A stretch of DNA of 64,000 nucleotides, taken from Angiostrongylus vasorum (lineage: Eukaryota; Nematoda; Chromadorea; Rhabditida; Metastrongylidae). The first letter of the stretch is position 1, and each line of letters begins with the position of its first letter. The position numbers were made by a program, and so were the translations under genes. The notes under the pieces were generated by a model. The model worked only from the letters and a program-made list of their open reading frames with translations, was not told the origin of the DNA and did no database searches. Shown piece after piece: positions 1 through 64,000 of the stretch. The stretch spans positions 1,054,001 through 1,118,000 of the forward strand of contig JADANN010000434.1 of the NCBI GenBank assembly GCA_018806985.1. The letters run 5' to 3'.

Positions 1-476
1 GAGAAGTGACTTATGTTGTTAAAGCACGTCAATTTCGTAAAGGATAGTTTGGAAACGTCAAGAGGTCCGTAAGGTTTAGCAGAGAAGCGAGAGAAATTCT
101 TTTTAGTCTTCTCGTCACTACTTCTTATTGCTCCATCTCATTCAAACAGAATTTGCATCGCAACTTTTCTTCTTTTAAATTTAACGAAAACACCTTTCGT
201 GCACGTACCTCGGGTCATTCTGATAGTATCTTGAAGAGTCTGCTGTTTCCTCAAAATTCTGATAGTAGTCGTTGTATTGTCGTTCTCTCGAACGTTCATA
301 CTGACCTCCTTCGAACTCCGATTCTTGCTGAAATCAACAACCATAACGTAAAAATCAAAACTGATTCGTGCTATGGACTACGTTAAAGAACCTGCTACTG
401 TCGCAGTTTCCCCTAAAGTTTCCCTAATGATGGCTTTACCGTTTAACAACAAACTAAGTTCACGGTATGGGATGTA
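1..476. other. Left flank, no gene recognised
   Basis: AT-rich sequence with only short open frames and no domain, splice-site series or repeat that I recognise. It precedes the first tRNA-like SINE. Confidence 0.4.
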
Positions 477-757
477 AAAGGATAAAAGGACAACGCTTTC
501 AGCGTTGATCAATCTGCGGGATGCGCCATGCATTCCCCTTCAGTAAGCATCGTTTGAGGTGACTGAATGCATATCTAGCCTTTACAATGACTTGCGGTGG
601 CCTAACAATGTATCGAGCCAGTGCTGGTAGCTTCCCAGACAAGTCTGGCACCGATTTCCAGACCTTGGAGGGATGGAAGGGCTTAGTGAGCCTGGGGTGC
701 GAGAATCGATCCCACACGTATTTTAGCGCCTCCCACCACTGCGCTACATGCGCCCTT
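477..757 (-). repeat. tRNA-like SINE (family A), - strand
   Basis: Read on the - strand it starts with a tRNA-like head (box A like GCGCAGTGGT, then a T-arm-like GATCGATC block) and ends near 477 in the TTTATCC-like tail. The internal block with GACTTGTCTGG and the stretch before the tail are shared with all other family A copies. It lies outside the tandem duplication. Confidence 0.8.
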
Positions 758-2600
758 ATATAGGATGCAGCACACTTTAAACCACTGATCTCTGCATATC
801 CCTTTTAAAAAGTTTACATAGATATAGTAAAGAATAGAACGTAGATATACCTTAGTGTCCTGATTTCCCGCCTCGGAATCCGGGTCGTATACCCACGGCA
901 GCATAGTTGTCACTGTCTCTCTTAAACACTGATGAAAATACGACTCACATATTAGGCAGTGTTACCAACGATACGTATACATACCAGTCAATATCACATA
1001 AGACAAAAGTAGTACATAAATACTATGCATACTTTCGTACAATTTATGATGAACGGTTGGCGATCTCTCAAAGGAGTAGTAAACCATGATAGTCCTCAAG
1101 CAAAGATTAGGGTCTTAGTGTGAACCATTACGACAGAAGATTTCCAGGATCCGAACACAAGCGATCGGAACCGCAAAAGGATAGCAATGGCAGAAATGAT
1201 AGCAAAACTATCGATTTCCAAGGTTTTTCTAAAGATTTCACAAGGCCTTATCTACGATCCAAAAGAAGCCTAAGGAAAAACAACCAACTGTCTTAAGAGA
1301 AAAGCTAAACATAGTCTAACAATGCCACGACCAGCAACGGTCCCCCGCAAGTTCAAGAATGAGCAAATCGATGGCGGCGTGTGCAGAACAGCGCGGAAGC
1401 CGCGGCGACTGCGGTCGCGGCCGATAGGAGCGCGATACGCGATCAACATTCCAGTCGTTTTTTCGGGCTGATGATCGACAGGTGTCTTCGAAAGACTGCA
1501 GTTAGGGATTAGTAATTTGCATTGTGCACGTTCAGTCTAACGTGATTTAGTAGTAAAGTTGTCAATTTCGTCCTCGGTATCCATTCCATTACAGTTTTCT
1601 TCATGTCAGAGTTGATGTCTTACTAGTTACTAGTAAGTGCTTGCTAGTTACTGTCGTGGTATTCATCATGTTTACTTATGAGTGTGATTGGATGTTATGC
1701 ATTTTTTGCTACTTCCGGTGTAGTGTAGTTCCCTTTAAAGTGGTCAATGTGAATTCGTGTGGAAAATCAAGGGCATCCGTTCGTCAACAGTAGTACTACG
1801 TGCAGTACTGGTTAAGTGCTCAAGTACCTGCTTCAGACTCGTTGAACAAATACCTTACTATTACTTGTTTTTAGCTTTCATTACTTTTTTTGGTTGATCA
1901 CCCTGATAGCCTGGTGAACTTTTCCTGTCTCTCTTTTTCCAAAAGACTAGGCTTTTTGGCTCATCAGAAGAATTAGGTATGCTTCGATGCTGCTATTTTC
2001 CTTATCTTTCTATCTTATTCTTTGCTTATCTTCCTTATCTGCTTATTTTGTTGGCAGTTTACCCCTAGTTCTTTAAGAACACTAAGGACTTGAAGCAACT
2101 ATAGCCTTGGTCGCCAAGTGCTCTGGACTTAATTTTTAACTCGTTGTTCCCCGTTGTTATGCTGTCACACTTCTTTTCGTGTTCTTTCTTTCCTGTAGAA
2201 GATACTACCATTAAGAATATAGTATAATCTGACGCCAGGACGCACAAAGTGGTTGTTAGGGCTCCTAAGCCAAGTTCTGTAACTGGTTTCGTTTGGGGCC
2301 TTTGGTGCCTTTCTCAACAACCAAGAAGTGATGTGCACCAATTACTTCTGATTCTCATTTCAAATGGCAAGGACCAACTGTCGTGGATACCCGGCTTCGA
2401 TTTGCAACGACCTCGTGCAAGCTTATCACTAAGTTAGAGTACTGATTTAAGATAACGGTTAGCCATAAGACACTTTTTAAGCCAAATATGCATTTAATCA
2501 CTTCTGCGATGTTTGATATAGTCCAACCATTCCACATCTGTAAGGAACGCCGAATGCTCTATTCTTTATCTTTTTTATTATTGATGTGAATATACCGAAG
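758..2600. other. Gene-poor flank left of the duplication, with a GC-rich patch
   Basis: No coding region is recognised. A GC- and CpG-rich patch at about 1330-1450 stands out in AT-rich surroundings. A long pyrimidine tract ending in a splice-acceptor-like cag lies near 2057. Nothing here is duplicated later in the window. Confidence 0.35.
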
Positions 2601-2890
2601 GGGCGCGTGTAACGCTGTGGTCGGAGGCGCCCTGCAACATACGCGTGGAATCGATCCCCCGCGCCAATGGTTCACCAAGCATTCCATCCCTCTGGAGTCG
2701 GCAAATTGGTACCAGACTTGTCTGAGAAGATAGCAGCACTGGCTCGATGCATCGTCGGTAGGCCACCGCGAGTCATTGTAAAGGCCAGATATGCATTCAA
2801 TCACCTCAGAACGGTGCATAATGAAGTCGAATGCGTGGCGCATCCCTAAGGGATTGGTCAACTCCGAGGGCTTCATCCTTATCCTTTTTT
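2601..2890 (+). repeat. tRNA-like SINE at the start of duplication copy 1
   Basis: Family A SINE with a TTATCC-type tail. Its first 16 bases differ from the SINE at 29199, while the rest is nearly identical. This makes it the left breakpoint repeat of the duplication. Confidence 0.85.
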
Positions 2891-3319
2891 TTCACCTCGA
2901 GTAAGGTTTCCAGATGTCAAGTGGTGGAACAACGAAGCTCGGATGTGTATGCAGTAAATGCAAGTCTTCCAGTCTATTTATTCAGCCGTTTCTTTGTCGA
3001 TGTGGAGATGAGCACAACGACTTTTAGTCAGAGGTGGATTTGTATGCATCTTTAGGCGTATCAGTGTCAGCATTACCATCTACACAAATGGCACACTACA
3101 CGGCATATGTAGCAGTTCTCTTTTCTTCTGCCCCGCATTCTCTGGAACAACGCATCTGTTCGAGTTCCACTTCTAACAAACTTTTGCAAACCTATACTCT
3201 CTAACACTTACACTATATACTTATTTTCATTATTCAGGGTCAAGTTAGGCTTTAGCTGGCCTGTCGCTAGGAGAAGGTTCTGGAAACACACAGCTAAAAC
3301 GTTTAAGAAACAAAGTGAA

Positions 3320-4092
3320 AATTTGTATGACAACGCACGCATGCTATTATGGGAACTTTCAATCGACGATTTGATGGTAACAGATGTTCCACGGAACAGA
3401 GCAGTTGGCAACGTTGATGTCTTCATGGGCACGTCTTAGGCGAAAATGATTGGTTCCTATAGACATAACGACCCGAATCAAACATTATCTATAGGATGTG
3501 GGCCTATACCGTGTTTGGCATTCTTTGCAGAGTACGCTGCATCGTTCTATATGCGCTTGGAGAAGTTCTACAGAGAGAACCATATCTTCTATAAGCTCGT
3601 CATTTGCGACTTGGAGGCTAAGAATGAAAGCATCTAAAGGACTTCACACTTGTGGTGCACGAAATGGGACGCAACGAATGAGGTGACAGGCTGTCGGAGT
3701 TCACCATAATGATGTTGTACTGGTGCACAAATGGTTCATAACGAATCCTCAGTGTTGAACGTAGGAGTCTGCAATGGAGAGTACCGTAACGAAGTAAACC
3801 GAATAGTAAATCGAAGGTTTTTCCTAGCATATGTCGCTGTTTTACTAAATTTTACGAGTGATCAGACCATGGCCTTATTCGTGGAAGATTTTTTCAAGTG
3901 TAAATAGGAGAGAAAGCCACAAAGGGTCAAACGTGCAAACTTCTCAAAACCGTCATCAGTACAATCTCAACTACTTTGGGTTTTGGGAATATGTAGTTAT
4001 CGATAATATCGATGCGGAATATGGTCGGCACACTTCACAACAGTAATACGATTGCACATAGCTCGAAAACAGTATGTGCTTGAAACTCGAGT
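3320..4092 (+). mobile_element. RTE-type retrotransposon fragment (endonuclease part), copy 1
   Basis: Decayed coding sequence in shifting frames. From about 3325 it resembles the start of RTE endonuclease (a YDNARMLLWELSIDDLMV segment). It continues near 3391-3640 with an FYRENHIFYK segment and near 3950-4045 with FWEYVVIDNIDAEYGR. These match in order the endonuclease and linker of nematode RTE elements, but stops and shifts break the frame. This is a dead fragment on the + strand, opposite in orientation to the larger RTE remnants in the window. Confidence 0.7.
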
Positions 4093-5610
4093 GAATGGAT
4101 CACCACAGAGCTTCATGGGCCGAAAGCAATTACATACTTACGTACTGGTATGCCAAGCTCTCTGAAAAGGGATCAAAATTTTATGAAAATAGTAGCAGCA
4201 GTAGAGTATGAAGCTGCGAAAGATAGAGATAGGATCCGTAACCGTTGCTGGAACATCGTTTTAGAAGACCAAGACAATCGTCTCTTACTTGGATACTTGG
4301 ACGGTCCGTCTTCACGAGCTGTGCGGACCCCAGCACATATGGCATTCGTTCCTTTCTCTCGCAATCGTAGTCCATGGTGGTAGTCTTTTGTTCGAGCATG
4401 GTAGCGCTTGCGAGTCTCGTACCGTGACCTGTAAAACAATTGCAGCTGCGGGTACAGCTAATTAATTTTGTTAACGAACACGTCCGCCCAACGTGTAGGT
4501 GGTCGTCCTGGGGGGACGTTTGCATTCTCTTGGAGTCCACTCTACTGTTCTTTTCGTCCATCAGTCGTCCGTTCTTCTCATTATGTGACCGGCCCATCTA
4601 TGAATCGTCTCAAATGAAAAAATCACTGTATCAATATGGAGAGTGGAGACGACTTCTACTTCTACTCCAACATCTTCAACCTGCTATATCCACATGCTTC
4701 CATACGGTAGTATATGTCGTCTCATCAGTTCTATCATTAGAAGTTGTACGTATTTTTTTTAAGACGCATTCGATTTACTCGGCGATTAACGTGAGGATGA
4801 GGACCCGGTGGGGGTTGAAGGCCTGATGAGCACTGAATGCTGGATCGCTGCAACGACCACGTGCCCATTGCGGCGCACTTCTTACCACTGCGCTGCAGCC
4901 GTAGGCGACACTAACTATGACAGATGTTTTCCAAACCTCATTTCTCCCTGAAATGTCGTGCGCCGCACAGATAATGCCTACCTCTTCCTTTAAAACAATG
5001 GATTTCGTTCTATTCGCTTATCAAAGTGTTTTCAATCTCCTGGCTTGTTTATCATAGAGTGGGAAGTCAGAAGCCTTCGTAGCACTTCGATCGAGTTCAA
5101 CCCGTTGCATTTAGTCTTTGATCTGGCTAGTCCATACCTCGCTTCGGTCCGTTGATACCAAATTGTTGAACAAAACGCTTTTTTCGCAAGGATTGGTTTT
5201 CCTGCTTGTTTCGCTATATTCGAGGATTTAAGGAATCATATTTACAAGCTGCTTGTTGACTAGCCAATTCATCACTTCACAGTAAAGTCTTGGAGCTAAT
5301 TCCGTTCGTATGTTGAAACAAATTCGCAAATATCCACTCTATCTAGTCGTTCGTCCCATAAGTGAGATGTGTTTATCTTCTTAGAGTTCATATGAGATGA
5401 TGGATTATGATTAGCTTCAGATTAGATAATCAGCTTCAAGTATAGAGGTGGCTCGCATACGGTTGGAGATCCTTTGTCCTTCGATTATTTCAGTCTGACA
5501 ATTTTTACGTTGATCCAAAACTGCTCAAGGGTTTTGTGCTCTGGCCTGTTTTGTCTCTTTGCTTGGATCGTGACTTCAACCTGAGATTCTTGACCATTAT
5601 GATTTTCCAG
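4093..5610. other. Intergenic, repeat fragments only
   Basis: Contains a reversed end fragment of dispersed family B at about 4285-4345 (CTTGGATACTTGGACGGTCC type) and a SINE head fragment on the - strand at about 4810-4905 (CACTGCGCTGC). I see no gene in the rest. Confidence 0.4.
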
Positions 5611-5886
5611 AGTGCATGTAGCGCATTGCTCGGGGACGCCGTGCAGTATATATAGGATCGATCCCCGCGCCCTAGGCCCACCAAGCCCTTAATCCCTCCA
5701 GAGTAGGCAAATTGATACCAGAGTTGTCTGGGAGCATGGTAGCACTGGCGCGATACATCGGTAGGCTAGCGCGAGTCATTGCAAAGGCCAGATATACATC
5801 CAGTCATCTCCAACGGTGCTTATTGAGCTCAAATACGTGACGCATCCTTCAGAGATCGATCAGCGCCGAGAGCTTTATCCTTTTTT
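5611..5886 (+). repeat. tRNA-like SINE, degenerate
   Basis: The box A region is altered (GCGCATTGCTCGGGGACGCC), but the body and the TTTATCC tail are clear. It lies upstream of PPAN copy 1. Confidence 0.75.
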
Positions 5887-6135
5887 AAATGATTTTCCGT
5901 GCTTTCTATACCAAAGCTATGGCATAACTTCCGGCTCGCTTTTCTTTCCTCATCTTGTGCCTTTGAGCTGCCACTTTTGTTGCGAAGCACGCTGTCGAGT
6001 TCTCTTCCTTGACAACGGAGTATTAAATCTGCTTCACATTGATGTGGTCACCATCAGAATTGTGTCATTCGAAGTTTCAAGTGATTGTCTTGGATTTTCT
6101 ATCATCAACAGGAGCTGAAATATGTACATATGGAT

Positions 6136-6450
6136 ATACTTGATACTTGAATATCCCGTCGTCACAGGTTGTGCGAGAGCCGAAGCATAATCTCCATTTT
6201 TCGGAGATTTGCTGGCTAAGCCATTGTGGTTTCGTGGAATGTCGAGCTCAGCCCGGGCAAAGTTTGCCCCAGGTCTTCACCACAAGGGCTGCGAGTGCCT
6301 GTGGTGGTGAAGATCTGGGGCAGACTTTGGCCAGGCTGACCTCGGGATTCCATGGAACCATAGTGGCTTAACCAGAAAATCTCCGAAAAATGGAGATTAT
6401 ACTGGGGCCCACACAACCAATGAGTACGGGCCATTCAAGTATCAAGTACC
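6136..6450. repeat. Foldback (inverted-repeat) version of family B, copy 1
   Basis: Two arms of more than 100 bp are inverted copies of each other around a short centre near 6284-6300. For example, the left arm has a CTCCATTTTTCGGAGAT block near 6190 and the right arm its complement near 6380. The arms are the terminal half of dispersed family B, the repeat also found in PPAN intron 3 and misc-1 intron 1. Each strand can be translated into nearly the same peptide, as expected of a palindrome. Confidence 0.85.
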
Positions 6451-6813
6451 AAGTATGTATACATACATATGTACATATACATATGTATAAACATGTTAAT
6501 ATTCTATATAGCTGACTTCTATGTCTTGTGTGGATCGCTTTTCCTTATGTCGCATATGTTTACATGACTTTGTTGAGTCGTTGACTGGTGGAGTTGTCAC
6601 TTTCACGTTTCCCGTTTTTTCTATCATCTCCATGTCACCTTTCATGTCTAAAATCGCTTCGTATTAACCTGTCTATGAAGAATCACCGCCTTTATTACAA
6701 TTGTATAATGGTAGTGAATGGAAAGGAATGTGCTTAGAAATACGTACCTAGATACAATCATAGTTTATTACATTTATATTTTTTAGGTCAGTTTTCTTCA
6801 ACTCAGGTTAAAA
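6451..6813. other. Upstream region of PPAN copy 1
   Basis: An alternating purine-pyrimidine run (ACATAC/TATG) lies at 6455-6500. Just before the PPAN start are two acceptor-like sites: TATTTTTTAG ending near 6786, and a CTTCAACTCAG site ending at about 6806, eight bases before the ATG. The second is a good candidate spliced-leader trans-splice site. Confidence 0.45.
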
Positions 6814-9790
6814 ATGCCTCGAACAAGGCGGAAGGGACGAGCCGCAAAGGCTGCTCGTCGAGGTCGAGTTGGAGGTGCTCAGGCAGTTCCAAGGCGCCAT
6901 AGAAGGAAGAGGGTGTGTTTTTTGTTTCTGTTTTCGAGTTCTATCACGAGTTATTTATCCATGTAAGCCTATTGTTTTTCAGAAAGATGAAGATGCCTTA
7001 GATGTGCAAGAAAGAGCCATCAAACAGATTAGAACGGCTTGTGCTGCTAAAACGGCTGAATATGAGAAGGCTAGGTATGCTTATAAACTGATGTTCACAG
7101 CTGAGATTAGATTAACAGATCATGTTCTGACTTTGTAGACAGCCACACTCGTTCGTTATCCATCGAGGTAGTGTAGGAAAGTATGTGAAATCGTTAGTGA
7201 GGGACATTCGGCAGATTATGGATCCGTTTACTGCAAGGCACTTGAAGGCTAGTCTTATTTTGAGAAGTGGTGCATTTCTCTGCCCTTTATTCTCTTGTTT
7301 TCTGTTTTTAAATAGTTGATACTCACTGTCCTCCCAACGGTTTACCCCCTCATCGTGGCTAGGACCTGTTCACTGGTGTCGGGTGGCGATGTACAGCGGG
7401 TACCCCCCACCGAGGTTTCCCAAGTTGAGATGGAGTCCGGCGTTTCCGTTAGGAAGCCCAACTGAGAGTAAAAATACTATGATCCTCCGCCGTCCTGCTA
7501 TCAAAGTAGTCGCGTGGTGGCAAATCTCCTGATCCACAAGTGCGACGGCTGCTTGTTGTGGTGACGACCTTGGGCAGACTTTGGTTAGGCTGACCTCGGG
7601 ACTCCAGGGAAACACAGTAGCTAAACCAGCAAAACTTCGGAAAAGTGGAGATTTAACTGAGGTCAGCACAACCAGTAAAGACGAGGTATCCATGAATTCA
7701 TGTAAGGTATTCACTACATTTGTAGTAATGAAGGCAGCATTTTCAACGTGAATTCTAAATTGTTCCAGATTTTAAAGCGTAATAATATCAAGGATTTCGT
7801 TGTACATGGAGGTGTACTTGGCGTGACCAACATGATAGTGTTAACAGCTAGCGAAATTTCGGTACAGTTGCGAATGATGCGGTTCAACCAAGGACCCACG
7901 CTTACGTTCCGCGGTAAAGAGTTAACTGGACCAATTTTAAATCAGAGAATTTGGTTGCGAATTATTTAACGTAGCATTTTCATCCTAAATGATTTTAGTG
8001 CACGAGTATTCGCTTGCTCGGCACGTATTATCAACCCAGAAACGATCGTCAGTACATCAGAAGCTCTTCGAGAAGCCACCTCTTATCATTATAAATGGGT
8101 TTAATCAAGTAAGATCAGTGCTTCTTAGTCTATTATTTTCCAGGCATAGCTTCTTAGTGGTGACTGTTTCTAAGTTTCAGACTGGGAAGAAACATCTTCT
8201 TCTGGTCGAGACGTTCATACAGAACATGTTTCCATCAATAAATATTGACGCGGTAAATTTTATTGTTATTGTAATACATGGCTACCCGAGGGTGAGCGTA
8301 GCGCAGTGGTCGGAGGTGCCCTGCAATACACATGGAATCGATCCGCGCGCCCCAGACCCACCAAGCCCTTCATCACTCTGGAGTCGAGAAGTTGGTACCA
8401 GACTTGTCTGGGAGGATAGAAGCACTGGCTCGATATGTCGGCAGGCCATCGCGAGTCATTACATTGATCAAATGTGCATTTAATCACCTTTAACGATGCT
8501 CAATGAAATCGAATGCGTGGTGCGTCCCAGAGGGATTGATCAACGCCGAGGGCTTTATCCTTTATCCTTTTATAGCTATTCGTGAATATGTATATTCCTG
8601 ACCGGTTTTCGGAGTATAGATGAGGGACTTTTTCATTCTCCATTCCTAAAGCCACTTCTGTTTCAGCTTGATCTCCGTTCTGTGAAACGGTGTTTGATGG
8701 TGAACTATTGGGAAGAGGATGACTCCATTGATATTCGTCACTAGTAAGATAACTATGCCTTTTTTTATAACAATTTTTTTGGCTGTTAGAGTTCAACACT
8801 TCAACACTTGGACATTTCAGTATTTTTGTCATGAGTATGTGAACTATAGTATTGAGTGGTTTAAATTTTAGTGCCATTCGTGTTGTCGCCTCAGGAATAA
8901 ATAAGTCAGTACGAAAATTGATAATGGCTGGGAAATCTTCGAGTAAGGAGCTGCCCGATCTTTCTAAGTACAAGGATATATCAGACTATTTGTTGAACCC
9001 TGGACATCTCAGCGATAGTGAGTATGAAGGCGAAGAGCAGGAAGTTATTCTACCACAAAGTCTGAGCGCGAAAACTGGGACGGTGAAAGGAGAGAAGAGT
9101 CATATACGGTTGATGGAAATAGGACCGCGATTAAAGCTTGAGCTACTGAAAGTTGAGGACGGCATTGATGAAGGAGAAGTGTTGTACAACAAGAATGTTC
9201 AAAAAACCGGACCAGAACTAGTGGCACTTAAGAAGGAGGCTCCTAAGAAAAAAAAGTTAAAAAAGCGAATGGTACAAGAAAACGAACGTCGCATTATTTG
9301 TCGTCTCGAAAAAGTAAAGGAGGCGAAAAACCGAGAGGTGTGCTACATGTTCACGTTGCTTTCGAGAATGAGGATCGCTTCCCTGAAGTGGTGTTTTTAA
9401 ATCCATTTTTTCTTTTTTAGGAACAGGAGTTAAAAGCTTACAAGGAAAAAGCCGCTCGAAAGCAGGCGGCTGCCATTGGACAAACAGAGGATATCGAGAA
9501 TAGTAAGGAGAAGGACCGAGAAATAGCGCTGCTTCGGGAGAAGTATGTACCTTTAATATTGTGGTAATGATCTATGACCTATGATGACTTTTTGGTTTTT
9601 TTGTTGCCGAATTTCGTGTTTAACACTTTGTTTAGCTCATTTGTCCTTCTTTTAACCTAGGGAAGTGAGCAGTTTTAATGGAAGTGACGAAGTCCGAAGG
9701 CGCCCTACTTTAGCGCAGCGAAAGCGGCGAATGAATATCCAGGACGAAAGGAACACAAAAAATCAAAAGATTAAGAGAACAAAAGACGTA
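6814..9790 (+). CDS. PPAN / Peter Pan (SSF1) Brix-domain protein, copy 1, 3' frameshift
   Basis: Homologue of PPAN/SSF1 (lpd-6 in C. elegans, from memory), a nucleolar Brix-domain protein needed for maturation of the large ribosomal subunit. Exons by splice sites and homology: 6814-6912, 6983-7074, 7139-7247, 7769-7913, 7999-8108, 8181-8252, 8667-8743, 8872-9337, 9421-9542 and 9661 onward. The basic start is followed by the Brix domain, with the PHSFV start at about residue 66, a GPTLTF motif, a PPLIIINGF segment, FPSIN, a short exon with the KRCLMVNY block, and RLMEIGPRL. A lysine-rich coiled tail follows. Intron 3 uses a GC donor (7248). A run of six A at 9757-9762, against five in copy 2, shifts the frame about 10 codons before the normal stop and adds a short aberrant end. 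The shift may be a sequencing error. Confidence 0.9.
7075..7138 (+). other. PPAN intron 2, present in copy 1 and absent from copy 2
   Basis: A 64-bp GTATGC...TTGTAG intron. In copy 2 the flanking exons are fused without loss or gain (at 33672/33673). Confidence 0.9.
7248..7768 (+). other. GC-AG intron 3 of PPAN copy 1
   Basis: Protein alignment to the PPAN family forces the junction between the TARHLK and ILKRNN segments. At that point the donor reads AAG/GCTAGT and the acceptor TTCCAG/ATT. A GT donor four bases on would shift the frame into a stop. The intron carries a family B repeat. Copy 2 has the same donor. Confidence 0.75.
7330..7694 (+). repeat. Dispersed repeat family B in PPAN intron 3, copy 1
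   Basis: Starts with CTCCCAACGGTTTACC and ends near GACGAGGTATCCATG. It shares this order with the copies at 10078 and 11550. No coding capacity is recognised; it is probably a non-autonomous element. Confidence 0.75.
8289..8572 (+). repeat. tRNA-like SINE in PPAN intron 6, copy 1
   Basis: The head has GCGCAGTGGTCGGAGG and the end has TTTATCCTTTATCC. It sits between the exons ending at 8252 and starting at 8667. Confidence 0.85.
9338..9420 (+). other. PPAN intron 8, present in copy 1 and absent from copy 2
   Basis: An 83-bp GTGTGC...TTTTAG intron. Copy 2 runs directly from CCGAGAG into GAACAGGAG. Confidence 0.9.
9543..9660 (+). other. PPAN intron 9, present in copy 1 and absent from copy 2
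   Basis: A 118-bp GTATGT...ACCTAG intron. In copy 2 the exon ends are joined exactly (near 35994/35995). Confidence 0.9.
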
Positions 9791-10077
9791 ATATGTTTTT
9801 TGAGGTTTTTGGTTGTTTTCTATGGTTGTTAAGCTGTATTGTTAATTTGTTATCTTGCGGATGTTTTCTTGTTTGTTCCCTTAAACTTGTTTTGAATTGT
9901 TATATCCCATTATTTTTCGCTGAGTTTCCTCATAGACAGCTTGTTTCTAGTAAAGTTCTTTTTCGTGAAGATTTCAAACATTTTCATACACCACGTTGGA
10001 GGCGTAATATTTCTTCGTGTTGCTATTGTTGTATAACCTTCTTTCCGAAGTTGATTAGGTATGTATGGTCTTGTGAA

Positions 10078-10462
10078 ACCCTCCCAACGGTTTACCGCCT
10101 CATTGTGGCTGAGATGTTCCTGGGGTGTTGAGGTGGGATGTACGGCGCGGATTCGTCCTCGCGGCAGGGTCTCCGAAACTGAGACAGAGAGTCCCGCTTT
10201 TGCGTCAGGAAGCCAAGCTAAGAGTAAGCCAATACCAGGATCCATCACCGTCCTGCTATCAAATTAGTGGCATTGTGGCAAATCTTGCTCTAGTGCACAA
10301 GTGCGGCAGCCGCCTATGGTGGTGACGACCTGGGGGTAGACTGTGGCCTAACTGACCTCGGGACTCCAGGGAACCACAATGACTAAACCAGCAAAACTCC
10401 GAAAAAGTGTTGTTTTGCGGGGGGTACGCACAATCAGTGAGAACGGGCTATTCAAGTATCCA
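10078..10462 (+). repeat. Dispersed repeat family B between PPAN and misc-1, copy 1
   Basis: A fuller copy with CTCCCAACGGTTTACCGCC at the start and a CTATTCAAGTATCCATG end. It contains the CCGTCCTGCTATCAAA and GACCTCGGGACTCCAGGGAA blocks shared by the family. Confidence 0.8.
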
Positions 10463-10889
10463 TGTATGTCTTGTGGAATGAGAATGTAGAGGGACACTAA
10501 GAGGGACAATCTAAAAGCATTGTCATTTCTGGAGTCACAGTGCTAATGCTTACGTTTCCAATGCGCATTTTCAAGTCAGGAACTGTGGAAAGAGAAAAAG
10601 ACCAACTAATTTTAAGTTACTGCAATGTACATACTTGTGATTACTTAGGGAAGTTCCGTATAAGTAAAGGAGTCCAATGTTACTGTTGACAATATGCCAT
10701 CTTCCTTTAGTATTTCTTTAAACATGGCAGGTGTACCGACCATCTACGCTTCTTGTCGTGGTATTCTTGGTACTGACAGATGTTAAGATGGACAGTTTCT
10801 CTTGCTTGGTTTACCGTCTTCGAATTTCGAGAAGTTGAAGAGAAAAGCGAATGAGGAACAAGAGATAGTTATCCACTGTATGTGCTATA

Positions 10890-11170
10890 GGGCGCTTGTG
10901 GCGCAGTGGTCGGAGACGCCCTGCAACAACCACGTGGTATCGATCCCTGCTCCCATGGTTCAGCAAGCCTTCCACGCCTCTGGGGTCGGCAAATTGGTAC
11001 CAGACTTGTTTAGGAGGATAGCAGCAGTGGCTCGATACATCGGTATGCCACCGCGAGTCATTGAAAAGGCCAGATATGCATTCGATCACCTTCAACGATT
11101 CTTAATCAAGTCGAATGCATGGCGCATCCCTCAGGGATTGATCAACGCCGAGAGCTATATTTATCCTTTA
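10890..11170 (+). repeat. tRNA-like SINE between PPAN and misc-1, copy 1
   Basis: A well kept copy: GCGCTTGTGGCGCAGTGG head, full body and a TTTATCCTTTATG tail. Confidence 0.85.
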
Positions 11171-11460
11171 TGTGCTCTGTTTGGTTGTGTATAGGATAGG
11201 TTGTCTACGAACATTTTGTTATTCAGTATGAGTTGGTTTAGGATTAAGCAGCTTAAGGAATATGAGTCTTAGAAACTGCCCTATCGTATCTTTTTGAGTG
11301 ATAGTGACAGATTGGCTGAAGTAAAAGCGTCGTTGAAAGATGATTTATGAGAATAGTTTCTCGTTGAGTTTTTGTTGTTACGTTACTATTAACTCGTTAA
11401 TAACATCGATTTTTCTAGCCTATACGAGTGTGTTTGCGAGAGCTTTCGTTTTCGATAACT

Positions 11461-12810
11461 ATGTCAGGCGAGAAGACAATACCAAATGGTGTTAAATTTC
11501 TGTTTGGAGGATTGTCAGGGTAAGTGGTTGTGGTTGAGTTCCTAAGTATAGTGGGGATTCATCCCCCCCTACCAGCAGGGTCTCCCAAGCTGAGAGGGAG
11601 TTCGGCGTTTCCATCAGGAAGCCCATCTAAGCGTAAACCAATACCAAGTTTCACCACCGTCCTGCTGTCAAACTAGTCGGATGGTGGAAAAATTTACCTC
11701 TGATCTACAGGGACCTTGGGCATACTTTGTCTAGGCTGACCTTGGAACCCCAGGGAAACACGCTATGCTACAGCTATAGCTATAGCTATGCTAAACCAGC
11801 AGGACTTCGAAACAGCAGAAATTATGCTGGAGCCCGCACAACCAGTGAAGACGGACCATCCAAGCATCCAAGTATTTTGTCAGTACATATTTGTTCAAGA
11901 TGAAACAGTATTGTTCCTGCTCCTTATCTGAAAGCGCAAATTGATCGTTGAATTTTCTTTAGCATGTGTGCCACATTATTTGTGCAACCTCTTGATCTAG
12001 TGAAAAATAGGATGCAGTTATCTGGAACCACAGGTTAGTTCCATGCCTTCGTACAGCTTTCTTTTCTTCTTTACTTCTTGCGCCGTATTTTTTCAATAAT
12101 ATTCTCTAGAGCAGAGATATGAATACTATTATGTGTAGATTCACTGGCAAGATCCAAACTTCACTGAAGTACCAGATTTTTTAAACAAATTTGCAGTTCT
12201 GACGTCTTTTGCATACTTTTTTGATAACTAATGTACATGAGAGTCCGGAGATTTAATTATAAAGGAGAGATCGCAACATCAATCTAAGAGTTATAATTCC
12301 TGTGGAATGTTTTTTCATTTTCAATTAGTACATATTATATGTTATACAGCAACGAAATTTTAACACGTGTATTCGAAGACACCTAATTTTATTTGGAAGA
12401 AGATCTGTGGGACGACGTCCTATTTGTTTCACGCATGCTGCGAATCGTATGTGATTCGTACCGACCAGTCTTCTACGCCTGTCCATCCTTTTACCCAGAC
12501 TCGTTAAGTTCGTGACAGACATATCTGGGCGTATAAAAAACAATGATGTGATGCATTATGGGCCTTGCAAGTCGTTGTCTAAAGGAAATATGTGTTCATT
12601 CTCCACAACGATGCTTAATGGAATCGAATGCATAATGTATCAATTATATATGGGTGAACTACAAACGCTTTGTCAATTTATCATTTACCTAGCTGTTATG
12701 TGTAATGTGAAGAAGAACTCGTCCACCATCTTGCCTCGGTGCGAGCAGCCATTAGTATACACTACGCGATACATATGTATACATATATATATATATATAT
12801 ATATTTATAC

Positions 12811-12878
<68 letters not shown>

Positions 12879-15800
12879 TATTTCAATCTTTTAAACTAGA
12901 TCTTTTTGTATCCATCTATCCCATGCCATGAATATGAATCGTTGCAACGATTGCGAAGGAAAGAACAGTCATTTACTGGTGGACAGTTGAATTTCATGTC
13001 TAGAATCACCTCAACTGAGAACAAATTTAACATCATCACATAAGGTGAACAAGAGGGAACCGAAGACACTGAAGGAAATAGTGAACAACTTATGCTCTGG
13101 GACGCCTACAGCAGAGTGGTTAGAGATGCACTACAATACACATTGGTCGACCACTGGTCCGATCTCGTTCAACGGGTTCAATAAGCCTTTCATCTCTTCT
13201 GGGTCAGCTAACTGATGTCAAGCTTGTCTGGCAAGGTAGCATCGCTGACTCTGTGTATTGGTAACTCACCGCAAGTCTTTTTATAGGCCCCATACGTATT
13301 CAGTAACCGCTAACAATGTGTGGTGACGTCGAATGCACAGCGCATCGCTCACGGATTGATCAGCACAGAGAGCTTTAACCTTTTTACTTTATCCCGTGGT
13401 AGGTTAATCTATAGGTTGACGGTGATGATGTTGTATTCGCCTAAGAGAAGTCAAACGTAACTTCAAATGGTGATGGTCGTGTGTTTTATGGGTAAATTTG
13501 GTGAGAAGTGACTTTTATGCGTATCACTTGGAATTTCCGACGTCTGGCAGTGACATTCTTTTCTGAGAAGTTGGATTTCCGTTCAAAAAGCCCAGCCGCA
13601 GAGAGCAGTCCCACCAGACTAATCCCGTTTTGATTTTTGCGATATCACAAATATCACTAACCGTTCTGCTGATTGTCGAGCGACTCGAGCGGGTGTTAGT
13701 AAATCTTCCATTTCTCCCTCTTTCCTCCAAGAATGGCCCAGTGAGTTGTGCTCGCTGTAGGGACTCGTTGAGCATCATATTCTTCTAGGGTTTCCGAGAG
13801 AAATTCTGACTATCGGGTTGGTTGTATTCTTGCGATGAATGTGACATCTCGAGGAATCCATTCGCTAACGGCTGTTGTCTATTCGATGTGAATCATAGCG
13901 GCCCATTTTATCTTCGACAAGTGGGCATGTAGAACGGCGTCTTTGATTTTTGATCGATGACATAGCTCGAAGCTCCGAGTCCATCCCTTCACTTGCGTGA
14001 TTCAGGATAGTCCTAGTATCATGCTTTCGACTGCGCGTTCAATAACGCTGAGTGATCTTTCATCCTGCTCACACAACGACCAGGTTTCTGACGCATACGT
14101 TAAGGCAGAAAGTTGCGTTGAGTCGAAAAAGATGGGCACGGAATCGGATGTTCTTTGTTCTCTTCACTACATCTTCGATTTTTTTGTAAGCTCCCCAAAC
14201 CGCTGGTTTCCTTCTGTTCAACTCTGGAACTAAGTCGTTCATCATGTTGGTTTCGCGACCTGGATGCACCTAACTGGAGCATTGGGAGATTCATTCCGTT
14301 GAGCGTGAATGGGGCATACGCAACCACTCTGTTCCTTTACTCGTGAACATCGTTTTCCTGAGATTTAGTCGTAGACCAATCTGTCCACAATTGTCATGAA
14401 AGTGGGCTCGCATTCGTTCTGCCTGGCAAGTGTTTGGTCTATAAGAACGATGTCACCGTAAAGCTGAAATGATGCAATTGCCGACTATCGATTTTCACTC
14501 CCATGTTGTCCCAATTCCAGCGAATGGGATGACGTTCTCGAAGATGGCGATAAAAACTTTTGACGAGATGGTATAGCATGTTAATATCGTTATACAGCGG
14601 TGGTATTCCTGTTGTGAATTTTTTCTATAGCTCATGAAGAATCGTTATATACTGATTAGCGACTGAATTCTTTCCGATACCATGCTTGCCTATATGGCTG
14701 TCTGTCGTCCAGTGTTCTGTCAATTCTGTTTAGGATGACTCGAGTGAAAAGTTTGTAGACGACAGACAGCAAGCAAACTATGCGATAGTTGCCGATGTCT
14801 TGGAGGTCACCCTAGCTGAGCAGTAACACAGTCTTTGTGGTCCTCCATTGAATGGGAACGTTAAATTCTGACAAGTAACTTGTGAAGAGTCGGGCTAGTG
14901 TGTTTTTTAAGGACTGGCGGAAAGTCCTTCAGGTGTTCAGATCTTATTCTGCCTGAACATAGTGTAGTTCGATTTTTTAGCGACGAAATAGCGTATCGAA
15001 TTAGGGAGCGGAGAACCGACATATCCATCCTCGTTTTTTGAAGAGGTCCGAGTAGTACTGTGCATGATTTTCTTCGTTACCTTTTTTGGAAGCTTTAACT
15101 GTTCCGTCTGAGCATCGGAGTGAAATCATCTTGGTTATGTAATCGGCGAAGCTTCGGTGGGTTTTGCTGACTCGTTTCTCATCGTCTACAGCTTCGAACA
15201 TAATTGGTGCTCCTCTCTCTTTATAATTTTCTTTTATCACCTGTCTGCGTGGATTAGCAAGTTCGGGCGGGAGTTTGTGGTTGCCTGTGGCTCATGCGAT
15301 TCTACGTTGGCGTATCAGCTTGAGTGTTTCTGGAGACATTTGTCTCCTCGGTGTCTTTCGAACTCTCAGCTTTCATAGCGTTAACATGAAGATGTTGAAT
15401 GAGCCGATCGTATTCTTTGTCGATGTTGTCGACAACAGCATTTTCCCAACATCCGACAGTTGAATTGAATTAGTTCTAGTTTGTGGTGGTTCTGCGACTT
15501 CGGTTTTTGAATTTAGCTTCTTTTTCTCCTTTCCGGGAGAAATAGAATCTTTCACGAAGGAGACGATGGTCTGATGCCGTGCAGAATTATGGGACATCAG
15601 CGACATCGGTTAGGCAAAACCTTCTATTTACTATAATGTGGTCTATTTCGTTATGGTACTCTCCACTGAGAGACTCCCACGTTCAGCGTGGAGAGTGGGG
15701 CTTCTAGAACTGCGAGTCACCATGAGTGGTCTTAGTTTTACTAACTATTCCTCAAATAGTTACGATTTTCTGTATTGTCATATGTTTTCTTTATTAACTG

Positions 15801-18800
15801 TTTAGTTTTGACTATCCTACATCTACTCTTGCAATTTGTTCATACTGTTTCTTAGCGACCATCTCATGCACCTGCCTCGCAGCTGGATGGAAGTGAATTC
15901 TATAGCATCTTTTTTAACAACTGTTCTTCTCCGTCCGACAGTTCGGGGATTGTAGAAACAGATGCCAGTCGCAGACATTCTTCAGCATCTGCCTTCCCAA
16001 TCTGCTTTCTGTACATTCTTGCTGCAACGCTATCCTATGTGTTCGGTATAAGCTGTTTTATAGCTTTCATTAACATTCTGTGCAAGCAGCTGTGTCAAAT
16101 TTAACTAGCTGAGAAACATTCTAGAATCTCCCTCTGAGCATTATTTCTAGTTCCTTCAGTCAAACTCTGCCCAGTACAGAGGAAATATAAAGAGCATTAT
16201 TAGTCAACCAGTTAGTGTTTCGCTCAATTTTCGCCCAGTTTCGCTTAGCTAGTTCACTCAACTGGATACAGTCACCGTTCTGGATTTCGTCAGATTGTGC
16301 TCTGTGGTAATGTCAAAAAAGTCCCGCATAGCAGATTCATGCAAAGCTGCGCATTCTCCTTCGAGCTGGTGATTATTCTGTGCCGAAGACTGACTCGAAG
16401 ATATGCATTCTACTAACCAACTAACACCTTAGTCGTCATGATGAACTCAAAGAGCCACTCAGCCTGCTCGTACCATACTAATCCGTGGGTCCCAATGTGA
16501 CGTTCTTAAGACGTTCTTCTGTGTCCAGTTTTAGTTTTAAAATTTCCACTGATGCCTTTAAAGAATGTATGGTCTTCTCTGTAGAACTTCTCCAATCTAT
16601 ATAGAATGCCTTGGCTTCGTCTTCGTCATAGGTTGATGTCGATGCGTAGACGACGAATATTTTCAAAGCCTTTACTGGTCCACATCTCTTCAAATGTAAA
16701 CGTCCGATTCGAGTTGTTAGTTGTCCTCATGAATCGATGTTATGACCAAACTCGTGTGGACGAAAACGCTGACACCGCCTATTCCTCTATTGTCGCCTGT
16801 TTTAAGAAACAGTTCTTCGGTGTCAAAGACGGCGTTGAATGGGTGGCGTCTTCTCCTCTCGGCTAGTCCAATGATGTCGTACCTTATCCTTGTTTTGTCT
16901 TCATGATCGTCTTCTACCGAGGACTCAGATGCAAGTGTGCGTGCATTGTAGGTACAGATCGTCACCTTTTTTCCTTTGCGAATTAGGTGGGCTAGAATGG
17001 CACTGAGGTTCTAGCAGCCCTTCCGTGCTCGTTCTACCCAATGCTGCCGTATCCTGGGCCATTTCGAAGTCAACGGAATAATGCCCATTTATTTGACTAT
17101 GCTGTGTTTAGCACTTAATAGCCACGTGTAGCTTGTTCAGCTCTGAATACGGGGGCTGGGTGTGCTCACGAATAGCTTGTTAGTCTCACCCAAAGTAGAT
17201 GAGGAGCTTATTTGTTAGAGGTGACCCTATCTGCCCTACATATATTTCCCAGTCAGTTGATTACAGGCTTTTGTCCGATCTGACTCGTTAAACACAATCC
17301 GCATATGCACAAGTGCATTAATATATCACACGGAAGGTACGCATTAAATCGGCGCAGCAGAAACACGGAGTCCATCCTTTGGGTTCACGTGCACCTTAGG
17401 AAAGCAAAAGGTCAAACTTTTCGCCCGCGATTAAGTCGTTATCTGTTACCTGGGGCGCGCTATGTTGCCTCGAGGCTTACCGGCATGAGGTCTCTCTAGG
17501 TGGGAGATTCGTGGATATATGTATGTACGTATAAATGTATATGTGTATATAGAATATGTCTGTACAATCTATGCATATATTGATGTTTGAGAGAAAGACA
17601 AATCACCAGGGTTGATGTGATGGATAGGACGTGAGCCCCGGTAAGGGAAGTCACGGGAAGCCCAGCTCAGGTTCCGATTTTTGCACATATTCCAGTATCG
17701 TTGTTGTTATATATGTTTATTCCTAGATGATTAAGCTGACACGGGTTTGTTATAAATACGTACATACACATATGTACATATACAATGTTTGCACGATATA
17801 TATGTATATGTGGATGTATATACATATTTATAGTTTTCACTCTTCTGACTTTGTATTAGATGTTTTTGCTTCGTATTAACATTAATCCATCTTCAATCTT
17901 TCCATAATTTAGGAAAACGAGAGTACCGTTCAAGTGTGCACGCTCTGACATCGATTATTCGCAATGAAGGTGTCATGGCTGTCTACAACGGGCTCAGTGC
18001 TGGATTGCTACGTCAAGCGACGTACACGACTACAAGATTGGGGACGTACACATTCTTATTTGAGCGCTTTCGAAAAGGGGATTCCGCACCATCTTTCGGT
18101 ATGAAGGTTTCATTGGGAATGGCTGCTGGAGCAGCTGGCTCAGTCGTTGGAAATCCGGCGGAATTAGCACTTATCCGAATGACAAGTAAGTTTAGAGAAA
18201 AACTTATTATTACAACAGTAATGAAAATTCTTGATCATCATGGTCTCTCTAACATATCGTCGACAATGTGATGCATATATGGCTCTTACGTTGCTGCGCA
18301 TTTGACTTTTTTCATTGCCTTTTGTACCGTGAATCGTTTACAGTGTGTTTTAAATTGGATAGACACCGCGTCTGCTAATATAACGCAGGCGTGTTCGCAC
18401 AGATACATATTGTATTCTGGAAGTTAATTCGGCCAAAAGTGTACAATGAAATGAGCAGGAAGTACAGAGGGAGGTGGTTAGGTGTAGGAGTCGCACCCAT
18501 CAAATGGACCTCGTGTCTACTCCTGGAGATAGCAGGTTACAGTCCGTGAGTATTTTCAACCTCCATGCAAGGTTTTGGCAACGTAGACATGAGTTCCTAT
18601 CTCCAAACTGAAGTAGTTAGGCCTCATTTCCCAAAAGATCCCACAATACGTGTATCAGCGTTTGGTAGAACGAGTATGAAGAGCCTGCTAAAGCTTTAGA
18701 CTGCTTAATGTGGAAAGCCTCAGTTGATGTCTCGATGCTGTCTTGAGAATTTGACGGTGCATATTAAGATGAATAAGTAAAGGACTTAAAATTTCATTGC

Positions 18801-20897
18801 CTACAATTTGAATGCCTTTTTATGTTCCGGGGAAGTGTCCCTCGAAACATGTGACACTTAGAAGTTCGCGGCGTTGGCATCCACGTCGAAGAAGTTCGCG
18901 GCGTTGGCATCCACGTCGAAACGAATTTGGCCAAGAAGATCGATACCTTTGAATAACTAAGAACTCGGATTGAATGCTTGCGGTTGAGAAGATGTGAGCA
19001 GATGTCGGCTTTGACAATCTTCGTCGTTTACGCTGTTTCATCAGTCAAAGACATTGTAGAACAAATATTGTGTTAATAGCATGGTCTTGTCAAGAAAATG
19101 TAAGCTTACATACATAGTAAATGGATTGATCGAGCACATTGAATTAACGAACGACCCTATTTCTCCAGGAGGACAAACTGGTACAAGACATGTACGGAGG
19201 GGTTAAAAACTGATCTGATACATCAATAGGCTATCGCATCTCATTGTATAGGCCATATTTGCATTGAATAATGTCAAGGAAGCTCAATGGAGTCTAATGC
19301 ATAGTGCATCATAAGGGATTCATCAACGCTGAAAGCTTTATCCTTTGCCCATTTCAAGAGAGAAAAACGAGAATCTTTCATTTGTTACAGGGAAATACCA
19401 ATGCGTTAAAGTAAGACCATAGAAAGCGTGTGATTTGAGAGAGAAAATATCTTGGTGGCACAAATGTGGTCGTCATTTTGTTAAATCATTACAGTTCTCT
19501 TTGTTTTCATGTGTTTTTCAATAGTTTGATTTTATTATTATTCTGGGTGAACTAACAATGTGACAATTTAGTCCCCTTTTTGTGCAATGCACTTCTGTTT
19601 AGGTGATGGTCGTCTTCCTCCAGAACAGCGACGAAATTATAAGAACGTGTTCGACGCACTTATTCGAGTTGTGAAAGAGGAAGGTGCTTTAACCTTGTGG
19701 AGGGGCTGTGGACCAACAGTGATGCGTGGTGTGGTTGTGAATGCATCGCAATTGTCAACATACTCGCAGTCGAAGCAAGCGTTACTAGGAACGGGATATG
19801 TTAAAGACGGTGAGTTTCTACGCGTTTCTTTTCTAAGTGCTTAGATATCATTCCAAAGTCTTTTTATACTGCTTGGTATCCTACTAGATAATTTTAGGTA
19901 TTTTCTGTCACTTTTTTGGCTTCCATGGTGTCTGGATTGGCCACTACGATCGCATCAATGCCTGTCGATATTGCGAAAACTAGGTAAAGATTTTCCATCA
20001 TAACTGTTTTGCTAAATTTCCACTCTTTTGACTATCGTTAATAAGAAGGATAAAGCTCTCAGCGTTGATCAATCCCCGAGGGATGAGCCATGAATTCAAC
20101 TTCAATAGACATCCTCTGGAGGTGATTGAATGCATATCTGGCCTTTACAATGACTCGCGGTGCCCTACTGATGTACCGAGCCGGAGCTGCTATCCTCCTA
20201 GACAAGTCTGGTACGAATTTGCCAACCCCAGAAGGATGGAAGGCTTGGTGGGCCAGAGGCGCCGGGGTCGATCTCATATCTATTGCAGTATACCTCTTAC
20301 CGCTGCGCCGCACGCGCCCGATGATTCTCGTTAATTTTGAACTGGCTGTTGGTGCGAGTTCAGAGAATTGCATGGGTTTTCTTGATTAGAAGTATGATTA
20401 GTTTTCTGTTGAATTCGATACTGTGTTAGTTTCATTATTCTATTGTCTCATTCTCACTATCTGTGGTATTTTTTAATAACATCCTGTTGAGTATTGGTTT
20501 AATTTAATGTAATGCACTATGCGGGAAGACTAGTTACGTTTAAAAATCCATTCTTAAGGATTCAATCGATGAAGGTGATCGATGGTAAGCCAGAGTACAG
20601 AAACGCTTTAGATGTATGGATGAAGGTAAACACTGTTGTAACTGTGTTCTCGCATTATTTTCTGATTTCTTTCAATGTTTCTTTTACTTATGGTTTCCTA
20701 CTTGTTGCTTCTTTAAGTATCTCACTAAATCATTGAAGGTAATAAGAAACGAGGGTGTGTTTGCTTTGTGGAAAGGATTTACACCGTACTACATGCGTAT
20801 TGGGCCACATACCGTCATCACTTTCATCTTTCTCGAGCAAATGAATGCCGCCTATTACGAACTGGTCTTGGGAGTCAAAGCAAAGGCCGGGCTATAG
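11461..20897 (+). CDS. Mitochondrial 2-oxoglutarate/malate carrier (SLC25A11 type), copy 1, frameshifted
   Basis: Inner-membrane carrier that exchanges 2-oxoglutarate for malate. Its sequence matches C. elegans MISC-1 along the whole length. Exons: 11461-11519, 11963-12033, 17913-18185, 19603-19809, 19898-19983, 20559-20625, 20739-20897. There are three SLC25 repeats, with PLDLVK in the first, the OGC-like PAELALIRM in the second and PVDIAK in the third. Intron 3 is 5.9 kb and holds an RTE remnant and an AT microsatellite. Exon 5 has six T at 19912-19917 where copy 2 has five. The extra base breaks the frame before PVDIAK, so this copy as written cannot encode the third repeat. Family length is about 300-315 residues; the intact copy gives 306. 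Confidence 0.9.
11550..11873 (+). repeat. Dispersed repeat family B in misc-1 intron 1, copy 1
   Basis: Lacks the first part of the family. Internal AGCTAT triplication at about 11769-11787. Ends in CCATCCAAGCATCCAAGTAT. Confidence 0.75.
12779..12873. repeat. AT dinucleotide microsatellite, copy 1
   Basis: About 95 bp of almost pure (AT)n with a TTTATACG interruption. It lies inside misc-1 intron 3. Length and interruption differ from copy 2. Confidence 0.95.
13094..13396 (+). repeat. tRNA-like SINE, degenerate, in misc-1 intron 3, copy 1
   Basis: The head reads ACAGCAGAGTGGTTAGAG. The end has AGCTTTAACC and TTTATCC. More diverged than the other copies. Confidence 0.65.
13690..17050 (-). 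mobile_element. Decayed RTE-type retrotransposon in misc-1 intron 3, copy 1
   Basis: On the - strand the remnant starts at about 17050, with endonuclease start near 16965 (TICTYNARTLASE-like). It runs through endonuclease pieces (16478-16693), a linker, and reverse transcriptase pieces near 15000-14100. It ends near 13690 with a VPTASTTHWAILGGKREKW-like carboxyl end. The order is that of a full RTE open frame, but it is broken by stops and shifts. A 0.8-kb segment of other origin interrupts it at about 15700-16480. It lies antisense to the host gene. Confidence 0.85.
15700..16480 (-). other. Unidentified segment inserted in the RTE remnant, copy 1
   Basis: It replaces part of the RTE endonuclease. 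Its - strand holds decayed coding sequence, for instance a block with EECLRLASVSTIPELSDGEE (15880-16010) and, further upstream, QLSELAKRNWAKIERNTNWL (about 16210-16290). I do not recognise the family. Confidence 0.5.
18861..18920. repeat. 30-bp tandem repeat, two units in copy 1
   Basis: A unit beginning GAAGTTCGCGGCG is present twice without interruption. Copy 2 has one unit at 45186-45215. Confidence 0.95.
19151..19350 (+). repeat. Partial tRNA-like SINE, copy 1
   Basis: The head is missing. Body blocks (ACAAACTGGTACAAGACATG, ATAGGCCATATTTGCATTG) and an AGCTTTATCC tail remain. It lies in misc-1 intron 4... before exon 4 at 19603, that is within the third-to-fourth exon interval. Confidence 0.6.
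20045..20327 (-). repeat. tRNA-like SINE in misc-1 intron 5, copy 1, - strand
   Basis: Inverted family A copy. The tail (GGATAAAGC) is at 20047 and the head (ACCGCTGCGCC) at the right end. It lies between the exons ending at 19983 and starting at 20559. Confidence 0.85.
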
Positions 20898-21386
20898 ACG
20901 GGCCGAATTGTCTCATGTCCCGTTATCTTAGGAGTATTAGTAGTCTAGTCAGGAAATATAGTTTTGTATTGCTCCACTTTTAATTTGTAGCAGCTGTCTG
21001 TGAAGTTTGATGTGGTTTGTTCACTGAGTGACTTTTTTCTAATGCGTGAAGTTGATGTGAAATGCTTCTATCGTGGGTTACCTGTAAGGGCATGAGTTAT
21101 AATGCGGTATCCTTTAGTATTATATGTTCTGTTGTTGTATGGACTTTTATTTGATACTGGTATTGATTATGTTCCTTTGTCTAGAAATCTCATAAGCCGC
21201 CAGTACTTCACTCTTCTTTGAAGGTTTGTCTTGTTGAAGTGGTATGAAGATTTCTGTATAGTTCCATTGTGTTGATTACAAGAGTGGTACTTCCCAGGTC
21301 GCATATCCCGTTATCTTCGTGTTGTCTGAGGTTCCTTATCCAAAATCATTCTAGGTGTTCTTCATGTGTTAATCTCAACTCCTTCG
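20898..21386. other. misc-1 to mrpl-41 spacer, copy 1
   Basis: 489 bp with no repeat recognised. I do not see an exact AATAAA. An acceptor-like CATTCTAG ends at about 21350, some 36 bases before the mrpl-41 ATG, and could be a trans-splice site. Confidence 0.4.
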
Positions 21387-23617
21387 ATGGCCTCCATCAT
21401 CAAGTTAAGCTCTCGTGGAGTACGATCACTTCATCCGACTAATTTTCGTTCTCCTTGGCCATTTGTCAAGAAAGGTGCCCTACTTTTAAATTAAACGTGA
21501 TATGGAAGTGCGATCTAAACTGCTGAGTTCCTAGGATTAATCTTTACAGCTATTGACGTAGAGTTCAGTGCTCTTCGTATAATTGTGAGATTTAGCTGAC
21601 ATGTTTCTATCGATTGTTCTATGAATACGTTTATGTCATGTTTTGTAGGAGCTTATGGCCAGAGAAAAATTGGTCCTTTTAACTATGAGAAGCACAAATG
21701 GCCTGGTCAGAATCGTGAGTTTCCGGAGTTATCGCCAAAGTGGCACAAAGAGAATCCGAAGGACTTACATAGGTGAGCCATATTGAGTATTACTACCGAC
21801 GGGGTGAGATCAGGTAGGAGTGTTATGGTCTTTCATAGGTGAATATTATAAGATTTCTTTGGATTTGAAGTTACCCATTGTCGAAACCCCTACATATGGA
21901 AAACCACTTCCTGTACCACTAAATTGTTTAGTAGAACTGAATTAAGATAAAAATATCATTTAGAGTTAAATTCAACTAAGCATGGATCATGACGTCGTTC
22001 TAGTAATCTAGGTAATTTCCTTGTTTGTATCCAAAGCCTTCGAATTTCTTTATAATGAGGTTTCAGCATTGCTATTTCTTTCAGAACTTACTAGGTCGAA
22101 AAGAAAAAAGTACTGATGAACCTTGTTGCGAAGCAGTACTCATTGTTATTCATCAGATTTTTGGATGAATGGTCTTTGGAAATTGTGCGCAACGATCTCA
22201 GTTCATTTTCTCGTCTCGCTACTGTCGTCCATGTTGGTTGCCTGTTTCCTGGTTGAGGAAGTCTGCATGTTCTGTTCTGTGATTTCTAAGTCATTTTCAG
22301 CAACTTGAAGGAAGCTTTAAAAAATTTGTCCGTCTTCTATTGTCACCACAGTGGGGTTCTTCTGGGAATCCACTCATTTATTCCTGTCATCCATCTGTAG
22401 TTATCTCCTTTCATCACATGACAAGTCTCTATTCATCTGGAAAACAGTACATGAATAGAAGAAAACTAACATGAATAGAAAATTATCTGTAGATCCTTCA
22501 GTTGATCAGTCTGTGAGAGGCCGGAGCAGTAAGCTGCTGCTGCTCCTATATGTTCAACTAGTTGCACTGCTTAGTCAAATTTTCTTGCGGTATTGTTGTT
22601 GTACAAAGTTCCCCGCTGTTCAAGGACTGAGAGGATAACACTAGCTCCTGTGCTCTGAGGCGCTCCGTCGTTAGAGGTGTTCTGCAATACAAATTGGATC
22701 GATCGCTGATTCGATCTCGCTTCCTAGGCTCAATAACTCCTCCGTACCTTGACTAACTGATATCGGACTTGTCTGGGAGGATAGCAGCACTGAATTCGTG
22801 GAATGGTATGGCACCGCAATTCCTTGTATAGGCCAGATATGCCTTCATTCACCTCTAATGACGCTTAATGAAGTCGAATGCATATCACATCCTTCAGGAA
22901 TTGATCAATACCAAGAGCTTTATCCTTTATACTTTACATGATGCATACTCCTTCTGTCAACCAGTGTTTAGTCTTGGTTTAAGATACACAGGTGTTCAAG
23001 ACGAAGGATATGTTGATCCAGTCACTGGAAAATACGTAGTGGTGCCACAGATGCAATCAACTCTTGTTGTCCCGAATTTGGAGGGCTTTAAGTAGGTTCT
23101 TTTGTGTGATAGTCATGGTCCAGTACTTGTTTTTTCAGTGATTTTTGTCTTAGTTACGGTATATTTTGAATAATAGTTAGAACCATTAGGTATTTTTAGG
23201 CTAAAGCCATATGTTTCGTTTCGAACTGATGTTGAAATTGAGAAGCGAAGTCGAGCGTATGCTGCAAAGGTGAAAATTACTGCTACTGTTGATATGAACG
23301 CTTGCACTTTTGCTTTTATCCCAGGAGGAATTAGGTAGCCGTTTTAAGGTTAAAGAGAAAGGTTCACAAGCCTTAGCAGATCTGTATACTATCGAAGATG
23401 AACGTTGGCCTCCACCAAAAATGGATGCAGAAACTTTGTTTGAACTTTGTTATGGAGAACAGGTCCGACATGCGTTTAAGGTCAGAGTTGTTGAAACAGT
23501 TCTCATGTGCTTCATATTTATCCAAGCTGTTATTTTTTTTGCGCTGTTTAAGCACCATCTCGTTTTCAGCATGGGAAATATGGTCCCGTATCGAAAACTA
23601 CGGAGGTGGAATCCTAA
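21387..23617 (+). CDS. Mitochondrial large ribosomal subunit protein L41, copy 1
   Basis: Component of the mitochondrial ribosome. Exons: 21387-21474, 21649-21772, 22972-23091, 23200-23269, 23325-23480, 23570-23617, giving 201 residues in frame throughout. The family hallmark is the VVPNLEGFKLKPYV block at about residues 100-115, split by intron 3. It matches VVPDLTGFKLKPYV of vertebrate MRPL41. The first exon gives a basic, serine-rich start consistent with a mitochondrial targeting sequence (RSLHPTNFRSPWPFVKKG). Intron 2 holds a SINE. The first donor (GGTGCCC) is weak, so exon 1 is the least certain part. It sits between misc-1 and djr-1 type genes, as I recall for C. elegans. Confidence 0.87.
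22654..22935 (+). repeat. tRNA-like SINE in mrpl-41 intron 2, copy 1
   Basis: The head is degenerate (CGCTCCGTCGTTAGAGG). The body and the GAGCTTTATCC tail are clear. Confidence 0.75.
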
Positions 23618-23697
23618 TGGCTGGTGTATAGACATTTAATATCACAACGTTTAAAAATTTGAACTTTGTTGTTTAATGGGATCTTGTTATTGGAAGG

Positions 23698-23750
23698 AAT
23701 AAAGCCTGGAATTTATTTAATATCTAATGTATTCATTCTGGATCCTCCAG
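23698..23750 (+). promoter_or_regulatory. mrpl-41 poly(A) signal and djr-1 trans-splice acceptor, copy 1
   Basis: AATAAA at 23698-23703 lies 80 bp after the mrpl-41 stop. A GGATCCTCCAG acceptor ends at 23750, 14 bases before the djr-1 start. This order, 3' end signal then acceptor then next start, within 150 bp is what a nematode operon junction looks like. Trans-splicing itself is inferred. Confidence 0.55.
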
Positions 23751-23764
23751 TGTGTGTCTGAATA

Positions 23765-24911
23765 ATGTCTGCACTTTTGATACTTGCTGATGGCGCTGAA
23801 GAAATGGAGGCTGTCATAACGGCTGACGTGTTGAGAAGAGGAGGAGTTGATGTATGGTTTTATTCATCAATTCATCTTTGTAAATTAAATGTCGAAAATC
23901 TGAGTTCATGGGTTTCATGATGTTACAGGTTACTGTGGCTGGGCTGGCTGGATCTAATCCAGTAAAATGTTCGCGAAAATCTGTAATCACACCTGACTGT
24001 GCATTGGATGATGTGCTTGCGAAGAAATTTGACATTGTTATCCTTCCTGGAGGACAACCGGGAAGCAATACATTAGCAGCGGTGGGCGCTGTTCTTACTA
24101 GTACGTATGTAATGGTTCCTTTTATATCTTCAGGTAGTACGATTTCTAGAGTAGTGTTGTTGGGCAAGTTCTAAAGGCGCACCATGATGCTGGCAAGTAT
24201 GTAGCAGCAATTTGTGCCGCACCAATTGCATTGAAATCACATGGGATTCCGACATCTCTGATTACAAGTCATCCATCCGTACGCAAACAACTTGAGGAGG
24301 GAGGTAAGTAGATTTTACTGGTGTAAACGACTAATACTGGGCGCTTGTGGCGCAGTGGTCGGAGGCGCCTTGCGATACATATGGCATCGATCCCAGCGCC
24401 TGTGGCTCACCAAGCTTTCCATCACTCCGGGCGGGCAAATTGGTACCCAGACTTGTCTGGGAGGATAGCAGCACTAGCTCGATACATCGGTAGACCACCG
24501 CGAGTCATTGTAAAGACCAGATATGCATTCGATCACCTCCAGCGATTCTTAATGAAGTTGAATACACGGCGCATCCTTCAGGGATTGATCAACGCCAAGA
24601 ACCTTTTACTTAACATTGCAATACGAGTCATGTCTGCTACTGCTATTACTTGACTTCTGCTAGTATTGCAACATGATAAGCTAAGTCTTCTATGTTTTAT
24701 GACTCTGTCAGATGATTTTTCTTCTTGTGTACTATTCTATTCTGGTGTTTTAGGGTATAAGTACAGCGAAAATCGAGTAGTAGTCGCAGATCGTATAGTG
24801 ACCAGTCGTGGACCTGGTACAGCGTTCGAGTTCGCTCTAAAACTCGTTGAACTTCTAGTTGGAGTTGAGAAATCCAAAGAATTAGTGGCGCCTATGTTGC
24901 TAAAGTTATAG
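23765..24911 (+). CDS. DJ-1/PARK7 family protein, copy 1
   Basis: DJ-1 superfamily protein (glyoxalase/deglycase and oxidative-stress roles described for the family), 183 residues. Exons: 23765-23851, 23929-24081, 24150-24303, 24754-24911. GAEEME near residues 10-15 carries the conserved Glu. The reactive Cys is in AAICAAP at about residue 102, equivalent to human Cys106. VILPGG and [12 protein letters not shown] near the end are family motifs. Intron 3 contains a SINE. Orthologous to djr-1.1 by neighbours and sequence. All key residues are present and the frame is open. Confidence 0.92.
24338..24610 (+). repeat. tRNA-like SINE in djr-1 intron 3, copy 1
   Basis: GCGCTTGTGGCGCAGTGGTC head. 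The tail is damaged (CAAGAACCTTTTAC). Confidence 0.85.
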
Positions 24912-25744
24912 AGTGTTGCGAATATTGTTACTAAGTAGATTATCCACAATATATATCAGTGCTTGTGATTTGTATATGCTCCATAATTTTAAGACTTCGT
25001 GATTCTGAATGTTTACAACGTAGTAGAATTCTGATGTTATTCTAACTATCACTTGACTATCAGTCAAAGCGGATGACATTACTGTTTGCGAAACGAAAGT
25101 GTCAGGAGCGTTATGTAAAAGTTTTTTTTGCTATGTTTCGGCAATACTCGTACACCGAACGTACATTTGCGTGGCGATGGTACTTGTAATGCGCTGCATA
25201 AAATATGGGAATGGTCAGGACTACTGGACCGACCACATAATTTTTGTTAGCCATCTGTATATGGACAATTTATCCCTCTATTGCAAGGCGAAAACGCAAA
25301 AAAAAAAGTGCTCAGAGTATTGGTGACAGTGAGCAAGTACTAGGGCACAACGGGCAGTGCTTATAGGTACCAATTCATTTCCTGCTTCGATGGATTATTT
25401 TGCAGCGCAATGTTTTTTGCTGTGCTGTTTCTGTTTGTATTTTACCATGAGCTCACGCTGATATTTTATCGAACTTTGTGTAAGAAAAGCTATATTTGAC
25501 ACGATTATTTTTTAAAATATCTTCCAGGGATGTTTACTCGTAGACCCACAGAGAGTGTTCGTGGTAAGAAGCGTGCTGTTAAAGACGTATCGTCGCTGGC
25601 GAGAGTACCACATTTGAGAGGGTGTACTAAAATATTTCTGTGGACAAATACGAACACAAATTTATTGGTTTCGTCACGATTTATTGCTTATTAGATACAT
25701 AGCCCAAAGAGTGTAAGCTTTTAACACTCTTCATCTGTGGTTCT
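24912..25744. other. Spacer after djr-1, copy 1, possible short exon
   Basis: No repeat is recognised. TTCCAG ending at 25527 followed by GGATG and a strong GTAAGAAG donor at 25564 would bound a 36-bp exon at 25528-25563. I cannot link it to any protein. Confidence 0.3.
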
Positions 25745-27260
25745 CGTAAAGAGCTATAACCATCGGATAGGTGTTCTTCGTGCTGTACGTTTGACAATCA
25801 GAGGAATCCGATCGCAAATGGCTTTTTGTCCACAGGTTGTCATTCAGATGCACTATGTTTCCAGCCCACTTGGTTTTCGATATTTTGCCATGAAGGACGA
25901 CGGAAGGTCGTCACTGATTTTTGGTCGATAACGTAGGTCGGAACTTCGGATCTCTCTCTCACCTCGGTAATGCGGGATACTGCTAGCATCGTCTTTTAGA
26001 CCGCACGTTCGACAAGGCTGAGTGGTCTCTGGTCCTGCTTACATAACGACCAGGTTCCCGACACATACGTTAAGGCAGGAAGAATCGTGGAGTTGCAGAG
26101 ATGGACACGCACTTGGTTACACTTTGTTCTTGTCACTACATCCTCGATGCTCTTGGAGATCCCACAAGTTGATCGCTTTCTCCAGATCATTGCTGGAGCT
26201 AAGTCGTTCGTCATGTTGACTTCTCGACGTAGACTGGCATAGCTGGAAAACTTGAAGGTATTCATTCCATAGAGCGTGAATGAAAACCAATCCGTGCTTG
26301 TTAAATATTGTTTTTTGCTTAATTTAGTTGAAAACTAACGTTTTCACTAGCATTTTTAAACTTGGCTGGCATTCGTTCCCCCTGGCCAATGGTTAGCGTT
26401 GTAATAACGATGTTATCAGTAAAGGTAAGGTGGTGTTATTGCCGACCGTTGATGTTCACTACCACGTTGTCCCATTCCAGTGTTCGCATGATGTTCTTCA
26501 GGTTACAAGTTAATAATTTCAGTGAGCCTTTTGTACTCTCGTGACACTTCAATGAGTATTGTTATCGTTGTGGATATGGTTTATCGTACTGAATCGTTTT
26601 CGAAACCCTGCTTGCTCACATGGCTGTCCTTCGTCCGGTGCTCTGCCAATCCTGTTTAGGATGACTCGCGTGAAAAAATTTGTGGGTGAAATACAGCAAG
26701 CAGATTGCGCGGTAGTTGCTGATATCGTGTAGATCACCCTCCTTGAACAATAACACGGTCTCGCTGGTCTTCCATTGAGAAAGGACCTCGCATTCAGAGA
26801 GGTAACGAATGAAGAGCCGAGTCAGTGTGTTTACGAGGGCTGTTGGAATTCTCTTCAGGTGTTTGGGTTTTACCCTGTCCCGACATGGTGCTGTTCGATT
26901 TTTCACCGACGAAATGGCATGTCAGATTTCAGTAGGGAGAGCCGGGGGTACAACACATCCATCCTCCTTTAGTTCATATGAGGGAAGAAGGACGTGGCTA
27001 TTGAAAGATCCGAGTAGTAGCATGTCTACGTAAACACGGAAGGTATGTCTCAAGTCGGCCTCAGTAGGAAGGTATCCACCTTTGGATCCAGTTGCGCCCA
27101 TGGAAAGGTCAAGGTATCTTTGGTCCTATCCATCGTCTGGGGACGCGCCATGTGACCTCGCGATAGGCTGGAGATCACGCTGTGAAGGAGGTCCCTGGAG
27201 ACTTTCTTTGTACTTTCAGCAATTTGTTTCCTAGCTCTCATCTCACTCATTTGCCTTCCA
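25745..27260 (-). mobile_element. Decayed RTE-type reverse transcriptase fragment, copy 1
   Basis: On the - strand, reverse-transcriptase blocks occur in order from right to left: linker (about 27250-26990), KNRTAPCRDRVKPKHLKRIP with LFKEGDLHDISNYRAICLL (26616-26906), later palm and thumb pieces, and ALTYVSGTW (25996-26265). Near 25745 is the end with GKISKTKWAGNIVHLND. Multiple shifts make it inactive. Confidence 0.8.
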
Positions 27261-28116
27261 GCTGACTAAGAAGGCCTGTGTAAAGTCCTTGAATCCTTGT
27301 ACTTGCACAATTGGGAAACTAATGGTTGACATGCACTTGGTAGTTTCTTCTCTCTTATTCTTTCTTTCTTTCGTATTATCACGTGAATCAAGGATTTATT
27401 TAAACATAGAATACCATGGTAGGTTATTAAAGATCTAAAGGATCAATTATTCACATGTCCTACATTAGCGATACATGCCTACTCGAATACTTGGACGCTG
27501 CCCGTGTCTTCGCCACTAGGACGAACCCAGCAGATTTTCCAATCCTTTCTTCCTCGCACAATCGTCATCTATCGTACGAAAATTTACAAAGTACAAATTA
27601 ATTCATAAATTGAAGAAAACGAATACTTTATAGTTACTGGAATGGTAAGGTAGTAGTTTCGCTTTCTTGGTGGTCGGGAGTTTCTCGCACAAGTCTCACT
27701 AATTCTCAAATTAAGAGGAAAACAAGCGCTATTATACTGCTGTAGATATCAACAGCAGTTTTAACAAACATTTTTTAGTCTATCCAAAAAATAGCCAAAA
27801 AATCTAAGTAGCATTGAGATCAGTTATTGAAAAAATAACTATTTGAAGCACTGTCACTCATTCTAATATTCCTCTTTGAGGCATATTTATTCTCTACTCT
27901 AACACTTATGCAACAGCGCATAATTCTTTTTGCCGCGCTCATTATGAGACTCAGAGACGTCATGCCGGCTACTGAGTTCATTAAGAAATGATCACTATAG
28001 GTGTCGCTTAAGTGTCTCCCATGAAATGCACCTCAGCATTATGTTGGTCTGTTGGTCTGGTGTTTTCGAAACAAAAAAGAGAAAAGAGAACGACGTAACG
28101 ACGTGGAAGTGTATTA
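27261..28116. other. Spacer between RTE fragment and lim-9 end, copy 1
   Basis: Contains a weak family B end fragment at about 27485-27560 (ATACTTGGACGCTGCCCG). Nothing else is recognised. Confidence 0.35.
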
Positions 28117-29083
28117 TTTATTGGATTTTAACAACGTATCCAATTATTGAACGCCGCTAGATGGTGACACTGACGAACAGCTTCGCAGTGTAGAAGATTC
28201 TGCAATCTGTGCAGAACTTATTGTGTACACAGTAGAACACAATGAATCTATATACAAAATGTCGTTGCGCTGAAGAGAGAAGAACAGAAGAGAAGAGAAA
28301 TGACAAAGCGAAAAAAAAGTAGGACGCTCTGGTGATGCGGACGACAGTTCGGTACCGTCCGATATCGTAGGCGTATAGATGGAGCTGTGCAAGCGCATAG
28401 CAGAACTATGGGAGTTTGTATGTAGTGAAATGTTGATAGGAAAGCGATAAAATTCCACTGGGTAACTGACTAGACATTTCGTAGTGGTGGCGAGAGATAA
28501 GACGAAATGCATTTTAACGGCCGAGAGAAGTGTTGGAAGAGAACATCACGTTGACTTATGTAGAACGGACTTAGCTTAGGAGCTGTGCAGATTGAAACTA
28601 TAGAATATGTTGACGTTGTGAGGGTAAGAGGGCAGCGATATAGTGAGGCAAACAGCAGAATATTGGAAGATAGGATTCATAGAAGTAGGTAGACGGATCA
28701 ATCATGACGACGACCAGGTCGATGAAGACGAGGAAGAAGAGGAAGAACGTATGAACGGATAAGTTAAAGATGAGAATGCCATCCATGCAGATTACACGTC
28801 GATTAGAAGAGGTTACGAGTTGGCAGCCATCAATCGTGCCTTTGCACATTCTGGACACAAAATATCGGTGCCGTCGGTGATGAAGCCCTGTAATGATGTG
28901 GTTTTCTACCGAATAGTAAACCTATGAGAAAACAAAAAAAATGAAGAAAAATAAAAATAGGAGATAAGCATATGACCGTTTCTCTCACCTTCCCTACCAG
29001 TGATGTTGTGCATTGAGCACACATGAAACAGTCATTATGCCAGTGTCTGTCCTCAAACGAGATGAATTTCGCACCACCAATAC
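28117..29083 (-). pseudogene. lim-9/FHL-like gene, truncated 3' end, copy 1
   Basis: The last two coding exons of a four-and-a-half-LIM type gene on the - strand: 28989-29083 and 28813-28887, stop at 28813-28815. The 3' untranslated region runs to a poly(A) signal at 28117-28122 (AATAAA on the - strand). The exons encode the end of the last LIM domain (HWHNDCFMCAQC, then CPECAKARLMAANS), identical to the complete gene at 56492. The 101-bp intron 28888-28988 has GT-AG ends on the - strand. All upstream exons are absent because the duplication breakpoint lies in the next intron, so this is an orphan 3' end. Confidence 0.85.
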
Positions 29084-29198
29084 CTGGGAAAATGTTAATT
29101 TAAGAAATAATATCTAGAACATTTTCCGATCCTGTTTAGAGAACCTCATCTAGGTGAGATTTCTAGATTTCACATTAGATAGTATTAGCACACTGAAA

Positions 29199-29492
29199 GG
29201 CGCTCATGTGGCGCAGTGGTCGGAGGCGCCCTGCAACATACGCGTGGAATCGATCCCCGCGCCAATGGTTCACCAAGCCTTCCATCCCTCTGGAGTCGGC
29301 AAATTGGTACCAGACTTGTCTGAGAAGATAGCAGCACTGGCTCGATGCATCGTCGGTAGGCCACCGCGAGTCATTGTAAAGGCCAGATATGCATTCAATC
29401 ACCTCAGAACGGTGCATAATGAAGTCGAATGCGTGGCGCATCCCTAAGGGATTGGTCAACTCCGAGGGCTTCATCCTTATCCTTTTTTTTTC
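29199..29492 (+). repeat. Junction SINE between duplication copies 1 and 2
   Basis: A full head, GCGCTCATGTGGCGCAGTGG, then a body almost identical to the SINE at 2617 onward. Left flank is lim-9 intron and right flank is the sequence after the first SINE. This is the arrangement expected if recombination between two SINEs made the duplication. Confidence 0.9.
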
Positions 29493-29911
29493 ACCTCGAG
29501 TAAGGTTTCCAGATGTCAAGTGGTGGAACAACGAAGCTCGGATGTGTATGCAGTAAATGCAAGTCTTCCAGTCTATTTATTCAGCCGTTTCTTTGTCGAT
29601 GTGGAGATGAGCACAACGACTTTTAGTCAGAGGTGGATTTGTATGCATCTTTAGGCGTATCAGTGTCAGCATTACCATCTACACAAATGGCACACTACAC
29701 GGCATATGTAGCAGTTCCCTGCCCCCGCATTCTCTGGAACAACGCATCTGTTCGAGTTCCACTTCTAACAAACTTTTGCAAACCTATACTCTCTAACACT
29801 TACACTATATACTTATTTTCATTATTCAGGGTCAAGTTAGGCTTTAGCTGGCCTGTCGCTAGGAGAAGGTTCTGGAAACACACAGCTAAAACGTTTAAGA
29901 AACAAAGTGAA

Positions 29912-30684
29912 AATTTGTATGACAACGCACGCATGCTATTATGGGAACTTTCAATCGACGATTTGATGGTAACAGATGTTCCACGGAACAGAGCAGTTGG
30001 CAACGTTGATGTCTTCATGGGCACGTCTTAGGCGAAAATGATTGGTTCCTATAGACATAACGACCCGAATCAAACATTATCTATAGGATGTGGGCCTATA
30101 CCGTGTTTGGCATTCTTTGCAGAGTACGCTGCATCGTTCTATATGCGCTTGGAGAAGTTCTACAGAGAGAACCATATCTTCTATAAGCTCGTCATTTGCG
30201 ACTTGGAGGCTAAGAATGAAAGCATCTAAAGGACTTCACACTTGTGGTGCACGAAATGGGACGCAACGAATGAGGTGACAGGCTGTCGGAGTTCACCATA
30301 ATGATGTTGTACTGGTGCACAAATGGTTCATAACGAATCCTCAGTGTTGAACGTAGGAGTCTGCAATGGAGAGTACCGTAACGAAGTAAACCGAATAGTA
30401 AATCGAAGGGTTTTTTCCTAGCATATGTCGCTGTTTTACTAAATTTTACGAGTGATCAGACCATGGCCTTATTCGTGGAAGATTTTTTCAAGTGTAAATA
30501 GGAGAGAAAGCCACAAAGGGTCAAACGTGCAAACTTCTCAAAACCGTCATCAGTACAATCTCAACTACTTTGGGTTTTGGGAATATGTAGTTATCGATAA
30601 TATCGATGCGGAATATGGTCGGCACACTTCACAACAGTAATACGATTGCACATAGCTCGAAAACAGTATGTGCTTGAAACTCGA
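29912..30684 (+). mobile_element. RTE-type endonuclease fragment, copy 2
   Basis: Duplicate of the fragment at 3320-4092 with only small indels. The same broken endonuclease pieces are present. Confidence 0.7.
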
Positions 30685-32206
30685 GTGAATGGATCACCAC
30701 AGAGCTTCATGGGCCGAAAGCAATTACATACTTACGTACTGGTATGCCAAGCTCTCTGAAAAGGGATCAAAATTTTATGAAAATAGTAGCAGCAGTAGAG
30801 TATGAAGCTGCGAAAGATAGAGATAGGATCCGTAACCGTTGCTGGAACATCGTTTTAGAAGACCAAGACAATCGTCTCTTACTTGGATACTTGGACGGTC
30901 CGTCTTCACGAGCTGTGCGGACCCCAGCACATATGGCATTCGTTCCTTTCTCTCGCAATCGTAGTCCATGGTGGTAGTCTTTTGTTCGAGCATGGTAGCG
31001 CTTGCGAGTCTCGTACCGTGACCTGTAAAACAATTGCAGCTGCGGGTACAGCTAATTAATTTTGTTAACGAACACGTCCGCCCAACGTGTAGGTGGTCGT
31101 CCTGGGGGGACGTTTGCATTCTCTTGGAGTCCACTCTACTGTTCTTTTCGTCCATCAGTCGTCCGTTCTTCTCATTATGTGACCGGCCCATCTATGAATC
31201 GTCTCAAATGAAAAAAAATCACTGTATCAATATGGAGAGTGGAGACGACTTCTACTTCTACTCCAACATCTTCAACCTGCTATATCCACATGCTTCCATA
31301 CGGTAGTATATGTCGTCTCATCAGTTCTATCATTAGAAGTTGTACGTATTTTTTTAAGACGCATTCGATTTACTCGGCGATTAACGTGAGGATGAGGACC
31401 CGGTGGGGTTGAAGGCCTGATGAGCACTGAATGCTGGATCGCTGCAACGACCACGTGCCCATTGCGGCGCACTTCTTACCACTGCGCTGCAGCCGTAGGC
31501 GACACTAACTATGACAGATGTTTTCCAAACCTCATTTCTCCCTGAAATGTCGTGCGCCGCACAGATAATGCCTACCTCTTCCTTTAAAACAATGGATTTC
31601 GTTCTATTCGCTTATCAAAGTGTTTTCAATCTCCTGGCTTGTTTATCATAGAGTGGGAAGTCAGAAGCCTTCGTAGCACTTCGATCGAGTTCAACCCGTT
31701 GCATTTAGTCTTTGATCTGGCTAGTCCATACCTCGCTTCGGTCCGTTGATACCAAATTGTTGAACAAAACGCTTTTTTCGCAAGGATTGGTTTTCCTGCT
31801 TGTTTCGCTATATTCGAGGATTTAAGGAATCATATTTACAAGCTGCTTGTTGACTAGCCAATTCATCACTTCACAGTAAAGTCTTGGAGCTAATTCCGTT
31901 CGTATGTTGAAACAAATTCGCAAATATCCACTCTATCTAGTCGTTCGTCCCATAAGTGAGATGTGTTTATCTTCTTAGAGTTCATATGAGATGATGGATT
32001 ATGATTAGCTTCAGATTAGATAATCAGCTTCAAGTATAGAGGTGGCTCGCATACGGTTGGAGATCCTTTGTCCTTCGATTATTTCAGTCTGACAATTTTT
32101 TACGTTGATCCAAAAACTGCTCAAGGGTTTTGTGCTCTGGCCTGTTTTGTCTCTTTGCTTGGATCGTGACTTCAACCTGAGATTCTTGACCATTATGATT
32201 TTCCAG
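30685..32206. other. Intergenic repeat fragments, copy 2
   Basis: Collinear with 4093-5610, with the same family B end fragment (about 30880-30940) and SINE head fragment (about 31400-31500). No gene is recognised. Confidence 0.4.
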
Positions 32207-32482
32207 AGTGCATGTAGCGCATTGCTCGGGGACGCCGTGCAGTATATATAGGATCGATCCCCGCGCCCTAGGCCCACCAAGCCCTTAATCCCTCCAGAGT
32301 AGGCAAATTGATACCAGAGTTGTCTGGGAGCATGGTAGCACTGGCGCGATACATCGGTAGGCTAGCGCGAGTCATTGCAAAGGCCAGATATACATCCAGT
32401 CATCTCCAACGGTGCTTATTGAGCTCAAATACGTGACGCATCCTTCAGAGATCGATCAGCGCCGAGAGCTTTATCCTTTTTT
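32207..32482 (+). repeat. tRNA-like SINE, degenerate, copy 2
   Basis: Duplicate of 5611-5886. Confidence 0.75.
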
Positions 32483-32729
32483 AAATGATTTTCCGTGCTT
32501 TCTATACCAAAGCTATGGCATAACTTCCGGCTCGCTTTTCTTTCCTCATCTTGTGCCTTTGAGCTGCCACTTTTGTTGCGAAGCACGCTGTCGAGTTCTC
32601 TTCCTTGACAACGGAGTATTAAATCTGCTTCACATTGATGTGGTCACCATCAGAATTGTGTCATTCGAAGTTTCAAGTGATTGTCTTGGATTTTCTATCA
32701 TCAACAGGAGCTGAAATATGTACATATGG

Positions 32730-33047
32730 ATATACTTGATACTTGAATATCCCGTCGTCACAGGTTGTGCGAGAGCCGAAGCATAATCTCCATTTTTCGG
32801 AGATTTGCTGGCTAAGCCATTGTGGTTTCGTGGAATGTCGAGCTCAGCCCGGGCAAAGTTTGCCCCAGGTCTTCACCACAAGGGCTGCGAGTGCCTGTGG
32901 TGGTGAAGATCTGGGGCAGACTTTGGCCAGGCTGACCTCGGGATTCCATGGAACCATAGTGGCTTAACCAGAAAATCTCCGAAAAATGGAGATTATACTG
33001 GGGGCCCACACAACCAATGAGTACGGGCCATTCAAGTATCAAGTACC
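32730..33047. repeat. Foldback version of family B, copy 2
   Basis: Duplicate of 6136-6450, with both arms retained. Confidence 0.85.
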
Positions 33048-33411
33048 AAGTATGTATACATACATATGTACATATACATATGTATAAACATGTTAATATT
33101 CTATATAGCTGACTTCTATGTCTTGTGTGGATCGCTTTTCCTTATGTCGCATATGTTTACATGACTTTGTTGAGTCGTTGACTGGTGGAGTTGTCACTTT
33201 CACGTTTCCCGTTTTTTTCTATCATCTCCATGTCACCTTTCATGTCTAAAATCGCTTCGTATTAACCTGTCTATGAAGAATCACCGCCTTTATTACAATT
33301 GTATAATGGTAGTGAATGGAAAGGAATGTGCTTAGAAATACGTACCTAGATACAATCATAGTTTATTACATTTATATTTTTTAGGTCAGTTTTCTTCAAC
33401 TCAGGTTAAAA

Positions 33412-36124
33412 ATGCCTCGAACAAGGCGGAAGGGACGAGCCGCAAAGGCTGCTCGTCGAGGTCGAGTTGGAGGTGCTCAGGCAGTTCCAAGGCGCCATAG
33501 AAGGAAGAGGGTGTGTTTTTTGTTTCTGTTTTCGAGTTCTATCACGAGTTATTTATCCATGTAAGCCTATTGTTTTTCAGAAAGATGAAGATGCCTTAGA
33601 TGTGCAAGAAAGAGCCATCAAACAGATTAGAACGGCTTGTGCTGCTAAAACGGCTGAATATGAGAAGGCTAGACAGCCACACTCGTTCGTTATCCATCGA
33701 GGTAGTGTAGGAAAGTATGTGAAATCGTTAGTGAGGGACATTCGGCAGATTATGGATCCGTTTACTGCAAGGCACTTGAAGGCTAGTCTTATTTTGAGAA
33801 GTGGTGCATTTCTCTGCCCTTTATTCTCTTGTTTTCTGTTTTTTAAATAGTTGATACTCACTGTCCTCCCAACGGTTTACCCCCCTCATCGTGGCTAGGA
33901 CCTGTTCACTGGTGTCGGGTGGCGATGTACAGCGGGTACCCCCCCACCGAGGTTTCCCAAGTTGAGATGGAGTCCGGCGTTTCCGTTAGGAAGCCCAACT
34001 GAGAGTAAAATACTATGATCCTCCGCCGTCCTGCTATCAAAGTAGTCGCGTGGTGGCAAATCTCCTGATCCACAAGTGCGACGGCTGCTTGTTGTGGTGA
34101 CGACCTTGGGCAGACTTTGGTTAGGCTGACCTCGGGACTCCAGGGAAACACAGTAGCTAAACCAGCAAAACTTCGGAAAAGTGGAGATTTAACTGAGGTC
34201 AGCACAACCAGTAAAGACGAGGTATCCATGAATTCATGTAAGGTATTCACTACATTTGTAGTAATGAAGGCAGCATTTTCAACGTGAATTCTAAATTGTT
34301 CCAGATTTTAAAGCGTAATAATATCAAGGATTTCGTTGTACATGGAGGTGTACTTGGCGTGACCAACATGATAGTGTTAACAGCTAGCGAAATTTCGGTA
34401 CAGTTGCGAATGATGCGGTTCAACCAAGGACCCACGCTTACGTTCCGCGGTAAAGAGTTAACTGGACCAATTTTAAATCAGAGAATTTGGTTGCGAATTA
34501 TTTAACGTAGCATTTTCATCCTAAATGATTTTAGTGCACGAGTATTCGCTTGCTCGGCACGTATTATCAACCCAGAAACGATCGTCAGTACATCAGAAGC
34601 TCTTCGAGAAGCCACCTCTTATCATTATAAATGGGTTTAATCAAGTAAGATCAGTGCTTCTTAGTCTATTATTTTCCAGGCATAGCTTCTTAGTGGTGAC
34701 TGTTTCTAAGTTTCAGACTGGGAAGAAACATCTTCTTCTGGTCGAGACGTTCATACAGAACATGTTTCCATCAATAAATATTGACGCGGTAAATTTTATT
34801 GTTATTGTAATACATGGCTACCCGAGGGTGAGCGTAGCGCAGTGGTCGGAGGTGCCCTGCAATACACATGGAATCGATCCGCGCGCCCCAGACCCACCAA
34901 GCCCTTCATCACTCTGGAGTCGAGAAGTTGGTACCAGACTTGTCTGGGAGGATAGAAGCACTGGCTCGATATGTCGGCAGGCCATCGCGAGTCATTACAT
35001 TGATCAAATGTGCATTTAATCACCTTTAACGATGCTCAATGAAATCGAATGCGTGGTGCGTCCCAGAGGGATTGATCAACGCCGAGGGCTTTATCCTTTA
35101 TCCTTTTATAGCTATTCGTGAATATGTATATTCCTGACCGGTTTTCGGAGTATAGATGAGGGACTTTTTCATTCTCCATTCCTAAAGCCACTTCTGTTTC
35201 AGCTTGATCTCCGTTCTGTGAAACGGTGTTTGATGGTGAACTATTGGGAAGAGGATGACTCCATTGATATTCGTCACTAGTAAGATAACTATGCCTTTTT
35301 TTATAACAATTTTTTTGGCTGTTAGAGTTCAACACTTCAACACTTGGACATTTCAGTATTTTGTCATGAGTATGTGAACTATAGTATTGAGTGGTTTAAA
35401 TTTTAGTGCCATTCGTGTTGTCGCCTCAGGAATAAATAAGTCAGTACGAAAATTGATAATGGCTGGGAAATCTTCGAGTAAGGAGCTGCCCGATCTTTCT
35501 AAGTACAAGGATATATCAGACTATTTGTTGAACCCTGGACATCTCAGCGATAGTGAGTATGAAGGCGAAGAGCAGGAAGTTATTCTACCACAAAGTCTGA
35601 GCGCGAAAACTGGGACGGTGAAAGGAGAGAAGAGTCATATACGGTTGATGGAAATAGGACCGCGATTAAAGCTTGAGCTACTGAAAGTTGAGGACGGCAT
35701 TGATGAAGGAGAAGTGTTGTACAACAAGAATGTTCAAAAAACCGGACCAGAACTAGTGGCACTTAAGAAGGAGGCTCCTAAGAAAAAAAAGTTAAAAAAG
35801 CGAATGGTACAAGAAAACGAACGTCGCATTATTTGTCGTCTCGAAAAAGTAAAGGAGGCGAAAAACCGAGAGGAACAGGAGTTAAAAGCTTACAAGGAAA
35901 AAGCCGCTCGAAAGCAGGCGGCTGCCATTGGACAAACAGAGGATATCGAGAATAGTAAGGAGAAGGACCGAGAAATAGCGCTGCTTCGGGAGAAGGAAGT
36001 GAGCAGTTTTAATGGAAGTGACGAAGTCCGAAGGCGCCCTACTTTAGCGCAGCGAAAGCGGCGAATGAATATCCAGGACGAAAGGAACACAAAAATCAAA
36101 AGATTAAGAGAACAAAAGACGTAA
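33412..36124 (+). CDS. PPAN / Peter Pan (SSF1) Brix-domain protein, copy 2, intact, three introns missing
   Basis: Same gene as 6814, but the full frame of 473 residues is open. Exons: 33412-33510, 33581-33781 (fusion of exons 2 and 3), 34305-34449, 34535-34644, 34717-34788, 35203-35279, 35407-36124 (fusion of exons 8, 9 and 10). The fused exons equal the spliced form of copy 1 to the base. Five of the eight splice-proven introns remaining in copy 1 terms are kept, plus the GC-AG intron 33782-34304. Brix domain covers about residues 66-265; the rest is a charged, lysine-rich tail. Five A near 36091 keep the frame open to the TAA at 36122. The protein acts in the nucleolus in 60S subunit assembly. 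Confidence 0.92.
33782..34304 (+). other. GC-AG intron of PPAN copy 2
   Basis: Same GCTAGT donor as copy 1, which makes a random sequencing error less likely. A family B repeat lies inside. Confidence 0.75.
33864..34230 (+). repeat. Family B repeat in the PPAN GC-AG intron, copy 2
   Basis: Duplicate of 7330-7694 with homopolymer length changes. Confidence 0.75.
34825..35109 (+). repeat. tRNA-like SINE in PPAN intron, copy 2
   Basis: Duplicate of 8289-8572. Confidence 0.85.
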
Positions 36125-36410
36125 TATGTTTTTTGAGGTTTTTGGTTGTTTTCTATGGTTGTTAAGCTGTATTGTTAATTTGTTATCTTGCGGATGTTTT
36201 CTTGTTTGTTCCCTTAAACTTGTTTTGAATTGTTATATCCCATTATTTTTCGCTGAGTTTCCTCATAGACAGCTTGTTTCTAGTAAAGTTCTTTTTCGTG
36301 AAGATTTCAAACATTTTCATACACCACGTTGGAGGCGTAATATTTCTTCGTGTTGCTATTGTTGTATAACCTTCTTTCCGAAGTTGATTAGGTATGTATG
36401 GTCTTGTGAA

Positions 36411-36795
36411 ACCCTCCCAACGGTTTACCGCCTCATTGTGGCTGAGATGTTCCTGGGGTGTTGAGGTGGGATGTACGGCGCGGATTCGTCCTCGCGGCAG
36501 GGTCTCCGAAACTGAGACAGAGAGTCCCGCTTTTGCGTCAGGAAGCCAAGCTAAGAGTAAGCCAATACCAGGATCCATCACCGTCCTGCTATCAAATTAG
36601 TGGCATTGTGGCAAATCTTGCTCTAGTGCACAAGTGCGGCAGCCGCCTATGGTGGTGACGACCTGGGGTAGACTGTGGCCTAACTGACCTCGGGACTCCA
36701 GGGAACCACAATGACTAAACCAGCAAAACTCCGAAAAAGTGTTGTTTTGCGGGGGGTACGCACAATCAGTGAGAACGGGCTATTCAAGTATCCAT
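36411..36795 (+). repeat. Family B repeat between PPAN and misc-1, copy 2
   Basis: Duplicate of 10078-10462. Confidence 0.8.
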
Positions 36796-37221
36796 GTATG
36801 TCTTGTGGAATGAGAATGTAGAGGGACACTAAGAGGGACAATCTAAAAGCATTGTCATTTCTGGAGTCACAGTGCTAATGCTTACGTTTCCAATGCGCAT
36901 TTTCAAGTCAGGAACTGTGGAAAGAGAAAAAGACCAACTAATTTTAAGTTACTGCAATGTACATACTTGTGATTACTTAGGGAAGTTCCGTATAAGTAAA
37001 GGAGTCCAATGTTACTGTTGACAATATGCCATCTTCCTTTAGTATTTCTTTAAACATGGCAGGTGTACCGACCATCTACGCTTCTTGTCGTGGTATTCTT
37101 GGTACTGACAGATGTTAAGATGGACAGTTTCTCTTGCTTGGTTTACCGTCTTCGAATTTCGAGAAGTTGAAGAGAAAAGCGAATGAGGAACAAGAGATAG
37201 TTATCCACTGTATGTGCTATA

Positions 37222-37502
37222 GGGCGCTTGTGGCGCAGTGGTCGGAGACGCCCTGCAACAACCACGTGGTATCGATCCCTGCTCCCATGGTTCAGCAAGC
37301 CTTCCACGCCTCTGGGGTCGGCAAATTGGTACCAGACTTGTTTAGGAGGATAGCAGCAGTGGCTCGATACATCGGTATGCCACCGCGAGTCATTGAAAAG
37401 GCCAGATATGCATTCGATCACCTTCAACGATTCTTAATCAAGTCGAATGCATGGCGCATCCCTCAGGGATTGATCAACGCCGAGAGCTATATTTATCCTT
37501 TA
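37222..37502 (+). repeat. tRNA-like SINE between PPAN and misc-1, copy 2
   Basis: Duplicate of 10890-11170. Confidence 0.85.
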
Positions 37503-37790
37503 TGTGCTCTGTTTGGTTGTGTATAGGATAGGTTGTCTACGAACATTTTGTTATTCAGTATGAGTTGGTTTAGGATTAAGCAGCTTAAGGAATATGAGTC
37601 TTAGAAACTGCCCTATCGTATCTTTTGAGTGATAGTGACAGATTGGCTGAAGTAAAAGCGTCGTTGAAAGATGATTTATGAGAATAGTTTCTCGTTGAGT
37701 TTTTGTTGTTACGTTACTATTAACTCGTTAATAACATCGATTTTCTAGCCTATACGAGTGTGTTTGCGAGAGCTTTCGTTTTCGATAACT

Positions 37791-39134
37791 ATGTCAGGCG
37801 AGAAGACAATACCAAATGGTGTTAAATTTCTGTTTGGAGGATTGTCAGGGTAAGTGGTTGTGGTTGAGTTCCTAAGTATAGTGGGGATTCATCCCCCCTA
37901 CCAGCAGGGTCTCCCAAGCTGAGAGGGAGTTCGGCGTTTCCATCAGGAAGCCCATCTAAGCGTAAACCAATACCAAGTTTCACCACCGTCCTGCTGTCAA
38001 ACTAGTCGGATGGTGGAAAATTTACCTCTGATCTACAGGGACCTTGGGCATACTTTGTCTAGGCTGACCTTGGAACCCCAGGGAAACACGCTATGCTACA
38101 GCTATAGCTATAGCTATGCTAAACCAGCAGGACTTCGAAACAGCAGAAATTATGCTGGAGCCCGCACAACCAGTGAAGACGGACCATCCAAGCATCCAAG
38201 TATTTTGTCAGTACATATTTGTTCAAGATGAAACAGTATTGTTCCTGCTCCTTATCTGAAAGCGCAAATTGATCGTTGAATTTTCTTTAGCATGTGTGCC
38301 ACATTATTTGTGCAACCTCTTGATCTAGTGAAAAATAGGATGCAGTTATCTGGAACCACAGGTTAGTTCCATGCCTTCGTACAGCTTTCTTTTCTTCTTT
38401 ACTTCTTGCGCCGTATTTTTCAATAATATTCTCTAGAGCAGAGATATGAATACTATTATGTGTAGATTCACTGGCAAGATCCAAACTTCACTGAAGTACC
38501 AGATTTTTTTAAACAAATTTGCAGTTCTGACGTCTTTTGCATACTTTTTTGATAACTAATGTACATGAGAGTCCGGAGATTTAATTATAAAGGAGAGATC
38601 GCAACATCAATCTAAGAGTTATAATTCCTGTGGAATGTTTTTTTCATTTTCAATTAGTACATATTATATGTTATACAGCAACGAAATTTTAACACGTGTA
38701 TTCGAAGACACCTAATTTTATTTGGAAGAAGATCTGTGGGACGACGTCCTATTTGTTTCACGCATGCTGCGAATCGTATGTGATTCGTACCGACCAGTCT
38801 TCTACGCCTGTCCATCCTTTTACCCAGACTCGTTAAGTTCGTGACAGACATATCTGGGCGTATAAAAACAATGATGTGATGCATTATGGGCCTTGCAAGT
38901 CGTTGTCTAAAGGAAATATGTGTTCATTCTCCACAACGATGCTTAATGGAATCGAATGCATAATGTATCAATTATATATGGGTGAACTACAAACGCTTTG
39001 TCAATTTATCATTTACCTAGCTGTTATGTGTAATGTGAAGAAGAACTCGTCCACCATCTTGCCTCGGTGCGAGCAGCCATTAGTATACACTACGCGATAC
39101 ATATGTATACATATATATATATATATATATATAC

Positions 39135-39202
<68 letters not shown>

Positions 39203-42200
39203 TATTTCAATCTTTTAAACTAGATCTTTTTGTATCCATCTATCCCATGCCATGAATATGAATCGTTGCAACGATTGCGAAGGAAAGAACAGTCATTTAC
39301 TGGTGGACAGTTGAATTTCATGTCTAGAATCACCTCAACTGAGAACAAATTTAACATCATCACATAAGGTGAACAAGAGGGAACCGAAGACACTGAAGGA
39401 AATAGTGAACAACTTATGCTCTGGGACGCCTACAGCAGAGTGGTTAGAGATGCACTACAATACACATTGGTCGACCACTGGTCCGATCTCGTTCAACGGG
39501 TTCAATAAGCCTTTCATCTCTTCTGGGTCAGCTAACTGATGTCAAGCTTGTCTGGCAAGGTAGCATCGCTGACTCTGTGTATTGGTAACTCACCGCAAGT
39601 CTTTTTTATAGGCCCCATACGTATTCAGTAACCGCTAACAATGTGTGGTGACGTCGAATGCACAGCGCATCGCTCACGGATTGATCAGCACAGAGAGCTT
39701 TAACCTTTTTACTTTATCCCGTGGTAGGTTAATCTATAGGTTGACGGTGATGATGTTGTATTCGCCTAAGAGAAGTCAAACGTAACTTCAAATGGTGATG
39801 GTCGTGTGTTTTATGGGTAAATTTGGTGAGAAGTGACTTTTATGCGTATCACTTGGAATTTCCGACGTCTGGCAGTGACATTCTTTTCTGAGAAGTTGGA
39901 TTTCCGTTCAAAAAGCCCAGCCGCAGAGAGCAGTCCCACCAGACTAATCCCGTTTTGATTTTTGCGATATCACAAATATCACTAACCGTTCTGCTGATTG
40001 TCGAGCGACTCGAGCGGGTGTTAGTAAATCTTCCATTTCTCCCTCTTTCCTCCAAGAATGGCCCAGTGAGTTGTGCTCGCTGTAGGGACTCGTTGAGCAT
40101 CATATTCTTCTAGGGTTTCCGAGAGAAATTCTGACTATCGGGTTGGTTGTATTCTTGCGATGAATGTGACATCTCGAGGAATCCATTCGCTAACGGCTGT
40201 TGTCTATTCGATGTGAATCATAGCGGCCCATTTTATCTTCGACAAGTGGGCATGTAGAACGGCGTCTTTGATTTTTGATCGATGACATAGCTCGAAGCTC
40301 CGAGTCCATCCCTTCACTTGCGTGATTCAGGATAGTCCTAGTATCATGCTTTCGACTGCGCGTTCAATAACGCTGAGTGATCTTTCATCCTGCTCACACA
40401 ACGACCAGGTTTCTGACGCATACGTTAAGGCAGAAAGTTGCGTTGAGTCGAAAAAGATGGGCACGGAATCGGATGTTCTTTGTTCTCTTCACTACATCTT
40501 CGATTTTTTTGTAAGCTCCCCAAACCGCTGGTTTCCTTCTGTTCAACTCTGGAACTAAGTCGTTCATCATGTTGGTTTCGCGATCTGGATGCACCTAACT
40601 GGAGCATTGGGAGATTCATTCCGTTGAGCGTGAATGGGGCATACGCAACCACTCTGTTCCTTTACTCGTGAACATCGTTTTCCTGAGATTTAGTCGTAGA
40701 CCAATCTGTCCACAATTGTCATGAAAGTGGGCTCGCATTCGTTCTGCCTGGCAAGTGTTTGGTCTATAAGAACGATGTCACCGTAAAGCTGAAATGATGC
40801 AATTGCCGACTATCGATTTTCACTCCCATGTTGTCCCAATTCCAGCGAATGGGATGACGTTCTCGAAGATGGCGATAAAAACTTTTGACGAGATGGTATA
40901 GCATGTTAATATCGTTATACAGCGGTGGTATTCCTGTTGTGAATTTTTCTATAGCTCATGAAGAATCGTTATATACTGATTAGCGACTGAATTCTTTCCG
41001 ATACCATGCTTGCCTATATGGCTGTCTGTCGTCCAGTGTTCTGTCAATTCTGTTTAGGATGACTCGAGTGAAAAGTTTGTAGACGACAGACAGCAAGCAA
41101 ACTATGCGATAGTTGCCGATGTCTTGGAGGTCACCCTAGCTGAGCAGTAACACAGTCTTTGTGGTCCTCCATTGAATGGGAACGTTAAATTCTGACAAGT
41201 AACTTGTGAAGAGTCGGGCTAGTGTGTTTTTTAAGGACTGGCGGAAAGTCCTTCAGGTGTTCAGATCTTATTCTGCCTGAACATAGTGTAGTTCGATTTT
41301 TAGCGACGAAATAGCGTATCGAATTAGGGAGCGGAGAACCGACATATCCATCCTCGTTTTTTGAAGAGGTCCGAGTAGTACTGTGCATGATTTTCTTCGT
41401 TACCTTTTTTGGAAGCTTTAACTGTTCCGTCTGAGCATCGGAGTGAAATCATCTTGGTTATGTAATCGGCGAAGCTTCGGTGGGTTTTGCTGACTCGTTT
41501 CTCATCGTCTACAGCTTCGAACATAATTGGTGCTCCTCTCTCTTTATAATTTTCTTTTATCACCTGTCTGCGTGGATTAGCAAGTTCGGGCGGGAGTTTG
41601 TGGTTGCCTGTGGCTCATGCGATTCTACGTTGGCGTATCAGCTTGAGTGTTTCTGGAGACATTTGTCTCCTCGGTGTCTTTCGAACTCTCAGCTTTCATA
41701 GCGTTAACATGAAGATGTTGAATGAGCCGATCGTATTCTTTGTCGATGTTGTCGACAACAGCATTTTCCCAACATCCGACAGTTGAATTGAATTAGTTCT
41801 AGTTTGTGGTGGTTCTGCGACTTCGGTTTTTGAATTTAGCTTCTTTTTTCTCCTTTCCGGGAGAAATAGAATCTTTCACGAAGGAGACGATGGTCTGATG
41901 CCGTGCAGAATTATGGGACATCAGCGACATCGGTTAGGCAAAACCTTCTATTTACTATAATGTGGTCTATTTCGTTATGGTACTCTCCACTGAGAGACTC
42001 CCACGTTCAGCGTGGAGAGTGGGGGCTTCTAGAACTGCGAGTCACCATGAGTGGTCTTAGTTTTACTAACTATTCCTCAAATAGTTACGATTTTCTGTAT
42101 TGTCATATGTTTTCTTTATTAACTGTTTAGTTTTGACTATCCTACATCTACTCTTGCAATTTGTTCATACTGTTTCTTAGCGACCATCTCATGCACCTGC

Positions 42201-45200
42201 CTCGCAGCTGGATGGAAGTGAATTCTATAGCATCTTTTTAACAACTGTTCTTCTCCGTCCGACAGTTCGGGGATTGTAGAAACAGATGCCAGTCGCAGAC
42301 ATTCTTCAGCATCTGCCTTCCCAATCTGCTTTCTGTACATTCTTGCTGCAACGCTATCCTATGTGTTCGGTATAAGCTGTTTTATAGCTTTCATTAACAT
42401 TCTGTGCAAGCAGCTGTGTCAAATTTAACTAGCTGAGAAACATTCTAGAATCTCCCTCTGAGCATTATTTCTAGTTCCTTCAGTCAAACTCTGCCCAGTA
42501 CAGAGGAAATATAAAGAGCATTATTAGTCAACCAGTTAGTGTTTCGCTCAATTTTCGCCCAGTTTCGCTTAGCTAGTTCACTCAACTGGATACAGTCACC
42601 GTTCTGGATTTCGTCAGATTGTGCTCTGTGGTAATGTCAAAAAGTCCCGCATAGCAGATTCATGCAAAGCTGCGCATTCTCCTTCGAGCTGGTGATTATT
42701 CTGTGCCGAAGACTGACTCGAAGATATGCATTCTACTAACCAACTAACACCTTAGTCGTCATGATGAACTCAAAGAGCCACTCAGCCTGCTCGTACCATA
42801 CTAATCCGTGGGTCCCAATGTGACGTTCTTAAGACGTTCTTCTGTGTCCAGTTTTAGTTTTAAAATTTCCACTGATGCCTTTAAAGAATGTATGGTCTTC
42901 TCTGTAGAACTTCTCCAATCTATATAGAATGCCTTGGCTTCGTCTTCGTCATAGGTTGATGTCGATGCGTAGACGACGAATATTTTCAAAGCCTTTACTG
43001 GTCCACATCTCTTCAAATGTAAACGTCCGATTCGAGTTGTTAGTTGTCCTCATGAATCGATGTTATGACCAAACTCGTGTGGACGAAAACGCTGACACCG
43101 CCTATTCCTCTATTGTCGCCTGTTTTAAGAAACAGTTCTTCGGTGTCAAAGACGGCGTTGAATGGGTGGCGTCTTCTCCTCTCGGCTAGTCCAATGATGT
43201 CGTACCTTATCCTTGTTTTGTCTTCATGATCGTCTTCTACCGAGGACTCAGATGCAAGTGTGCGTGCATTGTAGGTACAGATCGTCACCTTTTTCCTTTG
43301 CGAATTAGGTGGGCTAGAATGGCACTGAGGTTCTAGCAGCCCTTCCGTGCTCGTTCTACCCAATGCTGCCGTATCCTGGGCCATTTCGAAGTCAACGGAA
43401 TAATGCCCATTTATTTGACTATGCTGTGTTTAGCACTTAATAGCCACGTGTAGCTTGTTCAGCTCTGAATACGGGGGGCTGGGTGTGCTCACGAATAGCT
43501 TGTTAGTCTCACCCAAAGTAGATGAGGAGCTTATTTGTTAGAGGTGACCCTATCTGCCCTACATATATTTCCCAGTCAGTTGATTACAGGCTTTTGTCCG
43601 ATCTGACTCGTTAAACACAATCCGCATATGCACAAGTGCATTAATATATCACACGGAAGGTACGCATTAAATCGGCGCAGCAGAAACACGGAGTCCATCC
43701 TTTGGGTTCACGTGCACCTTAGGAAAGCAAAAGGTCAAACTTTTCGCCCGCGATTAAGTCGTTATCTGTTACCTGGGGCGCGCTATGTTGCCTCGAGGCT
43801 TACCGGCATGAGGTCTCTCTAGGTGGGAGATTCGTGGATATATGTATGTACGTATAAATGTATATGTGTATATAGAATATGTCTGTACAATCTATGCATA
43901 TATTGATGTTTGAGAGAAAGACAAATCACCAGGGTTGATGTGATGGATAGGACGTGAGCCCCGGTAAGGGAAGTCACGGGAAGCCCAGCTCAGGTTCCGA
44001 TTTTTGCACATATTCCAGTATCGTTGTTGTTATATATGTTTATTCCTAGATGATTAAGCTGACACGGGTTTGTTATAAATACGTACATACACATATGTAC
44101 ATATACAATGTTTGCACGATATATATGTATATGTGGATGTATATACATATTTATAGTTTTCACTCTTCTGACTTTGTATTAGATGTTTTTGCTTCGTATT
44201 AACATTAATCCATCTTCAATCTTTCCATAATTTAGGAAAACGAGAGTACCGTTCAAGTGTGCACGCTCTGACATCGATTATTCGCAATGAAGGTGTCATG
44301 GCTGTCTACAACGGGCTCAGTGCTGGATTGCTACGTCAAGCGACGTACACGACTACAAGATTGGGGACGTACACATTCTTATTTGAGCGCTTTCGAAAAG
44401 GGGATTCCGCACCATCTTTCGGTATGAAGGTTTCATTGGGAATGGCTGCTGGAGCAGCTGGCTCAGTCGTTGGAAATCCGGCGGAATTAGCACTTATCCG
44501 AATGACAAGTAAGTTTAGAGAAAAACTTATTATTACAACAGTAATGAAAATTCTTGATCATCATGGTCTCTCTAACATATCGTCGACAATGTGATGCATA
44601 TATGGCTCTTACGTTGCTGCGCATTTGACTTTTTTTCATTGCCTTTTGTACCGTGAATCGTTTACAGTGTGTTTTAAATTGGATAGACACCGCGTCTGCT
44701 AATATAACGCAGGCGTGTTCGCACAGATACATATTGTATTCTGGAAGTTAATTCGGCCAAAAGTGTACAATGAAATGAGCAGGAAGTACAGAGGGAGGTG
44801 GTTAGGTGTAGGAGTCGCACCCATCAAATGGACCTCGTGTCTACTCCTGGAGATAGCAGGTTACAGTCCGTGAGTATTTTCAACCTCCATGCAAGGTTTT
44901 GGCAACGTAGACATGAGTTCCTATCTCCAAACTGAAGTAGTTAGGCCTCATTTCCCAAAAGATCCCACAATACGTGTATCAGCGTTTGGTAGAACGAGTA
45001 TGAAGAGCCTGCTAAAGCTTTAGACTGCTTAATGTGGAAAGCCTCAGTTGATGTCTCGATGCTGTCTTGAGAATTTGACGGTGCATATTAAGATGAATAA
45101 GTAAAGGACTTAAAATTTCATTGCCTACAATTTGAATGCCTTTTATGTTCCGGGGAAGTGTCCCTCAGGAAACATGTGACACTTAGAAGTTCGCGGCGTT

Positions 45201-47192
45201 GGCATCCACGTCGAAACGAATTTGGCCAAGAAGATCGATACCTTTGAATAACTAAGAACTCGGATTGAATGCTTGCGGTTGAGAAGATGTGAGCAGATGT
45301 CGGCTTTGACAATCTTCGTCGTTTACGCTGTTTCATCAGTCAAAGACATTGTAGAACAAATATTGTGTTAATAGCATGGTCTTGTCAAGAAAATGTAAGC
45401 TTACATACATAGTAAATGGATTGATCGAGCACATTGAATTAACGAACGACCCTATTTCTCCAGGAGGACAAACTGGTACAAGACATGTACGGAGGGGTTA
45501 AAAACTGATCTGATACATCAATAGGCTATCGCATCTCATTGTATAGGCCATATTTGCATTGAATAATGTCAAGGAAGCTCAATGGAGTCTAATGCATAGT
45601 GCATCATAAGGGATTCATCAACGCTGAAAGCTTTATCCTTTGCCCATTTCAAGAGAGAAAAACGAGAATCTTTCATTTGTTACAGGGAAATACCAATGCG
45701 TTAAAGTAAGACCATAGAAAGCGTGTGATTTGAGAGAGAAAATATCTTGGTGGCACAAATGTGGTCGTCATTTTGTTAAATCATTACAGTTCTCTTTGTT
45801 TTCATGTGTTTTTCAATAGTTTGATTTTATTATTATTCTGGGTGAACTAACAATGTGACAATTTAGTCCCCTTTTTGTGCAATGCACTTCTGTTTAGGTG
45901 ATGGTCGTCTTCCTCCAGAACAGCGACGAAATTATAAGAACGTGTTCGACGCACTTATTCGAGTTGTGAAAGAGGAAGGTGCTTTAACCTTGTGGAGGGG
46001 CTGTGGACCAACAGTGATGCGTGGTGTGGTTGTGAATGCATCGCAATTGTCAACATACTCGCAGTCGAAGCAAGCGTTACTAGGAACGGGATATGTTAAA
46101 GACGGTGAGTTTCTACGCGTTTCTTTTCTAAGTGCTTAGATATCATTCCAAAGTCTTTTTATACTGCTTGGTATCCTACTAGATAATTTTAGGTATTTTC
46201 TGTCACTTTTTGGCTTCCATGGTGTCTGGATTGGCCACTACGATCGCATCAATGCCTGTCGATATTGCGAAAACTAGGTAAAGATTTTTCCATCATAACT
46301 GTTTTGCTAAATTTCCACTCTTTTGACTATCGTTAATAAGAAGGATAAAGCTCTCAGCGTTGATCAATCCCCGAGGGATGAGCCATGAATTCAACTTCAA
46401 TAGACATCCTCTGGAGGTGATTGAATGCATATCTGGCCTTTACAATGACTCGCGGTGCCCTACTGATGTACCGAGCCGGAGCTGCTATCCTCCTAGACAA
46501 GTCTGGTACGAATTTGCCAACCCCAGAAGGATGGAAGGCTTGGTGGGCCAGAGGCGCCGGGGTCGATCTCATATCTATTGCAGTATACCTCTTACCGCTG
46601 CGCCGCACGCGCCCGATGATTCTCGTTAATTTTGAACTGGCTGTTGGTGCGAGTTCAGAGAATTGCATGGGTTTTCTTGATTAGAAGTATGATTAGTTTT
46701 CTGTTGAATTCGATACTGTGTTAGTTTCATTATTCTATTGTCTCATTCTCACTATCTGTGGTATTTTTTAATAACATCCTGTTGAGTATTGGTTTAATTT
46801 AATGTAATGCACTATGCGGGAAGACTAGTTACGTTTAAAAATCCATTCTTAAGGATTCAATCGATGAAGGTGATCGATGGTAAGCCAGAGTACAGAAACG
46901 CTTTAGATGTATGGATGAAGGTAAACACTGTTGTAACTGTGTTCTCGCATTATTTTCTGATTTCTTTCAATGTTTCTTTTACTTATGGTTTCCTACTTGT
47001 TGCTTCTTTAAGTATCTCACTAAATCATTGAAGGTAATAAGAAACGAGGGTGTGTTTGCTTTGTGGAAAGGATTTACACCGTACTACATGCGTATTGGGC
47101 CACATACCGTCATCACTTTCATCTTTCTCGAGCAAATGAATGCCGCCTATTACGAACTGGTCTTGGGAGTCAAAGCAAAGGCCGGGCTATAG
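37791..47192 (+). CDS. Mitochondrial 2-oxoglutarate/malate carrier (SLC25A11 type), copy 2, intact
   Basis: Exons: 37791-37849, 38291-38361, 44236-44508, 45898-46104, 46193-46277, 46854-46920, 47034-47192. Together they make 306 residues with no shift. Three carrier repeats carry PLDLVK, PAELALIRM and PVDIAK signatures. NRMQLSG, RQATYTTTRLGTY, GDGRLP-type and KGFTPYYMRIGPHT blocks are typical of the oxoglutarate carrier. All introns are retained, including the 5.9-kb third intron with the RTE remnant. The likely ortholog is misc-1. The start was chosen because it gives the family-length amino end; an acceptor-like TTTTCTAG lies about 40 bases upstream. Confidence 0.93.
37880..38202 (+). repeat. 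Family B repeat in misc-1 intron 1, copy 2
   Basis: Duplicate of 11550-11873. Confidence 0.75.
39110..39196. repeat. AT dinucleotide microsatellite, copy 2
   Basis: Shorter before the ACG interruption than in copy 1, consistent with slippage after duplication, allelic difference or sequencing noise. Confidence 0.95.
39418..39719 (+). repeat. tRNA-like SINE, degenerate, copy 2
   Basis: Duplicate of 13094-13396. Confidence 0.65.
40015..43390 (-). mobile_element. Decayed RTE-type retrotransposon in misc-1 intron 3, copy 2
   Basis: Duplicate of 13690-17050. Here the endonuclease start is joined to an amino end beginning near 43384, because one T fewer in a homopolymer opens the frame. Confidence 0.85.
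42025..42812 (-). other. Unidentified segment inserted in the RTE remnant, copy 2
   Basis: Duplicate of 15700-16480. One T fewer than copy 1 opens a 67-residue - strand frame (42137-42340) with EECLRLASVSTIPELSDGEE. Family unknown. Confidence 0.5.
45446..45645 (+). repeat. Partial tRNA-like SINE, copy 2
   Basis: Duplicate of 19151-19350. Confidence 0.6.
46340..46622 (-). repeat. tRNA-like SINE in misc-1 intron 5, copy 2, - strand
   Basis: Duplicate of 20045-20327. Confidence 0.85.
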
Positions 47193-47682
47193 ACGGGCCG
47201 AATTGTCTCATGTCCCGTTATCTTAGGAGTATTAGTAGTCTAGTCAGGAAATATAGTTTTGTATTGCTCCACTTTTTAATTTGTAGCAGCTGTCTGTGAA
47301 GTTTGATGTGGTTTGTTCACTGAGTGACTTTTTTCTAATGCGTGAAGTTGATGTGAAATGCTTCTATCGTGGGTTACCTGTAAGGGCATGAGTTATAATG
47401 CGGTATCCTTTAGTATTATATGTTCTGTTGTTGTATGGACTTTTATTTGATACTGGTATTGATTATGTTCCTTTGTCTAGAAATCTCATAAGCCGCCAGT
47501 ACTTCACTCTTCTTTGAAGGTTTGTCTTGTTGAAGTGGTATGAAGATTTCTGTATAGTTCCATTGTGTTGATTACAAGAGTGGTACTTCCCAGGTCGCAT
47601 ATCCCGTTATCTTCGTGTTGTCTGAGGTTCCTTATCCAAAATCATTCTAGGTGTTCTTCATGTGTTAATCTCAACTCCTTCG

Positions 47683-49912
47683 ATGGCCTCCATCATCAAG
47701 TTAAGCTCTCGTGGAGTACGATCACTTCATCCGACTAATTTTCGTTCTCCTTGGCCATTTGTCAAGAAAGGTGCCCTACTTTTAAATTAAACGTGATATG
47801 GAAGTGCGATCTAAACTGCTGAGTTCCTAGGATTAATCTTTACAGCTATTGACGTAGAGTTCAGTGCTCTTCGTATAATTGTGAGATTTAGCTGACATGT
47901 TTCTATCGATTGTTCTATGAATACGTTTATGTCATGTTTTGTAGGAGCTTATGGCCAGAGAAAAATTGGTCCTTTTAACTATGAGAAGCACAAATGGCCT
48001 GGTCAGAATCGTGAGTTTCCGGAGTTATCGCCAAAGTGGCACAAAGAGAATCCGAAGGACTTACATAGGTGAGCCATATTGAGTATTACTACCGACGGGG
48101 TGAGATCAGGTAGGAGTGTTATGGTCTTTCATAGGTGAATATTATAAAATTTCTTTGGATTTGAAGTTACCCATTGTCGAAACCCCTACATATGGAAAAC
48201 CACTTCCTGTACCACTAATTGTTTAGTAGAACTGACTTAAGATAAAAATATCATTTAGAGTTAAATTCAACTAAGCATGGATCATGACGTCGTTCTAGTA
48301 ATCTAGGTAATTTCCTTGTTTGTATCCAAAGCCTTCGAATTTCTTTATAATGAGGTTTCAGCATTGCTATTTCTTTCAGAACTTACTAGGTCGAAAAGAA
48401 AAAAGTACTGATGAACCTTGTTGCGAAGCAGTACTCATTGTTATTCATCAGATTTTGGATGAATGGTCTTTGGAAATTGTGCGCAACGATCTCAGTTCAT
48501 TTTCTCGTCTCGCTACTGTCGTCCATGTTGGTTGCCTGTTTCCTGGTTGAGGAAGTCTGCATGTTCTGTTCTGTGATTTCTAAGTCATTTTCAGCAACTT
48601 GAAGGAAGCTTTAAAAAATTTGTCCGTCTTCTATTGTCACCACAGTGGGGTTCTTCTGGGAATCCACTCATTTATTCCTGTCATCCATCTGTAGTTATCT
48701 CCTTTCATCACATGACAAGTCTCTATTCATCTGGAAAACAGTACATGAATAGAAGAAAACTAACATGAATAGAAAAAATTATCTGTAGATCCTTCAGTTG
48801 ATCAGTCTGTGAGAGGCCGGAGCAGTAAGCTGCTGCTGCTCCTATATGTTCAACTAGTTGCACTGCTTAGTCAAATTTTCTTGCGGTATTGTTGTTGTAC
48901 AAAGTTCCCCGCTGTTCAAGGACTGAGAGGATAACACTAGCTCCTGTGCTCTGAGGCGCTCCGTCGTTAGAGGTGTTCTGCAATACAAATTGGATCGATC
49001 GCTGATTCGATCTCGCTTCCTAGGCTCAATAACTCCTCCGTACCTTGACTAACTGATATCGGACTTGTCTGGGAGGATAGCAGCACTGAATTCGTGGAAT
49101 GGTATGGCACCGCAATTCCTTGTATAGGCCAGATATGCCTTCATTCACCTCTAATGACGCTTAATGAAGTCGAATGCATATCACATCCTTCAGGAATTGA
49201 TCAATACCAAGAGCTTTATCCTTTATACTTTACATGATGCATACTCCTTCTGTCAACCAGTGTTTAGTCTTGGTTTAAGATACACAGGTGTTCAAGACGA
49301 AGGATATGTTGATCCAGTCACTGGAAAATACGTAGTGGTGCCACAGATGCAATCAACTCTTGTTGTCCCGAATTTGGAGGGCTTTAAGTAGGTTCTTTTG
49401 TGTGATAGTCATGGTCCAGTACTTGTTTTTTCAGTGATTTTTGTCTTAGTTACGGTATATTTTGAATAATAGTTAGAACCATTAGGTATTTTAGGCTAAA
49501 GCCATATGTTTCGTTTCGAACTGATGTTGAAATTGAGAAGCGAAGTCGAGCGTATGCTGCAAAGGTGAAAATTACTGCTACTGTTGATATGAACGCTTGC
49601 ACTTTTGCTTTTATCCCAGGAGGAATTAGGTAGCCGTTTTAAGGTTAAAGAGAAAGGTTCACAAGCCTTAGCAGATCTGTATACTATCGAAGATGAACGT
49701 TGGCCTCCACCAAAAATGGATGCAGAAACTTTGTTTGAACTTTGTTATGGAGAACAGGTCCGACATGCGTTTAAGGTCAGAGTTGTTGAAACAGTTCTCA
49801 TGTGCTTCATATTTATCCAAGCTGTTATTTTTTTTGCGCTGTTTAAGCACCATCTCGTTTTCAGCATGGGAAATATGGTCCCGTATCGAAAACTACGGAG
49901 GTGGAATCCTAA
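47683..49912 (+). CDS. Mitochondrial large ribosomal subunit protein L41, copy 2
   Basis: Exons: 47683-47770, 47945-48068, 49268-49387, 49495-49564, 49620-49775, 49865-49912. Same 201-residue product as copy 1, with the VVPNLEGFKLKPYV family block and a basic, targeting-like start. All five introns are retained, unlike PPAN in this copy. The neighbours are the carrier upstream and DJ-1 147 bp downstream. Confidence 0.87.
48948..49228 (+). repeat. tRNA-like SINE in mrpl-41 intron 2, copy 2
   Basis: Duplicate of 22654-22935. Confidence 0.75.
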
Positions 49913-49992
49913 TGGCTGGTGTATAGACATTTAATATCACAACGTTTAAAAATTTGAACTTTGTTGTTTAATGGGATCTTGTTATTGGAAGG

Positions 49993-50045
49993 AATAAAGC
50001 CTGGAATTTATTTAATATCTAATGTATTCATTCTGGATCCTCCAG
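49993..50045 (+). promoter_or_regulatory. mrpl-41 poly(A) signal and djr-1 trans-splice acceptor, copy 2
   Basis: AATAAA at 49993-49998 and a CCTCCAG acceptor ending at 50045, 14 bases before the djr-1 start, as in copy 1. Confidence 0.55.
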
Positions 50046-50059
50046 TGTGTGTCTGAATA

Positions 50060-51208
50060 ATGTCTGCACTTTTGATACTTGCTGATGGCGCTGAAGAAAT
50101 GGAGGCTGTCATAACGGCTGACGTGTTGAGAAGAGGAGGAGTTGATGTATGGTTTTATTCATCAATTCATCTTTGTAAATTAAATGTCGAAAATCTGAGT
50201 TCATGGGTTTCATGATGTTACAGGTTACTGTGGCTGGGCTGGCTGGATCTAATCCAGTAAAATGTTCGCGAAAATCTGTAATCACACCTGACTGTGCATT
50301 GGATGATGTGCTTGCGAAGAAATTTGACATTGTTATCCTTCCTGGAGGACAACCGGGAAGCAATACATTAGCAGCGGTGGGCGCTGTTCTTACTAGTACG
50401 TATGTAATGGTTCCTTTTATATCTTCAGGTAGTACGATTTCTAGAGTAGTGTTGTTGGGCAAGTTCTAAAGGCGCACCATGATGCTGGCAAGTATGTAGC
50501 AGCAATTTGTGCCGCACCAATTGCATTGAAATCACATGGGATTCCGACATCTCTGATTACAAGTCATCCATCCGTACGCAAACAACTTGAGGAGGGAGGT
50601 AAGTAGATTTTACTGGTGTAAACGACTAATACTGGGCGCTTGTGGCGCAGTGGTCGGAGGCGCCTTGCGATACATATGGCATCGATCCCAGCGCCTGTGG
50701 CTCACCAAGCTTTCCATCACTCCGGGCGGGCAAATTGGTACCCAGACTTGTCTGGGAGGATAGCAGCACTAGCTCGATACATCGGTAGACCACCGCGAGT
50801 CATTGTAAAGACCAGATATGCATTCGATCACCTCCAGCGATTCTTAATGAAGTTGAATACACGGCGCATCCTTCAGGGGATTGATCAACGCCAAGAACCT
50901 TTTTACTTAACATTGCAATACGAGTCATGTCTGCTACTGCTATTACTTGACTTCTGCTAGTATTGCAACATGATAAGCTAAGTCTTCTATGTTTTATGAC
51001 TCTGTCAGACGATTTTTCTTCTTGTGTACTATTCTATTCTGGTGTTTTAGGGTATAAGTACAGCGAAAATCGAGTAGTAGTCGCAGATCGTATAGTGACC
51101 AGTCGTGGACCTGGTACAGCGTTCGAGTTCGCTCTAAAACTCGTTGAACTTCTAGTTGGAGTTGAGAAATCCAAAGAATTAGTGGCGCCTATGTTGCTAA
51201 AGTTATAG
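50060..51208 (+). CDS. DJ-1/PARK7 family protein, copy 2
   Basis: Exons: 50060-50146, 50224-50376, 50445-50598, 51051-51208, giving 183 residues. GAEEME, VILPGG, the AAICAAP nucleophile site and [12 protein letters not shown] are all present. All three introns are kept. The second and third junctions (GCG/GTGGGC and TTTCTAG/AGT) are fixed by homology to DJ-1 proteins. Confidence 0.92.
50634..50905 (+). repeat. tRNA-like SINE in djr-1 intron 3, copy 2
   Basis: Duplicate of 24338-24610. Confidence 0.85.
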
Positions 51209-52044
51209 AGTGTTGCGAATATTGTTACTAAGTAGATTATCCACAATATATATCAGTGCTTGTGATTTGTATATGCTCCATAATTTTAAGACTTCGTGAT
51301 TCTGAATGTTTACAACGTAGTAGAATTCTGATGTTATTCTAACTATCACTTGACTATCAGTCAAAGCGGATGACATTACTGTTTGCGAAACGAAAGTGTC
51401 AGGAGCGTTATGTAAAAGTTTTTTTTTGCTATGTTTCGGCAATACTCGTACACCGAACGTACATTTGCGTGGCGATGGTACTTGTAATGCGCTGCATAAA
51501 ATATGGGAATGGTCAGGACTACTGGACCGACCACATAATTTTTGTTAGCCATCTGTATATGGACAATTTATCCCTCTATTGCAAGGCGAAAACGCAAAAA
51601 AAAAAGTGCTCAGAGTATTGGTGACAGTGAGCAAGTACTAGGGCACAACGGGCAGTGCTTATAGGTACCAATTCATTTCCTGCTTCGATGGATTATTTTG
51701 CAGCGCAATGTTTTTTGCTGTGCTGTTTCTGTTTGTATTTTACCATGAGCTCACGCTGATATTTTATCGAACTTTGTGTAAGAAAAGCTATATTTGACAC
51801 GATTATTTTTAAAATATCTTCCAGGGATGTTTACTCGTAGACCCACAGAGAGTGTTCGTGGTAAGAAGCGTGCTGTTAAAGACGTATCGTCGCTGGCGAG
51901 AGTACCACATTTGAGAGGGTGTACTAAAATATTTCTGTGGACAAATACGAACACAAATTTATTGGTTTCGTCACGATTTATTGCTTATTAGATACATAGC
52001 CCAAAGAGTGTAAGCTTTTAACACTCTTCATCTGTGGTTCTCGT
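51209..52044. other. Spacer after djr-1, copy 2
   Basis: Collinear with 24912-25744, including the acceptor/donor pair that would bound a 36-bp exon at 51825-51860. No gene is assigned. Confidence 0.3.
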
Positions 52045-53560
52045 AAAGAGCTATAACCATCGGATAGGTGTTCTTCGTGCTGTACGTTTGACAATCAGAG
52101 GAATCCGATCGCAAATGGCTTTTGTCCACAGGTTGTCATTCAGATGCACTATGTTTCCAGCCCACTTGGTTTTCGATATTTTGCCATGAAGGACGACGGA
52201 AGGTCGTCACTGATTTTTGGTCGATAACGTAGGTCGGAACTTCGGATTCTCTCTCTCACCTCGGTAATGCGGGATACTGCTAGCATCGTCTTTTAGACCG
52301 CACGTTCGACAAGGCTGAGTGGTCTCTGGTCCTGCTTACATAACGACCAGGTTCCCGACACATACGTTAAGGCAGGAAGAATCGTGGAGTTGCAGAGATG
52401 GACACGCACTTGGTTACACTTTGTTCTTGTCACTACATCCTCGATGCTCTTGGAGATCCCACAAGTTGATCGCTTTCTCCAGATCATTGCTGGAGCTAAG
52501 TCGTTCGTCATGTTGACTTCTCGACGTAGACTGGCATAGCTGGAAAACTTGAAGGTATTCATTCCATAGAGCGTGAATGAAAACCAATCCGTGCTTGTTA
52601 AATATTGTTTTTTGCTTAATTTAGTTGAAAACTAACGTTTTCACTAGCATTTTTTAAACTTGGCTGGCATTCGTTCCCCCCTGGCCAATGGTTAGCGTTG
52701 TAATAACGATGTTATCAGTAAAGGTAAGGTGGTGTTATTGCCGACCGTTGATGTTCACTACCACGTTGTCCCATTCCAGTGTTCGCATGATGTTCTTCAG
52801 GTTACAAGTTAATAATTTCAGTGAGCCTTTTGTACTCTCGTGACACTTCAATGAGTATTGTTATCGTTGTGGATATGGTTTATCGTACTGAATCGTTTTC
52901 GAAACCCCTGCTTGCTCACATGGCTGTCCTTCGTCCGGTGCTCTGCCAATCCTGTTTAGGATGACTCGCGTGAAAAAATTTGTGGGTGAAATACAGCAAG
53001 CAGATTGCGCGGTAGTTGCTGATATCGTGTAGATCACCCTCCTTGAACAATAACACGGTCTCGCTGGTCTTCCATTGAGAAAGGACCTCGCATTCAGAGA
53101 GGTAACGAATGAAGAGCCGAGTCAGTGTGTTTACGAGGGCTGTTGGAATTCTCTTCAGGTGTTTGGGTTTTACCCTGTCCCGACATGGTGCTGTTCGATT
53201 TTTCACCGACGAAATGGCATGTCAGATTTCAGTAGGGAGAGCCGGGGGTACAACACATCCATCCTCCTTTAGTTCATATGAGGGAAGAAGGACGTGGCTA
53301 TTGAAAGATCCGAGTAGTAGCATGTCTACGTAAACACGGAAGGTATGTCTCAAGTCGGCCTCAGTAGGAAGGTATCCACCTTTGGATCCAGTTGCGCCCA
53401 TGGAAAGGTCAAGGTATCTTTGGTCCTATCCATCGTCTGGGGGACGCGCCATGTGACCTCGCGATAGGCTGGAGATCACGCTGTGAAGGAGGTCCCTGGA
53501 GACTTTCTTTGTACTTTCAGCAATTTGTTTCCTAGCTCTCATCTCACTCATTTGCCTTCC
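52045..53560 (-). mobile_element. Decayed RTE-type reverse transcriptase fragment, copy 2
   Basis: Duplicate of 25745-27260. Confidence 0.8.
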
Positions 53561-54414
53561 AGCTGACTAAGAAGGCCTGTGTAAAGTCCTTGAATCCTTG
53601 TACTTGCACAATTGGGAAACTAATGGTTGACATGCACTTGGTAGTTTCTTCTCTCTTATTCTTTCTTTCTTTCGTATTATCACGTGAATCAAGGATTTAT
53701 TTAAACATAGAATACCATGGTAGGTTATTAAAGATCTAAAGGATCAATTATTCACATGTCCTACATTAGCGATACATGCCTACTCGAATACTTGGACGCT
53801 GCCCGTGTCTTCGCCACTAGGACGAACCCAGCAGATTTTCCAATCCTTTCTTCCTCGCACAATCGTCATCTATCGTACGAAAATTTACAAAGTACAAATT
53901 AATTCATAAATTGAAGAAAACGAATACTTTATAGTTACTGGAATGGTAAGGTACTAGTTTCGCTTTCTTGGTGGTCAGGGAGTTTCTCGCACAAGTCTCA
54001 CTAATTCTCAAATTAAGAGGAAAACAAGCGCTATTATACTGCTGTAGATATCAACAGCAGTTTTAACAAACATTTTTTAGTCTATCCAAAAATAGCCAAA
54101 AATCTAAGTAGCATTGAGATCAGTTATTGAAAAATAACTATTTGAAGCACTGTCACTCATTCTAATATTCCTCTTTGAGGCATATTTATTCTCTACTCTA
54201 ACACTTATGCAACAGCGCATAATTCTTTTTGCCGCGCTCATTATGAGACTCAGAGACGTCATGCCGGCTACTGAGTTCATTAAGAAATGATCACTATAGG
54301 TGTCGCTTAAGTGTCTCCCATGAAATGCACCTCAGCATTATGTTGGTCTGTTGGTCTGGTGTTTTCGAAACAAAAAGAGAAAAGAGAACGACGTAACGAC
54401 GTGGAAGTGTATTA
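53561..54414. other. Spacer before lim-9 end, copy 2
   Basis: Collinear with 27261-28116. No gene is recognised. Confidence 0.35.
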
Positions 54415-55382
54415 TTTATTGGATTTTAACAACGTATCCAATTATTGAACGCCGCTAGATGGTGACACTGACGAACAGCTTCGCAGTGTAGAAGATTCTG
54501 CAATCTGTGCAGAACTTATTGTGTACACAGTAGAACACAATGAATCTATATACAAAATGTCGTTGCGCTGAAGAGAGAAGAACAGAAGAGAAGAGAAATG
54601 ACAAAGCGAAAAAAAAGTAGGACGCTCTGGTGATGCGGACGACAGTTCGGTACCGTCCGATATCGTAGGCGTATAGATGGAGCTGTGCAAGCGCATAGCA
54701 GAACTATGGGAGTTTGTATGTAGTGAAATGTTGATAGGAAAGCGATAAAATTCCACTGGGTAACTGACTAGACATTTCGTAGTGGTGGCGAGAGATAGGA
54801 CGAAATGCATTTTAACGGCCGAGAGAAGTGTTGGAAGAGAACATCACGTTGACTTATGTAGAACGGACTTAGCTTAGGAGCTGTGCAGATTGAAACTATA
54901 GAATATGTTGACGTTGTGAGGGTAAGAGGGCAGCGATATAGTGAGGCAAACAGCAGAATATTGGAAGATAGGATTCATAGAAGTAGGTAGACGGATCAAT
55001 CATGACGACGACCAGGTCGATGAAGACGAGGAAGAAGAGGAAGAACGTATGAACGGATAAGTTAAAGATGAGAATGCCATCCATGCAGATTACACGTCGA
55101 TTAGAAGAGGTTACGAGTTGGCAGCCATCAATCGTGCCTTTGCACATTCTGGACACAAAATATCGGTGCCGTCGGTGATGAAGCCCTGTAATGATGTGGT
55201 TTTCTACCGAATAGTAAACCTATGAGAAAACAAAAAAAATGAAGAAAAAATAAAAATAGGAGATAAGCATATGACCGTTTCTCTCACCTTCCCTACCAGT
55301 GATGTTGTGCATTGAGCACACATGAAACAGTCATTATGCCAGTGTCTGTCCTCAAACGAGATGAATTTCGCACCACCAATAC
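54415..55382 (-). pseudogene. lim-9/FHL-like gene, truncated 3' end, copy 2
   Basis: Coding exons 55288-55382 and 55111-55185 on the - strand, intron 55186-55287 retained, poly(A) signal at 54415-54420. The upstream exons are missing, as in copy 1, because the unit ends in the SINE at 55498. Confidence 0.85.
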
Positions 55383-55497
55383 CTGGGAAAATGTTAATTT
55401 AAGAAATAATATCTAGAACATTTTCCGATCCTGTTTAGAGAACCTCATCTAGGTAAGATTTCTAGATTTCACATTAGATAGTATTAGCACACTGAAA

Positions 55498-55719
55498 GGC
55501 GCTCATGTGGCGCAGTGGTCGGAGGCGCCCTGCAACATGCGATCCCCGCGCCAATGGTTTACCAAGCCTTCCATCCCTGTGGAGTCGGCAAATTGGTACC
55601 AGACTTGTCTGAGAAGATAGCAGCACTAGCTCGATGCATCGTCGGTAGGCCACCGCGAGTCATTGTAAAAGGCCAGATATGCATTCAATCACCTCAGAAC
55701 GGTGCATAATGAAGTCGAA
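55498..55719 (+). repeat. SINE that appears to begin a third duplication unit, cut by the gap
   Basis: Same left flank (lim-9 intron) and same distinctive body (GTCTGAGAAGATAGCAGCAC, CGATGCATCGTCGGTAGG) as the junction SINE at 29199. It carries a 10-base deletion and a few substitutions, and runs into the gap. Confidence 0.75.
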
Positions 55720-55729
55720 NNNNNNNNNN
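55720..55729. other. Assembly gap (10 N)
   Basis: Ten unknown bases, probably a placeholder of unknown true size. Sequence on the right restarts in the lim-9 3' flank already seen at 54349, so the two sides overlap in content. Confidence 0.98.
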
Positions 55730-56661
55730 TGTTGGTCTGGTGTTTTCGAAACAAAAAGAGAAAAGAGAACGACGTAACGACGTGGAAGTGTATTATTTAT
55801 TGGATTTTAACAACGTATCCAATTATTGAACGCCGCTAGATGGTGACACTGACGAACAGCTTCGCAGTGTAGAAGATTCTGCAATCTGTGCAGAACTTAT
55901 TGTGTACACAGTAGAACACAATGAATCTATATACAAAATGTCGTTGCGCTGAAGAGAGAAGAACAGAAGAGAAGAGAAATGACAAAGCGAAAAAAAAGTA
56001 GGACGCTCTGGTGATGCGGACGACAGTTCGGTACCGTCCGATATCGTAGGCGTATAGATGGAGCTGTGCAAGCGCATAGCAGAACTATGGGAGTTTGTAT
56101 GTAGTGAAATGTTGATAGGAAAGCGATAAAATTCCACTGGGTAACTGACTAGACATTTCGTAGTGGTGGCGAGAGATAGGACGAAATGCATTTTAACGGC
56201 CGAGAGAAGTGTTGGAAGAGAACATCACGTTGACTTATGTAGAACGGACTTAGCTTAGGAGCTGTGCAGATTGAAACTATAGAATATGTTGACGTTGTGA
56301 GGGTAAGAGGGCAGCGATATAGTGAGGCAAACAGCAGAATATTGGAAGATAGGATTCATAGAAGTAGGTAGACGGATCAATCATGACGACGACCAGGTCG
56401 ATGAAGACGAGGAAGAAGAGGAAGAACGTATGAACGGATAAGTTAAAGATGAGAATGCCATCCATGCAGATTACACGTCGATTAGAAGAGGTTACGAGTT
56501 GGCAGCCATCAATCGTGCCTTTGCACATTCTGGACACAAAATATCGGTGCCGTCGGTGATGAAGCCCTTCCCTACCAGTGATGTTGTGCATTGAGCACAC
56601 ATGAAACAGTCATTATGCCAGTGTCTGTCCTCAAACGAGATGAATTTCGCACCACCAATAC
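55730..56661 (-). repeat. Third copy of the lim-9 3' end, without introns
   Basis: 55730-56566 repeats 54349-55185. It then continues as if the 102-bp intron and the next intron had been spliced out (junctions at 56566/56567 and 56661/56662). It equals the mature transcript of the gene's last part plus about 60 bp past the AATAAA at 55796-55801. Confidence 0.9.
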
Positions 56662-59600
56662 CAGTAATCGGCTTCATACATGCACTGCAACGCTTCGCAA
56701 ACAGTTCACCATAGCAGTTTGCACAATACGGCTTCTCATCTTTACTCGTGAACCTTTGACCTGTCAAAAAGTAAGTTAGGACTTGCTCGTATATATTTTT
56801 TATTTCAAAAATTGGATGTCATAGAAGTACACCATGTACGAGTGGTCTATGGTATTTCGTGAATCTTCTGACCAAAAGTGGTTTTGTTAAGATAGCGATG
56901 AGTGATATTCTTCGAGCCTTGTAGGAATACTGATGTCTTCGATTTTTTTGGGTACAGTAACAATTTTTAGTAGTTTTAGTTAAGAATCTTCTAATACTTT
57001 CTAAATAATTCGATGAATTTCTGACATTTTCATGGGGTCTTATAAATGACATTAACCACTTACAACATCACTATAGGTGTTTTGTTGAACTTACCAGCCA
57101 AAGAAACATTACAATGCGTGCAGCAGAAGCACTCACGATGCCATGGCTCATTTTTGTAAGTAACACCGCCGGTGGTGATCACCTAAATCACAACTGCTGA
57201 TGAATTATCTTCACAGTGCGCTTAAGACACGTTATATTGTTTACTGTGACGATGGTAAAGGCTACCACAGTGGCTAGTGATGGCGTCGATCAGGAATCAG
57301 GGGCAGTGGTCCGATCTCTTCCCCGATGCTCTGCTCTAATTCGCGTGGGAACGCACTAAACCCTGTTATCACCAGTGTTGCAAGGAGAATCAGCTCGACC
57401 AGGTTTCTACGACATTCATAAAAAGATGACGAAATCCTGAAGCAGCAGCCGAATCAACACGCGTGTTTGAAGACATTTGTGGGCGATGTATGCGAGGAAA
57501 ACGAATCGAATGCAAGAAGTTCTGGGAGACACACAGTAGATGTGACAACAAGTCAAGTAGAATGCAAAAGTAAAAGTTGTGATGATACTCTCAACGTATA
57601 TCTAGCATGAGCAGCACAGCTGCTGAAATTGTTCCACTTCCCTCTATGAACTTAATGAACGTGACACTTTTGGAATGATAAGCTTTCTTTTGTTTTAGCG
57701 ACGGTGGAGTAGTAGCTCTGCCGGCCTTTCAACTCGTTACCTAGAAACACATCCAACCACAATACAATGTTAAACTATTTAGTTCAACTCCGATGTACAA
57801 CGCATTGTTCATTCAATTTCAGCAACACTCTTCTAGGTGAGTTTTCAATTCTAATAAGAATTAGAATTCTAATTCATAAGCCCCGTGTAAGGGTAAACCT
57901 ATGTTGTGGCAAAGTCTTGCGGGCTAAGCGTCGCTATCTTTATCTACTCGCAAAACTATATAAAAGTGCACCATATTAAAGGACTACGTTCTTTCTAAGG
58001 CTTGTTTAGCCTACTTAGCCGCTTTGGTGCTCGGCAGCGACCAATGAGGTTTATTGGCGGTCGCCGGTGATGTGAAAAGTCTGTATTACTAAGGACAAAG
58101 TAGAACGGGAATAGAAAAGATTCTTTTAGACTATGTATAAACGCAAAATGAAACAATAAATACTCTTCTATCCAGATAGAAAAATTCGGCCGAAATTCGA
58201 AATTTCGGGCCTATCGATGGATTATATAATACCAGGATCCACTACCGTCCTGGTATCAAACTAGTTGCATGGTGGCAAATCTCCCTCTGATGCACAGGGG
58301 CGGCGAATGCCTGTGGTGGTGACGACATGGGACAGACACTCCGAAAAATAGAGATTGTCCTGCGACCCGCACAACCAATAAGGACAGGCCGTCCAAGTAT
58401 CGAAATAAGTATATAAATAATTAGAAGGTAAAATTTGAAAGTGAGGTGAAGAAGAGCCACGTGTTGCTGCCAATGTGCTCAAGCGGAGTGAGATCGTTCA
58501 TCTACACTGCATTCAGTCCCACTAATTTGTCAATGTTACTATTCTGTGTAGGACTGTCTCCATACCTTTCTGCATTTACTGCATCGTGTGGCGAATTTTT
58601 CCTCATAGCACGAACCACAATAGACATCCTCGTTTTTCGGGATGAAAGATTTCGTTCCAATCGGATTTTTGCAATGTGCACAGCAGAAACATTTATCATG
58701 CCATTGCTTTCCCTTGTACTCCATTTTCTTCATGCCTATAAAGATTGAGGTAATGAAAACAAAAGCGATCGAGAAGTCTACTACTGTTCTTTGGATTCAA
58801 AAAGAACAACGTTGGCCTTATCTCTTCATTAATTCGTTACATTAAGGGCTAGGGAGGAATAAAAAAACCTTACAGACTAATTAATTGAACACAGGAACGG
58901 CTGTTCTTGATTGCTCCTCTATCGACCTAACCTAATGAAAACGCAACCATGAAATCGATTTGTAAAAGGCCTTTCTAATTAAACGTTAAGACGGCTCCAT
59001 TTCCACATGTTATGCCGCTCTTACTACGTTTTCCATACGTTTTAGCTTCGTTGAACCATTACCGTTTGAAGTGTTCGAGTTTGCGTTCGAACATGGCTTG
59101 AGGAGCTATCATCTTCTCTTCTCGTGGACGTAATGACTGCTGACCAAGCATAGTCCTCATCTGAATCCAAAGAAGCCATGCAAGGGCATTTCGTAGCTTT
59201 ACAAGAAGCAGACGCTAGCTCTAGTTGATCGGAGAATGTTTGGGAGATGTGACTAGATTTTTTGATGTACCAGGGATTTCTCCGACTACAGTAGTTCTTG
59301 CAACCAATCGGTGAACCGAGGAAGAATATTAAACAAGCCTGATCTCAATATTATTTCAATTTGCAGAAAATTTATTGCCTAAGAATAATTGGACTATTCT
59401 TAGGCATAAACTGACACATTAAACTGATGTACAAACAGGGGATTCGTACCCATATCTGGACACACTGGAAAAGACCGTATAATCTCTGGGAATCTGTAGG
59501 TTTAGCAAGGAATAGACCAATTCTATCCGGAATTAACGAATACTTTTTAGTCGTGCAATAGCAAAACCTCTTCCGGAAAAAAGTGGCTACGACTTTTGCC

Positions 59601-61834
59601 TAACATAAAAATAGTGATCAACTCTAATTCCACCAATCTTTGAGTAGCCTAAGCATGCACCAAAACTCTCCACTTGCCTAACGTTCCCTTACAGCTGCAC
59701 AGTAGAATTTCGACTGCTCGAGTTAGATGAATATCACAGTTATTGTAAGAGACCTGTTATTCTTACTGTTTCGAGATGGGTTACCCATGTGAAATAGGTA
59801 TACTGTCATGTAGCGCATTATGGTTATCACGGATGTGGGGCCTATTGCAGATGGTGCTTCCGAATCACGTACTTTGAGTAGTCTGGTGAAATGATCTTTG
59901 GCCGAATCGATGTATACAAAACAAACCGAAGGATGGAGGTCCGTCACATAAAGGAGATCCGTGGTCAATAGCTAAATTAGCAGCCAAACTTTAAACCAAC
60001 TATAGCGGAGATCTAACGTTACACGGAATCAAAACATGGAGAAATCTGCAGCAGTCACAAGCTCAGTAAGAATTATAGTCATCCTATAGAACAATCTGTA
60101 AGGAAGGAGGTGAAGCTTGATGGCAGCCAGCTTGCCCAGATATTCAACAGTACCACATTCTGCTAGGAACGCGTTCAAAGAAGGGAGATAGAGAAACGAT
60201 GAATCTGCTCGCCTCTACAATTTTTATTTCAGGTGGAACCAGTGGCACTACAAAAACTACTAAGAGGAATAGCTCTCACATGGAAATAATTGGTGGACTA
60301 AAAGAACTGCAATCCAATAATATTTCCAGTGATTTCTTGTATAGTGACAACTATGGCCTAGAATTACTGCATACAATGAACTTCACATTAGTGAACGGGT
60401 TTGAGTGTAGTCCATCTACTCACAAAGGCACGTGAGGTTCAAATTGCTCGTAGCCTACTTAACATGGAATCTCTTAACACGCTTTAAAAAACATATCTAA
60501 AGGTAGATGAAAGCGAAGAACTCTGAGAGGAGCTCGCATCTAAACAATCACGACCAAATTGATGACTCTAAAGAGAACCATAGAGACGTTCCAAGAATAT
60601 CGTCTGTCCACCCTGAAAAACTGAAAATTGTAAATCATTGAGCCAGAATCCGCCATATCGAACGTTGCCTTAGTATGGTGAGTCCTAGGAGGACATGGAA
60701 AAAAATGGTAGAGAGAAGAATAAAATGGATACCCATTTAATGAGAAAGCGATAGATGGACGAGAAGGACAATCGAGGAAAACGAACGATGTGGAAAAAAA
60801 ACCACACTGAAAACACTATCGCATCAGACCGAAGTAGACGTCTTCTATGTAATCCAGATACATATGTATGTACAATAAATACTTCCCTCCAGGTGTAGTA
60901 CTTGTTGCTAAACCACTTGCAATGGCGATTGTCATGACGGATGACAGGCCCATGAGGAAAGACCACGGAAAGTACTCGGATATATATCCCTATCATCATA
61001 AAATCATGAATTGAGCTTAAGAATATCCAAATTATTTAATTTAGAATGTGTCCAAATATATCACATGGCTATATCTCAGAAAAGTCGGTAAACAACGATA
61101 TATCATGTAGGAGGAAACGAAGATGAGGACATCGAAGACTGAAGGCTTTTGTTATTTATTATGACATTTGCGATGCCAGTACAAATCATGTCTCCATGAG
61201 TCCACAATCCTCCAAGGATTCTGAACACAACGCTCGGCAGAGTAATTCGAGTGATGGTCGTCACTCCAAAGTAATCCTATCCGTAGTGGTTCGTTATGAA
61301 AATCTGAGAAATATATCTACATGGTAAGTGGCCGTTTCTAGCGTAGGGTTCTTATCCTGAGAAACAGGTCATAAGGGCGCACAAACTTTTCAAGCTCTTG
61401 AACTACGGAGAGGTGTTTTGGTATATCTCCAGCTATTTTTGTCCCTTATGCGATAGCCTTCAGTTCAAAGAGTACTAAGACGTAGCTATAAGGACTCTGT
61501 ATGTAACTATCAAAAGATTCTAGTAGTCTAATTATTCAATCTCTTCTAAGCATATCTGTTTAGTAACAGAACGCTACTTTGACAAATTCACTAAAATCCG
61601 TAGTGAATTCGTTCTAAAAAAAACCTCGGTGATATTTCAGACCGAGCAGATATCGTACCTGCTCTGAATATCTCATTGCAGCCATCACATCTTGTCGCAA
61701 ATGCTTGATCGTAGCAGTTTGAGCAAAAAATCCGATCGTTCTTACTTCCGAACGGCATATCCACTAAGGAGATTTTACACATATTACAAAGGAAGCAGTG
61801 CTCATGCCAGTGCTTATCTTTATAGGAAAGGTCC
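56492..61834 (-). CDS. Four-and-a-half LIM domain protein (FHL / lim-9 / Limpet type), 3' part
   Basis: LIM proteins of this type are zinc-binding scaffolds; in muscle they act at attachment sites and in signalling. Exons on the - strand: 61659-61834, 58566-58735, 57095-57182 and 56492-56760, giving 233 residues to the TAA at 56492-56494. Visible are the second half of one LIM domain (HWHEHC...CNMC...CSNC) and three complete domains starting CDGC, CSKC and CSAC, each with WH-x-x-C and a closing C-x-x-C. The spacing follows FHL1/FHL2 closely, including GTKSFIPK and TGQRFTSKDE-like blocks. The final exon equals three exons fused; the duplicated ends at 28813 and 55111 still have the first of those introns. 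Upstream exons should lie right of 64000 or were not recognised. Confidence 0.88.
57183..58565. other. lim-9 intron
   Basis: Holds a perfect 18-bp palindrome at 57858-57875, a TATATAAAAG motif near 57957, a short inverted repeat (CCGAAATT/AATTTCGG) near 58192, and a family B fragment at 58229-58410. Confidence 0.5.
58229..58410 (+). repeat. Family B repeat fragment
   Basis: Contains CCGTCCTGGTATCAAACTAG and the family end CCGTCCAAGTATCG. It lies outside the duplication, so the family is not confined to it. Confidence 0.65.
58736..61658. other. Large lim-9 intron
   Basis: 2.9 kb with no domain or known repeat recognised. A perfect 12-bp stem with a 7-base loop lies at 59376-59406. Confidence 0.45.
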
Positions 61835-62107
61835 CTAAACGAGCAGTTATGAAACAAGATCTGGGAGCAAACTGAGCTGAAAAGAAAATCCTGAAACATC
61901 AAACAGTTATGAAAAAAACTGGAAGAGAATGACTTGTAAAGACCACATTCTAACTTCTATAAATATCAGGGTTATGTTCATTATGCTAGAATACCTGGCC
62001 AATATCTAGCCTTCTGTATTTCTTGTGTTAACGAAGTTAATAAACCAACAAAATTGCCTTCGAATTATGCTCGATTTTGGATGGTATTTTCTTGTGTGTG
62101 ACCCATT

Positions 62108-62380
62108 GGGTAAAGGATAAAATCGTAGAGCTTCCGGCATTGATCAGTCCCTGAGAGTAGGTGCATTCGACCACAAAAATGAGGATGAATGCACATCTGG
62201 CCCATACAATAGCTAGCCCGTGCAAACCAATATATAAAGTCAGTGCTGCTTTCCTTCCAGATAAGTCTGGTACCAACTAGCTGACCGTAGAGGCATTAAA
62301 TGCTTGGTGAGCCCAGTGACCAACATCGAACCAGCGATCGATCCAGTATGTATTGCACGGTGCGTTCAGCGAACACACAA
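62108..62380 (-). repeat. tRNA-like SINE, - strand
   Basis: Tail (GGTAAAGGATAAAATCG) at the left and degenerate head at the right. The CCAGATAAGTCTGGTACCAA block identifies the family. Confidence 0.75.
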
Positions 62381-62439
62381 GTCAATTCTTTAGGTAAATG
62401 GTCGAGGCGTAGTGATCATGAATGATTTTCTCTATTGCG

Positions 62440-63440
62440 TTCCTGAAACTCGTAACTGTTCTATATGGGCGTCAGAGAGCGATCATCTTGGCCTTGCAGT
62501 TGGCGATGGACTTTATCAATTTTTTTATCAGACTCTGCAGCTTCGGTCATAACTGCTGCCTTCTCTCTTTAAGATATTCTCTTGCTGCTTTTCTGCAGTT
62601 TTTTTTTGCAAATTCGAACGTTAGCTGGCAGATGCCTGCTGCTCGTGTGATTCTACGTTGGCGTACCAGCTTGAGTCTCTCTAAAGACAAACCTCTCTTG
62701 GTGACGTTTGAACTCTCAGCTTTCCTAGGTATGACGTGAAGATGTTGAATAAGCCGGCCGTATTTCTCATTGATTTTTTCAATAACGCATCTACTCAAGG
62801 GTCGAGTGAATAATGACTGGAATAAACACCAGCTTATGGGAGCTCTGTGATTTGGTTGTTTGAACTTAATGGCATGGTCTTCTATGTAGGATTTCTACAA
62901 GCCATGTAGATTTCTTATTCGTCATAGGTAGATGTAGGCGCGTAAACGACGAAAACTCTCAAAGCAGGTGCTCATCAACTTCTCACCAACTTTCAATTCG
63001 ATGGAAGCGTCCGAATGGGGGTTGTTAGTTGTTCTAATGAATCGATGTTCATGGCCAAACTTGTGTTGACGAGAACGCCGACGTCGCCGACTTCTCTTTT
63101 GTCGCATGCTCCGAGGAGGAAGAGTTCTTCGATGTTATAGACGGTTTTGAATGGGCGCTTTCTCAGCCAGTCCGAAGACATCATACCTTAATCCTCTCGA
63201 CTGCATGGTCAAGTGCTCTATCAAGAACACAGATGCAAGTGAGCATGCGTTGTAGGTACTATTGTCACCACAGCCCTTTGCACTTTAGGCAGCCTAGAAT
63301 AGTCCTGAGATTTTTGCAGCCTTTCCGTACTTGTCGCACATAATGCTGCCGTATCGGGGCTCTTTTGAGGTCAGAGGATTGAGGCCCACTTTCCTTCACT
63401 GTGTTTACCTTTCTTTTTATCCCGCGTATACCTTGCTGGG
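62440..63440 (-). mobile_element. Decayed RTE-type endonuclease fragment
   Basis: On the - strand, 62993-63184 encodes an endonuclease block with VGVLVNTSLAMNIDSLEQL. Near 62547-62798 lies the linker with EKYGRLIQHLHVIPRKAESS. The order fits the first third of an RTE frame. This copy is independent of those in the duplication and somewhat closer to the expected sequence. Confidence 0.75.
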
Positions 63441-64000
63441 CTCTGAACGTCGGGGTTGGGTATACATACAGGTAGCTTGCCACTCTCGCTTAAATTTGTG
63501 TAGCTGCCGCATGTTTTTTGATCTTATTTTTTCGGAGCACTTGAGTTGATAACAACTCATGTGGGTTCAATTGCCCCATCACGTATGACTGGAGGTCCAC
63601 CCACATTGGACGCCAAGCGTTAACAGTCTCATCAAGAATAGCTCATCAGGGATAATTCATAGAACTAAAATAAGATTTGAGAACTACTAGCACGAGAACT
63701 ACTCAATTTCAAAAAGTGGCTGATTAGTGAACTGAAGTGAAGGCAACAATCATGTTATTAATGTTATTTACTTCACAGCGAAACAAGAAAAAAATATGGA
63801 AAAAAGGTTCCTAAGCCGTGCATCAGGATAACACTAGTGGACTTTCTCAGAGTTTCAGTTGAGATTTTGTAAAGACTTTCTAAGAGTGTCAGTTGCGACT
63901 TTGCAAAGGTTATCGGTCGACTTTATTAGATAAAAGGGATAAGCTGGAAGACAATTTAGTGAGTAGACGAATTTTATGAAGTCTGGTTCAATTTTATCTT
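63441..64000. other. Right flank
   Basis: No gene is recognised. A diverged direct repeat of two 34-bp units lies at 63841-63874 and 63875-63908. Confidence 0.4.

Follow-up and report, generated by a model that had tools for sequence, protein, structure and literature searches.

For the genome project on Nippostrongylus brasiliensis, Eccles et al. (2018, PMC5765664) state that the structural reassembly by Pilon was disabled during correction with RNA-seq reads, "in case it collapsed introns", and from this statement the collapse of introns can be regarded as a known hazard of such a correction. Similarly to that case, the genome analyzed here is a strongylid assembly with homopolymer indels, and what was feared there, namely that introns of transcribed genes would be removed exactly, is a fault of the kind described below; unlike there, where the step in question was switched off, the joins are present in the sequence. 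The genome is not that of N. brasiliensis, as its PPAN protein is 69.1% identical to P0014 (327/473). For Angiostrongylus cantonensis, an assembly corrected with Illumina reads has been described (PMC6871775), and in a proteogenomic study of A. costaricensis Pilon was run with RNA-seq data to call variants on an older draft, not on the present assembly (PMC9694666). The second group of described systems comprises the models for true intron loss. In the reverse-transcriptase (cDNA) model, as presented by Zhu and Niu (2013, PMC3652778), introns are excised exactly, adjacent introns are lost together, and losses lie at the 3' side. The locus described here resembles this outline in the exact excision and in that PPAN introns 8 and 9, as well as the two missing introns of a LIM gene, are adjacent and 3'-located; it differs from it in that isolated introns away from the 3' end are missing as well and in that three genes are affected within the age of near-identical copies. 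The model of genomic deletion by end-joining, from the same paper, is matched by short repeats at the ends of the lost introns, and is not matched by the occurrence of exact events only, in several genes at once.

The tandem array and its two PPAN genes

The window, that is, the whole stretch of 64 kb that was analyzed, is part of a contig of 2.35 Mb (C434) in an assembly of 279.9 Mb in 468 sequences. Within the window, tandem copies of a unit approximately 26.5 kb long are present:

2598..29196, tandem unit 1, with PPAN, misc-1, mrpl-41, djr-1 and the truncated 3' end of a LIM gene
29197..55495, tandem unit 2
55496..55719, first 224 bases of a third unit, ending at a gap
55720..55729, assembly gap of 10 N
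55730..56568, 839 bp with the same sequence as 54349-55187, the terminal part of another unit, continuing into the right flank

Two junctions of a unit end with a unit start and one junction of a unit end with the flank were observed, and the array therefore likely has three or more units, of which the last falls for the most part into the 10-N gap. The two complete units are nearly identical. In their alignment (2598-29196 against 29197-55719), 60 indels of one or two bases were counted, the majority of them at homopolymers, and, leaving the edges aside, about seven isolated substitutions, of which PPAN has none; the small indels resemble what consensus error in long reads would be expected to leave. 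Indels of more than 2 bp measure 7, 64, 83, 118, 4 and 30 bp, in addition to the unit end. At about position 18860 of the window, a stretch of 30 bp that occurs once in unit 2 is tandemly duplicated in unit 1.

Each of the two units carries a PPAN gene on the plus strand:

6814..9832, plus strand, PPAN copy 1 (lpd-6-like, Brix domain), 10 exons, nine of nine introns present
7075..7138, plus strand, PPAN intron 2, 64 bp, GT-AG, lacking in copy 2
9338..9420, plus strand, PPAN intron 8, 83 bp, GT-AG, lacking in copy 2
9543..9660, plus strand, PPAN intron 9, 118 bp, GT-AG, lacking in copy 2
33412..36124, plus strand, PPAN copy 2, open frame of 473 amino acids with stop codon

A preliminary description of this DNA had reported that introns 2, 8 and 9 are absent from copy 2 with base-perfect joins, and the unit alignment, in which they appear as the indels of 64, 83 and 118 bp, bears this out: the exons of copy 2 are joined exactly at 33672/33673, 35872/35873 and 35994/35995. 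The introns of copy 1 are, in order, 70, 64, 521, 85, 72, 414, 128, 83 and 118 bp long, and six of them, those of 70, 521 (GC-AG), 85, 72, 414 and 128 bp in copy 1, are kept by both genes, the introns of 521 and 128 bp measuring 523 and 127 bp in copy 2. Thus, as had also been reported, PPAN introns of a size similar to the missing ones remain, and the same holds for the introns of misc-1, mrpl-41 and djr-1, in which indels of more than 2 bp spare exons and splice sites, the exon limits of these three genes being partly approximate.

The further claim that the coding sequence is untouched needs a correction. Copy 2 encodes an uninterrupted protein of 473 amino acids, but the two coding sequences are not identical throughout: an A-run near 9757 in the last exon of copy 1 is longer by one A, resulting in 487 residues with an altered end; as it stands, this frame closes at about 9832. 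The end of the copy 2 protein resembles that of a relative, P0007 (..RLRE..), and that of copy 1 does not. The copy 2 protein contains a Brix domain (Pfam, E=9.7e-35), and this domain, together with PPAN orthologs among the best matches listed, places it in the PPAN/SSF1 (Brix) family. Among the best 120 of 212 matches, the closest named relative is Angiostrongylus cantonensis, with P0015 identical at 361/384 aligned residues (94.0%), which suggests a worm in or near this genus.

Two proteins of A. cantonensis retain traces of introns. P0015 ends in ..RAKYVHLMLW, a read-through into the start of intron 9 that matches the translation of this intron in copy 1 (..REKYVPLILW); P0026 has the residues LGVLH where intron 8 begins, the beginning of that intron apparently being read through. 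From these remnants, introns 8 and 9 predate the tandem pair and are thus old, and copy 2 is the one that has changed and represents the derived state, in sequence at least. A gain of introns by copy 1 was also considered and was rejected, as it would involve three unrelated GT-AG sequences, two of which are traced in the A. cantonensis proteins. The two PPAN protein models of this species, P0015 and P0026, are identical at 216/228 aligned positions and have residues in common that are not found in the PPAN of the present genome; the pair perhaps goes back to a separate duplication event, or else a gene model is faulty.

Copy-specific joins in LIM and actin genes

At the right end of the array, beside the gap, lies an FHL/LIM gene on the minus strand, with a LIM domain in its end. 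Of its last exons, designated A, B and C, the two units carry B and C, and all three are found right of the gap:

28888..28988, minus strand, LIM intron between exons B and C, 101 bp, GT-AG, unit 1
55186-55287, minus strand, the same intron in unit 2, 102 bp; absent at 56566/56567 right of the gap
29084..29196, minus strand, 3' piece of the LIM intron between exons A and B, 113 bp, unit 1; 55383-55495 in unit 2
56495..56780, minus strand, fused last LIM exon (A, B and C) to the right of the gap, with an approximate upper limit

The position 56566/56567, which has the appearance of the right end of the array, is no breakpoint. Right of the gap, exon A is further joined to exon B at 56661/56662, the intron between them being absent; the 113-bp piece of this intron in the units, cut by the unit junction, ends in cccag, immediately before exon B. 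The two introns missing here are the 3'-most ones of the gene, and longer interruptions upstream remain, as judged by reading the open frames. The LIM copies in units 1 and 2 are truncated and have kept intron sequence, and it is the longer copy, presumably the expressed one, that is without both introns.

A search for actin genes revealed a similar situation on another contig. Contig C99 harbors, in the region 2498800-2519000, two inverted actin genes with the same match pattern, in which the gaps measure 113/114, 21/21, 50/50 and 521/522 bp; codons 1-169, however, fall into one match of 507 bp in one gene versus 563 bp in the other. All 618 of 618 aligned bases are identical. The differences consist of a single T in a T-run and of a 56-bp GT-AG intron near codon 65 that is missing, to the base, from one actin gene, which keeps its other gaps. 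The break at codon 65 is present in actin copies on C99 (plus), C401 (minus), C108, C187, C446, C322 and C460; at C401:1576063-1577357 and C463:991126-991587, which may be genes or pieces, the match runs through.

Taken together, exact copy-specific absence of introns was found in three of seven near-identical gene sets (PPAN, LIM and the C99 actins), the seven being a non-random choice of multi-exon genes or gene ends, four of them located in the tandem unit and a fifth at its end, with the actin sets coming from a search aimed at close paralogs. The unaffected sets are misc-1, mrpl-41, djr-1 and an actin-like set on C322/C460, the last being judged by match coordinates only and considered close on the grounds of equal match identities and spacing. 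Three introns are missing in PPAN, two in the LIM gene and one in the actin gene. All five missing introns of which both ends are known are of the GT-AG type, are 56-118 bp in length and have left joins exact to the base; of the sixth, the LIM intron between exons A and B, the 3' end is known, and its full length may exceed that of the others. Apart from homopolymer differences of a single base, the compared stretches of PPAN, LIM and actin contain no inexact deletion.

Probable RNA-derived correction and rival explanations

Based on these sequence comparisons, we infer that the absence of the three introns from PPAN copy 2 is very probably an artefact of the assembly, brought about by RNA-derived sequence in its correction, and that the worm's DNA most likely still contains all three. 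Spliced RNA reads or contigs would have been treated as genomic during assembly or polishing, and the consensus would have been rewritten to the spliced form at some expressed genes. A tandem array or an inverted pair would offer near-identical targets, of which the rewriting might strike one copy and spare its twin, with an outcome that would mimic exact intron loss in a young duplicate. The preliminary description had considered real, cDNA-mediated loss in a very young duplicate and had named polishing with RNA reads as the main alternative. The former lacks support, as two unrelated genes, the LIM gene and, on another contig, the C99 actin, have joins that are likewise exact and confined to one copy; the latter has now become the best explanation. 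Real loss at a rate of three in seven sets among such young copies is implausible, which favors RNA-derived sequence in the correction. The homopolymer differences between the units point weakly in the same direction. They affect 1/31 coding runs and 55/345 others, a borderline difference (length-stratified permutation, P=0.049) that depends on approximate exon limits. A correction of transcribed sequence would leave fewer differences in coding runs; if the indels are real, the same pattern could also result from selection against frameshifts. In line with an artefact is, in addition, the last PPAN exon, which adjoins the two joined introns and in which copy 2, not copy 1, ends like P0007.

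Several observations count against an artefact. The effect is a patchy one: introns of 70, 72, 85 and 127 bp remain in PPAN copy 2, and introns or short gaps are likewise kept by misc-1, mrpl-41, djr-1, the affected actin gene (its other gaps), an EF1A gene on contig C187 (589854-591564; gaps of 127, 49 and 101 bp) and three extracellular-SOD-like genes (gaps of 111, 117 and 131 bp). A blanket correction with RNA would be expected to strike such genes, and the retained gaps therefore speak against it. As the EF1A gene on C187 and the SOD-like genes illustrate, short introns of strongly expressed genes are not generally missing, although such a general absence is no strict requirement if the correction was patchy. 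Furthermore, the LIM intron between exons A and B was removed even though it is possibly longer than the other lost introns, and the absence of the 3'-most introns, as in PPAN (8 and 9) and LIM, is also predicted by true cDNA-mediated loss. In this latter scenario, a reverse transcript of spliced PPAN mRNA would have recombined with copy 2, with conversion of a 3' tract that spans introns 8 and 9 and, separately, of a tract around intron 2; LIM and actin would have been converted likewise. Exact excision, adjacency and the 3' position fit the reverse-transcriptase model as outlined in PMC3652778; as introns 8 and 9 have long been present in the genus, the change would be a loss rather than a gain; and open reading frames resembling reverse transcriptase occur in the 200 kb of neighboring DNA that were sampled, as judged from their translations. 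However, independent events would be needed in three genes, each event being younger than the nearly identical copies, and three of seven sets would be far too frequent for a genome that is still full of short introns. In addition, two of the missing introns, PPAN intron 2 and that of the actin gene, are not 3'-located and have no other loss next to them. No donor PPAN copy elsewhere was seen among the 40 of 16,493 first-look candidates that were scored, most of them repeats, a sample in which a donor could be missed. We therefore consider real cDNA-mediated loss very unlikely, and similarly slight is the chance that cDNA-templated conversion recurs in this nematode lineage and removes short introns exactly, fast enough for single members of several near-identical copies to be caught.

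Two further explanations were weighed. A DNA library contaminated with cDNA, or transcripts used in gap closing or scaffolding, might have acted in place of deliberate polishing with RNA; this is a variant of the best explanation, otherwise indistinguishable here, to which we assign a separate and decidedly small probability of its own. The same exact and patchy joins would result, and the LIM joins are 0.8-0.9 kb away from a contig end at the 10-N gap, but PPAN copy 2 is located about 20 kb away from this gap. Deletion at the genomic level, by end-joining on short repeats at the intron ends (AG|G..AG|G), appears extremely improbable. The repeats by which the joins could slide are slightly longer in the lost PPAN and LIM introns (3, 3, 1 and 3 bases; n=4) than in the retained short PPAN introns (1, 1, 0 and 0 bases); however, such repeats are an element of the splice-site consensus, the introns compared are few, no inexact deletion accompanies the exact ones in the compared stretches, and it is improbable that six exact events would have occurred independently in three genes.

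If RNA-derived sequence did enter the assembly, gene models would be wrong at such places, and near-identical copies would provide a simple internal test for this kind of fault; a public genome into which spliced sequence has leaked would be unusable, in its gene structures, for studies of intron loss. If, in contrast, the introns have really been lost, the loss would be exceptionally fast and clean, and, should repeated cDNA-templated conversion be true, intron loss might be watched within a population.

Spliced leader sequences and further paralogs

The spliced leader SL1 was read as a possible mark of correction with RNA, in the form of a leader stuck to gene starts. Exact occurrences number 266 in the genome, and eight places (L014-L021) were sampled: seven of the eight share the sequence that follows (atattgctctg..), with no GT after the leader, and in the eighth a GT follows. 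The places headed by SL1 perhaps constitute a dispersed repeat family. At gathering thresholds, Rfam yielded nothing in six of the eight SL1 loci or in the window.

Breaks are missing in some further genes. In the EF1A gene on C420 (1074139-1075922), codons 46-463 are uninterrupted, unlike in the paralog on C187 with its three short gaps, and two SOD-like genes are without a break that is seemingly present in others. These cases could reflect intron collapse or a true difference between paralogs and were left out of the count of affected sets. Also left out of the seven gene sets, as its gene content was not established, was a stretch of 10 kb at the start of two contigs (C117:1-10000 and C163:1-10000; L022 and L023), which is the same in both at 99.8% identity, without indels of more than 2 bases, and represents redundant assembly sequence. 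Finally, at locus L033 a single open frame of 553 codons (5452-7110, plus strand) reads, judging by its translation, like a transposase-derived gene.
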